Assembly (NCBI GenBank): GCA_022482625.1
Contig: JAKVOU010000001.1
Coordinates: forward strand, 2,342,784-2,406,783
Source: Spirochaetia bacterium
GTDB taxonomy: Bacteria; Spirochaetota; Spirochaetia; Sphaerochaetales; Sphaerochaetaceae
Length of the DNA: 64,000 nucleotides
Reading direction: 5' to 3'
The position numbers and the translations under genes are program-made. How positions within the stretch are numbered: the stretch's first letter is position 1; each line of letters begins with the position of its first letter. Of the stretch, positions 1 through 64,000 are shown piece after piece. The notes below the pieces were generated by a model. It did not search any database. It worked only from the letters and a program-made list of their open reading frames with translations, and had not been told where the DNA came from.

Positions 1-221
1 AAAAGATCATGCAGGACAAGATGGCCGAGAATGACATGAACTATGACAGCAACCTGATCATACAGGTCCTGGATAACAGCATGTTCTGCCCGGTCTTCAG
101 CAAGTATGATGAATTGATGGCCCTTGCCAACAATACCATAGAACATATCATTTCGGAAGATGAAAACGCAGAAAGTTCCTTGCGTAAGTTCCAGAGGGAT
201 ATCCTGAAACTCATTGAATGA
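1..221 (+). CDS. Solute-binding protein, C-terminal end (partial)
   Basis: The reading frame is open from the window start and ends at 219-221, so this is the last 70 or so residues of a larger protein. The segment with PVFSKYDELMALANNTIEHI and the tail SSLRKFQRDILKLIE resembles the C-terminal helices of family-1 extracellular solute-binding proteins (sugar ABC importers), where a PVFPxYxEL stretch precedes a helix that closes the domain. The Met at 9 is internal. Assignment rests on this short tail only and is tentative. The gene precedes a separate ribose-type operon on the same strand. Confidence 0.5.
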   Translation, partial: KIMQDKMAENDMNYDSNLIIQVLDNSMFCPVFSKYDELMALANNTIEHIISEDENAESSLRKFQRDILKLIE

Positions 222-263
222 CAATATTACATTTGTCATGGTCCAACTGATTACATTTGCCAA

Positions 264-291
264 TTGCGTTTTCATATTTCTCCTTCATAAT
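264..291 (+). promoter_or_regulatory. Possible sigma70 promoter of the rare-sugar operon
   Basis: TTGCGT at 264-269 and CATAAT at 286-291 are separated by 16 bp and lie about 30 bp before the binding-protein ATG. The match to consensus is moderate. No clear operator palindrome is seen beside it. Confidence 0.3.
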
Positions 292-321
292 CGGATGTAT
301 CAAGAAAAAAAGGAGAAGCAT

Positions 322-1278
322 ATGAAAAAATTCGTATGTGCATTGATGATTGCATCCCTTGCAATCGGCTCAGTATTTGCCCAAGGTTCCTCAGAACCCC
401 AGGCTTCTTCCTCAGGCGAGACACATTATAAGTTTGGTTTTACCTGCATGGATCAGTCAAATCCTTTCTTTGTCATTATTGAGAAGACCATCAGGGATGA
501 GGTCGAGGCGAGAGGAGACGAATTGATTTCTGTCGATCCTGCAAATGATGTGACAAGACAGATCCAGCAGATCGAGGATGTCGTGGCCCAGAACATCGAC
601 GGTATGTTCCTTAATCCTGCAGAAGCAGAAGGAATCATTCCTGGATTGGACATGCTCAAGAATGCCGGTGTTCCCATTGTCAATTTCGATACGGAAGTAG
701 CCGATATGAGCTACGTAACCACCTATACCGGTTCAGATAACTACCATGCCGGTTATGTCTGTGGCGAAGATATGGTAAAGAAGTGCCCCAATGGCGGTGA
801 TATCATCGTATTGGATTCCCCGACCATGAATTCTGTCGTTGACAGGACCAACGGTTTCATGGATGCCATCAAGGGACATAATTTCAATATCGTGGCACAG
901 CAGGATGCAAAGGGCAACCTTGAAAAAGCAATGAACATCGCAGAGGACCTGCTCCAGGCCCATCCTGATGTAGTTGCGATCTTCGGCGGCAATGACCCGA
1001 CGGCTCTTGGAGCCTTGGCTGCAGCAAACGCAGCAGATATCAAGAACTGCAAGATCTATGGTGTTGATGGTTCGCCTGATATCAAAAAAGAACTTGCAAG
1101 CGGACATACGCTCATTGAAGGTACCGGTGCCCAGTCTCCGGTTTCCATTGCAAAGACTTCCGTCGATCTGATGTATAAAATCATGGCAGGAGAAAAGGTC
1201 GATGCCAGATATCCTGTACCTACGTTCCTTATCACTGCAGACAATGTCGCCAAGTATGGCGTTGATGGTTGGCAGTAG
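322..1278 (+). CDS. Ribose-type ABC sugar-binding protein
   Basis: This periplasmic binding protein (Peripla_BP_4 / RbsB class, 318 aa, the usual length) captures a monosaccharide for the ABC importer encoded next door. The start at 322 is chosen because AGGAG lies at 311-315 and the protein then opens with a signal peptide (MKKFVCALMIASLAIGSVFA, probable cleavage before QGSSE). A longer frame from 214 would put a hydrophobic extension before the signal peptide. The FGFTCMDQSNPFF segment and the VDGSPD segment near the C-terminus are typical of the family. First gene of the operon 322-6437. A 13-bp hairpin follows its stop codon. The ligand is unknown, but the operon's isomerase points to a rare pentose or hexose. 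Confidence 0.9.
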   Translation: MKKFVCALMIASLAIGSVFAQGSSEPQASSSGETHYKFGFTCMDQSNPFFVIIEKTIRDEVEARGDELISVDPANDVTRQIQQIEDVVAQNIDGMFLNPAEAEGIIPGLDMLKNAGVPIVNFDTEVADMSYVTTYTGSDNYHAGYVCGEDMVKKCPNGGDIIVLDSPTMNSVVDRTNGFMDAIKGHNFNIVAQQDAKGNLEKAMNIAEDLLQAHPDVVAIFGGNDPTALGALAAANAADIKNCKIYGVDGSPDIKKELASGHTLIEGTGAQSPVSIAKTSVDLMYKIMAGEKVDARYPVPTFLITADNVAKYGVDGWQ

Positions 1279-1304
1279 GCTTGATGATCTGATGAACTGA
1301 AAGT

Positions 1305-1334
1305 TGATGAAAGTGCCGTGAGGCACTTTCATCA
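1305..1334 (+). promoter_or_regulatory. Intercistronic hairpin after the binding-protein gene
   Basis: A perfect 13-bp inverted repeat (1305-1317 with 1322-1334) closes a GTGA tetraloop between the binding-protein and ATPase genes. No T-run follows, so it is not an ordinary terminator. It more likely protects the upstream mRNA from 3' exonucleases or weakens read-through, raising binding protein over transporter. Equivalent hairpins follow the other binding-protein genes in this window. Confidence 0.7.
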
Positions 1335-1353
1335 TGTACAAGGAAACAACGTA

Positions 1354-2835
1354 ATGAATGATTGTTTGCTACGGATGGTAGATATTCACAAGAGATTCCC
1401 CGGTGTCTATGCACTGAGGGCAATTGACTTTGAGCTGGAAGCCGGTGAAGTCCATGCATTGCTCGGAGAAAACGGTGCAGGCAAATCGACCCTTATCAAG
1501 GTTTTGGGCGGAATCTACAAGAAAGATGAAGGGAAAATATACATAGATGGCAAGGAAGTGGAGATCAATGATGTCCATGATGCCCATAGGAACGGTATAG
1601 CAATCATCCACCAGGAATTGGTACTGGTCCCATACATGACGGTTGCCGAAAATATTTTTCTCGGACGGGAACCGATGAAAGGCCGTTTTGTCAACAAATT
1701 CAAGATGAACCGTGATACCAAGAAATTGCTTCTGGATTATAACCTTGATTTTGAACCGACAGAATTGATAGTCAACCTTTCCATTGCCCAACAGCAGATG
1801 GTTGAGATTGTCAAGGCCATTTCCTATAACTCGAGGATACTGGTCATGGATGAACCGACATCCTCGATTTCAGATAAGGAAGTGACCTTTCTGTTCTCCA
1901 TCATGAGGACTCTTGTCAAGAAGGGAATCGGTATAATCTACATTTCCCACAAGATGAGTGAGCTGGGAGAAATCTGTGACCGGGTCACGGTACTTCGGGA
2001 TGGGCAGAATGTCGGTACCAAGATTGTCAAGGAAACATCCAAGGATGAATTGATTTCCATGATGGTCGGTAGACAGCTGTCATCTTACTATACCAGGGAT
2101 TACCAAGTACCGGGTGAAATAGTACTTAAATGTGAGCATCTGTGTGACAACAATATGGTGCTCGATTCTTCATTGGAAGTCCGCAAGGGTGAAATCGTCG
2201 GTATGGCCGGACTAGTCGGAGCTGGCAGGTCCGAGACAGTCCAATGCATTTTTGGGTTGACCAAGAAGTATACGGGAGATGTCTGGATAAAAGGAAAGAA
2301 GAAAAGGCTGTCATCTCCGGTAGAAGCTTTGGCTTGCGGGATTGCCCTTGTCCCTGAAGACCGGAAACTGGAGGGACTGTATCATATCCAGTCAGTCAGG
2401 TTCAATTCAACCATCGAGGTCTTGGGAAATTTCATCCATGGGATAGCCGTGGACAGGGAAGAAGAAAGCCGGATTGCCCAACATTACATCGATGTGATGA
2501 ATACGAAGACTCCTTCCCAGGAACAGCGGATGAGCAATCTGTCCGGAGGTAACCAGCAGAAGGTCATGATCGGCAGATGGCTGGCAACAAAGCCTGACCT
2601 TTTGATCTTGGACGAACCTACCAGAGGTGTCGATGTCGGAGCAAAGGCAGAGATCTATGCCATCATGAATGAATTGGCAAAGCAGGGTATGGCAATCGTC
2701 ATGATATCTTCTGAGCTTCCTGAAATCATCAATATGAGCGACAGGGTCTATGTAATGGCCCATGGGGTGACCAGAGGTTGCCTGGAACACGACGGACTTA
2801 CGCAGGAAAAGATCATGCGATTGGCTGCAGAATAG
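1354..2835 (+). CDS. Ribose-type sugar ABC importer, tandem ATPase
   Basis: RbsA/MglA-class cytoplasmic ATPase with two fused nucleotide-binding domains that powers the permease encoded at 2848-3852. The first domain has Walker A GENGAGKS near residue 40 and Walker B with MDEPT. The second has a degenerate Walker A (GLVGAGRS, usual in this family), the signature LSGGNQQK and Walker B LDEPTRGVDVGAK. ATG 1354 is preferred to the upstream ATG 1318 because AAGGA lies 9 bp before it and 1318 falls inside the intercistronic hairpin. Length 493 aa is normal. Tandem NBD with one permease gene implies a permease homodimer. Confidence 0.92.
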   Translation: MNDCLLRMVDIHKRFPGVYALRAIDFELEAGEVHALLGENGAGKSTLIKVLGGIYKKDEGKIYIDGKEVEINDVHDAHRNGIAIIHQELVLVPYMTVAENIFLGREPMKGRFVNKFKMNRDTKKLLLDYNLDFEPTELIVNLSIAQQQMVEIVKAISYNSRILVMDEPTSSISDKEVTFLFSIMRTLVKKGIGIIYISHKMSELGEICDRVTVLRDGQNVGTKIVKETSKDELISMMVGRQLSSYYTRDYQVPGEIVLKCEHLCDNNMVLDSSLEVRKGEIVGMAGLVGAGRSETVQCIFGLTKKYTGDVWIKGKKKRLSSPVEALACGIALVPEDRKLEGLYHIQSVRFNSTIEVLGNFIHGIAVDREEESRIAQHYIDVMNTKTPSQEQRMSNLSGGNQQKVMIGRWLATKPDLLILDEPTRGVDVGAKAEIYAIMNELAKQGMAIVMISSELPEIINMSDRVYVMAHGVTRGCLEHDGLTQEKIMRLAAE

Positions 2836-2847
2836 AAGGAGAGAGTT

Positions 2848-3852
2848 ATGTCAGCTTCAGAAAATGCACTGCTGGAAATGAGCTTGGGCAAAAGGTTCAA
2901 CAACGGTGTAAAACAGTATTTCAAAGAGAATCTAGGAATCATCATTGCATTCCTTGTGTTGTTTGCTTTCTTGGCAAGTAATCCCCATACACATGATTCG
3001 TTCATGACTTCCCGGAATATGTTCAATGTCCTGCGGCAGATTTCTACAAACCTCTATCTTGCCTGTGGTATGACAATGGTCATTATCCTCGGAGGAATTG
3101 ACTTGTCTGTCGGTTCGATAATAGCTTTGTCAGGATGTGTGGCTGCTGCCGGAGTAGCGCGGTATTCATTGCCTATTCCTGTTGCATTGTTGCTTGGTTT
3201 GCTGATAGGATTGATAGTAGGAGCTTTCAACGGTGTGGTAATTGCAAAGACAACCATTCCTTCCTTCATCGTAACATTGGCTACGATGAATATCTGCAGG
3301 GGCCTTGCCTATGTGTATACAGGTGGTTCTCCGGTCAGGGTCGTAAGCAAGGAGTGGCAGTTCATCGGTGCGGGATATATAGGACCGTTTCCTACCCCTG
3401 TCGTCATCCTCGTAATCGTGTTGATAATTACGACGCTTCTCATGGACAATACGAGGTTCGGCCGGCATATATATGCAGTCGGTGGCAATGCTCAGGCTGC
3501 GAGGTTTTCCGGTATTGATGCCGCCAAAGTAAAGTTCTGGGTACATGTCTTTGCTGGAGTGCTTTCCGGCTTGGCAGGTGTCGTGCTGGCTTCCCGGATG
3601 TATTCCGGTCAGCCTACCGCAGGTCAAGGAGCTGAAATGGATGCCATTGCAGCTGTTGTTGTCGGTGGTACTTCCATGGCAGGCGGCAGCGGCAAGATCG
3701 GAGGTACCATCATAGGTGCTCTGATAATCGGCTATCTTAACAACGGCCTGAATTTGATGAATGTCAACTCATTCTGGCAGTATGTAGTCAAAGGTGCTGT
3801 CATCCTGTTGGCAGTGTTCATTGATTTCATGCGGAACAAGAATAAGAAATAG
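2848..3852 (+). CDS. Ribose-type sugar ABC importer permease
   Basis: Integral membrane subunit of the RbsC class (BPD_transp_2), 334 aa with many hydrophobic segments. GGIDLSVGSIIALSG near residue 80 and the late GGTSMAGGSGKIGGT motif are family signatures. AAGGAGAGAG directly precedes the ATG. It forms the translocation path together with the ATPase before it and the binding protein at 322. The gene starts 12 bp after the ATPase stop, consistent with one operon. The substrate is not predictable from the permease. Confidence 0.92.
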   Translation: MSASENALLEMSLGKRFNNGVKQYFKENLGIIIAFLVLFAFLASNPHTHDSFMTSRNMFNVLRQISTNLYLACGMTMVIILGGIDLSVGSIIALSGCVAAAGVARYSLPIPVALLLGLLIGLIVGAFNGVVIAKTTIPSFIVTLATMNICRGLAYVYTGGSPVRVVSKEWQFIGAGYIGPFPTPVVILVIVLIITTLLMDNTRFGRHIYAVGGNAQAARFSGIDAAKVKFWVHVFAGVLSGLAGVVLASRMYSGQPTAGQGAEMDAIAAVVVGGTSMAGGSGKIGGTIIGALIIGYLNNGLNLMNVNSFWQYVVKGAVILLAVFIDFMRNKNKK

Positions 3853-3859
3853 AAGGTGT

Positions 3860-4744
3860 ATGATGCTGGTAAATTTGAAGACGATAATGGAACATGCTGA
3901 ATCACGTGGGATTGCAACAGGTGCTTTCAATGTACCGAACTGGGAATCGGCAAAGGCCATAATAGGAGCTGCAGAGGAACTTGATATGCCTGTCATTATG
4001 AATTATGCTCCGGTACACCATGTTTATCTGAGCATGGAGGATGCAGCTTTCATCATGTTGCATGAAGCACATAAGGCTACGGTTCCCGTCTGCGTGCATC
4101 TGGACCATGGCGGGTCGTTTGAACAATGTATGTCTGCCATACGACTGGGGTTCACGTCCGTAATGATCGATGCCTCAGCCAAGAGTCTGGAAGGCAACAT
4201 TGCAGAAACAAGTGCAGTGGTCAGGGCCGCCCATAGTGTGGGCGTATCCGTTGAAGCTGAACTTGGACATATCTTTACGTCAAGGAACGGGATCAGTGAA
4301 GTAAGTCAGGATGTTGAGACGGCCGAGGACTTCTCTGACCTTGCAGATGTGTATACTGATCCTGCAGTAGCCAAGGATTTCGTTGGGAAGACAGGTGTAG
4401 ATGCCCTTGCCATTGCCTTTGGTACATCACATGGTATCTATGTCAAGAAACCTGTGCTCGATCTGAATAGGATCAGTGCTGTAAGGAAGGCTGTCAATAT
4501 CCCTTTGGTCATGCATGGTGGATCAGGCTTGAGCAAGGAAGAATTCCAGACTGCCATACGCAATGGCATCAGAAAAATAAATTACTACACCTATATGACG
4601 CTCTGCGGAGGTACAGCTGTGCGTCAGTTCATCACAGAAAAGGAGGATGAGGAAAATATCTTCTTCCATGATATTCCTGGCATTGCCATGAAGGCCATGA
4701 AGGGTAATTTGATTGAAGCTATGAGGATATTTTCCTTGCAATGA
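3860..4744 (+). CDS. Class II ketose-phosphate aldolase
   Basis: Zinc-dependent class II aldolase of the fructose/tagatose-bisphosphate family (294 aa). Such enzymes split a ketose phosphate into DHAP plus an aldehyde. The catalytic and zinc-binding HLDHGGSFE is at residues 80-88 (D82, H83); later metal-binding His lie in FGTSHGIY and MHGGSGL. The usual NVGT/NINT phosphate-binding stretch reads KINYYTYM, keeping only the Asn, which hints at an unusual substrate. Start 3860 (or 3863, two ATGs in a row) follows AAGGTG; the longer frame from 3794 would overlap the permease. It sits between the permease and a PfkB kinase, so the kinase product is its likely substrate. Confidence 0.85.
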   Translation: MMLVNLKTIMEHAESRGIATGAFNVPNWESAKAIIGAAEELDMPVIMNYAPVHHVYLSMEDAAFIMLHEAHKATVPVCVHLDHGGSFEQCMSAIRLGFTSVMIDASAKSLEGNIAETSAVVRAAHSVGVSVEAELGHIFTSRNGISEVSQDVETAEDFSDLADVYTDPAVAKDFVGKTGVDALAIAFGTSHGIYVKKPVLDLNRISAVRKAVNIPLVMHGGSGLSKEEFQTAIRNGIRKINYYTYMTLCGGTAVRQFITEKEDEENIFFHDIPGIAMKAMKGNLIEAMRIFSLQ

Positions 4745-4747
4745 TAT

Positions 4748-5776
4748 ATGGACAAAGGCATAGCGGTCGTAGGATCATTGATTCTTGACAAGCATTTTGT
4801 CATGGACGCTTATCCTCGCAAGAGTACGTTGGTAAAGGTTTCTGCAGGGGAACAGACCATCGGAGGTGCCGGCAATCTCATCATTGACCTTGCCAAGTTG
4901 GATACCCAGCTGAAGATAAAGGTAAGTGGTATCGTCGGAGCCGGTACCGATGGCAGGTTCATGAGGGAAGGTTTTGCCAAGTATGGCAATATCGATGTTT
5001 CGGGTATCAAGGACGGTGGTGATACATCTCTGACGCTGGTGATGGATGCCAGAGAGGACAAGACCAGGACATTCTTTTATTTTCCCGGGGCCAGCGATAC
5101 TTTTTCCTATGAAGATATCGATTGGGAGGCCATCGATGCCGATATCTTCCAACTGGAATATCTATTGTTGCTGGCAAAGGTCGATGCTGCCGATACTGAG
5201 TATGGTACTGTGGGTGCAAAGATCCTGCATGAAGCAAGAAAGCGAGGATTCCTTACTTCAATTGATGTAGTTTCTGAAACGGGTCCTAGGGCGGCAACGG
5301 TGGTACCTCCTGCTCTTGCCTATACAGATTTCTGCACCATAAATGAGATTGAGGCCTCTGCTGTTACCGGAATTCCGGTATTGATGGATGGTGTTGTCCA
5401 TGAAGGCAATATGGTCAAGGCACTGAAATGTCTGAAAGATATGGGTGTAGCCAGATGGGTGGTCATCCATTGTGCCCAGGCCAGCTATGGTCTTGATTGT
5501 AGCAGCGGCAGGATTTTCAAGGTTGCGAGCCTCGATATTCCAAGAAGCCGGATCAAAGGTACGACAGGTGCCGGTGATGCCTTCTGTGCGGGCATACTGT
5601 ATTCGGCTTATAAGCAGAAGAGCTTGCAGGAGGCCTTGCAGTTTGCTTCGGCCGTTGCCGGTTGCTCTCTTTTTGAAAGCAATGGGACGGATGGTCTGAG
5701 ATGTGTCAAGGAAGTCATGCAGGTATATGCTGCATACAAAGGAGCTGAGCCTTATGAAGAGATCAAAGATCAATGA
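4748..5776 (+). CDS. PfkB-family sugar kinase
   Basis: Ribokinase/PfkB-fold cytoplasmic kinase (342 aa). The N-terminal part has the sugar-binding GGAGNLIIDLAKL, and the C-terminal ATP/anion-hole signature GTTGAGDAFCAGI is present near residue 275 with the catalytic Asp. It starts 3 bp after the aldolase stop and its end overlaps the lyxose isomerase gene by 23 bp. Between an isomerase and an aldolase, its expected role is phosphorylating a ketose, probably at C1, so the aldolase can release DHAP. Position specificity cannot be read from the sequence. Confidence 0.85.
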   Translation: MDKGIAVVGSLILDKHFVMDAYPRKSTLVKVSAGEQTIGGAGNLIIDLAKLDTQLKIKVSGIVGAGTDGRFMREGFAKYGNIDVSGIKDGGDTSLTLVMDAREDKTRTFFYFPGASDTFSYEDIDWEAIDADIFQLEYLLLLAKVDAADTEYGTVGAKILHEARKRGFLTSIDVVSETGPRAATVVPPALAYTDFCTINEIEASAVTGIPVLMDGVVHEGNMVKALKCLKDMGVARWVVIHCAQASYGLDCSSGRIFKVASLDIPRSRIKGTTGAGDAFCAGILYSAYKQKSLQEALQFASAVAGCSLFESNGTDGLRCVKEVMQVYAAYKGAEPYEEIKDQ

Positions 5777-6437
5777 AGTAATCAGGGACATGGAAACAAT
5801 GCTAGATGCATATCACATTTCCTTGCCTCCGTTCTGCCGTTGGTCTCCTGAACAGTGGAAGACGAAGAACCATGAATATGATGAGATCCGTGACAATCGA
5901 TTGGGCTGGGATATTACTGATTTCGGCTATGAGGATTTCGATAGAACCGGTTTTGCACTTATTACTCTCAGGAACGGTAACCAGAAAGATCCGAAGTACA
6001 GGAAGGTATATGCAGAGAAGCTTATCATGTTGAAAGATGGGCAGACGGCACCTCTGCATTATCACTGGTTCAAGAGTGAGGATATCATCAACCGAGGTGG
6101 TGGTAACTTGCTTATTACTGTCTACAATGGAGATGAAGCAAGAAACAAGTTGGACAATGATGTCATGGTCAATTCCGACGGAAGGTCCTATATCGTAAAG
6201 GCAGGGACTGCCGTAAGGCTGTGCCCTGGAGAAAGCATTACGCTCTGGCCATATCAATATCATAGTTTTGCAATCGAGAAAGGCAGTGGGGATGTCATGA
6301 TAGGGGAAGTGTCACGTTGCAACGACGACGAGACTGACAACTGTTTCTTTGAGGATATTCCCAGGTTTCCTTCAATTATCGAAGATGAAGCTCCTTACAG
6401 GTTGCTTTGCACTGAATATCCTGAGGTAGAGCGCTGA
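5754..6437 (+). CDS. D-lyxose ketol-isomerase-like cupin enzyme
   Basis: A 227-aa cupin resembling D-lyxose isomerase (EC 5.3.1.15), which interconverts D-lyxose and D-xylulose and often D-mannose and D-fructose. Metal ligands are visible: H102 and H104 in PLHYHWF, E109, and H170 in WPYQYHSF. The start at 5754 follows AAAGGAG (5738-5744); it lies inside the 3' end of the kinase gene, so translation is probably coupled. It is the last gene of the operon and supplies the aldose-to-ketose step before the kinase and aldolase. Family assignment is good; the physiological sugar remains inferred. Confidence 0.82.
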   Translation: MKRSKINEVIRDMETMLDAYHISLPPFCRWSPEQWKTKNHEYDEIRDNRLGWDITDFGYEDFDRTGFALITLRNGNQKDPKYRKVYAEKLIMLKDGQTAPLHYHWFKSEDIINRGGGNLLITVYNGDEARNKLDNDVMVNSDGRSYIVKAGTAVRLCPGESITLWPYQYHSFAIEKGSGDVMIGEVSRCNDDETDNCFFEDIPRFPSIIEDEAPYRLLCTEYPEVER

Positions 6438-6525
6438 TTATTGATGCTGGCCCCGATTGATTTTATTTTCTTGGGCAGTGGATAAGTTTGCAGAAACCTG
6501 TTATCTTCATGCAAGAGGATTCTAC

Positions 6526-7290
6526 ATGAACTACATCATCTTGCAAGGTGACTCTGTGCTGCTTGCTCTGCATGGAAATGCCTGCTATTTGCCGGAAGAT
6601 AAAGATCTTCCAGAATCTTGGCTGAAAAAGCTGCAGTTGTTTCCTTTGCTGGGATCAAAGGAAACCTATCTTGTCTGTTCCACGGCACTTCCTGAGGTCA
6701 ATGGTCTGGTCTATGGGAATCTGCGGGCCAATGCTTCTAGGATGAGCAGGGAAACCTATGCCCTTATATGCCAAGCCAAGGCAATTTCCAATTGGGACCA
6801 TGGGCATAGGTTCTGTGGCCTGTGTGGCGCTGAGTTGCTTCCATTGCAGGAAGACAAGTCGAAGACTTGTCCCAGTTGCAAACATCAGTGGTTCCCTGAG
6901 ATAGCATGTGCCATAATAGTGGGAATAAGGAAAGGCAATTCTTTGTTGATGGCTCACAATGCCCATTTTCCGGAAGGTTTGTACAGCCTTGTTGCAGGTT
7001 TCATTGAACTTGGAGAGACCTGTGAGCTTGCAGTTGCAAGAGAGGTGATGGAGGAAGTCGGTATACGTGTACACAATATACACTACTTTGCTTCTCAGCC
7101 TTGGCCTTTCCCTAATTCTCTTATGATGGGCTTTACTGCCGAATATGCCGAGGGAGAGGTTATACCGGATGGAACCGAATTGCTTGATGCCGGTTGGTAT
7201 ACGGCAGATCATCTGCCTCCTTCAATTCCAAAGGTGGGTACCATAGCCAGAGCCATCATAGACGATTTTTTTGCTTCTCAAAGCCAGTGA
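6526..7290 (+). CDS. nudC: NADH pyrophosphatase, Nudix family
   Basis: NudC-type hydrolase (254 aa) that cleaves NAD(H) to NMN(H) and AMP and removes NAD caps from RNA. The zinc ribbon (CGLCG, then CPSC) is followed by the Nudix box GFIELGETCELAVAREVMEE and by the NudC-specific SQPWPFPNSLM array. ATG 6526 is preferred because AAGAGGA lies just upstream; the frame from 6457 adds a tail outside the family. Its stop codon abuts the left copy of direct repeat A. In the reconstructed ancestral order it lay immediately before the sensor kinase gene now at 20302. Confidence 0.93.
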   Translation: MNYIILQGDSVLLALHGNACYLPEDKDLPESWLKKLQLFPLLGSKETYLVCSTALPEVNGLVYGNLRANASRMSRETYALICQAKAISNWDHGHRFCGLCGAELLPLQEDKSKTCPSCKHQWFPEIACAIIVGIRKGNSLLMAHNAHFPEGLYSLVAGFIELGETCELAVAREVMEEVGIRVHNIHYFASQPWPFPNSLMMGFTAEYAEGEVIPDGTELLDAGWYTADHLPPSIPKVGTIARAIIDDFFASQSQ

Positions 7291-7417
7291 ATACATTTGT
7301 TTTTCCGACATTTGATGATATGATTATAAAATGTTTCGGAGAAAAAAACTATTTGTACAGATCCTTTTGAATTTCCTTGCCATAATGCTGATTCCCTTAG
7401 GGTTCTTGTCTTTCTGA
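7291..7417 (+). repeat. Direct repeat A, left copy
   Basis: About 127 bp nearly identical to 20262-20388. It covers the 40 bp upstream of the sensor kinase gene plus its first codons. Differences seen are three substitutions and one missing T in the run near 7407. The left edge abuts the nudC stop codon. Together the two copies bracket island A. Confidence 0.93.
7331..7417 (+). pseudogene. Sensor kinase 5' fragment left by island insertion
   Basis: The frame reads MFRRKKLFVQILLNFLAIM and on to residue 28, identical to the start of the kinase at 20302 until a missing T shifts it into a TGA at 7415-7417. It encodes only the first transmembrane segment. It is best read as the old start of the kinase gene, cut off when island A inserted, while the repeat gave the kinase a new start on the far side. 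Confidence 0.9.
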
Positions 7418-7582
7418 ACTTGGCAGGATTTTTTCTTTAACATTCAGCATAAATTCCTTTTCCCCTCTTACAGACTAGCTTTGTTCCGGTTTACATGGTA
7501 TTATTATACTATATTTTATGTGGTGGATAACAAAAAATTGGGAATTTCCTGTACACCATAATTGCCAGGTATTAGGAACTAA
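7418..7582 (+). promoter_or_regulatory. Island A left edge and gntR upstream region
   Basis: AT-rich 165 bp between repeat A and the GntR gene. It contains TATACTATATTT near 7506, a possible -10 region, and AGGA just before the GntR start. No clear operator palindrome was found here. Confidence 0.3.
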
Positions 7583-8248
7583 ATGGACACAGACATCTAC
7601 AAGACAAATGCAGAAACTGTATATGAAGAAATCAGTCACAAAATAATTACTGGGGCATATCCTCCAGGAATGCGCTTATCCAGAAGACAAATTGCAGCTG
7701 AACTTGGTGTTAGCTCTATTCCTGTGTTGGAAGCTTTGAAACGTCTGGAGCAAGACGGTTTGGTTGAATATCGACCATACTTAGGTTCTTCTGTCACTAC
7801 ACCTACAGAAGACAAAATAAAAGATATGTTTGCCTTTAGAGAAGCAATTGAATGTCAAGTTGCAAGAATCCTTTCCCAACATATTTCTGAGCAGACAGAA
7901 ATAGACTTGAGGTCAATAGCAGATGAACTGGATCTTTTACGGTATACCTTGGATAATCCGGAAAAGACAAATGATAAACATCTTGAGTTCCATCTTGCTT
8001 TGGCAGAAGCAACAGGATATCCCTCTTTGGTTTCTGGATTAAAAAAAATTAATTTCACATGGTTGTTGTTTAATGCTATAATTTCCAGACGTAAACATCC
8101 TATTACACATCGCAGATGGCATGGTCTTCTTTTGGATAAGATATTTTTGCACGATCCGGATATTGCCGAAGAAGCAATGAGAATACATATCAAAGATTCA
8201 ATGGGGCCGATGCTTGAAAGTTTCAACCAAGCACTATCTGATAAATGA
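7583..8248 (+). CDS. GntR-family transcriptional regulator (FadR/FCD type)
   Basis: 221-aa regulator with an N-terminal winged helix (GMRLSRRQIAAELGVSSIPV at residues 32-51, followed by VLEALKRLEQDGLV) and a C-terminal all-helical FCD-like ligand domain. FCD GntR proteins bind organic acids and generally repress adjacent catabolic genes. AGGA precedes the ATG. It is the first gene of island A, and a strong inverted repeat overlapping a promoter lies 600 bp downstream, in front of tctC, so it is the likely regulator of the transport and catabolic genes. The effector is presumably the imported acid or an intermediate. Confidence 0.88.
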   Translation: MDTDIYKTNAETVYEEISHKIITGAYPPGMRLSRRQIAAELGVSSIPVLEALKRLEQDGLVEYRPYLGSSVTTPTEDKIKDMFAFREAIECQVARILSQHISEQTEIDLRSIADELDLLRYTLDNPEKTNDKHLEFHLALAEATGYPSLVSGLKKINFTWLLFNAIISRRKHPITHRRWHGLLLDKIFLHDPDIAEEAMRIHIKDSMGPMLESFNQALSDK

Positions 8249-8841
8249 TATTTAGTATTTGCTTGGAATAACTCCAGAATGGGGTTTGTCAAAAAGAAGA
8301 TATTTGTATTATTTCTTCTAGGAGCAACAGATGGATCCAAGTAAACTTGGGTTTTTATATTTGCCTATTTAGAAGAAAAAATGGGAAAAGTTTAGCAGAT
8401 ATATCATTAGTTCCTGTCTGTTTCCTTTTATATTTTATAAAAAGAAATAGGAGGTGTCTTTGGGTTTTTCTGTAATACTAAATCAAGATTTCGATTGTAG
8501 CCCTGAATTTTCCCTTTCGATAACACTTTGATTTTATCTCGTTGCATTACCTGAGGTAGGGAGCTCTTTTATTGGAAAAGTTCTATTTCATGATCTGTTG
8601 TTCCACAGAACTTTTCAGTTTTCCTTTGACTGGAAAACATTCATTCATTTAGTTATTCGTTTGCTAATTAATTGCTGAACTTGATGATGTTTTGTCCTTT
8701 TAGAAAGGCGCTGGTCTCTTGATATTTATTTTTCAAACTTGGGTCAGTTTAGAATGAAGAAGATGGGTTTTCGCCTAGTTGCTATAATATTATCTTATAT
8801 GTTAAGAAATTAATTATTATATGGAAAGTGAGAAAAAACTT
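8249..8841. other. Non-coding stretch between gntR and tctC promoter
   Basis: AT-rich 593 bp without a convincing gene. An AGGAGGTG motif near 8450 has no sizeable frame behind it. Nothing else was recognised. Confidence 0.5.
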
Positions 8842-8872
8842 TTGACAAAATGATATATCAGGTATATCATTT
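8842..8872 (+). promoter_or_regulatory. tctC promoter with overlapping GntR-type operator
   Basis: TTGACA at 8842-8847 and TATCAT at 8865-8870 are 17 bp apart, a near-consensus sigma70 promoter. The interval is occupied by a perfect inverted repeat, AAATGATATA and TATATCATTT with a 5-bp centre (8848-8872). A dimeric regulator bound here would cover the promoter, so repression is expected; the GntR protein at 7583 is the obvious candidate. Confidence 0.65.
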
Positions 8873-8915
8873 CGATTGTAGAAAAAGTTTCGTGAATATA
8901 AACGGAGGATTAAGA

Positions 8916-9911
8916 ATGAAGGGTATGAGTAAGGTATTGTCGCTCATGACCGTAATGATGGTTTGTGCCTTGTCGGTCATAAGTGCATCAGGACAGCAGG
9001 AATCCAAGGAAAATCTTGGAACTGGATATCCTACCCGAACTATACAGGTAATCATTCCTGTTGGAGCTGGTGGTGATACAGATACAAATGCTAGGATTTT
9101 CTCTCAGTATTTGGAAAAAGAACTGGGGCAGACACTTGCTGTCGTGAATGTGAAAGGTGGCGGTGGCACCATTGGTATGCAACGGGTCCTTGATGCAAAG
9201 CCTGATGGCTATACAGTTTTGTTTTATCATGGCGAGGCCATGATTCCAAAAATTGCAGGTCTCGTCGATTACGGTATTGATGCTTTTGATATGGTCGGAA
9301 TCGGATTGGTAGATAACACAACAGTTCTTGCAACACACCCAGGAATGCCTTTCTCTGATATGAAGGGGTTTGTTTCTTATGCTAAGGCCCATCCCGGCGA
9401 AGTTGAGTTCGGGATGATGACCGGTGGATATCCAGAATTGGTTGGCCTTGCAATTGAAGATACTGCCAAGATAGACCTTAATTTGGTTGATGTCGGGGCA
9501 AATGCGGCTAAGACTGTTGCCTTGAAGGCCCGTAAAACGGATGTAATCAATACACAATATGGATTGACCCAGGACTATTTCAAAAACGGGGATTTCATAA
9601 TGTTAGGTTTGACCTCTCCTGAAAGAAATCCATTGATTCCTGATATTCCGACAACTGCAGAACAGGGTTATCCATTGGATTTCAATAAATTCTTCTTCTT
9701 TGCTATGCCTAAAGGAACGCCAAAGGCAATCATAGATAAATTTTCTGCTGCTATTAAGAAAGTCGTAGAAGATCCAGATTTCAAAGCTGAAGTTGCGAAG
9801 CATTACTTGACACCGACATATATGGGGCCGGAAGAAGCGAGTAAACACGCTCAGGAAACCTATGATTATTTTTTGAAATACCAAGATTTGTTCAGGACAT
9901 CTGGAAAATAA
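8916..9911 (+). CDS. tctC: Tripartite tricarboxylate transporter binding protein
   Basis: TctC/Bug-family periplasmic receptor (331 aa) for a carboxylate, handing it to TctAB. The signal peptide runs to about residue 25 (VISASG). The mature part has the family pattern YPTRTIQVIIPVGAGGDTD followed by FSQYLEKELGQ. GGAGG at 8904-8908 supports ATG 8916 over the upstream frame start at 8850. A 14-bp hairpin lies between this gene and tctB. The substrate is unknown; neighbouring racemase, dehydrogenase and aldolase genes suggest a hydroxylated acid. Confidence 0.92.
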   Translation: MKGMSKVLSLMTVMMVCALSVISASGQQESKENLGTGYPTRTIQVIIPVGAGGDTDTNARIFSQYLEKELGQTLAVVNVKGGGGTIGMQRVLDAKPDGYTVLFYHGEAMIPKIAGLVDYGIDAFDMVGIGLVDNTTVLATHPGMPFSDMKGFVSYAKAHPGEVEFGMMTGGYPELVGLAIEDTAKIDLNLVDVGANAAKTVALKARKTDVINTQYGLTQDYFKNGDFIMLGLTSPERNPLIPDIPTTAEQGYPLDFNKFFFFAMPKGTPKAIIDKFSAAIKKVVEDPDFKAEVAKHYLTPTYMGPEEASKHAQETYDYFLKYQDLFRTSGK

Positions 9912-9932
9912 AAAAGAATCAGGAATAAAGAT

Positions 9933-9965
9933 CCATTGTTGGGAACGGACTGTTTTCGACAATGG
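9933..9965 (+). promoter_or_regulatory. Intercistronic hairpin after tctC
   Basis: 9933-9946 pairs with 9952-9965 over 14 bp including three G-U pairs, with a 5-nt loop. No T-run follows. Same position and form as the hairpins behind the ABC binding-protein genes. Confidence 0.6.
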
Positions 9966-10014
9966 TATATGTTTGATAGAAGCTTTAAGTTTCTGGAAGT
10001 AGATGTGGTGTTCT

Positions 10015-10512
10015 ATGGAAAATAAAAATAAAATATTAGGTATATTTAGCCTCGCAGTAGGCATTGTTTTGTTCCTGTTGAGCTTAAATATACACGATAA
10101 AGCTGCCGTTGGAGTCGGTGCTGCTTTTTTCCCGAAATTGATTTCACTTGGAATATTTGCCATGGGAATCGTCCTATTGGTACAACGAAAAACAGGTATG
10201 GGCAAACAGGTCGATAAAAATCAGTGCTGTACTCAAGTAGTTTCTGATTTTACGGGAAGGGGTCGATATGTCTGGATGACGGTCGGCCTGCTGGTTGCCT
10301 ATCTCATTTTGATTTCTATTTTTGGTTTCTTACTTAGCTCAATAGGTTATATCTATTTTCAGATGCAACTTTTAGCCTGTGACAGTGACCATAAGACCCG
10401 ATTGAAGGATTTTGCAATTTCAGTACTTACATCTGTTATAGCTTATATGCTGTTTGTACATGTTTTTGGAATTATGCTTCCTCTCGGTTGTTTCGCTGAG
10501 ATTGGAGGATGA
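10015..10512 (+). CDS. tctB: Tripartite tricarboxylate transporter small subunit
   Basis: TctB-type membrane protein (165 aa from ATG 10015; 10003 is an alternative in-frame ATG, and neither has a strong ribosome site). Four hydrophobic segments can be seen, starting with ILGIFSLAVGIVLFLLSL, and the family-like GVGAAFFPKLIS follows. It ends 1 bp before the tctA start, typical of the conserved tctCBA order. It works with TctA as the membrane part of a secondary, ion-driven carboxylate importer. Confidence 0.85.
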   Translation: MENKNKILGIFSLAVGIVLFLLSLNIHDKAAVGVGAAFFPKLISLGIFAMGIVLLVQRKTGMGKQVDKNQCCTQVVSDFTGRGRYVWMTVGLLVAYLILISIFGFLLSSIGYIYFQMQLLACDSDHKTRLKDFAISVLTSVIAYMLFVHVFGIMLPLGCFAEIGG

Positions 10513-10513
10513 T

Positions 10514-11998
10514 ATGGTATTACAAGGAATTATTTCGGTATTGAATCCATATGTATTATTGTTGATTCTTGGTGGCACAGTACTGGGTATTATCTTTGGG
10601 TCTATTCCAGGGATTACTGTAACCATGGGTGTTGCTTTGTTTTTGCCTGTGACTTTTATGATGCAACCTGTTCCTGCACTTGCACTCTTAATGGGACTTT
10701 ATATCGGCGGAACTTCCGGTGGATTGATATCTGCAATTTTGTTGAATATACCAGGAACGCCTGCTTCTATCTGTACATGTTTGGATGGGAAGCCTATGGC
10801 AGAAAGAGGTGAGGCAGGTAAGGCAATCGGAACCGGCGTTCTGTTTTCCTTCATCGGGGGATTCTTGAGTCTCCTTGTTTTATATTTTATTTCTCCGTTG
10901 CTTGCAAAGGTAACCTTGAACTTTGCATCATATGAATATTTTTCTCTTGGACTTATCAGCCTTACATTGGTATCAAGTATTTCTGGAGATTCGTTGATAA
11001 AAGGGGTATTGAGCTGTCTGTTCGGCTTTATGTGTACGTTTGTCGGACTTGCCCCCATAACGGGATATCCTCGTTTTACTTTCGGCTTTAGCCAATTGAT
11101 GGGGGGAATAAGCTTATTGCCGACACTCATCGGGTTGTTTGCTGTTTCCCAGTTATTGGTAGCGGCAGAAGAAGGTGGTTGTACAAAAATAACTGCGCAG
11201 AAAAACCTGGCGATGCATGGTTTTGGAATTTCGACCAAGGAATTCTTATCTCAGAAAGTGAATTGTCTACGTTCTGCCTTGATTGGTACGGGTATCGGGA
11301 TACTTCCAGGCTTAGGGGCTTCGATAAGTGGTGTCGTGTCTTATGGGATTGCAAAAGGACATTCTTCTTATCCTGAAAAATTCGGTACAGGAATCATTGA
11401 TGGAATTGTTGCTTCGGAAACTTCAAACAATGCCTCGACAGGTGGTGCAATGATTCCTTTGTTAACCTTGGGTATTCCTGGTGATAATACAACGGCAATT
11501 ATCCTTGCTGGTTTTATGGTGCAGGGGATTACTCCTGGTCCATTGCTGTTCCAATCGAATGGAAAGTTGGTCTATGCTATTTTTACAGCTTTGTTCTTTG
11601 CTAATATTTTTATGTTGGTGACTGAGCTGTTCGGTATGAAAGCCTTTGTAAAAATCCTTCGTGTACCGAAGAAAATATTATTACCTGTTATATTAGCATT
11701 ATGTGTAATAGGTTCATACGGGCTTAATAACAGGATGTTTGATGTCTGGACAATGGTCTTTTTTGGTGTAGTCGGTTTTGCCATGAAGAAATTCAAAATT
11801 CCTTCGACTCCCTTCTTATTAGGGTTCATATTGGGGCCGATGATTGAACGTGAATTGCGTCGTGGACTGATGCGAAGTAAGGGTAGTTTTGTTCCGTTTA
11901 TTACTTCTCCGATATCAGGAACCATACTTATGTTGACCTGTCTGATTATCATTTGGTCAATCGTAAAATCAGTCAAAAAAAACAAGAAAGCTATATAG
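10514..11998 (+). CDS. tctA: Tripartite tricarboxylate transporter large permease
   Basis: TctA-family permease (494 aa, about a dozen hydrophobic segments). Family signatures include GSIPGITVTMGVALFLP, GGTSGGLISAILLNIPGTP and, in the second half, ETSNNASTGGAMIPLLTLGIPGD. GGAGG at 10504-10508 supports ATG 10514. It imports the acid captured by TctC. It is followed by a transketolase-like gene only 9 bp downstream, so transport and catabolism are probably co-transcribed. Confidence 0.93.
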   Translation: MVLQGIISVLNPYVLLLILGGTVLGIIFGSIPGITVTMGVALFLPVTFMMQPVPALALLMGLYIGGTSGGLISAILLNIPGTPASICTCLDGKPMAERGEAGKAIGTGVLFSFIGGFLSLLVLYFISPLLAKVTLNFASYEYFSLGLISLTLVSSISGDSLIKGVLSCLFGFMCTFVGLAPITGYPRFTFGFSQLMGGISLLPTLIGLFAVSQLLVAAEEGGCTKITAQKNLAMHGFGISTKEFLSQKVNCLRSALIGTGIGILPGLGASISGVVSYGIAKGHSSYPEKFGTGIIDGIVASETSNNASTGGAMIPLLTLGIPGDNTTAIILAGFMVQGITPGPLLFQSNGKLVYAIFTALFFANIFMLVTELFGMKAFVKILRVPKKILLPVILALCVIGSYGLNNRMFDVWTMVFFGVVGFAMKKFKIPSTPFLLGFILGPMIERELRRGLMRSKGSFVPFITSPISGTILMLTCLIIIWSIVKSVKKNKKAI

Positions 11999-12007
11999 CA
12001 TTGGATA

Positions 12008-14365
12008 ATGGATATGAGAGAAAGCATGCAGAATCGGATTGATTCCGATATTTTGAAAAAGACGGTGGATTTTATATATCAATTCATTGATATACCACTC
12101 AACTATCGCCAAAGTGGTCATCCTGGGGGGTCTCATTCAAAGGCCGAGTTGTTCTTGAGTTTGCTGTTGAGTGGAAATTTCCGCTGGGATATCAGGGATA
12201 GTCAGAAAAGATTCCGGGATCGTTTTGTACTTGGTTGTGGGCATACCGTTCCTTTGGTTTATGCTACGTTGGCAGTATTGAATCAAACCATGCGAGTGGC
12301 TTATGAAGAAACCGGATCCAAACGTTATGCATTCAAAGATGATAGGAACATGCTTCTTTTCTGGGAGGATCTTGTTTCTTTTCGTAGGCTTGGCGGTCTT
12401 TCTGGACATGCTGAGGCATATGGAAAAACTTCAATTCTAGCCACAAATACCGGCGCTTCGGCTCATGGTACTCCGGCTGCTGCGGGCCTTGCCTTTGCTT
12501 TGAAGAGAGCAGGGGCTGGAGAAGTACGTGTGTTTTTATTGGAAGGTGAAGGGGGTCTGACTCCTGGTGCGACACATGAAACATTGAATTCTGCTTGGGG
12601 TATGGCCTTGGATAATCTCCATTTTTTGGTTGATTGGAATGATTATGGTATTGATTCCCATAAGACAAGTGATGTTGTCTTTGGTACTCCGGATATATGG
12701 TTTTCCAGTCATGGCTGGAAAGTCGTTCCTGTTGAGGATGGAACGAATTTTTCTCAATTATTCCGAGGTTTGCAAGAACTTGTTGTTACGGATAAAGTAG
12801 ATGCACGGCCTTCGATGTTATGGGCCAGAACCAGAAAAGGAAATGGATATGGAACATTCGACAATGTTTCTCATGGGACGCCTCATCCAATCAATAGTCC
12901 TGAATTTTGGGAACTTGAAAAAAGGTTCAGTGCTGAATATGAGGTTGACTTTGTCAATGTCGATGGTGCCTGCAGTTCTGATCCTCAAATAAAACACAGG
13001 GAATTTCATGATAACTTAAAAGCTGTAGCAGAAGCTTTGGGAAAAGATAAGTCATTGTGTCTTACTCTTGCTGACCGTCTGATAGAAATAGGTGATTCTG
13101 TCCCAGAGTCTATCGATGGTTTTAAGTTGGAACGCTATGGCAATCCATTTGCTGATTCTAGATTTTGGAATTTTACCGATTATCCATCTGAGTTATGGAA
13201 AGCAAGTGGAGAAAAAGTTTCACCCCGTGTTGCATTGAGTCGTTGGGGGGCTTTTATCAATAGTTTATGTCGAAAAAACTATGATCGCCCGATGTTTTTA
13301 GCAGCTTCAGCAGATCTTGCCGAATCGACCGGTTTGGGAGGTTTTGCACAGGGATTTAATGGTATCAAAGGGTATGGATGGTATAACCGTGTCGGTAACG
13401 ATGAAGGGATCCTAGCTCCTTCAGAAATTACAGAATTTTCTAATGCTGGTATGCTAAGTGCTGTCGCTACCCTTAACCTAGCTAAGGACAGCAAGAAGGA
13501 ATTTGATGGATTCTATGGAGTTTCTTCTTCTTATGATTCCTTTTCATACTTGGCATATGGTCCTTTGCGCTTGTTTAGTCAATTCAATCAGGATACTGAT
13601 CGGAAAAGTGGAAAATTCATGTGGGTAGGATCTCACACCGGTCCAGAAACAGCAGATGATAGTCGAACGCATTTTGGGATTTTTTCTCCTATGATCATGC
13701 AGTGTTTTCCTCGGGGAAGTGTTATAAATCTCTATCCATGGGAATATAATGAAGTCCCAGTACTACTTGGAGCGGCATTTTGTTGCGATATTCCCTTGAT
13801 TGTTCTTCATGTGTCACGTTCATCGGTTGAAATTCCTGACAGAAAAGCGCTGGGAATTCCTTCACATTATGAAGCTGCTCGAGGAGCTTATATATTGAGG
13901 GATTATGACAAGGAACATCCCCAGGAAGGTACATTCTATGTCCAAGGACAAAGTGCTGTCGCTTCGATAATAACTTTACTATCAGAAATTGATAGGGCAA
14001 AGTTGAATATCAAAATTGTCTGTGTTACCAGTACAGAACTTTTTGGATTACAGGACGAGATATATCAATCAACAGTCGTTACTGCTGCAGATAAAATGAA
14101 TTCAACATTCATAACGACACAAAGTCGCAGAAGCATGATGGACTGGAGTTTCAACAGTCTAAGTGATTTCTATGCATTGTCAAGTGATTATGATGAAAAA
14201 TGGAGAAGTGGGGGTACTCTTGAAGAAGTTCTTGATGATGCACATATGACACCTAAATGGATTTTCGAATCCATGAAAAGCTTTATTACAACAAGGAAGC
14301 TCAGATTGCAGATTCTAAGTAATCAACTTGGAGAAGCCTTGAATGATCAAAAACATAATTTTTAG
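12008..14365 (+). CDS. Transketolase-like thiamine-diphosphate enzyme
   Basis: Single-chain 785-aa protein with transketolase architecture. The N-terminal half has SGHPGGSHSKAE (residues 37-48), CGHTVPLVYATLA and a ThDP-binding region where the canonical GDG reads GEGGLTPGATHE, followed by VDWNDYGIDSHKT. The second half looks like the pyrimidine-binding and C-terminal domains. It is longer than ordinary transketolase (about 660 aa), so it belongs to a divergent branch. It lies between the tripartite transporter and an HpcH/HpaI aldolase, so it probably acts on an intermediate of the imported acid. Two-carbon ketol transfer is expected from the fold; donor and acceptor are unknown. Confidence 0.7.
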   Translation: MDMRESMQNRIDSDILKKTVDFIYQFIDIPLNYRQSGHPGGSHSKAELFLSLLLSGNFRWDIRDSQKRFRDRFVLGCGHTVPLVYATLAVLNQTMRVAYEETGSKRYAFKDDRNMLLFWEDLVSFRRLGGLSGHAEAYGKTSILATNTGASAHGTPAAAGLAFALKRAGAGEVRVFLLEGEGGLTPGATHETLNSAWGMALDNLHFLVDWNDYGIDSHKTSDVVFGTPDIWFSSHGWKVVPVEDGTNFSQLFRGLQELVVTDKVDARPSMLWARTRKGNGYGTFDNVSHGTPHPINSPEFWELEKRFSAEYEVDFVNVDGACSSDPQIKHREFHDNLKAVAEALGKDKSLCLTLADRLIEIGDSVPESIDGFKLERYGNPFADSRFWNFTDYPSELWKASGEKVSPRVALSRWGAFINSLCRKNYDRPMFLAASADLAESTGLGGFAQGFNGIKGYGWYNRVGNDEGILAPSEITEFSNAGMLSAVATLNLAKDSKKEFDGFYGVSSSYDSFSYLAYGPLRLFSQFNQDTDRKSGKFMWVGSHTGPETADDSRTHFGIFSPMIMQCFPRGSVINLYPWEYNEVPVLLGAAFCCDIPLIVLHVSRSSVEIPDRKALGIPSHYEAARGAYILRDYDKEHPQEGTFYVQGQSAVASIITLLSEIDRAKLNIKIVCVTSTELFGLQDEIYQSTVVTAADKMNSTFITTQSRRSMMDWSFNSLSDFYALSSDYDEKWRSGGTLEEVLDDAHMTPKWIFESMKSFITTRKLRLQILSNQLGEALNDQKHNF

Positions 14366-14376
14366 GAGAAATAAGT

Positions 14377-15138
14377 ATGTCAATAAAAGAATTGCGCGAA
14401 GGAAAAGATGCTGTGGGGACAATGATTCGTCTTGTTCGGAACCCTGCTGTCATTACAATAGCGAAAAATGCCGGATTGGATTTTGTTATGTTCGATATGG
14501 AACATAGTAACTATTCTTTTGAGACAATCAGCGATGCAGCGACACTTGCACGTGCAACCAAGCTTGATTGTTTTGTTAGAGTTCCTGAATTAGCTAAAAG
14601 TTATGTTTCGAGAGCTTTCGACTGTGGTGTTTCTGGGGTTATGGTTCCTATGATTAGGAACGGCGAAGATGCCAGACGTTTTGCAGGTTGGGCGAAATAT
14701 CCACCACTTGGAGTCAGGGGATTCGGAAGTAACAGTGCCCATACGGAGTATAGGAATGTCAATGGAAATTCGGCCCAATTCATGGAAGAAGAAAACGAAC
14801 GGACTTTAGCTATTGCCCAGATTGAATTGAAAGAAGCAATTGAAGAAATCGATGAAATTGCAGCTACACCAGGAATTGATGCTTGTCTTGTCGGACCAGC
14901 TGATTTGTCAAATTCCATGGGTATGCCTGGCGATTTCATGAATCCTTGTATGGTTGATGCAATCAAGAAAGTATCAGAAGCCTGTAAGAAACATGGGAAG
15001 ATATTTGGATTTCATACAAATGCAAAATTACTGGAATACTGGATGCCATATGGACTGAAATTGAAGATGTGTTCCATGGATATCAATTGGTTGAGCAATG
15101 GTATGCAGACGATTGTTGATTTGAAAGAAAAGAAGTGA
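14377..15138 (+). CDS. HpcH/HpaI-family pyruvate aldolase
   Basis: 253-aa TIM-barrel class II aldolase that cleaves 2-keto-hydroxy acids to pyruvate (or a relative) plus an aldehyde, using a divalent metal. FDMEHSNYS carries the catalytic His (H43); RVPE, the metal-binding Glu in AQIELKEA and the Asp in VGPADLSNSMG are present. TAGGAGAAATAAGT precedes the ATG. It follows the transketolase-like gene by 11 bp. The aldehyde product could be handled by the iron alcohol dehydrogenase encoded next. Confidence 0.88.
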   Translation: MSIKELREGKDAVGTMIRLVRNPAVITIAKNAGLDFVMFDMEHSNYSFETISDAATLARATKLDCFVRVPELAKSYVSRAFDCGVSGVMVPMIRNGEDARRFAGWAKYPPLGVRGFGSNSAHTEYRNVNGNSAQFMEEENERTLAIAQIELKEAIEEIDEIAATPGIDACLVGPADLSNSMGMPGDFMNPCMVDAIKKVSEACKKHGKIFGFHTNAKLLEYWMPYGLKLKMCSMDINWLSNGMQTIVDLKEKK

Positions 15139-15217
15139 ATTGATGCCTGGGGACAGGCTTGTCTTATAATGACACTGTTTCTGTCCTCAGGATTCAGTGA
15201 ACGAGGAGATGATGACA

Positions 15218-16504
15218 ATGGATATGAAAAAGAAAGCTTATGATTTATTGGTTGCTTGGCGTGGAAATTCCTACATACATGGTCTTGGGGTTATTGGAAA
15301 GCTTGGTGCCGTAGCAAAGAAATATGGAAGGTCGACATTATTGGTAGTCAATGAAACATCAATGAAACCTTATATGGCTGAAATTCGGAATTCTCTTGCA
15401 GCTGAGGATATTACAATTTGTACAGTTGCTCCAGCTGCCAGACCGAATGCACCTCGGGAGGATGTGTTTCGGTTGGTAACATATATTTTGGAGTTTAAAC
15501 CTGATTCAATATTGGTCGTAGGCGGAGGTTCCTCTATTGATGCATGCAAATGTGCAAGTGTCTTGGCATCCTTGGGTCGGAAAGTAACCCCGGAGATTGA
15601 TCATTATTTCGGTACTGGCGTCGTTTCTTCCGATTTGCATGAAACAGGATGTAGCCTGGTGCCTGTGATTGCTGTCCAGACTTCAGCTTCATCAGGAGCA
15701 CATTTGACAAAATATGCAAATATTACAGATCCAGTGGCAGGACAAAAGAAGCTGATTGTAGATGATGCAATCGTACCAGTATCTGCAGTATTTGATTATG
15801 CATTAACAAGGACCATGCCTTTGAAGGTAACCATTGATGGTGCTTTGGATGCAATTGCGCATACGTTTGAGGTCTTTTGTGGGGCGAAAGGGTCATCGTA
15901 TGGTCTTGCTGAAGAACTGGCAACTACAGCTATCAGTCTATGTGCTGAATATGCAACGAGACTGGTAAGTAATCTTGATGATATCGAAGCCCGTGAAGCA
16001 GTAGGGTTGGCTACGGATCTGGGAGGATATGCCATAATGATAGGTGGTACATCAGGAGCGCATCTGACTAGTTTTTCCTTGGTTGATCTGGTCGGTCACG
16101 GAACAGCTTGTGGCATAATGAATCCATATTATGCGATTCTTTATTCTCCTGCTATCCAACCTCAGCTTAAAGTAATTGGAAAAGTGTTTAGCAAATATGG
16201 CTATATTGATTCTTCAATTGATGGAGCTGAAGGGCGTGAACTGGCAATTGCTGTGGCCAAGGCGATGATTGCTTTCGGAAAATCAATTCAAGCTCCGACG
16301 ACTCTTGGGGAGCTGCCCGGTTTTTCCGATGACTATATCAAACGTGCATTGATTGCAGCAAAAGATCCTCAACTGAAGATGAAATTACAGAATATGCCTA
16401 TTCCAATGAATTCAGAGGATGTTGATGTGTATATGGCCCCCGTATTATATGCAGCTGTGGATGGGAATCTGTCACTTATCAAGGAAATGCCGATGCGAAG
16501 ATAG
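15218..16504 (+). CDS. Iron-containing alcohol dehydrogenase
   Basis: Group III metal-dependent alcohol dehydrogenase (428 aa) interconverting an alcohol and an aldehyde or ketone with NAD(P). The N-terminal nucleotide domain has VVGGGSSIDACK. The helical metal domain has conserved His in GALDAIAHTFEVF and in DLVGHGTACG. Start 15218 is preferred because GAGGAG (15203-15208) is 9 bp upstream; the GTG at 15197 and the ATGs at 15209 and 15212 are poorly spaced. Likely role: reducing or oxidising the small aldehyde from the aldolase. Substrate unknown. Confidence 0.88.
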   Translation: MDMKKKAYDLLVAWRGNSYIHGLGVIGKLGAVAKKYGRSTLLVVNETSMKPYMAEIRNSLAAEDITICTVAPAARPNAPREDVFRLVTYILEFKPDSILVVGGGSSIDACKCASVLASLGRKVTPEIDHYFGTGVVSSDLHETGCSLVPVIAVQTSASSGAHLTKYANITDPVAGQKKLIVDDAIVPVSAVFDYALTRTMPLKVTIDGALDAIAHTFEVFCGAKGSSYGLAEELATTAISLCAEYATRLVSNLDDIEAREAVGLATDLGGYAIMIGGTSGAHLTSFSLVDLVGHGTACGIMNPYYAILYSPAIQPQLKVIGKVFSKYGYIDSSIDGAEGRELAIAVAKAMIAFGKSIQAPTTLGELPGFSDDYIKRALIAAKDPQLKMKLQNMPIPMNSEDVDVYMAPVLYAAVDGNLSLIKEMPMRR

Positions 16505-16607
16505 CGGAAGGTCTATACTTTCGTTTTGTAGCAAAATATTCATGTGTTGGTGAAATGGCATTTGTTTGCATATCTGTTATGTTCTGCATTGACTTTGAGG
16601 AGGTAAC

Positions 16608-17888
16608 ATGAACATCAATTTACCCTATGGTAAAAGTTCTCTGATGATGGAAATTGATAAACGGCAGGTAAAAGGTATTATGGAATCTGGTTTACATGCA
16701 TATGTTCCACTGGCGGATGGTGAGACATTGGTTGAAAATGCGTTGCTTCATCCTGTCTGTTCAAAACCTTTGGCTGATCTTGCAAGAGGGAAGCATGAGG
16801 TAGTATTGATTGCCAGTGATCATACCCGGCCTGTTCCCAGTCGAATCATCGTACCTCGCATGCTTCGTGAGATAAGAAGGGGGAATCCGCATGTTCATGT
16901 TACTATACTAATTGCTACAGGATGCCATCGGGGTATGACTGAACAAGAACTAGAATTGAAATTTGGAAAAGAAATCGTTGAAACAGAAGATATAGTAATG
17001 CATGACTGTACGGACCAATCTAATATGGTCCATATAGGAACACTACCCAGTGGTGGTGAATGTCTGGTCAATGGTTTGGCTCAGAAGGCAGATTTGTTGG
17101 TTGCAGAAGGTTTTATTGAACCTCATTTCTTTGCAGGGTATTCCGGTGGACGGAAATCTGTTTTACCTGGCATTGCAAGCCGTAAGACAGTATTGGCCAA
17201 TCATTGTAGTGAATTCATTGCAGACGACCATGCACGGACCGGGATATTGGATGAAAATCCAATACACAAGGACATGGTATGGGCTGCACGACAAGCTGGT
17301 TTGTCTTTCATTGTTAATGTTGTACTTGATGCTGAAAAACATATTGTCTTTGCAACTGCAGGAGATACAATAGCAGCCCATGAAGCCGGATGTCATTTTC
17401 TAGATGGATTAAGTAGGGTTAATCCGATTCCTGCTGATATAGTTGTTTCAACCAATGGAGGGTATCCCCTTGATCAAAATGTGTATCAAGCTGTCAAGGG
17501 AATGACAGCTGCTGAAGCGACGGTACGTGAAGGTGGTGTCATCATCATGGTGGCCAAAGCTGATGATGGAATAGGCGGTGAAGCTTTTTTTCATCAAATG
17601 GCAGATGAGCCTGATATTGAAAAGACCAGATGTTTGTTTTTATCAAGGAACAAGAATGAAACCGTACCCGACCAGTGGCAGAGTCAGGTATTTATCCGTG
17701 TCCTTCAAAAAGCGACAGTGATTTTCATAAGCAGTATAAATGATACTATCGTTCGGGATTTACATATGATTCCGGCTCATGATATAGGTGAAGCACTTTG
17801 CCTTGCAGCAAAAATAATTGGTAACAGCACTCCTTCAGTTACGATAATACCGGATGGGGTATCGATTATCGTTGATAAAGTGTTTTGA
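16608..17888 (+). CDS. LarA-type 2-hydroxyacid racemase/epimerase
   Basis: 426-aa homologue of nickel-pincer lactate racemase LarA, which inverts C2 of 2-hydroxy acids by hydride transfer. Key residues can be placed: D71 and R74 in SDHTRP, H107 in ATGCHRGMT, H173 in EPHFFAGYSGGRK with K183 (the residue that carries the cofactor in LarA), H199, and later YPLDQNVYQAVKGM. GAGGAGGTAAC precedes the ATG. No larB, larC or larE cofactor genes are seen in the window, so the pincer cofactor must be made elsewhere. Probably converts the imported acid to the stereoisomer used by the dehydrogenase at 19039. Confidence 0.88.
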   Translation: MNINLPYGKSSLMMEIDKRQVKGIMESGLHAYVPLADGETLVENALLHPVCSKPLADLARGKHEVVLIASDHTRPVPSRIIVPRMLREIRRGNPHVHVTILIATGCHRGMTEQELELKFGKEIVETEDIVMHDCTDQSNMVHIGTLPSGGECLVNGLAQKADLLVAEGFIEPHFFAGYSGGRKSVLPGIASRKTVLANHCSEFIADDHARTGILDENPIHKDMVWAARQAGLSFIVNVVLDAEKHIVFATAGDTIAAHEAGCHFLDGLSRVNPIPADIVVSTNGGYPLDQNVYQAVKGMTAAEATVREGGVIIMVAKADDGIGGEAFFHQMADEPDIEKTRCLFLSRNKNETVPDQWQSQVFIRVLQKATVIFISSINDTIVRDLHMIPAHDIGEALCLAAKIIGNSTPSVTIIPDGVSIIVDKVF

Positions 17889-18021
17889 TCTTTTTGCTGT
17901 ACTTTATATTTTTCCATATAATATATGATTTTGTTTCAGATATATGGTTCTGTCCATGGCCGTGTATGATGGAAAATATCGTCGACATAGGGGCATGTGT
18001 AATCAATCAAGGTTGTTTGGT

Positions 18022-18990
18022 ATGAATGAAGATTTCCTTTTGGCTATAAATCGAATGATTGAAAAGGCAATGCCCTGTCTTACATTGGCAGGTATTGCTA
18101 TTGGTTTTTTGCTTGGCGACAAAGTCGCTGTCTATTCCTATCTTGCTGTCCCGCTTTTTGCATTCATGACATTTTCCAGTACATTGAACATGAAAGTGGA
18201 TGATTTTCTATCGACAGTTCGGACTCCTAAATATATTTTGGTTTTTTTTATAGTTTTTCTTGGTGTGCAACCTTTGTTGGCATGGGGGATATCATCTTTA
18301 TTGTTCCCGGGTGATGCACAGATTATCACAGGTTTGGTGCTGTTATATTCGACTCCTATTGCGGTATCTTCTTCTATTTGGACTGATATATATAAGGGTA
18401 ATATGTCCCTTTCCATTACGTTGATTCTCCTGGGTACTTTGGTAGCACCGGTGGCGACTCCTTTCCTTATTCAGTTGTACCGAGGTCATGTAGTACATCT
18501 CCCAGTGATGTCTATGTTCATATCATTGCTTTTGATGATTGTGATTCCCTCCATATTAGGCATTTGCCTTAACGAATTGAGCAATGGACGTTTACCAAGA
18601 CATTTGTCACCGATATGTAAGCCTCTGTCCAAGTTTGCTTTGCTCCTTGTCATTATTGTAAATATAGCCAAGATCAAAAGTTCTATCGGCTCTTTTGAAT
18701 TGGTATATCTTCAATCCGGGCTGTTAGCGATATTTCTCAGTGGTATAGGTTTTATCGGGGGTTTTTTTGCTGCTCGGTTTGCTGGTGGTGATGGAGGATG
18801 TCAGGTTTCACTGATGTTTTCGACCGGTATGCGAAATATCAGTGCTGCATTGGTATTGGCAATTGCCTATTTTAGCCCACGTACAGCAATTCCACTTATT
18901 ATTGGGATTTTGTTTCAACAGGCTATGGCAGCTGTTTTTGGTTCGGTTCTTTTAGGTAGAGAAAAAGAATATCAGGTCAATAAGGCCTGA
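18022..18990 (+). CDS. BASS-family sodium-coupled transporter
   Basis: Membrane protein (322 aa from ATG 18022; longer frame from 17944) with about ten hydrophobic segments, resembling the bile acid:sodium symporter family (SBF-like), whose members carry organic acids. FMTFSSTLNMKVDDF early and FSTGMRNISAALVLA late are typical segments. Neither candidate start has a strong ribosome site; 18022 gives the usual family length. A second carrier beside TctCBA could export a product or import a related acid. Confidence 0.75.
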   Translation: MNEDFLLAINRMIEKAMPCLTLAGIAIGFLLGDKVAVYSYLAVPLFAFMTFSSTLNMKVDDFLSTVRTPKYILVFFIVFLGVQPLLAWGISSLLFPGDAQIITGLVLLYSTPIAVSSSIWTDIYKGNMSLSITLILLGTLVAPVATPFLIQLYRGHVVHLPVMSMFISLLLMIVIPSILGICLNELSNGRLPRHLSPICKPLSKFALLLVIIVNIAKIKSSIGSFELVYLQSGLLAIFLSGIGFIGGFFAARFAGGDGGCQVSLMFSTGMRNISAALVLAIAYFSPRTAIPLIIGILFQQAMAAVFGSVLLGREKEYQVNKA

Positions 18991-19038
18991 AGAAAGAATA
19001 ACCTGTGTTTCCTTATGGCATAGGAAGGAGAATAAGAA

Positions 19039-20001
19039 ATGAAAATAGTGGTATTAGATGGTTATACGTTAAATCCTGGCGACTTAAGTTGGAAAGAACT
19101 TGAAAAAATCGGGGAATTGTGTGTATACGATCGAACTGAATCTTTTCAAATTATCGATAGAATCGGTAATGCAGCATATGTTTTTACAAATAAAACCTCT
19201 TTGGGAGAGGACGTTTTTGCTGCTTGTCCTAATCTGCAATATATCGGTGTACTTGCTACAGGATATGATATCGTGGATGTTGTTGCTGCAGCCAGACATG
19301 GGATTATTGTGACAAATGTCCCATCGTATGGGACTAGTGCTGTCTCGCAGTTTGTATTTGCCTTGTTGCTTGAGCTGTGCCATCATGTCGGTCACCATGC
19401 CCAACGTGTTGCTGACGGGGCCTGGGCAACTTGCAAGGATTTCTGTTTTTGGGATTATCCGAGTAAAGAATTGTATGGGAAGGTAATGGGAATTGTAGGT
19501 ATGGGACGAATCGGATATGCTACAGCCAAAATTGCACAGGGTTTTGGAATGAAAGTACTTGCATATGATAAATTAATAAATGAAGAGTGGAAAAATGAAG
19601 GCATAACCTATGTCTCCTTGAAAGATTTGTTCTCTGAATCTGATGTAGTTTCCCTGCATTGTCCATTGTCAAAAGAAAATATCGGTATGATCAACAAGGA
19701 AACAATTTCCCTTATGAAAGACGGTGCATATCTGATCAATACATCCAGAGGCCCTCTGATCGATGAGGATGCTCTCTATGATGCACTTGAAGAAGGAAAA
19801 CTGGCAGGAGCCGGGCTTGATGTCTTGTGCATAGAGCCACCCTCTGGACATAACAGGTTGTCTACCCATCCTAATTGTTTGGTTACTCCACATATAGCAT
19901 GGTCGCCGAAGGAATCAAGACAACGGCTTATGGATGTTGCTGTAAATAATCTCCGAAGTTACATCAATGGAAAAACTGTTAATGCCGTTAGGTCCTTTTG
20001 A
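19039..20001 (+). CDS. D-2-hydroxyacid dehydrogenase
   Basis: 320-aa NAD-dependent D-isomer 2-hydroxyacid dehydrogenase of the glycerate dehydrogenase/hydroxypyruvate reductase group. The Rossmann motif GMGRIGYATAKIAQGFG is followed by an Asp suggesting NAD preference. Catalytic Arg lies in NTSRGPLID and His in PHIAW. AAGGAGAATAAGAA precedes the ATG. Last gene of island A. It probably interconverts the imported 2-hydroxy acid and its 2-keto form, giving the substrate for the HpcH/HpaI aldolase. Confidence 0.9.
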   Translation: MKIVVLDGYTLNPGDLSWKELEKIGELCVYDRTESFQIIDRIGNAAYVFTNKTSLGEDVFAACPNLQYIGVLATGYDIVDVVAAARHGIIVTNVPSYGTSAVSQFVFALLLELCHHVGHHAQRVADGAWATCKDFCFWDYPSKELYGKVMGIVGMGRIGYATAKIAQGFGMKVLAYDKLINEEWKNEGITYVSLKDLFSESDVVSLHCPLSKENIGMINKETISLMKDGAYLINTSRGPLIDEDALYDALEEGKLAGAGLDVLCIEPPSGHNRLSTHPNCLVTPHIAWSPKESRQRLMDVAVNNLRSYINGKTVNAVRSF

Positions 20002-20261
20002 TAGCATAAATATCAGTTTATCAATTCTTATTTTATTTGTAATAATGAGTTACTTTTTGATAGGCCTTTATTAGGCTGATTTATATTTATTTGAATCGTT
20101 GTTTCCTAGAGTTGATGGTACAGAAAGGCCTTACATGCGGGGGACAACGAGTTTCTTTTATTTTATGCATTGTGGTTCAGTCATATTCCTGTTGCTTTGA
20201 AATCTTTCTGTTAGCATCCATGGCCATATATATTGGTTTTTTTGTTTCCCGAAGCTGTTGG
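20002..20261. other. Island A right edge, non-coding
   Basis: AT-rich 260 bp between the dehydrogenase stop and repeat A. A 67-codon open frame has no start signal or recognisable protein. No integrase remnant is visible. Confidence 0.5.
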
Positions 20262-20388
20262 ATATATTTGTTTTTCCGACATTTGATGATATGATTATAA
20301 AATGTTTCGGAGAAAAAAACTATTTGTACAGATTCTTTTGAATTTCCTTGCCATAATGCTGATTCCCTTAGGGTTCTTTGTCTTCCTG
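20262..20388 (+). repeat. Direct repeat A, right copy
   Basis: Near-identical to 7291-7417. It spans the upstream region and first 29 codons of the intact sensor kinase gene. Because the copied segment includes the sequence in front of the ATG, insertion of island A could leave the kinase gene with much of its own promoter. Confidence 0.93.
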
Positions 20389-22062
20389 ATCATCCCTGTG
20401 AGCAAGATGGAAGTCTTGAAACAGCTTGAGCGTGAGGCTGCCTTGGCACTGGATGTGGATACTGCGGCCATGGAACAGCTTGTTTCCCAATATCGGCATA
20501 AGGCCTATGCAATTTCAACAGATCCGAACTTGATCAAGCTATTGCAGCTTCCGAAGGAAAAACGTGATCCCTCTCTGGTCAAGACTATTTATACTGATGT
20601 CTTTTCCATAATGAAAGGGGACACCTACAAGGCTTCGGCACATATTGTAAGCAGCGATGGGGAGGTCCAGCTGTCTACCCATCTTTTTCCCAAACGTTAT
20701 GACCCACGTCTGTCGACCGGTGAGTCTGACATGACCAATCCCATTACATGGAATGTACCTGGGCCATCCACGGAACTTTCTATTCAGAACAGATACACCA
20801 ATGAAATCGGGGATCAGGTATGCATGTCATTTACCAGGAATGTATTTGATGCTGATGACAACAATCTCGGCTATGTAATCGTTGATATCTATGCTGAACT
20901 TCTTGATGCCTTGCGGAGCAAAAAACCTATCTTTGACGAAGAGTTATTGGTCAATCCCGAACAATTCTTTGCTGCATCGGTATTGGATCTTTCAAAATAC
21001 GGAGATTATACGAATTTTCCCAGTCTGGCTGAACGTCCGAAGGGTAAGATGCAGGAAGGCATATTCAGGACAAAGAACTATGTACTGTCTTTCAGACGAC
21101 TGACCGGCACACAGCTTTTTCTTGTGGGGGCCATAAGGATCGGGCAGTACAGCCGGAACATGGAAGTAATCGTAAGCATGCTTCTGGCTTCCTTGGTCAT
21201 TGGTTTCTGTCTGTCTCTGGTTTTGGCATACTACTTTGCAAAACGGTTGACGGAACCGATTCATGAAGTAATAAAAAGCATGCATTATGTCGAAGAAGGC
21301 AATCTGACGATCCGTATCAAGGAAAACCAAATTGAGGAAATCAACCAACTGAATGACAGTTTCAACAACATGGTCATCAAACTTGTCCAGTTGCTGCAAC
21401 GCATTCAGGAAGATGACAAGAGAACGTTGGAAGCTGAAAGGAAAAATCTTGCAGCACAGCTCAATCCTCATTTTCTTTTCAATACGCTCAATACCATCAA
21501 AGCCTTGGCCAAGATCAACGGACAGGATGAGATATATGAGATCAGTATCAAACTTGGAAATTTGCTTAGGGACAATCTCTATGATACCAATGCAGACAGT
21601 ACGGTAGAAGCAAGCATGGACCTTGTCCGTGATTATCTTGCCATACAGAAAATCAGGTTCGGAACAAAACTGAAGGTATATGAAGATATTGAAGAAAAAG
21701 TCTTGGAATTGAGGATTCCGAAGCTTATTATCCAACCGTTGGTTGAAAATGCATTGAAACATGGTCTGGAGCCAAAGACCGGGGAGTGGGAACTGAGGAT
21801 CAGCTGCCGTGAAGTACATGAAGGAAAGATGCTTGAAATCTGTGTTGCAGATAATGGCATCGGTATCGACAGAAATCTATATGCCGAAGATTTTGCAAAA
21901 TTCAAAGGCTCGTCGCATGTCGGACTTTACAATATCTACCGGCGGTTGATACTGAACTATGGAACTGATATGGATTTTTCTGTGACCAAAGGACGTGAAG
22001 GAGGAACGGTTTCTACGATACTTCTGCCGCTCAGATCTACCTTCAGGGAGGTATTGTCATGA
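20302..22062 (+). CDS. YesM/LytS-type sensor histidine kinase
   Basis: 586-aa membrane kinase. A transmembrane segment at about residues 10-30, an extracytoplasmic sensor region to about 290, a second membrane segment near 295-318, a HAMP linker, then the His_kinase domain with NPHFLFNTLNTIK (H390 the likely phosphorylation site) and an HATPase domain (LVENALKHG, ADNGIGID). Kinases of this class usually sense carbohydrates or the binding proteins of sugar importers. No Shine-Dalgarno is seen before ATG 20302 and a possible -10 lies very close, so the mRNA could be leaderless. The gene overlaps the regulator gene by 4 bp. Its first 29 codons are duplicated at 7331. Confidence 0.93.
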   Translation: MFRRKKLFVQILLNFLAIMLIPLGFFVFLIIPVSKMEVLKQLEREAALALDVDTAAMEQLVSQYRHKAYAISTDPNLIKLLQLPKEKRDPSLVKTIYTDVFSIMKGDTYKASAHIVSSDGEVQLSTHLFPKRYDPRLSTGESDMTNPITWNVPGPSTELSIQNRYTNEIGDQVCMSFTRNVFDADDNNLGYVIVDIYAELLDALRSKKPIFDEELLVNPEQFFAASVLDLSKYGDYTNFPSLAERPKGKMQEGIFRTKNYVLSFRRLTGTQLFLVGAIRIGQYSRNMEVIVSMLLASLVIGFCLSLVLAYYFAKRLTEPIHEVIKSMHYVEEGNLTIRIKENQIEEINQLNDSFNNMVIKLVQLLQRIQEDDKRTLEAERKNLAAQLNPHFLFNTLNTIKALAKINGQDEIYEISIKLGNLLRDNLYDTNADSTVEASMDLVRDYLAIQKIRFGTKLKVYEDIEEKVLELRIPKLIIQPLVENALKHGLEPKTGEWELRISCREVHEGKMLEICVADNGIGIDRNLYAEDFAKFKGSSHVGLYNIYRRLILNYGTDMDFSVTKGREGGTVSTILLPLRSTFREVLS

Positions 22063-22787
22063 AACATACCGTAGTGCTTGTCGAAGATGAAGAAATTGAA
22101 CTCAAGGAACTTGAACAGGCTTTTGACTGGGCCGGTCTGGGCCTTGAGGTTGTCGGAACAGCAAGGGATGGGATTGAAGGAAGAAGGTTGATTGAACAGC
22201 TTTCTCCTGATATCGTCGTGACAGATATCCAGCTGCCAGGGCAGAATGGCTTGGATATGGTCAAACCTTTTGAGAATCTGCGTGTGCTGATTGTTTCCGG
22301 TTTCAGTGATTACCGTTATATGAAGGAAGCAATTCTCATCGGTGTGGAGGATTACTTGCTGAAGCCGGTCGATGACAAGGAACTTGAAGATGCCTTGCGT
22401 AAGATCATTGCTGATCTTGCGGATCGGCATGTGCGGCAGATTGAGGCTATTCCCTTGAAAAAAGATGTCAGTAGCTATCTTATCAGGGAAGCCATTGCTT
22501 TCATTGACAAAAACTACGGAGCACAGATCGGCTTGCATGAGACCGCGACGGCACTGGGCATCAGTGAGGTGCATCTTTCAAGGGCATTCAAGGAATCTGC
22601 AGGAATCAATTTCCTTGCCTATCTTAATTCCTATAGGATCAATATGAGCATTTCCCTTATGGCTGATCCGAACAACAGGATAACCGATATTGCTTCTGCC
22701 TGTGGTTTTGTCTCGCAGGGGTACTATACCAAGATTTTCAAACGCTATATCGGCATGACCCCGACGAAATATAGGGAAAATCTGTAA
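22059..22787 (+). CDS. YesN-type response regulator, AraC DNA-binding domain
   Basis: 242-aa regulator: receiver domain with acidic EDEE at residues 9-12, phosphoacceptor D56 in VVTDIQLPG and Lys near 106, then two AraC-type helix-turn-helix motifs, the second in ITDIASACGFVSQGYYTKIF. ATGA overlap with the kinase stop indicates translational coupling. The pair probably controls a carbohydrate uptake operon nearby, but no target site can be named. The last 51 codons form part of repeat B and recur at 31972. Confidence 0.93.
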   Translation: MKHTVVLVEDEEIELKELEQAFDWAGLGLEVVGTARDGIEGRRLIEQLSPDIVVTDIQLPGQNGLDMVKPFENLRVLIVSGFSDYRYMKEAILIGVEDYLLKPVDDKELEDALRKIIADLADRHVRQIEAIPLKKDVSSYLIREAIAFIDKNYGAQIGLHETATALGISEVHLSRAFKESAGINFLAYLNSYRINMSISLMADPNNRITDIASACGFVSQGYYTKIFKRYIGMTPTKYRENL

Positions 22788-22817
22788 GACTGTTTGTTTT
22801 TCTTTGGAAAAATCGTA
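22631..22817 (+). repeat. Direct repeat B, left copy
   Basis: 187 bp matching 31972-32158 with a single C/T difference. It covers the 3' end of the response regulator gene and 30 bp after its stop. The copies bracket island B exactly. Confidence 0.96.
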
Positions 22818-23070
22818 ACATCGGAATAGTTTGTTATTAATTATAGAATTAGATATTCCGTATGAGTATCTGTGTATGTCTTTTTCTGGAATTTAACAAA
22901 TTATTTGTGTTTAAATTTTCTATGAATACTAAGAAAAAGATGGTATTGTAAGGTAAATATGATATAATCTATCAAGTTGTAAACTGGTTTAATGTGTTTC
23001 TTTTTTCAATTTGGATAATTATAACAAGTCATAATTATGATTGAAATAGACATATAGGAGAAAAAATGCT
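22818..23070 (+). promoter_or_regulatory. Upstream region of the defence operon
   Basis: AT-rich leader with TATAAT at 22963-22968 but no good -35 box at the right distance. AGGAG at 23056-23060 serves a three-codon frame, ATG CTT TGA (23066-23074), whose stop overlaps the TTG start of the first gene. Confidence 0.4.
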
Positions 23071-24525
23071 TTGAGGTCAATTACTATTTCGCCATATGCT
23101 CCTACACTTATTGAGTCTATACGCGCTGTTGGATATACACTGGAATCGGCGATTGCAGATATTATTGATAATAGTGTTACTGCTACTGCTTCACATGTTG
23201 AAATAGGATACTTACCTTATAATGATCCATATATAACAATTCTTGATGATGGGAATGGTATGGATGCTTTTGAACTTGAAGCTGCAATGCGATATGGTAG
23301 TCAGAACCCAAATGTTAAGCGGGCACCGACAGACTTAGGTCGTTTTGGATTGGGGTTAAAAACGGCTTCTCTTTCCCAATGTCGAATTTTGACAGTTGTG
23401 AGTAAAAAGAATAATAAAATAGAAGCTCGCCGATGGGATATTGACCATGTAATAAAAACTGAGGCATGGTCTCTTATTGTTCTTGAAACCGAAGAAGAAC
23501 TTAATGATATTCCCCAAATTACCAACTTATCCAATTTGGAACATGGAACATTAGTGGTATGGCAAAATCTTGATAGATTAAAGAATGGTGAGTCAAATTT
23601 TAATCTTTCGTTTGGATCAAAAATGGATAATGTTCGTAGCCATCTTTCCCTAGTTTTTCATAGATATTTAAGTGGGGAAAAAGGTTTGCAAAAGCTTGAA
23701 ATAAAAATGAATAATATTCCTATAGAATATGTCGATCCATTTTTGCAGAATCGACATACTCAGGTTATGGCTGATGAGATTTTATGTATCGGAAAATCAA
23801 AAGTTACAGTCAGACCTTATATTTTACCTCATATATCTATGCTTTCCTCTGATGAACTTAAAATGCTTGGAGGAAAAGATGGATTACGGAAAAGCCAGGG
23901 ATTTTATGTATATAGGAATAAACGTCTTTTAGTTTGGGGAACATGGTTTCATATGATGCGCAAAGGCGAATTATCTAAATTAGCCCGTATCCAAGTTGAT
24001 ATTTCAAATGATTTAGATAATCTCTGGACGCTCGATATTAAGAAATCTACAGCAATGCCTCCTGAAATAGTTCGAAAAAATCTAAAATCTATTATTGAAC
24101 GTATGGCTGAACATAGTAAACAAACATGGGTTTGTAGAGGCAAGAAAGAAACAAATGAATCTGTAGTTCACATTTGGCAAAGACTCAAAGGACGTCAAGG
24201 GGGAGTATATTATGTTATTAATCGTGACCATCCCATAATAAAAGTTCTATTTGAAAGCTCTCCACAAATAAAACATAATGTTGAAATGTTACTGAAAATA
24301 ATTGAGGATAACATTCCATTTAATAATCTTTATCTTGATTTGACTACAGAAAAAACGCTTGACAATGAAGCTGAGACAAACGCACAGACTATTGAAAATA
24401 TGTTGCAAGATTTACTTGAGGAGCAGTTGACGCAGTTTAAAAAAGAAGAACTGCTTAAACAATTATCAAAATCAGATCCATTTGATAAGTATCCAGAAAT
24501 AATTAAAAAACTTCAAAGGAGTTGA
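23071..24525 (+). CDS. GHKL (MutL/MORC-like) ATPase, defence operon
   Basis: 484-aa protein with an N-terminal HATPase_c_3 domain. ATP-binding motifs: ADIIDNS (residues 29-35, N34 the Mg-binding Asn), LDDGNGM (58-64) and the lid LGRFGLGLKTAS (89-100). The C-terminal half has no recognised domain. The only in-frame start is TTG at 23071, 10 bp after AGGAG; the ATG at 23066 is in another frame and ends after two sense codons. GHKL ATPases of this type were linked by comparative genomics to restriction-modification operons. Here it probably acts as an ATP-driven clamp with the helicase encoded 8 bp downstream. Confidence 0.85.
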   Translation: MRSITISPYAPTLIESIRAVGYTLESAIADIIDNSVTATASHVEIGYLPYNDPYITILDDGNGMDAFELEAAMRYGSQNPNVKRAPTDLGRFGLGLKTASLSQCRILTVVSKKNNKIEARRWDIDHVIKTEAWSLIVLETEEELNDIPQITNLSNLEHGTLVVWQNLDRLKNGESNFNLSFGSKMDNVRSHLSLVFHRYLSGEKGLQKLEIKMNNIPIEYVDPFLQNRHTQVMADEILCIGKSKVTVRPYILPHISMLSSDELKMLGGKDGLRKSQGFYVYRNKRLLVWGTWFHMMRKGELSKLARIQVDISNDLDNLWTLDIKKSTAMPPEIVRKNLKSIIERMAEHSKQTWVCRGKKETNESVVHIWQRLKGRQGGVYYVINRDHPIIKVLFESSPQIKHNVEMLLKIIEDNIPFNNLYLDLTTEKTLDNEAETNAQTIENMLQDLLEEQLTQFKKEELLKQLSKSDPFDKYPEIIKKLQRS

Positions 24526-24532
24526 ATATAAA

Positions 24533-27301
24533 ATGGAAACGCCTATAGCACAATTAGAAACGATAATTTCTGCTCACATAAATTCTAATTTTCCGGAAGT
24601 ACCACCTAGTGAAGAAGAATTTGATGTTATAGTTTCTCTGTTGCGTCAATCGCTTGATTCTGTATGTCATGTTTCAGATATTGAATTTAATGAATTAAGG
24701 CGAAAATTAAAGGCAAATATAGTTGTTAAGATGGATATTGGTATTGCGATAAAAAATAAAGACCAAGCCCATCATTCATGGTTACCTTCTCGCCGTTCTG
24801 AGCTTGATTTTTTCTTTTGGAAGCGATATGAAACTTATCTCGGTGAAGTAAAAAAATGGAATCCACGGATTATCGGTGCATTGGGAAGAGTTTCTGATGA
24901 AATTGTAGACCTTTTGGGAGATCCGCAATCTCAAGATGCATTTCAACGGCGAGGTCTTGTCTTAGGTGACGTTCAATCAGGTAAAACTGCAAATTATACT
25001 GCAATTTGTAACAAAGCTGCTGATACTGGGTATCGAATAATAATTGTGCTTGCTGGTATGATGGAGAATCTACGTCAACAAACACAAGGGCGCTTAGATA
25101 CAGAGTTTTCAGGACGTAAGAGTGAATATTTTCTTGATCCGCAAAAAAAAATACTTAACTGTTCGTTTGGCGTTGGACGATATGGTTCTGAAAAAAGGAT
25201 TGCTTCTTTTACTTCTGTTGTAAAAGATTTTAATATTAATATTCTTAAAAGCCAAAATCTCTCATTACTTAGTGTTCATGATCCTGTATTGTTTGTTGTA
25301 AAAAAGAATAAAAGGATTTTAAATAATTTAATTCGATGGTTTAAAACTAACAATGTTATCAATGGCCAGAAAATAAATTTGCCTCTTCTGCTGATTGATG
25401 ATGAAGCAGATAATGCTTCTGTTAATACAAAACAGACAGGAGGGGATCCTACTGCTATCAATAAGGCAATTCGAACCCTTCTTAGTTTATTTAAACAGGC
25501 TTCATATTTAGGTATAACGGCTACTCCTTATGCGAATATTTTTATTAATCCTGAAACACAGGATGATATGATAGGGGATGATTTATTTCCCCGTGATTTT
25601 ATTTATTCATTAGCTCCTCCTACAAATTATATTGGCGCTACGGATATTTTTGGTGATGATGCCCCATACAAGAGTTGTCTTGAACCAATATATCCTGAGG
25701 AAATCAATGCTTTTTTTCCGATTAAACACACAAAAAATTATCAAGTACCAGATTTGCCTCCAAGTTTAAAAGAAGCAATGGCCTATTTTTTGTTAGTAAA
25801 TGGAATACGAGATTTACGAGGAGATAATAAAACTCATCGATCTATGATGATTCATATAAGTAGATTTACAAATGTTCAGAATCAAATTCGTGATTTAGCT
25901 ATGGAGTGGTTATCGCAAATACGTTCTGATTTACAAAATTATTCCTGTTTAGCTGAAGAAAAAAGCTACATGATACCAAATATAAAATTTCTTAAAACAG
26001 TCTGGACGAAATATCAACTAAATGAAAAAGTTAATGAAAATGATGGCAACATAATTTCTTGGCATGAATTCTTATCAATCTATCTATATAAGGCGGTAGC
26101 ACCGGTAGAAATACGTTCTGTTAATCAATCAAGTGGATCAACAAGTCTGGATTATTTTAACCACCGGGAGGATGGCTTACGTGTAATTGCTATAGGTGGT
26201 AATAGTTTATCGAGAGGTTTAACACTTGAAGGGTTATGTGTCAGTTATTTTTATCGCAAGACTTTGATGTATGATACATTACTTCAAATGGGACGGTGGT
26301 TTGGGTATCGTCCAGGTTATGAAGACTTGTTTAAAATTTGGATTTGTTCTGAAGCAATAGATTGGTATGGTTTTATTACAAGTGCATCAGAAGAGCTTAA
26401 ATTTGAAATTGCCAGTATGAGAAATGCTAATCTTACACCAAAGGAATTCGGTTTGAAAGTCCGCCAAGATCCTTCTTCTTTAATTGCAACTGCACGGAAC
26501 AAAATGCGAACAGCGACTATGATTAGTCGCCCTGTGACTGTTTCTGGCCGTTTGCTTGAAACGCCACGATTAAAAGCAGATAAACAATCTTTAGAGGACA
26601 ATGAAAGTGTATTTAAAAATTTTGTCCACCAATTGGATGATATCGGACATAGATGTATAAAAGAAAATGCTCGGTTCTACTGGGAGGGAATTGACAAAGA
26701 AGATGTTGCTCAGCTTCTATGTGAGTTCAAAACACATTTATGGCATTTGTCATTTCAAGGTCCTGCGTTGGCAGAATATATTAGACTCAATATGGATAAT
26801 GTCCTTTGGGATGTAGTTATTGCGGAAGGGTCAGATGATAATTTTGAATTATCTTGTGGTGATAAAATCCTGAATATTAAGCCGGAGAAACGTACAATTA
26901 TTGCTACTTCTTCACAGATTAGTATCAGTGGTACCAAGGTACGTGTTGGTACGGGTGGTGCTGCTAGGCTAGGACTTTCTAAAAAGCAAAGAGAACAAGC
27001 TGAAGAAAAATTTAAACAATTGCATCCAGGGAAAAAACATGTTCCAGATAGTGCATATTTAATTAAGGATCGTCCACCTTTGCTGATGTTGCATGTTATA
27101 TCTGTCGATAGAACAACAATTGATGAAAAAACAGGAAATATAAAATCGCAGATTGAAGAGGGATGCCAGGTTCCAAATTATCTTTATGCACTGGGAGTCG
27201 GTTTTCCTTTTACTGGAGAAGAAGAAAAAACGGCGAACTATGTAGTCAATCTTGTTGAACTTAATAATTACTATAATGCAGATGAGGAGAATGATGAATG
27301 A
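24533..27301 (+). CDS. Z1-domain superfamily II helicase, defence operon
   Basis: 922-aa putative endonuclease/helicase with the Z1 domain. Walker A is GDVQSGKT at residues 145-152; Walker B LLIDDEAD near 285; motif III GITATPYAN; and the characteristic late block QMGRWFGYRPGYEDL, preceded by GGNSLSRGLTLEG. It ends with a 4-bp overlap into the PD-(D/E)XK gene. Z1 proteins are typical partners of GHKL ATPases, AIPR proteins and Dcm methylases in defence loci. It is expected to move along or remodel DNA so that unmodified invaders are cut. Confidence 0.88.
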   Translation: METPIAQLETIISAHINSNFPEVPPSEEEFDVIVSLLRQSLDSVCHVSDIEFNELRRKLKANIVVKMDIGIAIKNKDQAHHSWLPSRRSELDFFFWKRYETYLGEVKKWNPRIIGALGRVSDEIVDLLGDPQSQDAFQRRGLVLGDVQSGKTANYTAICNKAADTGYRIIIVLAGMMENLRQQTQGRLDTEFSGRKSEYFLDPQKKILNCSFGVGRYGSEKRIASFTSVVKDFNINILKSQNLSLLSVHDPVLFVVKKNKRILNNLIRWFKTNNVINGQKINLPLLLIDDEADNASVNTKQTGGDPTAINKAIRTLLSLFKQASYLGITATPYANIFINPETQDDMIGDDLFPRDFIYSLAPPTNYIGATDIFGDDAPYKSCLEPIYPEEINAFFPIKHTKNYQVPDLPPSLKEAMAYFLLVNGIRDLRGDNKTHRSMMIHISRFTNVQNQIRDLAMEWLSQIRSDLQNYSCLAEEKSYMIPNIKFLKTVWTKYQLNEKVNENDGNIISWHEFLSIYLYKAVAPVEIRSVNQSSGSTSLDYFNHREDGLRVIAIGGNSLSRGLTLEGLCVSYFYRKTLMYDTLLQMGRWFGYRPGYEDLFKIWICSEAIDWYGFITSASEELKFEIASMRNANLTPKEFGLKVRQDPSSLIATARNKMRTATMISRPVTVSGRLLETPRLKADKQSLEDNESVFKNFVHQLDDIGHRCIKENARFYWEGIDKEDVAQLLCEFKTHLWHLSFQGPALAEYIRLNMDNVLWDVVIAEGSDDNFELSCGDKILNIKPEKRTIIATSSQISISGTKVRVGTGGAARLGLSKKQREQAEEKFKQLHPGKKHVPDSAYLIKDRPPLLMLHVISVDRTTIDEKTGNIKSQIEEGCQVPNYLYALGVGFPFTGEEEKTANYVVNLVELNNYYNADEENDE

Positions 27302-28239
27302 TAATAACTTCAACATTTCTCCAAAATGAATGGAAAAGTATAACATACAAAGATGGAGGGTATTTGCAAATTGATGTTATACATCCTCTCGAGTGGTTTG
27401 TTGGGTACCAATCAAGAAAACAAAAAACTTTGTTACTTATTGGTTCTATTGAAAGCGATGAAATTAAATCTTCGAAATCAATTCTAGTTACCCGTCGTAA
27501 ACGGGAGACAGATAATCGGAATGTTTTATCGTTTGAATTACTTCATAATGAACAGAATGAAGTGTTTGCAACTTTTTGTGCGGATATTATTGAGTATTCT
27601 AGAAAAGCTACTGATGAAAAAAGCGCACTGAACCTTGTTGTGAGACGTTATAAGCAATGGAGCTGTTTACTGGAAGCAGAAAAACTTTCCTTTATGGATG
27701 AAAAATGCCGTAAAGGATTATTAGGAGAACTCTTATTTATACAAGAACGAATTAAATCAAGTGGTTCCATATTAAAAACAATACAGGGATGGGTTGGTCC
27801 AAATGGTGCAGACCAAGACTTTATTTTTGAAGATGTTTGGTATGAAATAAAAAGTATCGATTTGGCAGCAACTAGTATAACCATTTCTTCCTTAGAACAA
27901 CTTGATACTCAAAATACTGGAGAACTTGTTGTAATGAGGATTGATAAGTCTGCGCCTGAAAAAATGGGTGCAATTTCTTTAAATGATGCAGTGAGTAAAA
28001 TTGATTGCTTATTATCAGATATTCCTGAAGCTTTTGATTTGTTTCATTTAAAATTAAGTAATTATGGGTATATTGATTTGAAAGAGTATTCTATGCAGAA
28101 ATATTATTGCTCTAAAATTCAACGATATGATGTCAATGACACTTTTCCTAGAATGTTAAGGAGAAAAGTTCCGTCACAAATTGAATCCTTGCATTATGAA
28201 TTAAGTTTACCTGCATTGGAAAACTGGCTGAAGAGGTAA
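27298..28239 (+). CDS. PD-(D/E)XK motif protein (DUF4420-like), defence operon
   Basis: 313-aa putative nuclease. KGLLGELLFIQ holds a conserved Glu (E144), ADQDF the Asp (D174) and WYEIKS the E-x-K (E183, K185), together a PD-(D/E)XK core. It begins inside the Z1 stop (ATGA) and ends 5 bp before the AIPR gene. Best candidate for the DNA-cutting subunit of the system. Activity is inferred from motif and context. Confidence 0.8.
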   Translation: MIITSTFLQNEWKSITYKDGGYLQIDVIHPLEWFVGYQSRKQKTLLLIGSIESDEIKSSKSILVTRRKRETDNRNVLSFELLHNEQNEVFATFCADIIEYSRKATDEKSALNLVVRRYKQWSCLLEAEKLSFMDEKCRKGLLGELLFIQERIKSSGSILKTIQGWVGPNGADQDFIFEDVWYEIKSIDLAATSITISSLEQLDTQNTGELVVMRIDKSAPEKMGAISLNDAVSKIDCLLSDIPEAFDLFHLKLSNYGYIDLKEYSMQKYYCSKIQRYDVNDTFPRMLRRKVPSQIESLHYELSLPALENWLKR

Positions 28240-28244
28240 ACATT

Positions 28245-30323
28245 ATGGATTCTAAAGAATTTCGAGAAGACTTTTTAGAGGATATCAAAGCTGAAGCAGA
28301 AATTAGTGGAGAAGGGTCAACTGCATCATTTGTTAATTCATTTGCTGATTATCTTACAGAATCAGAGTTGCTTGTAGACTTTGTTCCTGCTTACTTTGAG
28401 GGGACCGGGAAAAATAATAAAAAAATAAGGGTAGATGGCTATGCCTATGATGATGAATTGACTAAAACACTTAGTTTAGTAATTGCAGATTATGATATTT
28501 CTGAAAATATAGTAACGCTTACAAAGACGAAAGTAAAACAATTGCAATCAAAACTGGTTGCTTTTTTAGAGAATGCATTGAATTTTCCTCATTATCTTGA
28601 AATGGACATGAGCAGATCTTGCTCGGATTTGGTAGATTTATTACGTGAAGAGCGTAATAAAATACGTAAGTATCAATTTTTTATCTTTACTACAGCTCCG
28701 ATAAGTCAGGCAATTTCTACTATTGAATCCTCAGATATTGATGGAATTCCTTCTGAGTGTCAAATCTGGGATATCGATAGATTGTTTAAAGTTTGTGGTT
28801 CAGATACAGGACGAAATATTATAGAAATAAATTTCAAAGAATATTCAGGTAAAGGAATTCCCTGTATGGAGGCAAGTAATACAGAAACAGAAGATTTTAA
28901 AAGTTATTTGTGTGTCATGCCAGGTACTCTTTTAGCTAATATTTATGATAAGTATGGTAGTAGTTTACTTGAAGGGAATGTACGTTCTTTTCTTTCAACA
29001 AAAGTTGCTGTAAATAAGAAAATTCGTAAGACCATTTTAAATTCTCCTGAACGTTTCTTTGCATATAATAATGGTATTTCCGTAACAGCCATGGATGTTC
29101 AGATTGAGAATAATTTTCTTGTTTCTGCAAAAGATTTTCAAATAATTAATGGAGGACAAACTACTGCATCGCTTTCTAGTGCGAGATTCAAATACAAGGA
29201 CAAAGTAAACTTAGATTTAATTTATGTACAAATGAAACTTACTGTTATTGAACATACTTCAGAACAGGATGCAACAGAACTTGTTCAGAACATTTCTCGT
29301 TCATCAAATAGTCAGAATAAAGTTAGTGACGCTGATTTTTTCTCAACACATCCTTTTCATGTTCGTATGGAAAGATTTTCACAACGACTATATGCAAGAG
29401 CAGTTAACGGGGCGCAACATGAGACTCGTTGGTTTTATGAGCGCGCTCGTGGGCAATATCTTCAAAAACAGATGCGAATGACGCCTGGTGAAAAAAAGAA
29501 GTTTTTGTTACAAAATCCGAAGAGGCAACTTATTACAAAAACGGATTTAGCAAAGGTTCAAAATACATGGCAAGAAATTCCTCATATAGTAAGTAAAGGC
29601 TCACAAAAAAGTTTTTCGGTGTTTGCTGACACGATTGGCAATAATTGGGACGCTTCAAACAATGGCTCTGTCTATAACGAAAAATACTTTAAGGAAAGTG
29701 TTGCGCTGGTCTTATTGTTTAGATATAGTGAAGTACTGGTCTCAAATCAACCATGGTATGCAAATGGGTATAGAGCAAATATTGTAACATATACCATTGC
29801 TCTTTTACATTATTTAATTAAGAAACAATTTGAGGGAATGGATTTGGATTTGATGAAAATTTGGATGCAACAAAGTATACCAGAGGCTGTAGAGATGTCT
29901 TTAACAGAGTTATCTAAGCAGGTTTATTACAAATTAACTGATCCTACTCGCCAAGTTGAAAATGTAACGCAATGGTGCAAAAGAGAAGCTTGTTGGGAAA
30001 ACGTTAAATCAATTAATTATATTTTGCCTTTGGGAATTAAAGAGAATCTTATTAGTATAGAAGAACAGAAAATTGCTGTTCAGCAGGCAAAAAAAACACA
30101 ACGGATAGATTCTGATTTAGAAATACAAACTAAAGTGATAACTATAACAAAAACACAATGGCAAAGTGTTTTGAATTTTGCAGATTCTAAACATATGCTC
30201 ACTACTGAGGAAAAGGTAGCATTACGAATTGCTTCTAAGCCGGGAAAAGTTCCCAATTCTATTCAATGTAAGAAATTGATTTCCTTGCTCGATAGATTAC
30301 AACTTGAAGGATTCAAATTATGA
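28245..30323 (+). CDS. AIPR-family abortive infection protein, defence operon
   Basis: 692-aa protein with the AIPR (abortive infection phage resistance) core: FFAYNNGISVTA followed by DFQIINGGQTTASL at about residues 265-310. The N-terminal 200 residues look like a separate alpha/beta domain with nuclease-like spacing, but I cannot place catalytic residues with certainty. It overlaps the methylase gene by 4 bp. AIPR genes recur next to Z1 helicases. Its role could be cell suicide or shutdown when restriction fails. Confidence 0.83.
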   Translation: MDSKEFREDFLEDIKAEAEISGEGSTASFVNSFADYLTESELLVDFVPAYFEGTGKNNKKIRVDGYAYDDELTKTLSLVIADYDISENIVTLTKTKVKQLQSKLVAFLENALNFPHYLEMDMSRSCSDLVDLLREERNKIRKYQFFIFTTAPISQAISTIESSDIDGIPSECQIWDIDRLFKVCGSDTGRNIIEINFKEYSGKGIPCMEASNTETEDFKSYLCVMPGTLLANIYDKYGSSLLEGNVRSFLSTKVAVNKKIRKTILNSPERFFAYNNGISVTAMDVQIENNFLVSAKDFQIINGGQTTASLSSARFKYKDKVNLDLIYVQMKLTVIEHTSEQDATELVQNISRSSNSQNKVSDADFFSTHPFHVRMERFSQRLYARAVNGAQHETRWFYERARGQYLQKQMRMTPGEKKKFLLQNPKRQLITKTDLAKVQNTWQEIPHIVSKGSQKSFSVFADTIGNNWDASNNGSVYNEKYFKESVALVLLFRYSEVLVSNQPWYANGYRANIVTYTIALLHYLIKKQFEGMDLDLMKIWMQQSIPEAVEMSLTELSKQVYYKLTDPTRQVENVTQWCKREACWENVKSINYILPLGIKENLISIEEQKIAVQQAKKTQRIDSDLEIQTKVITITKTQWQSVLNFADSKHMLTTEEKVALRIASKPGKVPNSIQCKKLISLLDRLQLEGFKL

Positions 30324-31951
30324 GTTTTAAACACCAATATAGTGTCGTTGATTTGTTTGCTGGTGCGGGAGGCCTTAGTTGTGGATTTTTGCAAACAGGC
30401 AGATTTTTTATAAAGGCAGCATTTGAAAAAAATAAAAAAGCTCAGCAAACTTATAGACTAAATCATAACGATGCTCTGATTTATAATGATGTTGTTGATA
30501 TATTCAAAGATGAAGTAATGACTAAATTGGGTAAGGTGGATGTTGTTATTGGCGGACCTCCTTGTCAGGGATTTTCAAATGCCAACAGGCAGAAAAATCA
30601 TGCAATCAACCAAAACAATTCGCTTGTAAAACAATATGTTAAGGCTATACTTCATCTTAATCCAATGGCATTTGTGATGGAAAATGTAAGTATGTTAAAG
30701 TCTGATGTTCATCGTTTTTTTGTCGAAGAAGGTGATGATGAAATTATAAAGAAGTATCAGATTAAAACGATTCCTTCAGAAATTAAACTTTTAGATGCTG
30801 AATTTGTTTTTCCCGGAATTGTTGAAATTGTTACAAATATAGATAATATAATAAATTACATATGGAGCGAACATGACTATTTGTCTTTAAATGTAGCATA
30901 TAAAACAAGAAATAATCCTAAAAAATTACGTATCACTCTTGAGAGACATAAAACAGAACTTCTTGCCTTTTCACATATTTTAACTTCTTTAGATGGCGAT
31001 GTGAATCCAATCTTGAAATATTCCTATGAGGCTGGAGTTGCTATACAAGAATATTTCAGTTTTGAGACTACGTGTGATGATGCTGAAAAACTTTGTAAGA
31101 TGATTAAACCATCAATTCTGTTTCAAAGGATGTTGTCCAAAGCAAAGGAATTACTTGATAATCATATTAAAGTTGACTGTTTTTCATTAGAAACGGGGCT
31201 TGTTGCTCATGTTACATCTATGGCAGTTATTGATTATATTGAATCTATTTTGGGGGATAATAGCGGCGGTTATAAGCTAACTTCTGGAATATTGCCGGCT
31301 GTCACTTTTGGAGTACCACAGAAAAGAAAACGCTTTATTCTAATGGGAATAAAAAAAACAATTAGTAAGAATGTGACACTTCCTGTTGGTACATTTTCTG
31401 AGGCAAATTATAACACAGTTAGAGATGCTATAGGTGATTTGGAAGACATTGAAACGGTTGTACATATTTCAGATGATGCGACAGGAAAGCTTTTACCAAA
31501 GGCTCCCCAAAATATTAGTGAGCTTGGGATACGTCTTCGTGATTCACCTGTACTTTTTAACCATGTTTCAACTGCAACAACTCCAGAAGCTTTAAAACGT
31601 TTTAAGTTTATTAAACAAGGAGAAAATTTTCATAGTTTGCCATCGGAGCTCAAGACTACTTACTCCAATATTGAACGCACACAAAATACTATCTACCTAA
31701 GGTTAAAGTATGATGAACCTTCTGGTACGGTAGTTAATGTGCGAAAATCAATGTGGATTCATCCAATTAGGCATCGAGCCCTGAGTGTCCGAGAAGCTGC
31801 ACGTTTACAAACTTTTCCTGATAGTTTTGTATTTTGTGGAACAAAAGATGCACAATATCAACAAGTTGGAAATGCGGTACCTCCAATGCTAGCAAAAGCT
31901 ATTGCAGAACATTTATGTAAATATCTAGATAAAAAGGAAACTACTAAATGA
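30320..31951 (+). CDS. C5-cytosine DNA methyltransferase, defence operon
   Basis: 543-aa C5-methylase that would mark self DNA for this system. Motif I DLFAGAGGLSCGF (residues 11-23), motif IV GGPPCQGFS with the nucleophile C82, motif VI ENV with E121, motif VIII QKRKR and motif X QQVGNAVPP are all present, so the enzyme looks active. A segment of about 190 residues lies between motifs VI and VIII where typical Dcm enzymes have a few tens. It ends 20 bp before repeat B with no terminator. No Vsr repair gene accompanies it. Confidence 0.9.
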   Translation: MSFKHQYSVVDLFAGAGGLSCGFLQTGRFFIKAAFEKNKKAQQTYRLNHNDALIYNDVVDIFKDEVMTKLGKVDVVIGGPPCQGFSNANRQKNHAINQNNSLVKQYVKAILHLNPMAFVMENVSMLKSDVHRFFVEEGDDEIIKKYQIKTIPSEIKLLDAEFVFPGIVEIVTNIDNIINYIWSEHDYLSLNVAYKTRNNPKKLRITLERHKTELLAFSHILTSLDGDVNPILKYSYEAGVAIQEYFSFETTCDDAEKLCKMIKPSILFQRMLSKAKELLDNHIKVDCFSLETGLVAHVTSMAVIDYIESILGDNSGGYKLTSGILPAVTFGVPQKRKRFILMGIKKTISKNVTLPVGTFSEANYNTVRDAIGDLEDIETVVHISDDATGKLLPKAPQNISELGIRLRDSPVLFNHVSTATTPEALKRFKFIKQGENFHSLPSELKTTYSNIERTQNTIYLRLKYDEPSGTVVNVRKSMWIHPIRHRALSVREAARLQTFPDSFVFCGTKDAQYQQVGNAVPPMLAKAIAEHLCKYLDKKETTK

Positions 31952-31971
31952 GAGGTACTCTACTGTACTTT

Positions 31972-32128
31972 CTATAGGATCAATATGAGCATTTCCCTTA
32001 TGGCTGATCCGAACAATAGGATAACCGATATTGCTTCTGCCTGTGGTTTTGTCTCGCAGGGGTACTATACCAAGATTTTCAAACGCTATATCGGCATGAC
32101 CCCGACGAAATATAGGGAAAATCTGTAA
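31972..32128 (+). pseudogene. Response regulator 3' fragment
   Basis: Last 51 codons of the YesN-type regulator (second helix-turn-helix and C-terminus, ending TPTKYRENL), in frame to its TAA but without a start. It is the displaced original gene end left on the far side of island B. Confidence 0.93.
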
Positions 32129-32158
32129 GACTGTTTGTTTTTCTTTGGAAAAATCGTA
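31972..32158 (+). repeat. Direct repeat B, right copy
   Basis: 186 of 187 positions match 22631-22817. Downstream of it the ordinary chromosome resumes, leading to the inositol monophosphatase gene. Confidence 0.96.
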
Positions 32159-32249
32159 GCTATGGGTGCAATTTCATTGCTTTATCTCTATCATGGTGGC
32201 TGTAGGTTTACCTACGGATTCAAGATAGGAAATCGGGGAAGGTCAATGG

Positions 32250-33065
32250 ATGATGGAAATTGAAGCATATGGAGATTTTGTACAGCAACTTGCTGCTGAT
32301 GCCGGAGCTCTTGCACTTTCGTATTGGAAAAGTCTCGACAAGGTAAAGGCAAAGGGAAAAGGCAGTGGACTTGATATCGTCACTGAAGCTGATGAGGCTG
32401 TCGAGAAGTATATCAGAGAAGCTATCGGCAAGCGATATCCGACACATGCTATCTACGGAGAAGAAGGTGGCATGACTGCAGGAGATGATTACAGATGGGT
32501 CATCGATCCGATTGACGGGACAGTTTCTTTTTTCCATGGGCAGTTCCATTGGGCTGTTTCCATTGCCTTGCAATATAAGGGACAGACCATTGTCGGCATA
32601 GTAACATGTCCTGCGTATGGTTTGTCATTCTTTGCAATGAAAGGAAGTGGTGCGACCATGAATGGCAAGCCGATTAGCCCGAGTACGGTTGCCCTGCTGT
32701 CACAGGCTGTTGCCTGCACTGGGTTCTGCTGTATCCGTTCAGGATGGAAAGAAAACGGATTGCCTCTTTTTGACAGGATGGCACCGAAGGTCCAAGGCAT
32801 CAGGAGACTCGGTTCCATTGCAACGGACATCAGCTTTGTTGCCTGTGGCAAATTGGACGTCTGCTGGGAGATGAATGTCAATCTCTATGATGTGGCAGCT
32901 GCGCTGCTCATCGCAGAAGAGGCCGGGGCAAAGGTTACGGACATGTCTGGGAAAACTGAACATCTTCCGAATTTTCCCCTTGTTTCCAATGGCCTTTTGC
33001 ACGGGCAGGTACTTGAAGTCTTCAAGGGATTCGACATTCCTTATCAAAACAGGAAAGGCTCTTGA
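32250..33065 (+). CDS. Inositol monophosphatase family phosphatase
   Basis: 271-aa SuhB-like Mg-dependent sugar/inositol phosphate phosphatase. YGEEGG, the metal site WVIDPIDGT near residue 88, and LYDVAAALLIAEEAGA near the C-terminus are the family signatures. GGGGAAGG lies upstream of the two adjacent ATGs (32250, 32253). In the reconstructed locus it followed the response regulator. The actual substrate may be a sugar phosphate. It faces the GNAT gene convergently. Confidence 0.9.
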   Translation: MMEIEAYGDFVQQLAADAGALALSYWKSLDKVKAKGKGSGLDIVTEADEAVEKYIREAIGKRYPTHAIYGEEGGMTAGDDYRWVIDPIDGTVSFFHGQFHWAVSIALQYKGQTIVGIVTCPAYGLSFFAMKGSGATMNGKPISPSTVALLSQAVACTGFCCIRSGWKENGLPLFDRMAPKVQGIRRLGSIATDISFVACGKLDVCWEMNVNLYDVAAALLIAEEAGAKVTDMSGKTEHLPNFPLVSNGLLHGQVLEVFKGFDIPYQNRKGS

Positions 33066-33164
33066 TCGTTTTCTGATAATGACATTGTGCCTATATAAAA
33101 ACTTCCTTCCTGAGCAGAAAACAAGAAAGAGAACACTGTGAAGGAAGGGGAGTCTCAGTATGTA

Positions 33165-33713
33165 TTATCGTACCTGCAGATCTCCGGTTGACGTGAATGC
33201 AAAATGCCAGTTGCCATCTGCATCCTTGGTGCTGATACCTTTGATGGTTGTCTCTTTAGTAATTTCGAACCCAAGTCTTTCATAGAGTGCGATTGCATGT
33301 CTGTTCCATTTCGTAACGGTCAGCTTTATTGGAGAATCACCACGTGATTGCATATGGCTGAGGGCGAATTCCATGAGCTTTCGTCCATAGCCTTGTCTTT
33401 GATATGCCAAGTCTACTGCCAGACTTCCTATTTCATTTCCAAGGCATGAGACTGTACAGATGACCTTTTCGTCATCGAAAAGCAGGAAAATATCTTTCTT
33501 TTGCTCTTTCAACTCTTCAAGGCTTTCACAGAATTTCCCATAGGGCTGAATGTTGAGTGCTTTTCGCATTTCATAGAAACAGCTGTTGATCAAGTTCTTG
33601 TATTGCTCGTAATATTGTTCTTCAAAAGGAACAAGCGAGAGATCTGATAATATGTTGCCACCTTTGTAGGACATCTCATACATATCAAATTTTACTGTCT
33701 GTGTCTCGACCAT
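33165..33713 (-). CDS. GNAT-family N-acetyltransferase
   Basis: 182-aa acetyltransferase. The acetyl-CoA loop LAVDLAYQRQGYGRKLMEFAL and the following ALYERLGFE are the motif A/B pattern. The start at 33713 follows AAAGGA at good spacing; an upstream ATG at 33749 has only a weak site. Acceptor substrate unknown. It stands alone between the phosphatase and a CUT1 importer operon. Confidence 0.85.
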   Translation of the reverse strand: MVETQTVKFDMYEMSYKGGNILSDLSLVPFEEQYYEQYKNLINSCFYEMRKALNIQPYGKFCESLEELKEQKKDIFLLFDDEKVICTVSCLGNEIGSLAVDLAYQRQGYGRKLMEFALSHMQSRGDSPIKLTVTKWNRHAIALYERLGFEITKETTIKGISTKDADGNWHFAFTSTGDLQVR

Positions 33714-33802
33714 ATCTGTCCTTTGCGTATGGATCTTGCTTGTTGCCATTCCATATGCAAGGAGTTATAACATACATCTACTGACCACTCAAGGTCATAA
33801 GC

Positions 33803-33838
33803 AAGCGGATGAATTGTCAGAAGCAAATTCATCCGCTT
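33803..33838. terminator. Strong hairpin beyond the CUT1 operon
   Basis: Perfect 13-bp stem (33803-33815 with 33826-33838) and 10-nt loop after the permease gene that ends at 33884 on the minus strand. There is no T-run on the minus side, so it may act as an mRNA 3' end stabiliser or a weak terminator. Confidence 0.55.
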
Positions 33839-33883
33839 ACCGTTCAACGCAAAGTTTGTTTTTATCTTTCCAGAAAGTTCCAG

Positions 33884-34759
33884 TCATCCTTTTCTTGATT
33901 CATAGACTGCGGCTCCACCAAGGAAGTACTTTGAAAGGAAACCGAACAGCATGAACATGGGAATGGAAGCCAAGAGGGCACAGGCCATCATGGCTCCTTC
34001 ATCGGTCTGCTTTTCTTCGCTGAATTTCGAGATATACAGAGGGATGGTCTTCATGGTTTCTTTTTGAGTGACAAGCAAAGGCCAGAGCAGGTTGTCCCAT
34101 TGGTTCCTGAATGAAAGGATACCGAGGGTCGAGATGACCGGCATGCAGTTCGGCAGGACGATTTTCAGGTAAATCTTGAATTCACTCAGTCCGTCTACCC
34201 TTGAAGCGTCCAGGAATTCATCAGGGAAAGTGAGGAGATATTGCCTCATCTGGAAAACCCCGAAGGCACTTACCAGAAAAGGAACGATAAGGCCACGGTA
34301 GGTATTCATCATCCTGAGGGATGCAGTGACCATATACAGTGGTATCATGATTGCTTCGAAAGGAATCATCATGGTTGCCATTATCGACATGAATATGGCA
34401 TTGCGTCCACGGAATTTGAATTTTGCCAGACCGTAGCCGCACAAGGAGGCAAGAAGTACCGTAGTAATGGCAACCGTAGTGGCAACAATCAGGGAGTTTA
34501 TGATATTCCTGATAAAGACGGCATCTCCGTTATTGCCCAATATTGCCTTGATGAAGTTTGAGAAATACGTACGGGTAGATGTCGTGAAGTAGGCTTTCGA
34601 GGGGATCCAGGTATATGGCATGGCGAGGATCTGCTTTTCATCCATGAAGGAAGCTGTAATCATGAACAGAATCGGGACAATGGTAAAGCAGAGGACTGCA
34701 ATCAGGAATATCCAGATCAAAATATCAAACAATGATTTTGTATTTGTTTTATCTTGCAT
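33884..34759 (-). CDS. CUT1 sugar ABC importer permease (MalG/UgpE type)
   Basis: 291-aa inner-membrane permease with six hydrophobic segments. The ATPase-contact EAA loop is seen as EFLDASRVDGLSEFKIYLKI. It pairs with the MalF-type permease encoded 12 bp upstream. No ATPase gene accompanies the three-gene operon, so a shared MsmX-type ATPase elsewhere must energise it. Substrate probably an oligosaccharide or glycerol phosphate-like compound. Confidence 0.9.
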   Translation of the reverse strand: MQDKTNTKSLFDILIWIFLIAVLCFTIVPILFMITASFMDEKQILAMPYTWIPSKAYFTTSTRTYFSNFIKAILGNNGDAVFIRNIINSLIVATTVAITTVLLASLCGYGLAKFKFRGRNAIFMSIMATMMIPFEAIMIPLYMVTASLRMMNTYRGLIVPFLVSAFGVFQMRQYLLTFPDEFLDASRVDGLSEFKIYLKIVLPNCMPVISTLGILSFRNQWDNLLWPLLVTQKETMKTIPLYISKFSEEKQTDEGAMMACALLASIPMFMLFGFLSKYFLGGAAVYESRKG

Positions 34760-34771
34760 GTGTATCTTCTC

Positions 34772-35698
34772 TCAGTAATCGATGTCGTCGCTGTTGCTAG
34801 CCTTGAACTGCAGTAAGGTCAGTGACAGCATGATGATGAACAGGATGATGGACATGGCACTGGCTCTTCCGAGCCTGCCGTTGCGTATTCCGGTAAAGTA
34901 GATGTTCATTGTGATTACATCAATCGGTTGCCTTGCTGTTCCTCCCTGCTGGAACATGTACTGTGTGCTGAATGTCTTGAGACATTGGAGCATGGCCATG
35001 ACAGAAACAAGGAGAATAGTCGGTTTGAGCAGAGGAAAGGTGATTTTCCAGAATGTATGCCATCGCGTGGAACCATCTACAATTGCCGCTTCATACAATG
35101 TCGGCGGAATTGATGCCAAGCCTGTAATGAACAGGATGACGAAATAACCTATGTATTTCCAAAAATAGACGATCATGGTAGACAGTTGCAGCATGTTGGA
35201 ATCCACAAGCCATCCATAGTCTTTGCCTGTCGTCCGTGCAAGGATATTCGTTACTTGGTTTACTAGGCCCCGTGGATCAAAAAGCATCATCCAGATGACC
35301 GCGGCAACAACAGAAGACAAGACTGCCGGCATGTAATATGCAATTTCAAGGAAGCTCCGTTGGGACTGTTTCTTGAGTTGCATCAGAAGGACGGCCAACA
35401 GAAGTGAAAAGACTACCATCGGGACAAAGGTGCCTATGGTGAACGTCAATGTGGCACGAAGGGAATTCAGCAGTGAGAAACCGCTGTTGTCTTTCGTAAA
35501 GAGGTAGATATAATTGCCTAGGCCTACAAACGATGAATGTCGGGAAATGACATTCTTGTTGGTCAGGCTGGTAAAGAAAGCGTTGATAATCGGATAAAAG
35601 CTGAATATTGCAAAGAAAACCAGGCAGGGAATTGTAAATGCCAATCCCCAATGGGCTTCTTTCCGTTCGATGCTGAAAGATTTGTTATTCTTTTTCAT
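34772..35698 (-). CDS. CUT1 sugar ABC importer permease (MalF/UgpA type)
   Basis: 308-aa permease from ATG 35698 (MKKNNKSF); an ATG at 35716 is in frame but adds six residues without a better ribosome site. Six or so hydrophobic segments and the EAA loop SIPPTLYEAAIVDGSTRWHT. It lies between the binding-protein and MalG-type genes and forms a heterodimer with the latter. Confidence 0.9.
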   Translation of the reverse strand: MKKNNKSFSIERKEAHWGLAFTIPCLVFFAIFSFYPIINAFFTSLTNKNVISRHSSFVGLGNYIYLFTKDNSGFSLLNSLRATLTFTIGTFVPMVVFSLLLAVLLMQLKKQSQRSFLEIAYYMPAVLSSVVAAVIWMMLFDPRGLVNQVTNILARTTGKDYGWLVDSNMLQLSTMIVYFWKYIGYFVILFITGLASIPPTLYEAAIVDGSTRWHTFWKITFPLLKPTILLVSVMAMLQCLKTFSTQYMFQQGGTARQPIDVITMNIYFTGIRNGRLGRASAMSIILFIIMLSLTLLQFKASNSDDIDY

Positions 35699-35720
35699 TG
35701 GTATTCCAGTAAGCAAGGAG

Positions 35721-35753
35721 CAGACGGAGATGCATTTGGGTCATCTCCGCCTG
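35721..35753 (-). promoter_or_regulatory. Intercistronic hairpin after the CUT1 binding-protein gene
   Basis: 12-bp stem with one mismatch (35721-35732 with 35742-35753), loop 9 nt, between the binding-protein stop and the first permease start. No T-run. Part of the pattern seen in six importer operons. Confidence 0.6.
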
Positions 35754-35775
35754 TCGTGTGCGAGAGTATGAAAGA

Positions 35776-37068
35776 CTATTGTTCATCAACCAGTTCTTGG
35801 ACGGAAGCTTTCAGTTCAAGGTATGCCTGTTCAGGACTTACGTTCTGGAGCATGACGTTTGAAACTGCGGTACCGAGCAAAGATTGGATTTCTGTGGAAT
35901 TGGCACCGAAGTAGATGTGATGCGCTCTTGCCATGTCGCTGATGAAGACATCTGCATAGGGCATGTCGAGGAATGTCTGGCTTGACATCAGTGACTTGGT
36001 CGGTGGAATCAGGTTGACCTGTGTGAGGTAGTCCTGTTCATGCGACAGCATATAACCGATGAATTTCCAGGAGTCTGCTTGGGTCTTTTTGTCTGCATCG
36101 GCATTTACCATATAGTATTGGCCATAATAACAGGCAGAAGTATCCTTGACGGCATCCTTGAATACAGGGAACGGTACTACCATCCAGTCACCGCTTTCAT
36201 AGAAAGCAGGATTGTCGTTACGGATTCTGGCTTCCTGGTAAAGGCCTGACAGGCACATGGCTATGTCATCATTGTTGGCGTCAAACAGTTTCCTTGCATT
36301 CTTATAGGTAGGAGAACCGAGGTTCAAGCCATTGGGACCCCATTGCTGCATATAGGTCAATACTTTTATCCATGCTTCTTCACCGACGATGGCTTCTTTG
36401 CCGTCTTCACTGAAAAGGGCTCCGCCTAACTGTTCGACCATCGGGACCAACGTTTCAAGATAGTAGGGATAGCGGAAATCAAAACCTCTGCGGGTAATGA
36501 TGTCTCCGTCCCGTTTGACCAGCTTCTGTGAAACAGTAACCATGTCTTCCCAAGTCTTAGGATAATCTTTCTCTGGGTCAAGTCCTGCCGATCTGAATAC
36601 ATTCTTGTTGATGTAGAGACACCAGCTCAGGCCTTCGAATGGCAATCCATAGATTTCACCATCGTGTGTGACAGGATCAAGCATGCCGTCCTTGTAATGT
36701 GCCTTGACGTCTGCAGCATCCTTGTAGCCGATTGCTTCATAGTTGATAGGAGCAACTCTTCCGGCAAGAACGAAAGGATTGGCGTTCTGGCTTTCACAGT
36801 TGAAGACTGTCGGACCTTCATTGGCTGCAAATGCAGTCTGAAGCAGTTCAATCATTTTCTTTGAGGACTGCCTGGTTGCGTTTATGGTGACACCTGGGTT
36901 TGCTTCCTCAAATTCAGAAATATACTGGTCTTCGATTTTCTGCCTGTTGGCATCCTCATGGGTCCAGAATTCGATGGTCGTTTCTTTTGCTTCGCTGTTA
37001 CCGTTGGCGAAGATGCTGACGGGTACAAGTACGCATGCCGCTAGCAGCATAAGTGATTTTTTCATCAT
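35776..37068 (-). CDS. Family-1 extracellular sugar-binding protein
   Basis: About 430-aa binding protein of the CUT1 (MalE/UgpB) type. It begins with a signal peptide (MMKKSLMLLAACVLVPVSIF) cut probably after IFA, giving mature NGNSEAKETTIEFW. GGAGG lies just before the two adjacent ATGs (37068, 37065), so the longer frame to 37122 is rejected. First gene of the three-gene importer operon. Ligand unknown. Confidence 0.9.
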   Translation of the reverse strand: MMKKSLMLLAACVLVPVSIFANGNSEAKETTIEFWTHEDANRQKIEDQYISEFEEANPGVTINATRQSSKKMIELLQTAFAANEGPTVFNCESQNANPFVLAGRVAPINYEAIGYKDAADVKAHYKDGMLDPVTHDGEIYGLPFEGLSWCLYINKNVFRSAGLDPEKDYPKTWEDMVTVSQKLVKRDGDIITRRGFDFRYPYYLETLVPMVEQLGGALFSEDGKEAIVGEEAWIKVLTYMQQWGPNGLNLGSPTYKNARKLFDANNDDIAMCLSGLYQEARIRNDNPAFYESGDWMVVPFPVFKDAVKDTSACYYGQYYMVNADADKKTQADSWKFIGYMLSHEQDYLTQVNLIPPTKSLMSSQTFLDMPYADVFISDMARAHHIYFGANSTEIQSLLGTAVSNVMLQNVSPEQAYLELKASVQELVDEQ

Positions 37069-37094
37069 ATGTTCCTCCATTTCCTGATATAAAT

Positions 37095-37122
37095 AGTTTA
37101 AAATGGAAGCTTCTGTTTGCAA
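37095..37122 (-). promoter_or_regulatory. Possible CUT1 operon promoter with small palindrome
   Basis: Read on the minus strand, TTGCAA (37122-37117) and TAAACT (37100-37095) are 16 bp apart. The spacer holds GAAGCTTC (37107-37114), a short palindrome reminiscent of LacI-type half sites. Confidence 0.4.
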
Positions 37123-37231
37123 TGGTTTATTTTTAACATTATTTGTACAGAATTAGCATCGGAAGAAAATATGGGGGCAGTTGCCTGTGTTTTGGGTGTC
37201 AGTTCATGTCTTTTGTTGTTTTTTTGTTTGT

Positions 37232-38137
37232 CTATGTATGTTTGCTTGCCCATGCTTCCTTTTCTATGGAAGAGAAACCTTCACCCATTGCTTTGTACGT
37301 TTCCTGTACGATGACGAAGGCCTGTTTGTCCATTCTTTGGATGATGTTGATCAAGCGACCGAATTTGTTGTTTGATACGACACTCATGATGACGGGACGG
37401 TCATCACCCGTATACATACCTTTGCCTTCCAGGATGGTCCCACCGACATCCAGTTCTGCTGCAATTACCCTTTGTATTTCTTCGGATTTCTTACTTACGA
37501 TAAAGATTGTCTTCGATCGGAAGGAACTGGTACCCATAACTACTTTGTTGATGACGATTCCTGTGATATAGACGGTAATGGCAGCATAGAAGGCTGATTC
37601 AAAGCCGAAGATGAAAAGGCTGGCACAGATGACGGCTGTATCAACCAAAGTCAATGAAGTACCGAGAGACAGCGGTGTATGTTTTGCCAAGATCTGGGCA
37701 AGGATGTCTGTTCCTCCTGTGTTGGAACCACTTCTCAGGACGAAGCCTCCTCCCAATCCGAATACGATGCCTCCGAAGATTGCTGACAGAAGTACAGAAG
37801 TATCCTTTGCATAGTCCAGGATGCCGGCTGTACCTGAAAGGTCAGTAAGCAGGATAGTAAATAGAGAATACAACAGCGTGCCGTATAGGGATTTCCCTAC
37901 GTATTGTCTGCCGAACACTTTCCACCCTAGGAAAAACAAGGGTAGGCTCAGCAATATGATTGAATAACCTGTATTGATGCCGAGGGTATGAAAAAGTATG
38001 ACGGCAATGCCGCTTACCCCTCCGTTGGCAATCTTTGCCGGAGTGACAAAGTATACGATTCCTATCGCTGTAAGGAATGAGCCTAGGATGATATAGAAAT
38101 GTTCGAGCAAGTGATAACGATTCATTTTGATCTGCAT
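37232..38137 (-). CDS. YitT family membrane protein (DUF161 + DUF2179)
   Basis: 301-aa protein with five or six hydrophobic segments (GGVSGIAVILFHTLG and GSNTGGTDILAQIL are typical) followed by a soluble DUF2179 domain of about 80 residues (KTIFIVSKKSEEIQ, then GMYTGDDRPVIMSVV). GGAG precedes the ATG. Function in bacteria is not established; transport has been suggested for the family. Transcribed away from the ribose-type operon at 38699. Confidence 0.9.
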   Translation of the reverse strand: MQIKMNRYHLLEHFYIILGSFLTAIGIVYFVTPAKIANGGVSGIAVILFHTLGINTGYSIILLSLPLFFLGWKVFGRQYVGKSLYGTLLYSLFTILLTDLSGTAGILDYAKDTSVLLSAIFGGIVFGLGGGFVLRSGSNTGGTDILAQILAKHTPLSLGTSLTLVDTAVICASLFIFGFESAFYAAITVYITGIVINKVVMGTSSFRSKTIFIVSKKSEEIQRVIAAELDVGGTILEGKGMYTGDDRPVIMSVVSNNKFGRLINIIQRMDKQAFVIVQETYKAMGEGFSSIEKEAWASKHT

Positions 38138-38377
38138 GGTCCATCGACTCCTTTTATGGGCATTGTTCTGTCCATACGGCAGAATTGTATCGTAGTAAAA
38201 AGGTTTTTCAAATAGTCAGAAGACAAAGAACTGGCCTAGTCTGACAATTTTTATTTTTACCTGACGATTCCTATATATTTGACCTATTTTATAGAGGGAT
38301 AATTTATTCGTTCAATAGCTGTTGTTGCCATTTAAGAAGTAAAATTCGAAAGTTTCATGTATTGGTAAAAATTCTTT
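38138..38377. other. Divergent intergenic region, left part
   Basis: AT-rich 240 bp upstream of yitT (minus strand) and of the promoter at 38378. No gene is seen; it should contain the yitT promoter. Confidence 0.4.
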
Positions 38378-38406
38378 TTGACAAAAAAACAAAAGAGGTG
38401 TATAAA
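38378..38406 (+). promoter_or_regulatory. Near-consensus sigma70 promoter
   Basis: TTGACA at 38378-38383 and TATAAA at 38401-38406 with the ideal 17-bp spacer. The predicted transcription start near 38413 leaves a leader of roughly 285 nt before the binding-protein ATG. Confidence 0.7.
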
Positions 38407-38412
38407 GAGGAA

Positions 38413-38698
38413 TGTGCGTTGTGTGTACGTTAACATCAATAGAAAGAGTTGATTGAATCAATAATTTTGAAGCACTATACAGGGAAGGTCAAGAGAAGCT
38501 TTCCTGTAAAAAGGAGGCAGAAGACTTGGGGCAGGATAATGACCGGCTCTGTTTGTCTTCGTTATATAGCCGAATAGGTTTTCCGAGAAGGCTTTTGCTG
38601 GCTGATTGAGAGATATACATGCCGAAGATGTGCTGTTCGGCATGTTGATAGATAGGTGATTCCAATAGCTGTTGCTATATATGCATAAGGAGGAAAAA
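38413..38698 (+). promoter_or_regulatory. Long structured 5' leader of the importer operon
   Basis: About 285 nt of untranslated leader. It contains a 10-bp hairpin (ACATGCCGAA with TTCGGCATGT, about 38617-38645), a second inverted repeat around GGGAAGG and CTTTCCT, and a TTGATT/AATCAA inverted repeat near 38448. No known riboswitch consensus was recognised. AAGGAGG at 38687-38693 is the ribosome site. Confidence 0.45.
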
Positions 38699-39838
38699 AT
38701 GAAGAAATTTACGGCAATTCTTCTTGCGTCGATTCTTGCTTGTTCTTTTGGGTTTGCCCAAGGTCAAGGTGAGAGTGAAAAAACTACTTCTGAAAAGAAG
38801 CCGCTTATCGGTGTGTCGATTTGGAGTTCGACTGATACACTGGGTAGCCAGTGCAAGCGTATTCTTGATGAGGCTGCCAAGGCATTGGATGTCGATATCA
38901 TGTATATCGACCAGGGGCATATCTCAGAACAGGTAACTGCTTCTGCAGAAACGCTTAGTGCAGCAGGTTGCGATGGCATGATTATCTGCAATTCTGCATC
39001 TGCAGAGATGACCTCTGTCATCAATACTTGCACGGACAACAAAGTATACTGTGCACAGTTCTTCCGTTATATCAACCAGAAGGACAATCCCAATGAGTAT
39101 GCATTGGCTTGCAAATCACCTTACTATGTAGGTGCTGTCCATGAAGATGAAGTGGCAAACGGTACGAACTTGGTAACGATCCTTTGCAAAAAAGGCTGTA
39201 GGAAGATAGCTCTTGAAGGTTGGGAAGCCGGAGATGCAACGTTCCTGCTTCGCTGGCAGGGCTATAAGGCTGGCATCGAGGCTTGGAACAAGGAACATCC
39301 GACCGACAAGGCCGTGTTGCTTGATCCGCAGTATGGCGGAACGACTTCTGATACCGGACGTGCAACCGCAGAAGCAATCATCAATGCAAATCCTGATATT
39401 GATTCTCTCATCGTAGCAGGCGGCGGCGGTGATACATTGGTAGGTGCTCTTGCTGCTATCGAATCAATGGGCAGAAAGGGTAAGATTGATGTCGTATCAA
39501 CCGACTTCCTTGCTGATCTTGATACGCAGCTTGCAACTGGTGGTATGTCAGCTGAATCTGGCGGACATTACTGCGATCCTTTGTTTGCTTTCCTGATGGT
39601 CTACAATGCAATCAAGGGTAACTATGTTACTTCTACAGATTCCTTCTATGAAGTCAAGTTCCCGTATCTCTATGTTGCATCTTCTGATGATTACAAGGAT
39701 TATGCAAAGTACTTCGTGGATACACTTCCGTATACGGCTGATGAAATCCGCAGTATGGCAAAGTTGAGCGAACCTGATCTTGCAAAGGCTGCTGCAGCAC
39801 TTTCTATTGAAGATGTCAAGGCTCGTCACAGCAAGTAG
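38699..39838 (+). CDS. Ribose-type ABC sugar-binding protein (second importer)
   Basis: 379-aa periplasmic binding protein of the Peripla_BP_4 class. The signal peptide ends GFA and the mature protein starts QGQGESEK. ATG 38699 is fixed by AAGGAGG six bases upstream. It is longer than RbsB (about 300 aa), with insertions in the second lobe. It is followed by a hairpin and then two permeases and an ATPase. The ligand is unknown. Confidence 0.9.
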   Translation: MKKFTAILLASILACSFGFAQGQGESEKTTSEKKPLIGVSIWSSTDTLGSQCKRILDEAAKALDVDIMYIDQGHISEQVTASAETLSAAGCDGMIICNSASAEMTSVINTCTDNKVYCAQFFRYINQKDNPNEYALACKSPYYVGAVHEDEVANGTNLVTILCKKGCRKIALEGWEAGDATFLLRWQGYKAGIEAWNKEHPTDKAVLLDPQYGGTTSDTGRATAEAIINANPDIDSLIVAGGGGDTLVGALAAIESMGRKGKIDVVSTDFLADLDTQLATGGMSAESGGHYCDPLFAFLMVYNAIKGNYVTSTDSFYEVKFPYLYVASSDDYKDYAKYFVDTLPYTADEIRSMAKLSEPDLAKAAAALSIEDVKARHSK

Positions 39839-39914
39839 GACTATTTCAAATTGTGTTCATGGGGCTTTCCCTTTCTGGAGGCTTCATGACTCTTATCAAG
39901 TGATTTTCATCTGG

Positions 39915-39939
39915 TCAGGAAGGTATGATGCCTTCCTGA
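39915..39939 (+). promoter_or_regulatory. Intercistronic hairpin after the binding-protein gene
   Basis: Perfect 9-bp stem TCAGGAAGG/CCTTCCTGA with a 7-nt loop, in the 128-bp gap before the first permease gene. No T-run. Confidence 0.6.
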
Positions 39940-39966
39940 GCCAGGATTTTAGAACTGGGTGATGAT

Positions 39967-40932
39967 ATGAACGAAACAATCACAAAATTCAAATCCAGCA
40001 AGTATTTTGGAATAACAGTACTTGTTGCCATGGCCGTACTGTTCTGGGGCATCTTCAAGATTCTTTCTCCTAGCAATTTTGGTTCTTCGAAGTTACTGAG
40101 GGATTATCTGCAGACAAGTATCCAATATGCTGTCGGTGGCTGTGGGTTTTATTTCATTGTAGTCATGGGACTCTTTGATTTCAGCATCGGAGCAAATATT
40201 GTTCTGTCTTCTCTTGTCGGCGTGCTCCTTTCCCGGCAGTTCGGATATTATGGCTTGATTTTGGGATGTCTGGTTTGCGGAACCATGATCGGAGTCTTCA
40301 ACGGTTTCCTTTATTCAAAACTCAGGATTCCTTCGATGATCGTTACTGTTGGATTGATGCTGATTCTCGAAAGTGTAGCTAATTATGTAGTTGCTTTCGA
40401 TAAGTCTGGTTTTCCAGGTAAATTGACTGATGCAGGAATCCTTGCATTCAATCATGCTCCATGGAACTATGTCGTAGCTATAATAGCATTTTTACTAGCT
40501 GCGTTTTTCTTGCGATATACAAGGATCGGAACTTATTGCAATGCAATAGGTAGCAATGAATATGTTGCAAAGAATATGGGTATCAATGTTGAAAAGTATA
40601 AATTCATTGCTTTTGTACTTTTACATTTTTTTGTCGGTATCATGGCTTTGCTGACTGTAAGTTACGGGAGAGGTATGCTGGCGGTTACCGGTATGTCTTC
40701 GATGGACAGGAACTTCAAGCCATTGATGGGAACCTTCTTCGGGGTCGCATTCAAAAAGTATGGATGTCCTATCACTGCAATTGTAGTCGGTGAATTTATC
40801 ATTACGTTGATTTTCAATGGATTGGTAGCCCTGAATATACCTACCACGATCAATGATTTCGTGACAGGTGCCGTGCTGCTTATTATCGTAACCCTGACCA
40901 ACCGGGGTCGAGTCGGCAGTGTCGTCAAATAG
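39967..40932 (+). CDS. Ribose-type sugar ABC permease, first of two
   Basis: 321-aa RbsC-class permease with eight or more hydrophobic segments. The FDFSIGANIVLSSLVG motif corresponds to the family's DLSVGS region. It differs clearly from the second permease at 42456, so the channel is probably a heterodimer. Start at 39967 follows GGTGAT. The ATPase gene begins 12 bp after its stop. Confidence 0.88.
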   Translation: MNETITKFKSSKYFGITVLVAMAVLFWGIFKILSPSNFGSSKLLRDYLQTSIQYAVGGCGFYFIVVMGLFDFSIGANIVLSSLVGVLLSRQFGYYGLILGCLVCGTMIGVFNGFLYSKLRIPSMIVTVGLMLILESVANYVVAFDKSGFPGKLTDAGILAFNHAPWNYVVAIIAFLLAAFFLRYTRIGTYCNAIGSNEYVAKNMGINVEKYKFIAFVLLHFFVGIMALLTVSYGRGMLAVTGMSSMDRNFKPLMGTFFGVAFKKYGCPITAIVVGEFIITLIFNGLVALNIPTTINDFVTGAVLLIIVTLTNRGRVGSVVK

Positions 40933-40944
40933 TGGAGCAGAAAA

Positions 40945-42441
40945 ATGGGTGAAGTAATCTTAAAATCTGAAAAGCTGAATAAATACTTTGGCATCACGCA
41001 TGCTGTGAATAATGTGTCTCTTTCTTTTGAGAAGGGTGAAGTTCATGGCTTGATCGGTGAAAACGGTTCAGGAAAATCGACTTTCTGTTCCATGCTTTGT
41101 GGTATATATCCTATTTCCAGCGGGCGGTTTCTGCTGGATGGCCAGGAATTGAAAGTCAAGACATTGGTAGAAGCAAACAGGGTCGGTGTATCAATCATTG
41201 TGCAGGAAATGGGTACGTTGCCGGGGCTTACGGTAGCAGAAAATATTTTTCTGGGTGAAGAGGAACGGTTTATGCATGGGGTAGTTAAGAATACTAAAGC
41301 CATGAATAAGGAAGCTCAGAAATTGCTTGATAGTTACGGATTCAACCGTATCAATGCTTCGACAATGATTGATCATTATAGTTTTGAGGATAGGAAACTT
41401 ATTGAAATTGTCAAAGCAACTTATTTTAATCCGAAAGTTGTAGTTGTCGATGAAACAACCACTGCATTAAGCCAATCAGGACGTGAAGAACTGTTCAAAG
41501 TCATGAAACGGATAAAAAAAGATGGAAATACGGTTATTTTTATTTCGCATGATTTGTCTGAGGTCCTTGACCATACCGATACTATTTCATGCTTGAGAGA
41601 TGGCGAACTTGTCGGGACTGTAAAAAGTAACGAAGTGGATGCTGATGAACTCAAACGTATGATGGTCGGCCGTGAGTTGGGAAACAGGTACTACCGTACT
41701 GACTATGGTAATGCTGTATCTGATGAAGTTGTACTTACTGTAGGAAATATTACCGTACCAGGAGAAATTGAAGATATTTCCTTCAAGCTGCATAAGGGGG
41801 AAATCCTAGGCTTCGGAGGCCTGTCCGAGTGTGGTATGCATGAAGTAGGCAAGGCCGTTTTCGGTGCTTCATATGGGCGTCATGGAAGTGTATGCCTGGC
41901 TGATGGTACGCAGATCAAGTCGATTCCTGAGGCAATAAACAGAAAAATTGCTTATGCCTCAAAAGACCGTGACAATGAATCTGTAGTAGTTGCTGATACC
42001 ATAAAAGACAATGTTTGTTTGCCTTCACTTGGAGAGCTTGCTGTTCATGGCTTCCTCAATGGCAAGACGTTGACGGACTTTGCACAGAAGTATGCAGATC
42101 TGATGAGTGTCAAGATGACTGGAATCGGTCAGGATGTGGCTGAGCTTTCTGGAGGTAACAAGCAGAAGGTCGTTCTTGCTCGTTGGCTAGGGAAAGATTC
42201 CGATATTCTTGTGCTGGATAGTCCGACACGAGGTATAGATGTAAAGGTAAAGGCAGATATCTATGCATTGATGAGTGATCTGAAGGCCAAAGGTAAATCT
42301 ATTATTATGATTTCGGAAGAAATTCCTGAATTGCTTGGTATGAGTGATCGTATACTTATTATGAAAGATGGTAAAATTACCGGTGAATTCATGCGAGACC
42401 CGAATCTTGGCGAAGAAGATATCATCGCGGGCATGGTATAA
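40945..42441 (+). CDS. Sugar ABC tandem ATPase with altered Walker B motifs
   Basis: 498-aa RbsA-class ATPase with two fused domains. Domain 1 has Walker A GENGSGKS but its signature loop is replaced by YSFEDRKLIEI and Walker B reads VVDETTTALS. Domain 2 has a Walker A region without Lys (GLSECGMHE), an intact signature LSGGNKQKV, and Walker B VLDSPTRGID, where Ser replaces the catalytic Glu. One complete site could still form from Walker A of domain 1 with the signature of domain 2. GGAG precedes the ATG. It drives the heteromeric permease pair around it. Confidence 0.88.
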   Translation: MGEVILKSEKLNKYFGITHAVNNVSLSFEKGEVHGLIGENGSGKSTFCSMLCGIYPISSGRFLLDGQELKVKTLVEANRVGVSIIVQEMGTLPGLTVAENIFLGEEERFMHGVVKNTKAMNKEAQKLLDSYGFNRINASTMIDHYSFEDRKLIEIVKATYFNPKVVVVDETTTALSQSGREELFKVMKRIKKDGNTVIFISHDLSEVLDHTDTISCLRDGELVGTVKSNEVDADELKRMMVGRELGNRYYRTDYGNAVSDEVVLTVGNITVPGEIEDISFKLHKGEILGFGGLSECGMHEVGKAVFGASYGRHGSVCLADGTQIKSIPEAINRKIAYASKDRDNESVVVADTIKDNVCLPSLGELAVHGFLNGKTLTDFAQKYADLMSVKMTGIGQDVAELSGGNKQKVVLARWLGKDSDILVLDSPTRGIDVKVKADIYALMSDLKAKGKSIIMISEEIPELLGMSDRILIMKDGKITGEFMRDPNLGEEDIIAGMV

Positions 42442-42455
42442 GAGGGGGGAGAAAA

Positions 42456-43430
42456 ATGAAAATGCAAGCAACATCAGAAATGAGCGAAGATGCATTGCAG
42501 GATAGGCAAAGAGTTTTGAACAAACTCAGGGCCCTGATGCCGTTCTTCGGTTTCATTGCATTGGTAGTCGTGTTCTCCATCCTTACGGGAGGCAAGATCA
42601 TACGTTTCAGAAACCTCAAGCTGATGCTCAGTCAGGTGTATGTACTTATGATAGCTTCTACAGGTGTGTTCATGATTATGACAGTCGGAGGATTGGATTT
42701 TTCCCAAGGATCAATTTTGGGGCTTGCTTCGATTGTGTTCTGTTGGGTATCAAAATACAATATCGTGTTGGGCATCCTTGCTGCTATAGTGGCTGGGGCT
42801 GCAATGGGAGCTTTCAATGGACTTTTCCATGTCCGTTTTAAAATTGCTTCCTTTATTGTAACAATATGTACTATGTATCTGTTCAGAGGCTTGTGCAAGT
42901 ATGTTACTACCAACGGACCTGTACCTGCCAGCTTGAATGTCTTGGCATTGAACCAAACATGGTTCAAAGTACTTATGACTGCTATCGTGCTTGTCATAGG
43001 GTATATTGTCATTCATTTCACAAGGGTCGGATATGATCTCAAGGCAATCGGTGCAGGAGAAACGGCAGCTAGATTTTCCGGTAGCCGCCCTAATCTTGTA
43101 AAGTTCCTTGTATTCACTGTTTCCGGCGCAATTACAGGTTTTGCCTCATTTATCAATGTCATCAAGGTCGGTTCAATAACTGGTACTGCTGGCAGTATGC
43201 TTGAAACCCAGATCCTTATTGCATTGGTTCTCGGCGGCATGCCGATTTCCGGTGGTTCAAAGGCACGGTTCTCAAATATTATCATAGGTACCCTGACCTA
43301 CAGTGTACTTGAGAAAAGCCTTCCGATGATTTTCCCAGTTGCTGCAACCCAGCAATTGGTAAAGGGAATCATCTTCTTGATAGTTGTGGCTCTGACCATA
43401 GACCATGAAGCATTGAAGGTAATCAAATAA
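42456..43430 (+). CDS. Ribose-type sugar ABC permease, second of two
   Basis: 324-aa RbsC-class permease. GGLDFSQGSILGLASIVF early and GGMPISGGSKARFSNI late are the family motifs. AGGGGGGAG lies just before the ATG. Last gene of the 38699-43430 operon, followed by a clear terminator. Two distinct permease genes flank the ATPase gene, unlike the single-permease operon at 322-3852. Confidence 0.9.
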   Translation: MKMQATSEMSEDALQDRQRVLNKLRALMPFFGFIALVVVFSILTGGKIIRFRNLKLMLSQVYVLMIASTGVFMIMTVGGLDFSQGSILGLASIVFCWVSKYNIVLGILAAIVAGAAMGAFNGLFHVRFKIASFIVTICTMYLFRGLCKYVTTNGPVPASLNVLALNQTWFKVLMTAIVLVIGYIVIHFTRVGYDLKAIGAGETAARFSGSRPNLVKFLVFTVSGAITGFASFINVIKVGSITGTAGSMLETQILIALVLGGMPISGGSKARFSNIIIGTLTYSVLEKSLPMIFPVAATQQLVKGIIFLIVVALTIDHEALKVIK

Positions 43431-43455
43431 TAGCTGGAATTCAAATTGACTGCTG

Positions 43456-43490
43456 AGGGTTGTTGCTGAAAATTGCAACAGCCCTTTTTT
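43456..43490 (+). terminator. Rho-independent terminator of the importer operon
   Basis: GGGTTGTTGC pairs with GCAACAGCCC (one G-U) and is followed by TTTTTT. It lies 26 bp after the permease stop. Confidence 0.88.
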
Positions 43491-43546
43491 AGGTCAATTA
43501 CCAAGGATTCATTGACGCTGTTTGTCCCGAATGCTTGTTTTTTTGA
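43491..43546. other. Spacer before candidate small RNA
   Basis: Short AT-rich spacer with no feature seen. Confidence 0.3.
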
Positions 43547-43575
43547 TTGCTATATCATGTAATAGGATGTAAACT
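43547..43575 (+). promoter_or_regulatory. Possible promoter of the candidate small RNA
   Basis: TTGCTA (43547-43552) and TAAACT (43570-43575) with a 17-bp spacer, located between two terminators. Confidence 0.4.
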
Positions 43576-43581
43576 ATATAT

Positions 43582-43658
43582 AAGCAATTGTGGTTTGATC
43601 TGGGCTGGCCGAAAGGTCTTGGTCCGACTGAGAGCGGGTGTACACCCGCTTATTTTTT
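43582..43658 (+). ncRNA. Candidate intergenic small RNA
   Basis: A stretch of about 77 nt with no coding frame. It contains a hairpin capped by a GAAA tetraloop (GGGCTGGCC, loop, GGTC with a TT bulge then GGTCC) and ends with a terminator stem AGCGGGT/ACCCGCT followed by TATTTTTTG. The terminator is not needed for the upstream operon, which already has one at 43456. Expression is not shown by sequence alone. Confidence 0.45.
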
Positions 43659-43866
43659 GTTACGAGGCAACCAATAGTTGACTCAGATTCAGTATGTTGC
43701 TGATGGAAATGGAAAGCTTTAGAATGTGCTACGTGATGTTGACCTGATTTCTTTGCAAGTACGGGGATATGGTTGTGTTTTTCACATCACTGCCAGATGA
43801 TTTTCCATTGCCATCCTATGGTGTTCCTCTGAGATTTCAGATGCCAACTAAAACTGTTAGTTCGTT
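43659..43866. other. Intergenic spacer
   Basis: About 200 bp before the end of the minus-strand permease gene. No gene or clear signal seen. Confidence 0.4.
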
Positions 43867-44742
43867 CTAACCTTTTATCGATCCGATCATGACACCCTTG
43901 ACGAAGTATTTCTGGAGGAAAGGATAAATGGCTATGATCGGAAGTGTCGTTACTATGATGACTGCACCTTTTATTGAAATACCTATCGTAGATTTATCTG
44001 CAGCACCGGCTGCATCTCCTACCATGCTTGTACCGTTTACGATGTTCCTGAGGAACAGCATGACCGGGAACTGTGAAGATTTGAGATAAATCAAACCATT
44101 GAACCAATCGTTCCAGAAAAATACTGCAGTATATAGCCCGACAGTTGCAAGACCTGCTGAGGAAAGCGGAAGGATTATCTTTGTAAGTATGCCGAAGTAA
44201 TCCAAGCCATCAATCAAAGCTGCGTCTTCCAGTTCGACAGGCATTGACCTGAAGAAGTTGATAAGAAGAATCAGATTGAAGGGATTGATGGCAAACGGGA
44301 TCAACATGGCCCATCTTGTATTGGTAAGATGCAGATAAGAAATCAAGAGATAGTTTGGAATCAGTCCACCTGTAAAAAACATGGAAAACACGACGAGCTT
44401 CATCAGGGGCCTGTTTCCGATCAACCATGACTTGCTCAGAGGATAGGCAAACAGGACCATAAGGAACAGTGAAATTGCAGTGCCGAAGATGGTGTACTGC
44501 AAGGTGTTGCCATAGGCAGTAAAGAAGTTCGGATAAGTAAATATCTGTTTATATGATTCTACGTTTATATCCTTTGGCAAAAGGAAAACCTCATTGTTGA
44601 CTATTGCCCTCGGTGAGGACAAGGACAAGGCCAGAATATAGATGAAGGGCACCAGACACGTCAAAATCGTCAGAATCATTACTATGTTGATCGCAGCATC
44701 CAGTATACGTGAACTTCTTGTTGCATATATCTTCATTTTCAA
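43867..44742 (-). CDS. LplC-type carbohydrate ABC permease
   Basis: 291-aa CUT1 permease of the LplC/YtcP group with six hydrophobic segments and the EAA loop LEDAALIDGLDYFGILTKI. It ends KYFVKGVMIGSIKG, a C-terminus typical of this group. It starts 7 bp after the LplB-type gene. Third gene of an lplABC-like operon lacking its own ATPase. Context beside namZ, nagZ and anmK suggests an amino-sugar substrate. Confidence 0.9.
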   Translation of the reverse strand: MKMKIYATRSSRILDAAINIVMILTILTCLVPFIYILALSLSSPRAIVNNEVFLLPKDINVESYKQIFTYPNFFTAYGNTLQYTIFGTAISLFLMVLFAYPLSKSWLIGNRPLMKLVVFSMFFTGGLIPNYLLISYLHLTNTRWAMLIPFAINPFNLILLINFFRSMPVELEDAALIDGLDYFGILTKIILPLSSAGLATVGLYTAVFFWNDWFNGLIYLKSSQFPVMLFLRNIVNGTSMVGDAAGAADKSTIGISIKGAVIIVTTLPIIAIYPFLQKYFVKGVMIGSIKG

Positions 44743-44749
44743 TCCTCAC

Positions 44750-45682
44750 TCAATAAATGCTTTCGCCTGTGATACGTCTGGACAGTGTATTGCTGCTGGT
44801 AACCAGTATGATGCCGATTATGCCGGAGAACAGGCCTATTGCCGTTGCATAGGAATAGTTCTGGTTCGCGAGTCCCACACGATATACCAAGGTATCTATG
44901 ATATCGCTTACACCACTGTTGGTCGGGGTATACATAAGCAAAATCTTTTCAAACCCAAGGGAAAGGAGCCTTCCGACATTCAGGATCAACATGACCATAA
45001 TTGTCGGCATGATGGTCGGAATTGTTATGCTGATGATCTGCTGGAATCTGTTGGCTCCATCTATGGTAGCGGCTTCATACATGTCAGGTGAGATACCGGA
45101 AATAGCAGCAAGGTAGATGATGGCTGTCCAACCTGTAAACTGCCATGTATCAAGCAGGATATAGATCATACGGAACCATTCAGGCAAGTTCATGAAATAA
45201 ATCGGTTCCTTGCCAAGGTGCATCCTTATGATATTCACAATACCGGAACTCGGTGACAGGATTTCCCCGCACATGGCAATGACAACTACGGTAGAAATGA
45301 AGCGGGGCATGTAAGAAATGGTCTGCACGGCTTTCTTGAAGAACCTGTTTCTGATTTCGTTGAGCAAGAGTGCAAAGATTATCGGAATGGGGAAGTTGAT
45401 GACCAGATTGAGCAGGCTCAGAACCAAAGTGTTCTTGAAGGCATTCCAGAAAGCAGGATCTTTGAAGAATAGCCTGAAGTAACGCAAACCTACCCATTCA
45501 GTACCGAAAGGACTCATGCCAGGTCTGTATCGTCTGAATGCCAGTACGTTGCCGAACATCGGCAGATATTTGAAGATGATGAAATAAAGCAAAGGCAGGA
45601 CCATCATTGCATAGAGCTGCCAATATTTCATGAAGTATTTTTTGTTAAATTTGTGTTTTGATATCATTTTGTCTTTTGCCAT
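44750..45682 (-). CDS. LplB-type carbohydrate ABC permease
   Basis: About 310-aa permease of the LplB/YteP group. KYWQLYAMMVLPLLYFIIFKY opens the first membrane segment, and the EAA loop is ISPDMYEAATIDGANRFQQI. ATG 45682 (MAKDKM) is preferred over 45730 because the longer frame would begin inside the intercistronic hairpin. It pairs with the LplC-type permease. Confidence 0.88.
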   Translation of the reverse strand: MAKDKMISKHKFNKKYFMKYWQLYAMMVLPLLYFIIFKYLPMFGNVLAFRRYRPGMSPFGTEWVGLRYFRLFFKDPAFWNAFKNTLVLSLLNLVINFPIPIIFALLLNEIRNRFFKKAVQTISYMPRFISTVVVIAMCGEILSPSSGIVNIIRMHLGKEPIYFMNLPEWFRMIYILLDTWQFTGWTAIIYLAAISGISPDMYEAATIDGANRFQQIISITIPTIMPTIMVMLILNVGRLLSLGFEKILLMYTPTNSGVSDIIDTLVYRVGLANQNYSYATAIGLFSGIIGIILVTSSNTLSRRITGESIY

Positions 45683-45724
45683 GTGGTTGCCGGAACTGTA
45701 AATAGAATATGAAATGGTAAGAAA

Positions 45725-45757
45725 AGCCAAGGATAGTCTTTCAGGCTATCCTTGGCT
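45725..45757 (-). promoter_or_regulatory. Intercistronic hairpin after the LplA-type gene
   Basis: Perfect 12-bp stem (45725-45736 with 45746-45757) and a 9-nt loop between the binding-protein stop and the LplB start; no T-run. Confidence 0.65.
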
Positions 45758-45772
45758 GAGATATGTAAGAGG

Positions 45773-47326
45773 TCAGAGATTCTTATTGTAGATATCGCAG
45801 AACTTTTCAATACCAAGGGATTTCATTTCGGCGACATAAGTGTTCCAATCCTTGTCGATGGATTTTGCCCCTGTAAGGAATGCATCATTCCATCTTTCCC
45901 AAGCATCTGAAAGCGGTGTCTGATACAGACCAGCTTCTTCGCTTGCTGCATCATCAAACTTCGGAGTCGGAGGAATTGACTGGATGACATCTCCCATGTC
46001 TTCGACTTCTTTGTTGATCTGTGCATAGTTTGCATCATATTTGGTCATTTCACGTTTGTTGATCCAAACCTGCTGTGTTACGTCACTTCCACATCCGTAG
46101 GTAGTCTGGAGATACTTGTATATGCCTTCTGGAGAATTCTTTGCAGCATCGACGAACTGTACATTGCCATTTGCATCTTCGTCATAGGTTATGCCCTTGA
46201 CACCCAGACACCACATCTTGGCATTGTCAGCAGAATAGAACATCTTGTCCACAGTCCGTACAATCTGCTCGAAATCCTTTCTCTTGCTTGTCTTGTAAGG
46301 GAACATGATACCTGCACCGGTCTTGCTCTTCGGCTGATGATGTGCACCGGCAGGACCTGCAAGGGCAGGATACATCTGAAGCTTGAAACCGTCGATCGTC
46401 GAAGCGCCTTCGACACCACCGATCTGGTCATAATAGGCATAGGTTGCCATGGCCTTTCCAGTTGCAAGTTTCTGTGACCATTTGTCTCCATCAATCGGAT
46501 CAGCCATTTCAGGATCAAGCAATCCTTCTGCGTACAGTTTGTGGAAGTAGGTGATATAAGCCTTATACTTGTCGCTTATAGCTCCAGGGAAGTATTTCTT
46601 TTCTTCATAGTTCCAGCTGAGTGTGTTGGTTCCGGAAGCACTGTTCTTGCCAAGTGAAATACCGAAAGAAGGCATTGTCATCCTGTACAGGACCCTTGGG
46701 CCGGCCAGTATGGTAAGCGGATATGAGTCGGGACTATGTTCCTTGAATACTTTCAGGACATGATAGAGATCATCAAAGGTCTTTGGAGCATCAAGTCCGT
46801 ATTTCTCAAGCAGGTCTTCCCTGATGATAGGACCACCGTCATAGAACGGTACATCGTACAGGCTTGGAAGGTAGTAGAATTTTCCATCTTTCAGCCGTAT
46901 CTTGTCTATTTCATCAGTCAGTCCCATTTCCTTTACTCTAGCATTGAAGTTCGGGGTCCAGTCCGAATAATCACTTATGGGCACAATGGCACCATTGAGA
47001 GCAAGGTTTGAGTTTTCTCCCTTTGTCGTCTGATAGAGTATGACATCCGGAGCATTTGTACCTGTATTCAGTGCAAGGGATACTTTCGTCTGATAGTCAG
47101 CAATCGGGATGATTTCCCAAGTTACATCGGCATTTGCACTTTCGTCAGCTGTCTTGACCGTCAGCCAATCTGATTTGAACGGCAATGTAGCATTGTCCGA
47201 ATAGTACATGGAAAACTTGATTTTGGAACCGGCTGTATTCTGTGAGGCAGATTCACTGGTACCATTTGCAAAGGCCGGAAGCATGCATGCCGTAAGCAGC
47301 ATGCCCATGACAAAAGCTTTTTTCAT
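45773..47326 (-). CDS. LplA-type extracellular sugar-binding protein
   Basis: 517-aa binding protein of the LplA group (larger than ordinary MalE-type proteins). Signal peptide MKKAFVMGMLLTACMLPAFA, mature NGTSES. TAGGAGATTAT precedes the ATG. First gene of the lplABC-like operon. The IS110 element ends less than 80 bp upstream of its start, so its native promoter may be displaced. Substrate unknown; neighbours suggest MurNAc-containing saccharides. Confidence 0.9.
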   Translation of the reverse strand: MKKAFVMGMLLTACMLPAFANGTSESASQNTAGSKIKFSMYYSDNATLPFKSDWLTVKTADESANADVTWEIIPIADYQTKVSLALNTGTNAPDVILYQTTKGENSNLALNGAIVPISDYSDWTPNFNARVKEMGLTDEIDKIRLKDGKFYYLPSLYDVPFYDGGPIIREDLLEKYGLDAPKTFDDLYHVLKVFKEHSPDSYPLTILAGPRVLYRMTMPSFGISLGKNSASGTNTLSWNYEEKKYFPGAISDKYKAYITYFHKLYAEGLLDPEMADPIDGDKWSQKLATGKAMATYAYYDQIGGVEGASTIDGFKLQMYPALAGPAGAHHQPKSKTGAGIMFPYKTSKRKDFEQIVRTVDKMFYSADNAKMWCLGVKGITYDEDANGNVQFVDAAKNSPEGIYKYLQTTYGCGSDVTQQVWINKREMTKYDANYAQINKEVEDMGDVIQSIPPTPKFDDAASEEAGLYQTPLSDAWERWNDAFLTGAKSIDKDWNTYVAEMKSLGIEKFCDIYNKNL

Positions 47327-47347
47327 ATAATCTCCTATAAAAAGTCA

Positions 47348-47367
47348 ATAGTTTCTACGGAAACTAT
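47348..47367. promoter_or_regulatory. Palindrome upstream of the LplA-type gene
   Basis: ATAGTTTC and GAAACTAT around a TACG centre, 22 bp before the binding-protein start codon. It may be an operator for a dimeric repressor or an mRNA hairpin. Just beyond it lies the IS110 edge. Confidence 0.4.
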
Positions 47368-47406
47368 CAAGCTCCGTTTGTTTTCTCCTCATAGGAGACC
47401 TTACCT

Positions 47407-48552
47407 TTAGGCCCCTATGACCTCCTCCGCACTCAGTGATCCCCCGACTTCCCTTACCATCAGGGATTCGTCGAACGGCCTCCTGCTGTTCAGGATCGCA
47501 AAGATGACCCTCGCCAGCTTACGCGTCGTGGCTATGATGGACTTCCCCGACCCCTTCGTTTCCTTCATCCTTCGGTAAGCCACCATCAGCCGCCAGCTGC
47601 CCGTCTTCTTGGACAGCCGCAGCATCCCCATCGTCGCCTGTACCAGCGCCGTGCGCAGCATCTGCGGCCCGTGCTTCGTTATCCTCCCCAGCAGGACCGT
47701 GTCGTTCGAGTTGTGTACCGACGGCACCAGCCCCGCATACGAGGCAAACTTCCTGAAGTCTCCCCCGAACCGTCCCTGCAGGTCACCCGCATAGGCCGCA
47801 ATCGTCATCGCCGTGACCGCGCCGATCCCCGGCACCGTCCTGAGCAGCGCCACGTCCTCGTTCTCCCCGGCCGTCTCGGCCAGCTGCTTCTCCACTGCCT
47901 TGATTTGCTCCGCCAGGTCGTCTATAATGCCGAACAGAAGCTTGAGCGAAGCGGCGGCGGTCTGCGTGAATCCATGGTCTTCGAGATCTTTCAGCAGTCC
48001 CTGCCGCTTCCTCTTGCTCTGCAGCTGGCTGTGCCTCGTGTCGACCCCGTAGCCGAGCATCATCCCGTGGACCTGGTTCTTCACCTTCACCTGCGTGCTC
48101 ACCAGGATGCTCCTGGCCTTCAGCAGCCGCCTGGCCTCCTCGCTCTGCTGGTCGCACAGGTGGCTCTGCGGGAGCATGTCCTTGTACAGGTAGTAGGCCA
48201 GCGTCCTCGCGTCGTTCCTGTCGTTCTTGCTCGTGCTCTCGCTGATGACCTTGAACCTGTTCGTGTTCACCACCGTCACGGCAAAGCCTTCCTTCTCGAA
48301 CCTGTTCTTGAAGTACCGGGCGTTGCCCGTCGTCTCCACGGCAAGCCGTACCGGGCAGCCGTATGCCTCCTGCAGGCCATGCAGCCTCGCTGCCAGCTGT
48401 CCCAGCCCGTCATGCCCCCTGGTGACGTATGCCTTCTCCTCCACGGGCCTTTCCTCGTCTCCGTCCGCAAGGACGCATACCGTCACCTGCGTCTTGTGCA
48501 GGTCCACGCCTACGTCCAGCCTCTCCGTCCCTTCTTCCATGCCGTTTGCCAT
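47407..48552 (-). CDS. IS110-family DEDD transposase
   Basis: 381-aa recombinase. N-terminal RuvC-like DEDD domain with LDVGVDLHKTQ, AVETTGN and KNDRNDARTLA; C-terminal Transposase_20 domain with LLRTVPGIGAVTAMTIAAYAG and GRITKHGPQMLRTALV. ATG 48552 follows GGAGGCCTGAT; frames extending to 48636 lack that support. The gene looks intact, so the element may be active. Codon use is far more GC-rich than in neighbouring genes. Family members use a bridge RNA for target choice. Confidence 0.92.
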   Translation of the reverse strand: MANGMEEGTERLDVGVDLHKTQVTVCVLADGDEERPVEEKAYVTRGHDGLGQLAARLHGLQEAYGCPVRLAVETTGNARYFKNRFEKEGFAVTVVNTNRFKVISESTSKNDRNDARTLAYYLYKDMLPQSHLCDQQSEEARRLLKARSILVSTQVKVKNQVHGMMLGYGVDTRHSQLQSKRKRQGLLKDLEDHGFTQTAAASLKLLFGIIDDLAEQIKAVEKQLAETAGENEDVALLRTVPGIGAVTAMTIAAYAGDLQGRFGGDFRKFASYAGLVPSVHNSNDTVLLGRITKHGPQMLRTALVQATMGMLRLSKKTGSWRLMVAYRRMKETKGSGKSIIATTRKLARVIFAILNSRRPFDESLMVREVGGSLSAEEVIGA

Positions 48553-48770
48553 ATCAGGCCTCCTCGCTTCAGTTTCCGGGCAGGACGGCTTCCGTTCGGT
48601 GATTCCTTCCAATCTCCTATCCGGCCTCAGCCGCATCGCTGCGGCGGACCACTGAGTGATTCGATGTAAACCCTTCCATTCTCCTTTGCGACATCAAGTG
48701 CCATTAGATATGCCGGACTTGCATCTCAGCCTTCCTGCCTGTACCTTCCAGTATAGACCCTCCAGCTCCT
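48553..48770 (-). ncRNA. Possible IS110 bridge RNA region
   Basis: In IS110-group elements the guide (bridge) RNA is encoded in the non-coding end upstream of the transposase. This 218-bp stretch is the corresponding segment here. I did not resolve a fold or guide loops; the call rests on family knowledge and position. Confidence 0.35.
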
Positions 48771-49068
48771 AGGTAATCACCAACTATTTACTTTTTATCA
48801 CTCCTCCTTATGTGTATCCCTGAAGATGTTGCTATGGATACGCTTGATGTTCAAACTCTGTCCTCTGTGTTTACAGTGGTTTTTTCTCTTTGCTTTTTGC
48901 CGAAAAAAGTTCTAGAGAAAACACTGCTGCCACCGGGATGAAGCAGGGTCTTATGGACCGGACTTTATCTATAGACAAGTATACCTGCAAATACATAAAA
49001 TGCAACAAAATTTTTCATGTCATCAAAATATGGATGAAAATAATTTTCATTATATCAAAAGAGATACA
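48771..49068. other. Right flank of IS110 with an orphan ribosome site
   Basis: About 300 bp after the anmK stop. On the minus strand AAGGAGGAGTG (complement of 48800-48810) is a strong ribosome site with only a few codons behind it before a stop. It may be a relic of a leader or gene start separated from the lplABC-like operon by the insertion. A 61-codon plus-strand frame here has no support. Confidence 0.4.
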
Positions 49069-50226
49069 TCAATAGGAAATCTTTCCCAATATGGCAGGAT
49101 GCTGTGCGTAGGTTACGGAGGGCAGATTGTTGCAGGCATGCTGCAAAGTCTCGTTTGCAAGAAGTGCAAAAGCAACAGCTTCCTTTGCATCACTGTCGTA
49201 TCCTATCTCCTCGTTTGTAAGAATCTGTGTGTTTGGGAGCAAGGCTTCCAGATAGCCGAGTATGTTCGGATTATGACAGCCTCCGCCTCCGACGATGAGC
49301 TTGTCCATGACCAAGTCTGGGCTGGCACTCCGCAGTCCTTCTGCAATGCAGAAGGCTGTGAAGTATGTTACAGTCGCTATGGCATCGTAGGGTGGAATCC
49401 TCCATGTTTCTGCCTTCCTGAGCAGTTTTGAAACATAGTGGTTTCCATACCGTTCCCTGCCTGTTGTCTTGGGAAGGGGACGGGTGAGATAGTCATCGTC
49501 ACACAGAGATGCGAACAACTGCTCGTTGACCTTTCCTTTTTTTCCCCAGGTTCCGTCTTTGTCATAAGTCTGTTTGCCTTGGCTGTAGCAAAATACCAAT
49601 TCATCGATGACCATGTTTCCTGGACCTGTATCAAAAGCAATGACTTCATCAGGATTGCAGCCGGCCTTGAGGATGGTAATGTTACCGATCCCGCCGATGT
49701 TCTGCAAAGCAATGTTCTCATGTTCGCTTCGGTACAATATGAATTCAGTATATGGGACCAGAGGGGCTCCTTGGCCTCCTGCAGCCATATCCCTGACCCT
49801 GAAGTCAGAGACGACCGGACAGTCGAAGGCTTCATTGAGAAAAGATGGTTCTCCAAGCTGGAAAGTTCCCCGTACCATTTCTCCAAGATAAGGCTCGGCT
49901 TCCGGCAGATGGTAGAATGTATGTCCTGCAGATCCGATGAAGTCGATGCTGTGTCTGTCTACATGGCAATGGTCGCACAGAGCTGTTGCAGCTTGGGCGA
50001 ATTTTTGTCCAAGCAGTACGTCCATCATCAGCAATTCCTTGCTACCGCCTTCGGTGCCTTGCACGAGCCTTGCCAAAGCTGTCCTTTCTTCTGTGTTGTA
50101 TGGCAAGGTAAGAAAGTCAATTTGTTTGACTTTTGTCGTAAGGTAACTGCCTTCTATCTCAACCAAGACGGCATCGATACCATCAAGAGAAGTCCCGCTC
50201 ATCAGCCCGATTGCAAGTTTCTTCAT
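49069..50226 (-). CDS. anmK: Anhydro-N-acetylmuramic acid kinase
   Basis: 385-aa AnmK, which opens the anhydro ring and phosphorylates anhydroMurNAc to MurNAc-6-phosphate during cell-wall recycling. MKKLAIGLMSGTSLDGIDA is the hallmark N-terminus; GGIGNITIL, DTGPGNMVIDE and IVGGGGCHNP are further family motifs. Start 50226 overlaps the stop of the GNAT gene by 4 bp (the frame to 50295 is unsupported). Last gene of the namZ-nagZ-GNAT-anmK operon. No murQ is seen in the window. Confidence 0.93.
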   Translation of the reverse strand: MKKLAIGLMSGTSLDGIDAVLVEIEGSYLTTKVKQIDFLTLPYNTEERTALARLVQGTEGGSKELLMMDVLLGQKFAQAATALCDHCHVDRHSIDFIGSAGHTFYHLPEAEPYLGEMVRGTFQLGEPSFLNEAFDCPVVSDFRVRDMAAGGQGAPLVPYTEFILYRSEHENIALQNIGGIGNITILKAGCNPDEVIAFDTGPGNMVIDELVFCYSQGKQTYDKDGTWGKKGKVNEQLFASLCDDDYLTRPLPKTTGRERYGNHYVSKLLRKAETWRIPPYDAIATVTYFTAFCIAEGLRSASPDLVMDKLIVGGGGCHNPNILGYLEALLPNTQILTNEEIGYDSDAKEAVAFALLANETLQHACNNLPSVTYAQHPAILGKISY

Positions 50227-50699
50227 TTTCTGCCTCTGATAAAATCCCGGTATATACCAGGCGTAGAACCTTCGATCGATACTGCAGCTACGCATTTTTC
50301 ATAGAATTTTACAGGCCCGACACTGCCTATGATTGCATAGGCGTAACCTTCATCTCCCAATGCCTTCAGGCAGCTCAGCAGCAATGCTTTGCCTATTCCC
50401 TTATGCTGTTCGCTTTCCAGGACCTTTGTGGGACCGAAGAAATCCAAGGCTGTGGCATTGTAGCATGCGTAACCGAGTATATCCTTTCCTCGTGTAGCAA
50501 GGAAAAGGGAAATCGGAGCCCTTGAGAAACAGACGGTTGCTTCACCTTTTGCGCTCACTGTCGAATGTTGTTCTATCCACGGCAGGATGGTATACATGTC
50601 CGGAGCCATGGCCCTGGATATACATATACCCTGTTTTTCCATCTCAGCTAATGAAGGCGTGATATCAGGAAGGTCATATAAACGTACCAGCATATCCAT
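50223..50699 (-). CDS. GNAT-family acetyltransferase in murein salvage operon
   Basis: 158-aa GNAT protein. The acetyl-CoA segment is ESEQHKGIGKALLLSCLKAL (residues 99-118). It lies 3 bp after nagZ and overlaps anmK by 4 bp, so it belongs to this operon. By position it might acetylate an amino sugar such as glucosamine or a muropeptide amine, but no specific substrate motif was recognised. Confidence 0.82.
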   Translation of the reverse strand: MDMLVRLYDLPDITPSLAEMEKQGICISRAMAPDMYTILPWIEQHSTVSAKGEATVCFSRAPISLFLATRGKDILGYACYNATALDFFGPTKVLESEQHKGIGKALLLSCLKALGDEGYAYAIIGSVGPVKFYEKCVAAVSIEGSTPGIYRDFIRGRK

Positions 50700-50702
50700 A
50701 GG

Positions 50703-52232
50703 TCAATCCTCCTTATGCCTGCCGATGAAATCTGACAGTATATCCAACATCGGACCGGTATATTCATAAGCATATATCAGACAATCAAAATTATCACCAA
50801 GCAGATAACCATCATTTGTATTCCTCAGGACCAGGAGTGTCTTCTTTGCCTCGATCCTTTTACAGAGCTGCTCATAGAGCTTCAATTGACCAGTGAATAC
50901 GTGGGCATTGTAGCTCCCGATCCACAGAGAAGACGGTGCAGGCATTTTTTCGATACTGTTGATGATTGCATTGATTTCCGTTTCTGTCGGATCAGGAGGA
51001 ATTACCAATGCATTGCCACCGAGCTTTCCTTGCAATGTTCGTGCAAAGGATAAGCTGTTCTCGGCGTTGCTTACATTTGTTGCCCTGAACAGGTCCGGTG
51101 CGATGAACAGCGGCTTATTGCCTGTTTCTGGCAGCCTGCCTTTTGAGACTGTCAAGGTTGCTTTTCTGATCTGTGCTATCTTTTCTTTCTCTTCATTGCT
51201 GAGAAGAGGGCCGTCTTGTCGGAGATGTACGTATCTTTCCTTGAAGCTTCTTATCTTTGCACTTGAGGTTTCATACTGCTGTCGGTCAATTTTTCCCGAT
51301 TCCAAGGCATGGACAATACCTTCGGCAGCTTCAGCTGCAAGCAATGGATGGTGGGAGATGAATACGAGGTCAATACCTGCTGCAATGGCAGCGGCAGAAC
51401 CTTCGACCGAACCATAATAGCGGCTTATGGCTTGCATTTCCATGCAATCGGACAGTACCAAACCTTTGAAACCAAGTTGTTCTTTCAGCAGGCCCGTGAT
51501 GATTTTTTTGCTCATGGTTGCCGGAATGTGGTCGGGTTCAATCTGGGGATAACGTATATGGGAGGTCATGATGGCAGGTATGCCTGCTTCAATTGCCTTC
51601 TTGAAAGGTATGAGCTCACACTGCTCAAGTTCTTCATAGCTTTTGTTGACACAGGGCAGGGTCAGGTGGCTGTCTTGGGAAGTATCTCCATGACCGGGAA
51701 AATGTTTTCCTGCACAGAGGAATCCTAGCTTTCCATAGGTCGTTGTGGCAAGTTCACCCCATTTGGCTGCTTCTGCAGGATCTTCTGCGAAGCTCCTGAT
51801 ACCTATGACAGGATTGTTCCTGTTGCTGTTCACATCAAGGACGGGTGCAAGGTTACAGTTGATGCCTACGGAAGAGAGTTCCTTTACGGTAGCTTCGATG
51901 CAGGCAACAAGGTTTTCTGGCCTGCCGGTGGAAGCAATGGCAAGAGCTCCGGGGACATTGGTAAAATCATTGCTGAGCCTGGTGACCATACCGCCTTCTT
52001 GGTCAACGGCAATGAAAGGAAGCGTACCGGTTTCTTTCAATATCAAGGTATTTATTTCAGCTATCAGTGCTTGTAGTTGATTTCGTGATGCTATATTGTC
52101 TGCAAAGAGTATGACATTGCCTATCTTATATTCCCTGACAGACTGTATGAATGCGTCAGTCATCGACGTACCATGAAAACCAGTTATGAAATGTTGTCCG
52201 ATATCAATTTTCAGATTGTCATCTGTCTTCAT
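50703..52232 (-). CDS. nagZ: Beta-N-acetylhexosaminidase, GH3 (NagZ-like)
   Basis: 509-aa GH3 enzyme that removes non-reducing GlcNAc from murein fragments. AVDQEGGMVTRL, the substrate loop KHFPGHGDTSQDSHLTLP with the His-Asp pair of NagZ enzymes, and the nucleophile region LVLSDCMEMQAIS are present. There is no signal peptide, so it is probably cytoplasmic. It is longer than E. coli NagZ (341 aa), with a C-terminal extension of about 150 residues like Gram-positive forms. It overlaps namZ by 4 bp. Confidence 0.88.
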   Translation of the reverse strand: MKTDDNLKIDIGQHFITGFHGTSMTDAFIQSVREYKIGNVILFADNIASRNQLQALIAEINTLILKETGTLPFIAVDQEGGMVTRLSNDFTNVPGALAIASTGRPENLVACIEATVKELSSVGINCNLAPVLDVNSNRNNPVIGIRSFAEDPAEAAKWGELATTTYGKLGFLCAGKHFPGHGDTSQDSHLTLPCVNKSYEELEQCELIPFKKAIEAGIPAIMTSHIRYPQIEPDHIPATMSKKIITGLLKEQLGFKGLVLSDCMEMQAISRYYGSVEGSAAAIAAGIDLVFISHHPLLAAEAAEGIVHALESGKIDRQQYETSSAKIRSFKERYVHLRQDGPLLSNEEKEKIAQIRKATLTVSKGRLPETGNKPLFIAPDLFRATNVSNAENSLSFARTLQGKLGGNALVIPPDPTETEINAIINSIEKMPAPSSLWIGSYNAHVFTGQLKLYEQLCKRIEAKKTLLVLRNTNDGYLLGDNFDCLIYAYEYTGPMLDILSDFIGRHKED

Positions 52233-53380
52233 ATGCTGCTCCTTCGATACAAGCTGTAAGTTGCAATCTGCTGCCTATAAGTTGCAAGGCTATCGTCAGT
52301 ATCCTCAAGAAGCTTTTCTGCTCCTTTTTCTTCTATGTCATTTCTGAAGGACTTTCCCATCAGCCTGTCCATATGTTCGTTTTCAAAACTGAAATCTTTT
52401 GGATAGCTTTCCAGCAACAATTCCATAGTTCTGATAGCAAAGGCAACTGGTGCGAATTTTTTTTGATCAAGTATATGAATGATGGCCCCATTACAGACTT
52501 TCCCTGCATATTTGCCTATCATTGGAATGAAATGAGTCGGTGTTGTAATAGCTGTTCGTCTGCAGACAGTTGCATTGAGAGTCTTGGACAACTGCTCGGC
52601 ATTGATGAAAGGAGCACCCAGTTGCCTGAAAGGCAGGTAGGTACCACGTCCTGCACTGATGTTTGTACCTTCGAACAGACAGGTGCCTGCATAGGTCAGG
52701 GCCGTTACTTCACTGGGGATGGCAGGACTGGTCGGGATCCACTTTCTTCCAAGTTGGGTGAAACTGTCTGTTTTTCTATAGCCTTTCATTGGTACTACAG
52801 TCAAATCCACATCGATATGATGGAAGCCCTTCAGGAACAATGCCAATTCTCCGATTGTCATACCATAACTGACAGGAAGGCTAGAAGGTCCGACCATGGA
52901 ATAGGAGTCAGAGGCAAGGATATTTCCCTCGATGAGATATCTGCCTGCAACCAATGGCCTGTCAAGGACAAAAAGAGGTTTGTTGGTTCCAGCCAGGCTG
53001 TACATGACCTGTTTCAATGTGGTAATGAAGGTATAGAATCTGAGGCCAAGGTCTTGGATATCAACGATGCAGGCATCGAAGGTCCCCATGCTACTCTCTG
53101 GGAAAATTGCAAGGTTTTCACCGTAGAGGCAATAGACGGGCAGGCCTGTTTCCTTATCAACTGTCGTCGTAAAGCTCTCTCCGTCTTTGAGATTTCCGTA
53201 GATTCCATGTTCCGGAGCAAACAAGCAGCTCAGATGGAAGTTCTTGTTGATACAGGCAATGCTGCTTTCATAGTTCAGACCAACGCTTGCCGGGGTGGTA
53301 AGCAGGCCGATTCTATAGCCGTTCAGCTTTTTCCCATAGGCAGGATCCTGTACCAGATTGGACAACCCGTAGGCAAACAT
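52229..53380 (-). CDS. namZ: Exo-beta-N-acetylmuramidase-like protein (DUF1343/NamZ)
   Basis: 383-aa member of the DUF1343 family (GH171), whose characterised Bacillus member NamZ releases MurNAc from the non-reducing end of murein chains. LFAPEHGIYG (residues 54-63), DIQDLGLRFYTF and GTNISAGRGT are family motifs. Unlike the secreted Bacillus enzyme it has no signal peptide (MFAYGLSNLVQDPAYG), so it should act on imported saccharides in the cytoplasm. First gene of the salvage operon; NagZ follows with a 4-bp overlap. Confidence 0.85.
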   Translation of the reverse strand: MFAYGLSNLVQDPAYGKKLNGYRIGLLTTPASVGLNYESSIACINKNFHLSCLFAPEHGIYGNLKDGESFTTTVDKETGLPVYCLYGENLAIFPESSMGTFDACIVDIQDLGLRFYTFITTLKQVMYSLAGTNKPLFVLDRPLVAGRYLIEGNILASDSYSMVGPSSLPVSYGMTIGELALFLKGFHHIDVDLTVVPMKGYRKTDSFTQLGRKWIPTSPAIPSEVTALTYAGTCLFEGTNISAGRGTYLPFRQLGAPFINAEQLSKTLNATVCRRTAITTPTHFIPMIGKYAGKVCNGAIIHILDQKKFAPVAFAIRTMELLLESYPKDFSFENEHMDRLMGKSFRNDIEEKGAEKLLEDTDDSLATYRQQIATYSLYRRSSI

Positions 53381-53611
53381 ACGTTCCTCCTGATGGCAAT
53401 CCGGTTCATGTGCATAGTACGGCAGCAGTGATACTGACGACTACTTGCAGGAAGATGATTCCATTCTAACAGGAAAGATCTGTGCAATTTTACATGGACA
53501 GGTCACCTGCCATCATGAACTCATGATAACTTCCTTTGAAATATCTTTGCAAGTTGATGTCTTGTGTTTTAAAAAATATTTTCAGGAATCCTGTTATGAG
53601 AGATTGTCAGG

Positions 53612-54052
53612 TTACTGAAGATGCTGTTCCTTGATCAGATCTGCTGAAATGGCTATGGCGTGGTTGATACACTGGGCACAGGAAAGAAGTGGTTCCCCGT
53701 TTTCCTTATCCTCGCCTCTGAGGGTCGCGCAAGTGGTACTGCCGCATGTTTCTTCGAATCTGTTGACCAAGGTTCCGGCCAACTCATAGGTTTTTTGTTT
53801 TGACAGGTTGTGTTCGACATCGCCTGAGGCAGTGAGCAGGGAAAGGAGTATGGCACTGCCTGTAATTGCTCCACAGGTACCCTTATGGCCACCGATGCCT
53901 GCACCTAAGCCCTCAGAAATCCTGACAAGTGTAGGCCGGTCAAAGTCCGGTAACAATTCTTCATAGGCAATCAATGCAGATTGAGCACAATTATAGCCCT
54001 CATTGTGCAGTGACTGAGCTTTTTCCTGGTAATAATCCACTGTTTTCATCAA
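53612..54052 (-). CDS. C_GCAxxG_C_C family redox-type protein
   Basis: 146-aa small cysteine-rich protein. GYNCAQSAL near residue 20, GLGAGIGGHKGTCGAITGS near 50-68, and two C-terminal cysteines (SCAQCINHA) define the C_GCAxxG_C_C family, proposed to be redox-active. It stands alone, transcribed toward namZ's upstream region. Its electron partner is unknown. Confidence 0.85.
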   Translation of the reverse strand: MMKTVDYYQEKAQSLHNEGYNCAQSALIAYEELLPDFDRPTLVRISEGLGAGIGGHKGTCGAITGSAILLSLLTASGDVEHNLSKQKTYELAGTLVNRFEETCGSTTCATLRGEDKENGEPLLSCAQCINHAIAISADLIKEQHLQ

Positions 54053-54280
54053 TCCGTTTCCTTTTTATTTGAGACAGGATACCTGCATCAGCATTACCTG
54101 TCAATGCAAGGAACAATGGAGATAAGCCCGGTAAGGAATAGCTTTCAGATATGCCCCAAAAATGTGTACAGAGTGTGTAGAAAGAAGTAGTTTTATGTGT
54201 ATCCTGTGAAGTCTACACTCATTCTGAGCAGAAATCTATAGAATATTCCCATACGTAATTAATTTGGAGGCATAAGTGCT
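54053..54280 (+). promoter_or_regulatory. Divergent upstream region of the NEW3/ABC operon
   Basis: 228 bp between divergent genes, so it should hold both promoters. TTGGAGG at 54264-54270 is the ribosome site of the NEW3 gene. No convincing promoter pair was identified. Confidence 0.3.
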
Positions 54281-55441
54281 ATGAAGCTTATGGGAAAGAA
54301 AACACTAGTGGCCGTAGTCGGAATGATTCTACTTTGCGTGGCTCCGCTGCTGGCTTCATACGAAGGGTTGTCGGTTTCAACTTCGTATCCTGCTTTGAAT
54401 GTCAGTGACAGTGATATGATTGTCTTTGATTTGAAAGTAAACAATTACGACATGGCACCGGGTCGTGTCGATCTTTCGGTCAGCGGATTACCCAAAGGAT
54501 GGGATTACCAGTTTGTCGGCGGTGGCGGACAAGTAAGTGCTGTCTTTGCTGCTCCGAACAACCCCGTTGATGTACAGTTGTGGGTTATCCCCAATGACGG
54601 AGTCAAGGCCGGTTCCTATGACTTCAATGTTACGGCTAATGGAAAGGATGCTACTTACAGCCTTCCGCTGACCGTACTTCTCGGACAAAAACTTCCTGAG
54701 CGTCTTTCCCTGACTACCGAATTGAAAACCATAAACGGTGCTCCTGATTCGGATTTTACGTTCCAGGTGACTCTTCACAACAACAGTGCCGCAGAGACTT
54801 TGATCAATCTCAATGCGACGGTACCTGATGGATTCAAGGCGGCGTTCTATGAGCAGTATGGATCCAAGGAAATGAGCACAGTCAGTATCGCTGCCGGCGC
54901 AACAAAGACCATGAAAGTTACAGTGACACCTCCTCAGGGTGTATCTGAAGGTAGTTATCCTGTAACAGTCATTGCCAAGGCTGCAACTACCAGCGCAGCT
55001 GTACCTGTAACCTTGCAGGTCAAAGGTCAGCCGAAACTTGCACTTAGCGGCGAAAATGGGATTCTTAGTTTCTCTGCTGTAGCAGGCAAGGAAAAGGTGT
55101 TTACTTTGGAGTTGAAGAACAGTGGTACTGCCGATGCGAAAGATGTATCCCTGACTGCTTCCAGCCCTTCCAACTGGAATGTAACATTCACTCCGAGCAA
55201 GCTTGATTCTGTAGCTGCTGGAGCTACTACCAAGGTCAAGATGACGGTAAATCCGTCAAGCCAGGCTATTACCGGTGACTATGGTCTTACTGCAAATGCC
55301 AGCACGAGCAGCAGCCGGGTTTCCCAGCAGTTCCGTGTGACGATCAAGACAAGTTCACTTTGGGGCTTGGTTGCAATACTCATCATTGCCGGTGCAGTCA
55401 TTATTCTGTTGCTGGCTGTCAAGAAATTCGGGAGAAGATAA
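54281..55441 (+). CDS. Membrane-anchored NEW3-domain protein
   Basis: 386-aa exported protein: signal peptide to about residue 26 (LLCVAPLLAS), several immunoglobulin-like NEW3-type repeats (SDSDMIVFDLKVNN, PDSDFTFQVTLHNN and KVFTLELKNSGTAD mark their starts), then a C-terminal membrane anchor (LWGLVAILIIAGAVIILLLA) and a short basic tail. GGAGG lies 10 bp before the ATG. NEW3 proteins are often encoded with an ABC-2 exporter, as here. It probably sits outside the membrane and works with that exporter. Confidence 0.88.
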   Translation: MKLMGKKTLVAVVGMILLCVAPLLASYEGLSVSTSYPALNVSDSDMIVFDLKVNNYDMAPGRVDLSVSGLPKGWDYQFVGGGGQVSAVFAAPNNPVDVQLWVIPNDGVKAGSYDFNVTANGKDATYSLPLTVLLGQKLPERLSLTTELKTINGAPDSDFTFQVTLHNNSAAETLINLNATVPDGFKAAFYEQYGSKEMSTVSIAAGATKTMKVTVTPPQGVSEGSYPVTVIAKAATTSAAVPVTLQVKGQPKLALSGENGILSFSAVAGKEKVFTLELKNSGTADAKDVSLTASSPSNWNVTFTPSKLDSVAAGATTKVKMTVNPSSQAITGDYGLTANASTSSSRVSQQFRVTIKTSSLWGLVAILIIAGAVIILLLAVKKFGRR

Positions 55442-55453
55442 GGGGGCTCGGAT

Positions 55454-56401
55454 ATGGCTATTGAACAAGTTGTAAATGTTCAAGACCTGCAGAAGATCTA
55501 TCCTAACGGCAAAGTTGCCGTGGGTGGCATCTCCTTTGCCCTCAACCGTGGTGAAGTGTTCGGTCTGCTGGGACCCAACGGTTCCGGCAAGACTACGACG
55601 ATCCTGATGCTTCTGGGGTTGCTTGAACCAACCGATGGTAAAGTCAGCGTCCTGGGGCACGATCCCTTCCGTACACCTTTGGAAGTGAAGCGCCATGTGG
55701 GATACTTGCCGGACACCGTAGGTTTCTATGAAAACATGAGTGTGTATGACAACATTGATTATACCACCCAATTCTTGGGCTTTCCTAGGAAGGAACGCAT
55801 CAAACGTATTGACGGAGCCCTTGAGCGCATGCATCTGACTGCACGGAGGAATGATAAAGTCCGTACGCTGTCCCATGGTCTCAAGCAGAGGCTTGGATTT
55901 GCGGAAATTCTTGTCAAACAACCTGAGATTGCAATCTTGGATGAACCTACGCAAGGCCTTGATCCTGAAAGTGTCAGTGAATTCCTTGATACAATCAGTT
56001 CACTCAGGGATGAGTTCGGTATGACGGTGTTGCTTTCGAGTCATCAGCTTAATGAGGTCCAATCTGTCTGCAATAGGGCTGGGCTTTTCAGCGAAGGCAA
56101 GTTGATCCAGAGCGGGACTATAGAAGAATTGGCTGAAAGCCAGTTCGGCAACAGCAAGATTGTTGAGCTACGGCTTGAAAAACCGATGGATATCACATCG
56201 GTAGTCAAGGGGATGACTGGTGTTACCAAGCTTGATTCTCAGGATCGTAAGGCTTGGTACCTCGAATGTTCGACTGATGTACGTTCTGCATTGGTGAGGG
56301 TACTGGTGGACAAGGGTATCAACATCGAATCTGTGACGTTGCAGCTTCATTCGTTGGATGACATCTACAAGTCCTGTTTCAAGGAGGTAGCAAATGAGTG
56401 A
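55454..56401 (+). CDS. ABC exporter ATPase
   Basis: 315-aa ABC-2-type ATPase. Walker A GPNGSGKTTT near residue 40, signature SHGLKQRLG, Walker B AILDEPTQGLDP, and a C-terminal DUF4162-like tail. It overlaps the permease gene by 8 bp and follows the NEW3 gene by 12 bp. Exported substrate unknown. Confidence 0.92.
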   Translation: MAIEQVVNVQDLQKIYPNGKVAVGGISFALNRGEVFGLLGPNGSGKTTTILMLLGLLEPTDGKVSVLGHDPFRTPLEVKRHVGYLPDTVGFYENMSVYDNIDYTTQFLGFPRKERIKRIDGALERMHLTARRNDKVRTLSHGLKQRLGFAEILVKQPEIAILDEPTQGLDPESVSEFLDTISSLRDEFGMTVLLSSHQLNEVQSVCNRAGLFSEGKLIQSGTIEELAESQFGNSKIVELRLEKPMDITSVVKGMTGVTKLDSQDRKAWYLECSTDVRSALVRVLVDKGINIESVTLQLHSLDDIYKSCFKEVANE

Positions 56402-57332
56402 GCGAGAAGGTTCTGCCCTGACAGGGCTTCGGGTAGTCTTTGCCAAGGAACTTCAGGATTTCACCAGAAGCATCAGGATGATTGTCCTTACCCTCTTGAT
56501 TCTCTTGACGGCAGGTACAAGCATCTATGTGGCTGCCAAGACGATGAAAAGCTATGTTGATGAGGATTCCTTTCTGCTGTTGAGCTTGTTTACCAGTTCA
56601 AGCAATCCTATTCCCTCTTTTTTGTCGTTGATGTCTTTCTTGGTACCTTTGACTGGCATAGCGTTGGGATTTGATGCTATCAGCAAGGAATTCCAGGATC
56701 GTACATTGGGTAGGGTACTATCACAACCGATTTACAGGGATGTATTGCTGTTTGGCAAGGGCCTTGGGTCTTTGGTGGCCATGGCTTTGGTGCTATTGGC
56801 TCTTTGGTTGCTGGTTATCGGCTGCGCAATGCTGTTTCTTGGCGTGCCTCCTACAGGTGAACAGATAGGGAGGGCTTTGATCTTCCTTCTGATAACCTTG
56901 CTATACGGTGTGCTGTGGTTTGTGATAGCAATGTGGTTCTCGATTCTGTTCAGACAGAGTGCTACATCTGCATTGGTATCCATTGCCCTGTGGCTGTTCT
57001 TCATGATTTTCTGGCCTATCATCGCTCAGTTGATTGCATATGGAGTAGCCGGAGGAAGCCAGGTGGTAGCGGCAAGGACTTATTCAGTCCTGTCTCGTTT
57101 CTCACCGTATGTGCTCTATAGTGAAGCTTCGATTGCAATCCTGAATCCTACGACCAGGTCTCTGGGAGTCGTCCTGTTCTACCAGATGCAGGGAGCCCTG
57201 GGTGGTTCTCCGCTTCCGTTCGGACAGAGCTTGTTACTGATTTGGCCGCAGCTGACTTCATTTGTTGCTGCAATTATCTTGGTATTTACGCTTGGATATG
57301 CGAAATTCCAGCGGATGGAAATCAGAATGTAG
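56394..57332 (+). CDS. ABC-2 exporter permease
   Basis: 312-aa membrane subunit with six hydrophobic segments and a conserved-type loop AISKEFQDRTLGRVLSQPIYR between the first two. ABC-2/NosY-like. It forms the exporter with the ATPase encoded before it. A strong terminator follows 37 bp after its stop. Confidence 0.9.
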   Translation: MSEREGSALTGLRVVFAKELQDFTRSIRMIVLTLLILLTAGTSIYVAAKTMKSYVDEDSFLLLSLFTSSSNPIPSFLSLMSFLVPLTGIALGFDAISKEFQDRTLGRVLSQPIYRDVLLFGKGLGSLVAMALVLLALWLLVIGCAMLFLGVPPTGEQIGRALIFLLITLLYGVLWFVIAMWFSILFRQSATSALVSIALWLFFMIFWPIIAQLIAYGVAGGSQVVAARTYSVLSRFSPYVLYSEASIAILNPTTRSLGVVLFYQMQGALGGSPLPFGQSLLLIWPQLTSFVAAIILVFTLGYAKFQRMEIRM

Positions 57333-57369
57333 GTTCTTCTACAGGACTTTTCGATTGTGTATCTTCGAA

Positions 57370-57403
57370 GGGGTCTGCCATGGCGGCAGACCCTTTCCCT
57401 TTG
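57370..57403 (+). terminator. Terminator of the NEW3/ABC operon, intron target
   Basis: GGGTCTGCC (57371-57379) pairs perfectly with GGCAGACCC (57385-57393), followed by TTTCCCTTT. The group II intron remnant starts directly after it, which is the known insertion preference of group IIC introns. Confidence 0.85.
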
Positions 57404-58124
57404 GTTTGCCCGGCATGGGTGTTATCCAGAGGGTGGAAGTCCGTTGCAGGTTGCGATGCAGGAGTGCAGATGAAGTGGCTGCATGGGATGAAAGACAACA
57501 TTCTTAACCGGGGAGGTCTTCGGGGCAACCTTAGGCTGCAATGATGCTGTTTGACGGTCGTAGACAAACGGACACGGAGCTTTGCGAGAGTATGCTCTGT
57601 CCCGACAACATTGGAATAGCCGTGCAGGACGTGAAACGAAACAATGGCAGTGCGGGAGTCGACGGCCACATGCGGGAGGACTGGGCACGGATCCTGGCAA
57701 GGAAGTACAAGCCTCAGCCGGTCAGGAGGGTCCATCAAAGGATACCTTGAGGACAGAACAGTCCCGGATCCACAGGAGAATCCGCCAATGTCTATGGAAG
57801 CAATGGAAGAAGCCTGGGAGAAGGGAGGAGATGCTGAACGACTTCCATGCCTATTCCAGCAACAGGCACTGGTGTTCCAGCAAGGCAGTGCTCAATGCAT
57901 CCATTCCGAAATCGACGATAATCCGAGAGTACGGATTGCTTGACATCGAAGCCTGTTACAGGCAGGCGCATGCCAGGAGAATGGAGACAGACAGACGTGT
58001 ACGTGAAAGTCGCCAGCTAACGCTGGGATCCGGATTTGATTGAACCGCCGTATACCAGGCCGGTACGTACGGTGGTGTGAGAGGAAAGGTTCTCCGGTGA
58101 TCCGGAGAACCCGACCTACTCGAT
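57404..58124 (+). mobile_element. Degenerate group IIC intron with internal deletion
   Basis: The 5' end (GTTTGCCCGGCATGGGTG) resembles the start of group IIC introns. At the 3' end, domain V is recognisable (58044-58052 pairs with 58068-58076, inner TACC/GGTA stem, CG bulge), then a perfect 10-bp domain VI stem (58088-58097 with 58102-58111) and the terminal CTACTCGAT. The total of about 720 bp is less than half the normal length. It cannot encode its own reverse transcriptase. Confidence 0.8.
57541..58043 (+). pseudogene. Group II intron reverse transcriptase, internally deleted
   Basis: The N-terminal piece (DVKRNNGSAGVDGH, then YKPQPVRRV) is the RT-0/RT-1 start of intron-encoded proteins. 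After a deletion the frame changes, and the C-terminal maturase part appears as RRIRQCLWKQWKK. Almost the whole RT palm, including the YADD box, is gone. Confidence 0.82.
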
Positions 58125-58136
58125 TTTCTGTCCATA

Positions 58137-58488
58137 CTAAGATATTTTCTGTTTCGATATCAGGTAGCAGACCCATGTGTTAGTCATATCCCAGATGAAG
58201 CAGGCCATTTCCCGTGTCTCCGCCACCATCGCCACATTGCAGTTCTTGCCCTTTTTCCCCAGCTGTGTGATCCTGCCTCTCACCCGCCTAGAACCCCTGT
58301 TCGCATAGGCTATGATCGACGGGCTCTGCTCCTGTTGCCTGACGAGTAATGCCGTACGGACTGTGCTTTTCTTTTTTAGCTTTCATCCTTGTAGCTTCTT
58401 CCAGATAGTGATTGTGCTCCTTATCGAACATGTAAATTTTATTAGTAGAATTATTTAAATCCACCCCTACATAAATTATACTTTCCAT
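58137..58488 (-). pseudogene. IS110-like transposase remnant
   Basis: The N-terminus (MESIIYVGVDLNNSTNKIYM) is typical of IS110 transposases and runs to about residue 40. It then jumps, with a frame change, to a C-terminal piece (NRGSRRVRGRITQLGKKGKN and on to FIWDMTNTW). The middle of about 300 residues is missing. It lies directly beside the intron remnant. Confidence 0.65.
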
Positions 58489-58883
58489 TATGACTTCCGA
58501 TTTGTATGTGCAACGCTCCATATCTGTAAAATTGATTTTTTCTAAGTATGGAGTCAAATTCATGTCTATTTAAGTGTAAGTACTCATTCCCTGAAAATTA
58601 TTAGTAGTACTTAATCCTTGATACACTTTAGGAAATAAGGCGATGCCGTTATTAGAAAAACACTGGACAGGCTGGTTAAAGTACTTTTGATTCTTTCGGG
58701 TAGACATACTCTTAAATCTTGGTGCTGGTACCTCTGTGGAAAAATTAAGCTTGAAAGTATAGCACTGCTTTCTTGAACCTTTAATGCTGTTTATGCTGTG
58801 GAGTTGTGATTTAGTATTAGAATTAACATCTAGGCCTTGTTTTTTCATTTATAATATAGCAAAAATGCAGAAAGAGGAGAAAT
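58489..58883. other. Non-coding region upstream of the LacI-family gene
   Basis: AT-rich, no recognised gene (a 92-codon minus-strand frame resembles nothing known). TATAAT at 58851-58856 is a possible -10 box for the regulator gene. It may include a non-coding end of the adjacent IS110 remnant. Confidence 0.4.
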
Positions 58884-59852
58884 ATGGAAATTAAAAGGAA
58901 AATGAGTGATATTGCAAAAGAAGCTGGTGTCGGTTTAGGAACTGTCTCACGCGTATTTAACAATGATAGCCATGTTTCAGATGAAACCAAGAGTAAAGTA
59001 CTTTCAATTGCCCATAAATATAAATATACTCCCAATATTGTTGCTGCAAAATTAGCTAGAAATTCTGTTCCTGATACTACGATAGGTATTCTCCTTCCAG
59101 ATATTGGTAATCACTTTTATTTTGAGATTTTTGAAGTTATTTATCGGGAAATTAGGAAAAAGAAAATGAATTTGTTGATTTTTAATTATGAAAAGCATAA
59201 TGAAAAAATTATTCGTAATGTATTGGAAAGTGGTATTTCTATTCTCTTGATTTTTAATTTTAAGCTTGATGATACTGAACTTGATTTGCTAAAATATCGT
59301 AACATAGAACATCTATATGTCAGTTCCTCAGAGAAAGAGGACCAATGCATATATACAGACAATTTAGAAGGTGGTCGTATTGCTGCACAATATCTTCTTG
59401 GGAAAAAAGTTTGTCATCCTTGTTATATTGCTGATAAAAATCATTCAAAATCTAGTTTTGATCGTTTTAAGGGATTTTCTGAAGTTGCTAATCAGAATGG
59501 AATCACTGATATTCCTATTTTTGATGGGGCATTGGAAGAGAAAGCGGGAAGAGATATTGCACGAATTATCTTGCATGAACAACAAATTGATGGTGTATTT
59601 TGTTATTGTGATGAAATAGCTGCAGGTGTGATAGAAGAATTACGCAATTGTCATGTAGCAGGAATCCATGTCATAGGCTTTGATGGGTTACAAGTTTCCC
59701 GTTATATAGGTTTTTCCACGGTTTCTCAGGATCCCCATCTTATTGCATGTGAAGTTGTTGTTGCTATTTCTCGTTTTTTGAATGGTAAAAACGGAGAAAA
59801 AGTTTTAATTCAAAAATGTATCAGACCTTTTCTGGTAGATAGGAACAGTTGA
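58884..59852 (+). CDS. LacI-family transcriptional regulator
   Basis: 322-aa repressor. The helix-turn-helix MSDIAKEAGVGLGTVSRVFN opens the protein, followed by a hinge with VAAKLARNS and a periplasmic-binding-protein-like sensor domain (IGILLPDIGNHFYFEI, DGVFCYCDEIAAG, VIGFDG). AGAGGAGAAAT precedes the ATG. A perfect LacI-type palindrome lies 1.2 kb downstream in the promoter of the CUT1 operon at 61092, so local control by a sugar effector is likely. Confidence 0.92.
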   Translation: MEIKRKMSDIAKEAGVGLGTVSRVFNNDSHVSDETKSKVLSIAHKYKYTPNIVAAKLARNSVPDTTIGILLPDIGNHFYFEIFEVIYREIRKKKMNLLIFNYEKHNEKIIRNVLESGISILLIFNFKLDDTELDLLKYRNIEHLYVSSSEKEDQCIYTDNLEGGRIAAQYLLGKKVCHPCYIADKNHSKSSFDRFKGFSEVANQNGITDIPIFDGALEEKAGRDIARIILHEQQIDGVFCYCDEIAAGVIEELRNCHVAGIHVIGFDGLQVSRYIGFSTVSQDPHLIACEVVVAISRFLNGKNGEKVLIQKCIRPFLVDRNS

Positions 59853-60109
59853 TATTCAAGTGAATATGCTTTTTAAAAGTTCTAAGCACGGTTATTGCGG
59901 TTTTTACCAATATCCAGCAACAAATCATAATAATTTATGCTAATTACGGGACATAAAACTTGTACGAATAGGATTGTGTTCTATGGTACTAGGCATATTG
60001 CCAATATGTATGAAGCAATGTGTGTAGCAGGATTCTCAGTTCTGACTTGGGCTGGCGTTGAACAGTTTGTAGTACAAGAAACCTGAACTAATCCATCTCT
60101 GTAAATAAT
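59853..60109. other. Non-coding spacer
   Basis: AT-rich stretch after the regulator gene. No gene or clear terminator identified. Confidence 0.3.
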
Positions 60110-60778
60110 TTAGATCAGGATCTGCCTGAATCTGTCTGTACTATACCTTTGGCCCACCTCTAGAACTTTGCCGGGAACCTTCAACGAAAGCTTCGAGAAC
60201 AGTTTCTTCGCTTCATCAGAAATCTGTGAGGTGCATCATAGCGTAGAGCTTTTTGTTTTAATCAGTTTTGCTGTAATGCCTCTAAGGGTTTGGGAGATTG
60301 AGAAATAGGTCAAGACTATTTTCTCTTCAGCATATCGGACTAGGACCATTGTCATCCAGCAAATGAGGATGTGGAATTTGATTCTGTCGTCTATCATGTG
60401 GTACACAGGATGGATCTCAAGCACATCCTTTATGTCCCTGAACATCTTTGCAGTTTCAGAGAGCTGCTTGTAGCCCATGGCAATCTTAAATGCAATCTTT
60501 GCCTTGTCAATTCTGAATATGCCAACTTTCGTCCGAACGATGTATCTGCTGAAGGTTCCGTGAGAACGAAGTACACAAGCCCCTTTTGTATGATTCTTCC
60601 CCTGCATCTTGGGAAGGTCACCAAGTCTGCGTTTTATGTCGTCGACAATACTTTGAAAATCTTCTTGACATTTACAACGCCATTCGCTTTCGAAGATCAT
60701 AGGCAGAACCCAGTTTTTGATATGTTTCAAGAAACAAAATGGAACTGTCATAGTTGAAACTCCAAACAAACAAGTCAA
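60110..60778 (-). pseudogene. IS1634-like transposase C-terminal remnant
   Basis: The frame contains AKIAFKIAMGYKQLSETAKMFRDIKDVLEIHPVYHMIDDRIKFHILICW in successive segments, the C-terminal half of IS1634-type DDE transposases. A frameshift near 60237 is followed by DEAKKLFSKLSLKVPGKVLE and a stop at 60110. The N-terminal half is absent. A dead insertion sequence between the LacI gene and its probable target operon. Confidence 0.65.
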
Positions 60779-60975
60779 AGAACGCTACAAGACTTTTGAG
60801 ATTTTCCAAACCTTGATCCATGAAATTTCAAGGAAGAATTGGGATCAAAAGTGTAGTGCCAATTTTGGACATTTTTAGCAGAGCGATTAACAAGTAGATT
60901 CTTTATATAAAAAATATTAGGTACGTAATATATCTATAATATCAATTAGATTTCTGCAAATATAATAAAATAAAA
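60779..60975. other. Region upstream of the LacI-controlled promoter
   Basis: AT-rich; may include more decayed insertion-sequence DNA. No gene seen. Confidence 0.3.
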
Positions 60976-61027
60976 TTGACATATACGGCTAATGGACATT
61001 ATACTGTATTGTATGGAAGCGCTTCCA
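60976..61027 (+). promoter_or_regulatory. Promoter with LacI-type operator
   Basis: TTGACA (60976-60981) and TATACT (61000-61005), 18-bp spacer. Just downstream, over the expected start region, lies the perfect 14-bp palindrome TGGAAGCGCTTCCA (61014-61027) with the central CG of LacI-family operators. Binding here would block initiation of the CUT1 operon. Confidence 0.75.
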
Positions 61028-61091
61028 ATTTGCTTTGTCAGGTTTAAATGAATCATTTTTTGTATAGCTATTATTTCAGAAGGAGTGTTAG

Positions 61092-62342
61092 ATGCGTACT
61101 AGAGTATTTATTATGTCAATATTGATTGCATGTCTTGCTTTCACACCATTAGTGGCACAAGGGTCACAGGAACAAAAACAAGAAGGACCTGTTGGAATTG
61201 AATTCTTTTCAATGAAAAATGAAGCTCAGGGTGTAATGGGAACTTTGGTAGATAATTTTGAGAAACAGAATCCGGATATTAAAATTACTCAAACTTTTGT
61301 TCCTGATAATGAAACTGTATTTAAGACCCGATTAGCATCGAAGGATGTTCCTGACGTGACGAATATTTTTCCTGCTACTCCGTTTTATAAAAAAGTGTTT
61401 ACAGAGGGATTCCTTGCTGATTTGACGGGTCAAAAATTTTTAGATCAAGTACCTGAATTTGTACGGAAAATAGCTGAAGCTGATGGAAAAGATTTTGCAC
61501 TTCCTGTTACTTTAAGTATTTTTGGGTTGTATGTAAGGACTGATATACTAGAGAAATATAATTTGCCGAAACCTACAACATATGATTTGCTAATCAGCGA
61601 TTGTAAAGCTCTTAAACAACATGGTATTATACCTATTTCTTTTGCAGATAAAGATACTTGGACTATAGGACAAATTCTTGAACGATTGATTGGTGTTATT
61701 AACAATGACAATGACAGTGAATTTAAGAAAATTGCTGATGGGTCACTTGCTGTTGCGGATTCTTCAACGTTGCGGACTTTCGCAAAAATGATGGTAGAGT
61801 TGCATGAGTATAGCTATGATGATTCGATGGCTGTTTCTTATGATGATTCTCTGGCGGATGTAGCAAGTGGAAAATGCGCTATGTTTATTATGGGGAGCTG
61901 GTCTTTGGGAACTATTGAAACGAGTGATCCTAATATTGATACAAAACTTGAAATGATTCCTTTCCCAAATCCGACAGGAGGAGAAACAAGGGTTCCAATC
62001 AATATTGATACTGCTTATAGTATTTCAGCTACGACTCCTCATAAGGATGCATGCCTTAAGTTCCTTACATTCCTTTCTGAGACTAATAATGCACAATTAT
62101 ATGCAGATGAAGAAAAAACTCCGAATATTATCAAAGGTGTCAATTATAATGTAGTTCCTTTTAAATCAATTGTAGATAATTATCTTAATAAGGGAAAAAT
62201 ATTCCTCACCCCTGTCAATATTTGGCCTAACGGATTGCGTGATCAACTGAAGGTCCCTGCACAACAACTGTACATAGATAAAAATGTTGATGCATTCCTT
62301 GCTTCTTGTGGTAAGATCATTAAAGATTACTATAATAAATAG
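61092..62342 (+). CDS. Family-1 extracellular sugar-binding protein
   Basis: 416-aa CUT1-type binding protein. The signal peptide ends LVA and mature QGSQEQKQ follows. AAGGAG lies 8 bp before the ATG. First gene of an operon behind a LacI-type operator, followed by a hairpin and two permease genes, the second truncated. Substrate unknown. Confidence 0.9.
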   Translation: MRTRVFIMSILIACLAFTPLVAQGSQEQKQEGPVGIEFFSMKNEAQGVMGTLVDNFEKQNPDIKITQTFVPDNETVFKTRLASKDVPDVTNIFPATPFYKKVFTEGFLADLTGQKFLDQVPEFVRKIAEADGKDFALPVTLSIFGLYVRTDILEKYNLPKPTTYDLLISDCKALKQHGIIPISFADKDTWTIGQILERLIGVINNDNDSEFKKIADGSLAVADSSTLRTFAKMMVELHEYSYDDSMAVSYDDSLADVASGKCAMFIMGSWSLGTIETSDPNIDTKLEMIPFPNPTGGETRVPINIDTAYSISATTPHKDACLKFLTFLSETNNAQLYADEEKTPNIIKGVNYNVVPFKSIVDNYLNKGKIFLTPVNIWPNGLRDQLKVPAQQLYIDKNVDAFLASCGKIIKDYYNK

Positions 62343-62363
62343 AGTAGGATGAGAGAGTTTCGT

Positions 62364-62390
62364 AGTAGGCAACATAGGCTGTTGTCTACT
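62364..62390 (+). promoter_or_regulatory. Intercistronic hairpin after the binding-protein gene
   Basis: 10-bp stem with one G-U pair (62364-62373 with 62381-62390) and a 7-nt loop, in the gap before the first permease gene; no T-run. Confidence 0.55.
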
Positions 62391-62432
62391 GGAAGCTCTT
62401 GAGAAACGTCGAGAATATCCAAGGAGCAACTG

Positions 62433-63329
62433 ATGGCACGACATGATAATATTCAAATTCATTCGTTTTGGACGAAATCTCGTACATTTATTTTCTTTAT
62501 GATACCGGGATTATTTTTTTATACATTTTTTTCTATTTTTCCTATTTTGATGGGTATAAGATATAGCTTTACAGACTGGAATGGGTTTAGCCCTCATTTC
62601 AATAATGTGTTTTTTGCAAATTATATGAAGATATTTCATGATGATACTTTTCTCAATGCAATGAGCTTTACTTTTAGATATGCATTTGCTTTGTTAGTTA
62701 CAGGGACTGCATTGAGCCTGTTCGTTGCCATTGCCTTAGACAACAAAGGGAAGTCAATTACTTTTTTCCGAGCATTGTACTTTTTCCCTGCAGTTTTAAG
62801 TATGCTTACACTTGGACTCATTTTTAACCAGATTTATTATAGAGCTCTTCCAATACTTGCGGATGCGACTGGCTTAGTTTTTCTCAAAGGTGTGCTTTCA
62901 ACTCCGAGCAAAGCTTTTTGGGGGGTGCTTTTTGTACATATTTGGCAATCTATTCCTATTCCAACGATTCTTTTTCTTGCTGGTTTGCAAACTATACCAA
63001 TGGAACAAATTGAAGCTGCAAGCATTGAGGGAGCAAATAGTTGGCAATGTTTCTGGAAAGTAAAATTACCTTTTCTTTATCCAACATTGACAATTGTTTT
63101 AGTATTGTTTTTAAAAAGTGGTTTGTTGGTTTTTGATAATATCATGGCAATGACAGGAGGTGGACCTGCCGGTTCGACAATTAGTCTTGCATATGTTATA
63201 TATCTTCATGGTTTTACTGAAACAAAATTCAGTTATAGTATCGCTGAAGCAATTTTTGTCGGATTGATTATCTGTGTAATATCGGCTTTACAGATTTCCT
63301 ATAGCAACAGAAAAAAGGTTGTATTATGA
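62433..63329 (+). CDS. CUT1 sugar ABC permease (MalF/UgpA type)
   Basis: 298-aa permease with six hydrophobic segments and the EAA loop PMEQIEAASIEGANSWQC. CAAGGAGCAACTG precedes the ATG. It overlaps the next permease gene by 4 bp. Its partner is truncated by an insertion, so the transporter is probably non-functional unless another permease substitutes. Confidence 0.9.
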   Translation: MARHDNIQIHSFWTKSRTFIFFMIPGLFFYTFFSIFPILMGIRYSFTDWNGFSPHFNNVFFANYMKIFHDDTFLNAMSFTFRYAFALLVTGTALSLFVAIALDNKGKSITFFRALYFFPAVLSMLTLGLIFNQIYYRALPILADATGLVFLKGVLSTPSKAFWGVLFVHIWQSIPIPTILFLAGLQTIPMEQIEAASIEGANSWQCFWKVKLPFLYPTLTIVLVLFLKSGLLVFDNIMAMTGGGPAGSTISLAYVIYLHGFTETKFSYSIAEAIFVGLIICVISALQISYSNRKKVVL

Positions 63330-63679
63330 ACAGAAGAAATAATAAAGTAACAGGAATTGTCAGATATTCATTTCTTGTCTGCGGCGGAATATTGATTGTA
63401 CTTCCGATTTACCTGACATTTATCATTCCATTTAAGACGGTTGCAGAAAGTGCTGCAAATTTTTTTGCTTTTCCTAAGACTTTTTACTTGGAAAATTTCA
63501 AGCAAATAATAAGTTCTCCTAAATACTATGTTGCATTTGTCAATACAATTTATGTAACAGTAGGTACATTGTTGGTTGGCTTACTTGTTATGCCAATGAT
63601 GAGTTATGCAATTTCAAGATCAATGCCAAAAAATAAAATATATAAGAGGTTTTTGCAAAACTCACGAATGCCTGAATAA
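63326..63679 (+). pseudogene. CUT1 permease (MalG type) truncated by an insertion
   Basis: The frame gives a normal start (two membrane segments, SYAISRSMPKNKIYK) but homology stops at about residue 107, well before the EAA loop. After about 63646 the DNA changes to insertion-sequence DNA, and the last 11 codons are foreign. Normal length would be about 280 aa. The remainder may lie beyond the element outside the window. Confidence 0.85.
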
Positions 63680-64000
63680 ATATTCACGGATGATGCATAT
63701 CCATGCAGAAGCCATGCCTGACAGCTGCAGGGGATGGAAACCGGCCGCATCACGTAGCCTTCATGGCCTGCCGCAGGCCTGCGCGCACACGCAGGACGGA
63801 CGCCCTCCCGGGTGCCTGCACTCTGCCATCATTTCCATTCCTTCCTGCTATGCGCTCTTCTTCCTTGCCGCCTGCTGCCGTGCTTCCAGCACCTTGCCCA
63901 TCCGCTTGACGGTCAGCAGCAGCACCGCAAGCCGCAGGTCGAAACGTGCCCTCGGCCCCCGGCCGTACAGCGCCTTCGGCAGGAAACACTCCTTCAGCTC
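63647..64000 (-). mobile_element. Insertion sequence, one end (continues past window)
   Basis: Abrupt change to GC-rich DNA inside the permease gene. The element end probably begins AGGTTTTTGCAAAACTC. It carries a transposase gene reading toward this end and about 200 bp of non-coding DNA after it. The family is not determined. Confidence 0.7.
63848..64000 (-). CDS. Transposase C-terminal end (partial)
   Basis: The minus-strand frame enters from the window edge and ends with TAG at 63848-63850; the last 50 residues include YGRGPRARFDLRLAVLLLTV and end ARKKSA. Arg-rich, GC-rich composition fits the insertion-sequence context rather than the host genes. I do not recognise the family with certainty. 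Confidence 0.55.
   Translation of the reverse strand, partial: ELKECFLPKALYGRGPRARFDLRLAVLLLTVKRMGKVLEARQQAARKKSA

Follow-up and report, generated by a model that had tools for sequence, protein, structure and literature searches.

The defence operon described here was probably acquired horizontally by a Sphaerochaetaceae chromosome, as an 8.9-kb cassette that inserted beside a response-regulator gene and copied 187 bp of its target. The evidence comes from the structure of the locus, from a neighbouring island built in the same way, and from related cassettes in other genomes. The window is the whole 64-kb stretch of DNA that was analysed; coordinates without a contig name are positions in it, and the features that they locate lie on its forward strand.

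A five-gene operon between 187-nt direct repeats

Two direct repeats of 187 nt (22631-22817 and 31972-32158), recovered by an independent repeat search and compared base by base, agree at 186 of 187 positions; the sole mismatch, at 22676, is synonymous (Asn codon AAC/AAT). The repeated segment consists of the final 157 nt of an AraC-type response-regulator gene, stop codon included, and 30 nt 3' of it. Copy 1 belongs to the intact target gene (22059-22787; Response_reg and AraC-type HTH domains in Pfam), which forms a host gene pair with a sensor histidine kinase gene (20302-22062; Pfam), and copy 2 is joined to the side of an inositol-monophosphatase-family (IMP) gene on the right flank (32250-33065; Pfam), whose ORF begins 91 bp beyond the repeat. 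The segment occurs twice in the whole genome (3.47 Mb in three contigs), both times at this locus, and its length and identity are such that a chance origin is not an issue. Between the repeats the G+C content is 0.31-0.37, compared with about 0.42-0.47 outside. The 64-kb window holds no tRNA genes, and neither a terminator-like hairpin nor a convincing promoter signal was found at the junction.

The first defence ORF begins 253 bp after copy 1. Five ORFs follow in the same direction, with two 4-nt overlaps and no internal stops: a MORC-type GHKL ATPase (23071-24525; Pfam HATPase_c_3; PADLOC MzaB, E 5e-92), a Z1-domain SF2 helicase (24533-27301; Pfam Z1; PADLOC MzaC, E 7e-123), a DUF4420 PD-(D/E)XK nuclease (27298-28239; Pfam DUF4420; PADLOC MzaD, E 6e-21), an AIPR protein (28245-30323; Pfam AIPR; PADLOC MzaE, E 3e-79), and a C5-cytosine DNA methyltransferase (30320-31951; Pfam and motifs). 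From the last base of the methyltransferase stop codon to copy 2 is 20 bp counted from 31972, or 17 bp to the first matching base at 31969. The helicase motifs are intact (Walker A GDVQSGKT, DDEA, and DTLLQMGRWFG), as are the D-(x)n-EIK motif of the nuclease and the methyltransferase motifs. One operon thus encodes the MORC ATPase, Z1 helicase, PD-(D/E)XK nuclease, AIPR protein, and cytosine methyltransferase that define a MORC/Z1/AIPR system. No recombinase, integrase, or transposase domain was found by Pfam in the five ORFs. The preliminary description had proposed each of these elements, and all of them held up under base-by-base and Pfam analysis: the 186/187 match, a five-gene defence operon without a recombinase between the repeats, and a duplicated segment of chromosomal coding sequence that leaves the target gene whole on one side. 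The same genome contains another, diverged MORC/Z1/DUF4420/AIPR locus 45 kb past the window (L065; G000:C1 about 2448000-2455300), which has no flanking repeats.

A second island beside the same gene pair

Directly upstream of the kinase and regulator genes lies another direct repeat, of 113 nt with one mismatch (7295-7407 and 20266-20378). Its outer copy follows an intact NUDIX gene and contains the pre-kinase region with about the first 75 nt of the kinase gene, while the inner copy is continuous with the intact kinase gene. Weak in-register similarity extends past the 113-nt core at 7260-7294, and identity towards the edges (7266-7407 and 20237-20378) falls to about 70%. Enclosed by the two copies is a 12.9-kb catabolic cluster (7408-20265) with a GntR regulator, TctCBA, a transketolase-like protein, an HpcH aldolase, an Fe-ADH, LarA, an SBF permease, and a 2-hydroxyacid dehydrogenase; no recombinase was found in it, and the NUDIX gene on its left and the kinase gene on its right are both intact. 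Since one repeat lies at the start of the kinase gene and the other at the end of the regulator gene, two islands flank a single two-gene unit.

We surveyed about a quarter of the chromosome (870 kb) for further repeats. Short-range direct repeats unrelated to insertion sequences (IS) comprised the 187-nt and 113-nt pairs and two further candidates, and there were no such inverted pairs at short range; the remaining repeats in the surveyed stretches were set aside as IS copies. One candidate is a dehydrogenase-like gene of 1032 bp duplicated at 99.6% identity (G000:C1 1990167-1991198 and 1996421-1997452); the 5.2-kb insert that separates the copies carries genes for an oxidoreductase and a LacI-type regulator as well as an isomerase-like gene. 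The other is a direct repeat of about 125 nt (G000:C1 2470227 and 2472314) flanking a DUF4143-like ATPase gene. Two control stretches of 400 kb each gave no such pairs (G091) and one repeat-rich region with a few short pairs (G113); the repeat-rich region (G113:C1 1729000-1748200) carries dense direct repeats of 100-750 nt across 19 kb, which possibly encode repeat-rich proteins.

Searches of the available collections for an empty site at this locus found none: congeners proved too diverged in both DNA and protein searches, their regulator sharing only 52-54% protein identity with that of the window, and a scan of genome contigs returned a single, unrelated match. In two congeners a convergent sugar-ABC permease gene lies 70-80 bp beyond the kinase-regulator pair; in the window this gene is located beyond the IMP gene and an acetyltransferase gene. 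This arrangement implies that more than the defence cassette has entered the interval. The IMP gene, previously taken as the ancestral neighbour of the regulator, does adjoin copy 2, but judging from the gene order in these two congeners it may not have been the original neighbour.

Related cassettes in other genomes

In a tree of Z1 proteins, the window protein clusters with loci from clostridia and phage contigs at 62-68% identity (support for the nearest set, 99/99), apart from other members of its own family, to which it is about 40% identical. The defence operon is of clostridial affinity, and this foreign placement supports a horizontal origin well. Related cassettes also travel as exact units with no linked recombinase. 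Two loci in different genera (L067 and L068) are 89.9% identical at the nucleotide level over 8.65 kb, in a common block that begins 14 bp ahead of MzaB and ends 65 bp short of the methyltransferase start, and are unrelated outside it. Another pair (L073 and L095) shares 91% identity over 10.4 kb, starting 28 bp ahead of the first gene and ending at the AIPR stop codon, and a third (L070 and L093) shares 77% over 8.9 kb, the cassette again being all that the two loci of each pair have in common. Because each of these pairs is alike in the cassette alone, the unit moves by itself, leaving its neighbours behind and having no recombinase linked to it.

The flanks of 29 Z1 loci were scanned for direct repeats spanning the operon. 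Against background scores of 12-22, three loci stood out: the window (187), G037 (158), and G011 (37). Such flanking repeats occur in only two or three of about a dozen MORC/Z1/AIPR loci in the family with usable flanks. G011 belongs to another genus of the same family and carries a five-gene cassette (L069:5781-14649) with a 37-nt direct repeat on either side; the two copies are identical, each combining the final part of a host ORF with a hairpin. The cassette spans from 20 bp beyond the AIPR stop codon to the stop codon of the methyltransferase gene, the last two bases of which belong to a target copy. In its sister species G018, the same flanks (82% and 91% identical in nucleotides) are joined at one 37-nt copy without a cassette, and in four congeners (G005, G012, G013, and G014) both flanks lie within about 70 bp of each other, with the cassette absent. 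Sequence comparison with G018 thus demonstrates that the insertion in G011 duplicated 37 bp of target, although an integrase since lost could in principle have used the 37-nt repeats as att sites. The insertion process is not uniform among these cassettes: for the G091 locus, G101 supplies an empty site and no duplication is seen, and the G037 cassette occupies what looks like an integration hotspot (see below). The right flank of the cassette in G015 has no counterpart in its genus.

Alternative explanations

The 187-nt repeats could instead be the attL and attR sites of a site-specific element that integrated at the 3' end of a gene, its tyrosine or serine integrase having been lost or supplied in trans. 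A target made of a gene 3' end and downstream DNA is classic for integrases, and the nearest relative of the window cassette (L092) lies in a phage contig beside three ORFs identified by eye as resembling large serine recombinases. Moreover, G037 has a related cassette between 174-nt repeats (L076:6256-6429 and 16648-16821) at the 3' end of guaA, as is the case for the window cassette at the end of the regulator gene. The 174-nt sequence follows guaA in many species and recurs in two or three copies per genome, at other sites too, within the genus, and for that reason the guaA end is best read as an integration hotspot of the integrase type. We accordingly set G037 apart and leave it out of the clear cases of target duplication. 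The window differs in that its repeat does not recur in its own genome. Furthermore, the island has no integrase gene detectable by Pfam, viral contigs do not contain a 30-mer taken from the repeat, and searches of phage and plasmid collections with the repeat returned no matches. The regulator is also species-specific, which makes it improbable that a foreign element would contain 187 bp of its sequence with 99.5% identity. Taken with the points in its favour, these observations make site-specific integration an unlikely origin for the repeats.

A single replacement could also account for both islands, if the interior of the kinase-regulator pair had been exchanged for a foreign block consisting of the catabolic cluster, a complete kinase-regulator pair, and the defence cassette, leaving the start of the kinase gene and the end of the regulator gene as outer remnants. 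The outer copies (7295-7407 and 31972-32158) are indeed gene fragments and the inner copies both complete, the copies within both repeat pairs differ by about 0.5-0.9%, and the left pair shows the in-register similarity beyond its core noted above. Such a replacement would nevertheless require a donor with a near-identical kinase-regulator pair between two unrelated cargoes, and we think it very unlikely; two separate insertions also account for the layout and leave the genes on either side whole. An assembly artefact, or a simple tandem duplication interrupted later, seems hardly credible: four distinct junctions and one diagnostic mismatch within a single 3.4-Mb contig speak against an artefact, and assembly normally collapses short repeats and does not create them.

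Proposed insertion event

Insertion with target duplication, the reading that we favour, would have placed the incoming cassette beside the regulator gene and duplicated 187 bp. On the left the regulator would remain complete, and on the right the downstream neighbour would retain the DNA upstream of it. Most likely, the two cassette ends were joined to the chromosome 187 bp apart by host repair, with no dedicated transposase taking part. A widely staggered break followed by fill-in could produce this outcome, or the ends could have been joined by homology-facilitated illegitimate recombination, a process described in PMC3240628 in which one side would pair and the opposite side would be joined illegitimately. 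A ComEC-family protein is encoded in the genome; its presence fits with uptake of DNA but proves nothing. Once in place, the direct repeats would permit loss or amplification of the island through ordinary recombination. Together the five genes probably provide defence of the restriction type: the methyltransferase would mark self DNA, and the ATPase, helicase, and nuclease would attack unmarked DNA.

The length of the duplication varies, from 187 nt in the window and 113 nt in the neighbouring island to 37 nt in G011 and none in G091. One could imagine that the cassettes are self-mobile, their own nuclease and ATPase cutting the unmethylated recipient chromosome and so driving exact five-gene insertion with long, variable duplications, and restriction breakage itself has been proposed as a cause of such rearrangements (PMC3031569). 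That proposal would apply to the defence cassette and not to the catabolic cluster, and we regard self-mobility as highly improbable. The like architecture of the catabolic cluster and the repeat survey instead speak for a general process of the host, in which DNA is joined with duplication, and less for an activity of the defence proteins. The preliminary description had compared the locus to the insertion of restriction-modification (R-M) units with long target duplication, and this likeness is borne out, structure, length, and cargo all fitting the published description; the implied link to defence units fared less well, given the catabolic cluster next door.

Relation to known systems

Insertion with long target duplication is known for R-M units of Helicobacter pylori (Nobusato et al., 2000, as cited in PMC3874152, PMC3031569, and PMC1643837), and PMC3874152 and PMC3031569 describe the repeats as long and variable, on the order of 100 bp. 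Compared with these cases, the window likewise has a compact defence unit, variable target repeats on the order of 100 bp, a preserved target gene, and no linked recombinase. It differs from them in lying in another phylum, in its five-gene MORC/Z1/AIPR cargo in place of an R-M pair, in having a metabolic cluster of the same architecture alongside, and in the lack of a same-species empty site. By gene content the operon is an ordinary member of its kind. MORC/Z1 restriction-like operons with a novel restriction endonuclease, AIPR, and Dcm were described by Iyer et al., 2008 (PMC2292703), and the window operon corresponds to their third operon type, with the same five components and the DT-hh-QxxRxFG motif. 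It also resembles, with no substantial difference, the putative 'type II' system of PMC9523054 (Z1, PD-(D/E)XK, MTase, and AIPR). Relative to mzaABCDE, it has homologues of MzaB-E in the same order (PADLOC profiles, E 6e-21 to 7e-123), lacks the sigma-factor-like MzaA, which is absent among the PADLOC matches listed for the five proteins, and adds a C5 methyltransferase. A canonical mza locus is present in the same family (L072 in G100), where an MzaA-like sigma-domain protein (L072:5888-8002) that matches the MzaA profile lies beside a MORC/Z1/AIPR operon and a C5 methyltransferase.

Sequence evidence and analogy together support an event of a kind already described, here in a host and with a class of cargo that are new for it; direct proof comes from a relative alone. 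These loci bear on how defence systems that lack recombinases pass from one genome to another. A complex five-gene system is seen here to move between genera as an exact cassette and to land with long target duplications, which takes a style of insertion described chiefly for Helicobacter restriction genes into a different phylum and a different system. Loci with empty sites allow the joining step itself to be studied.
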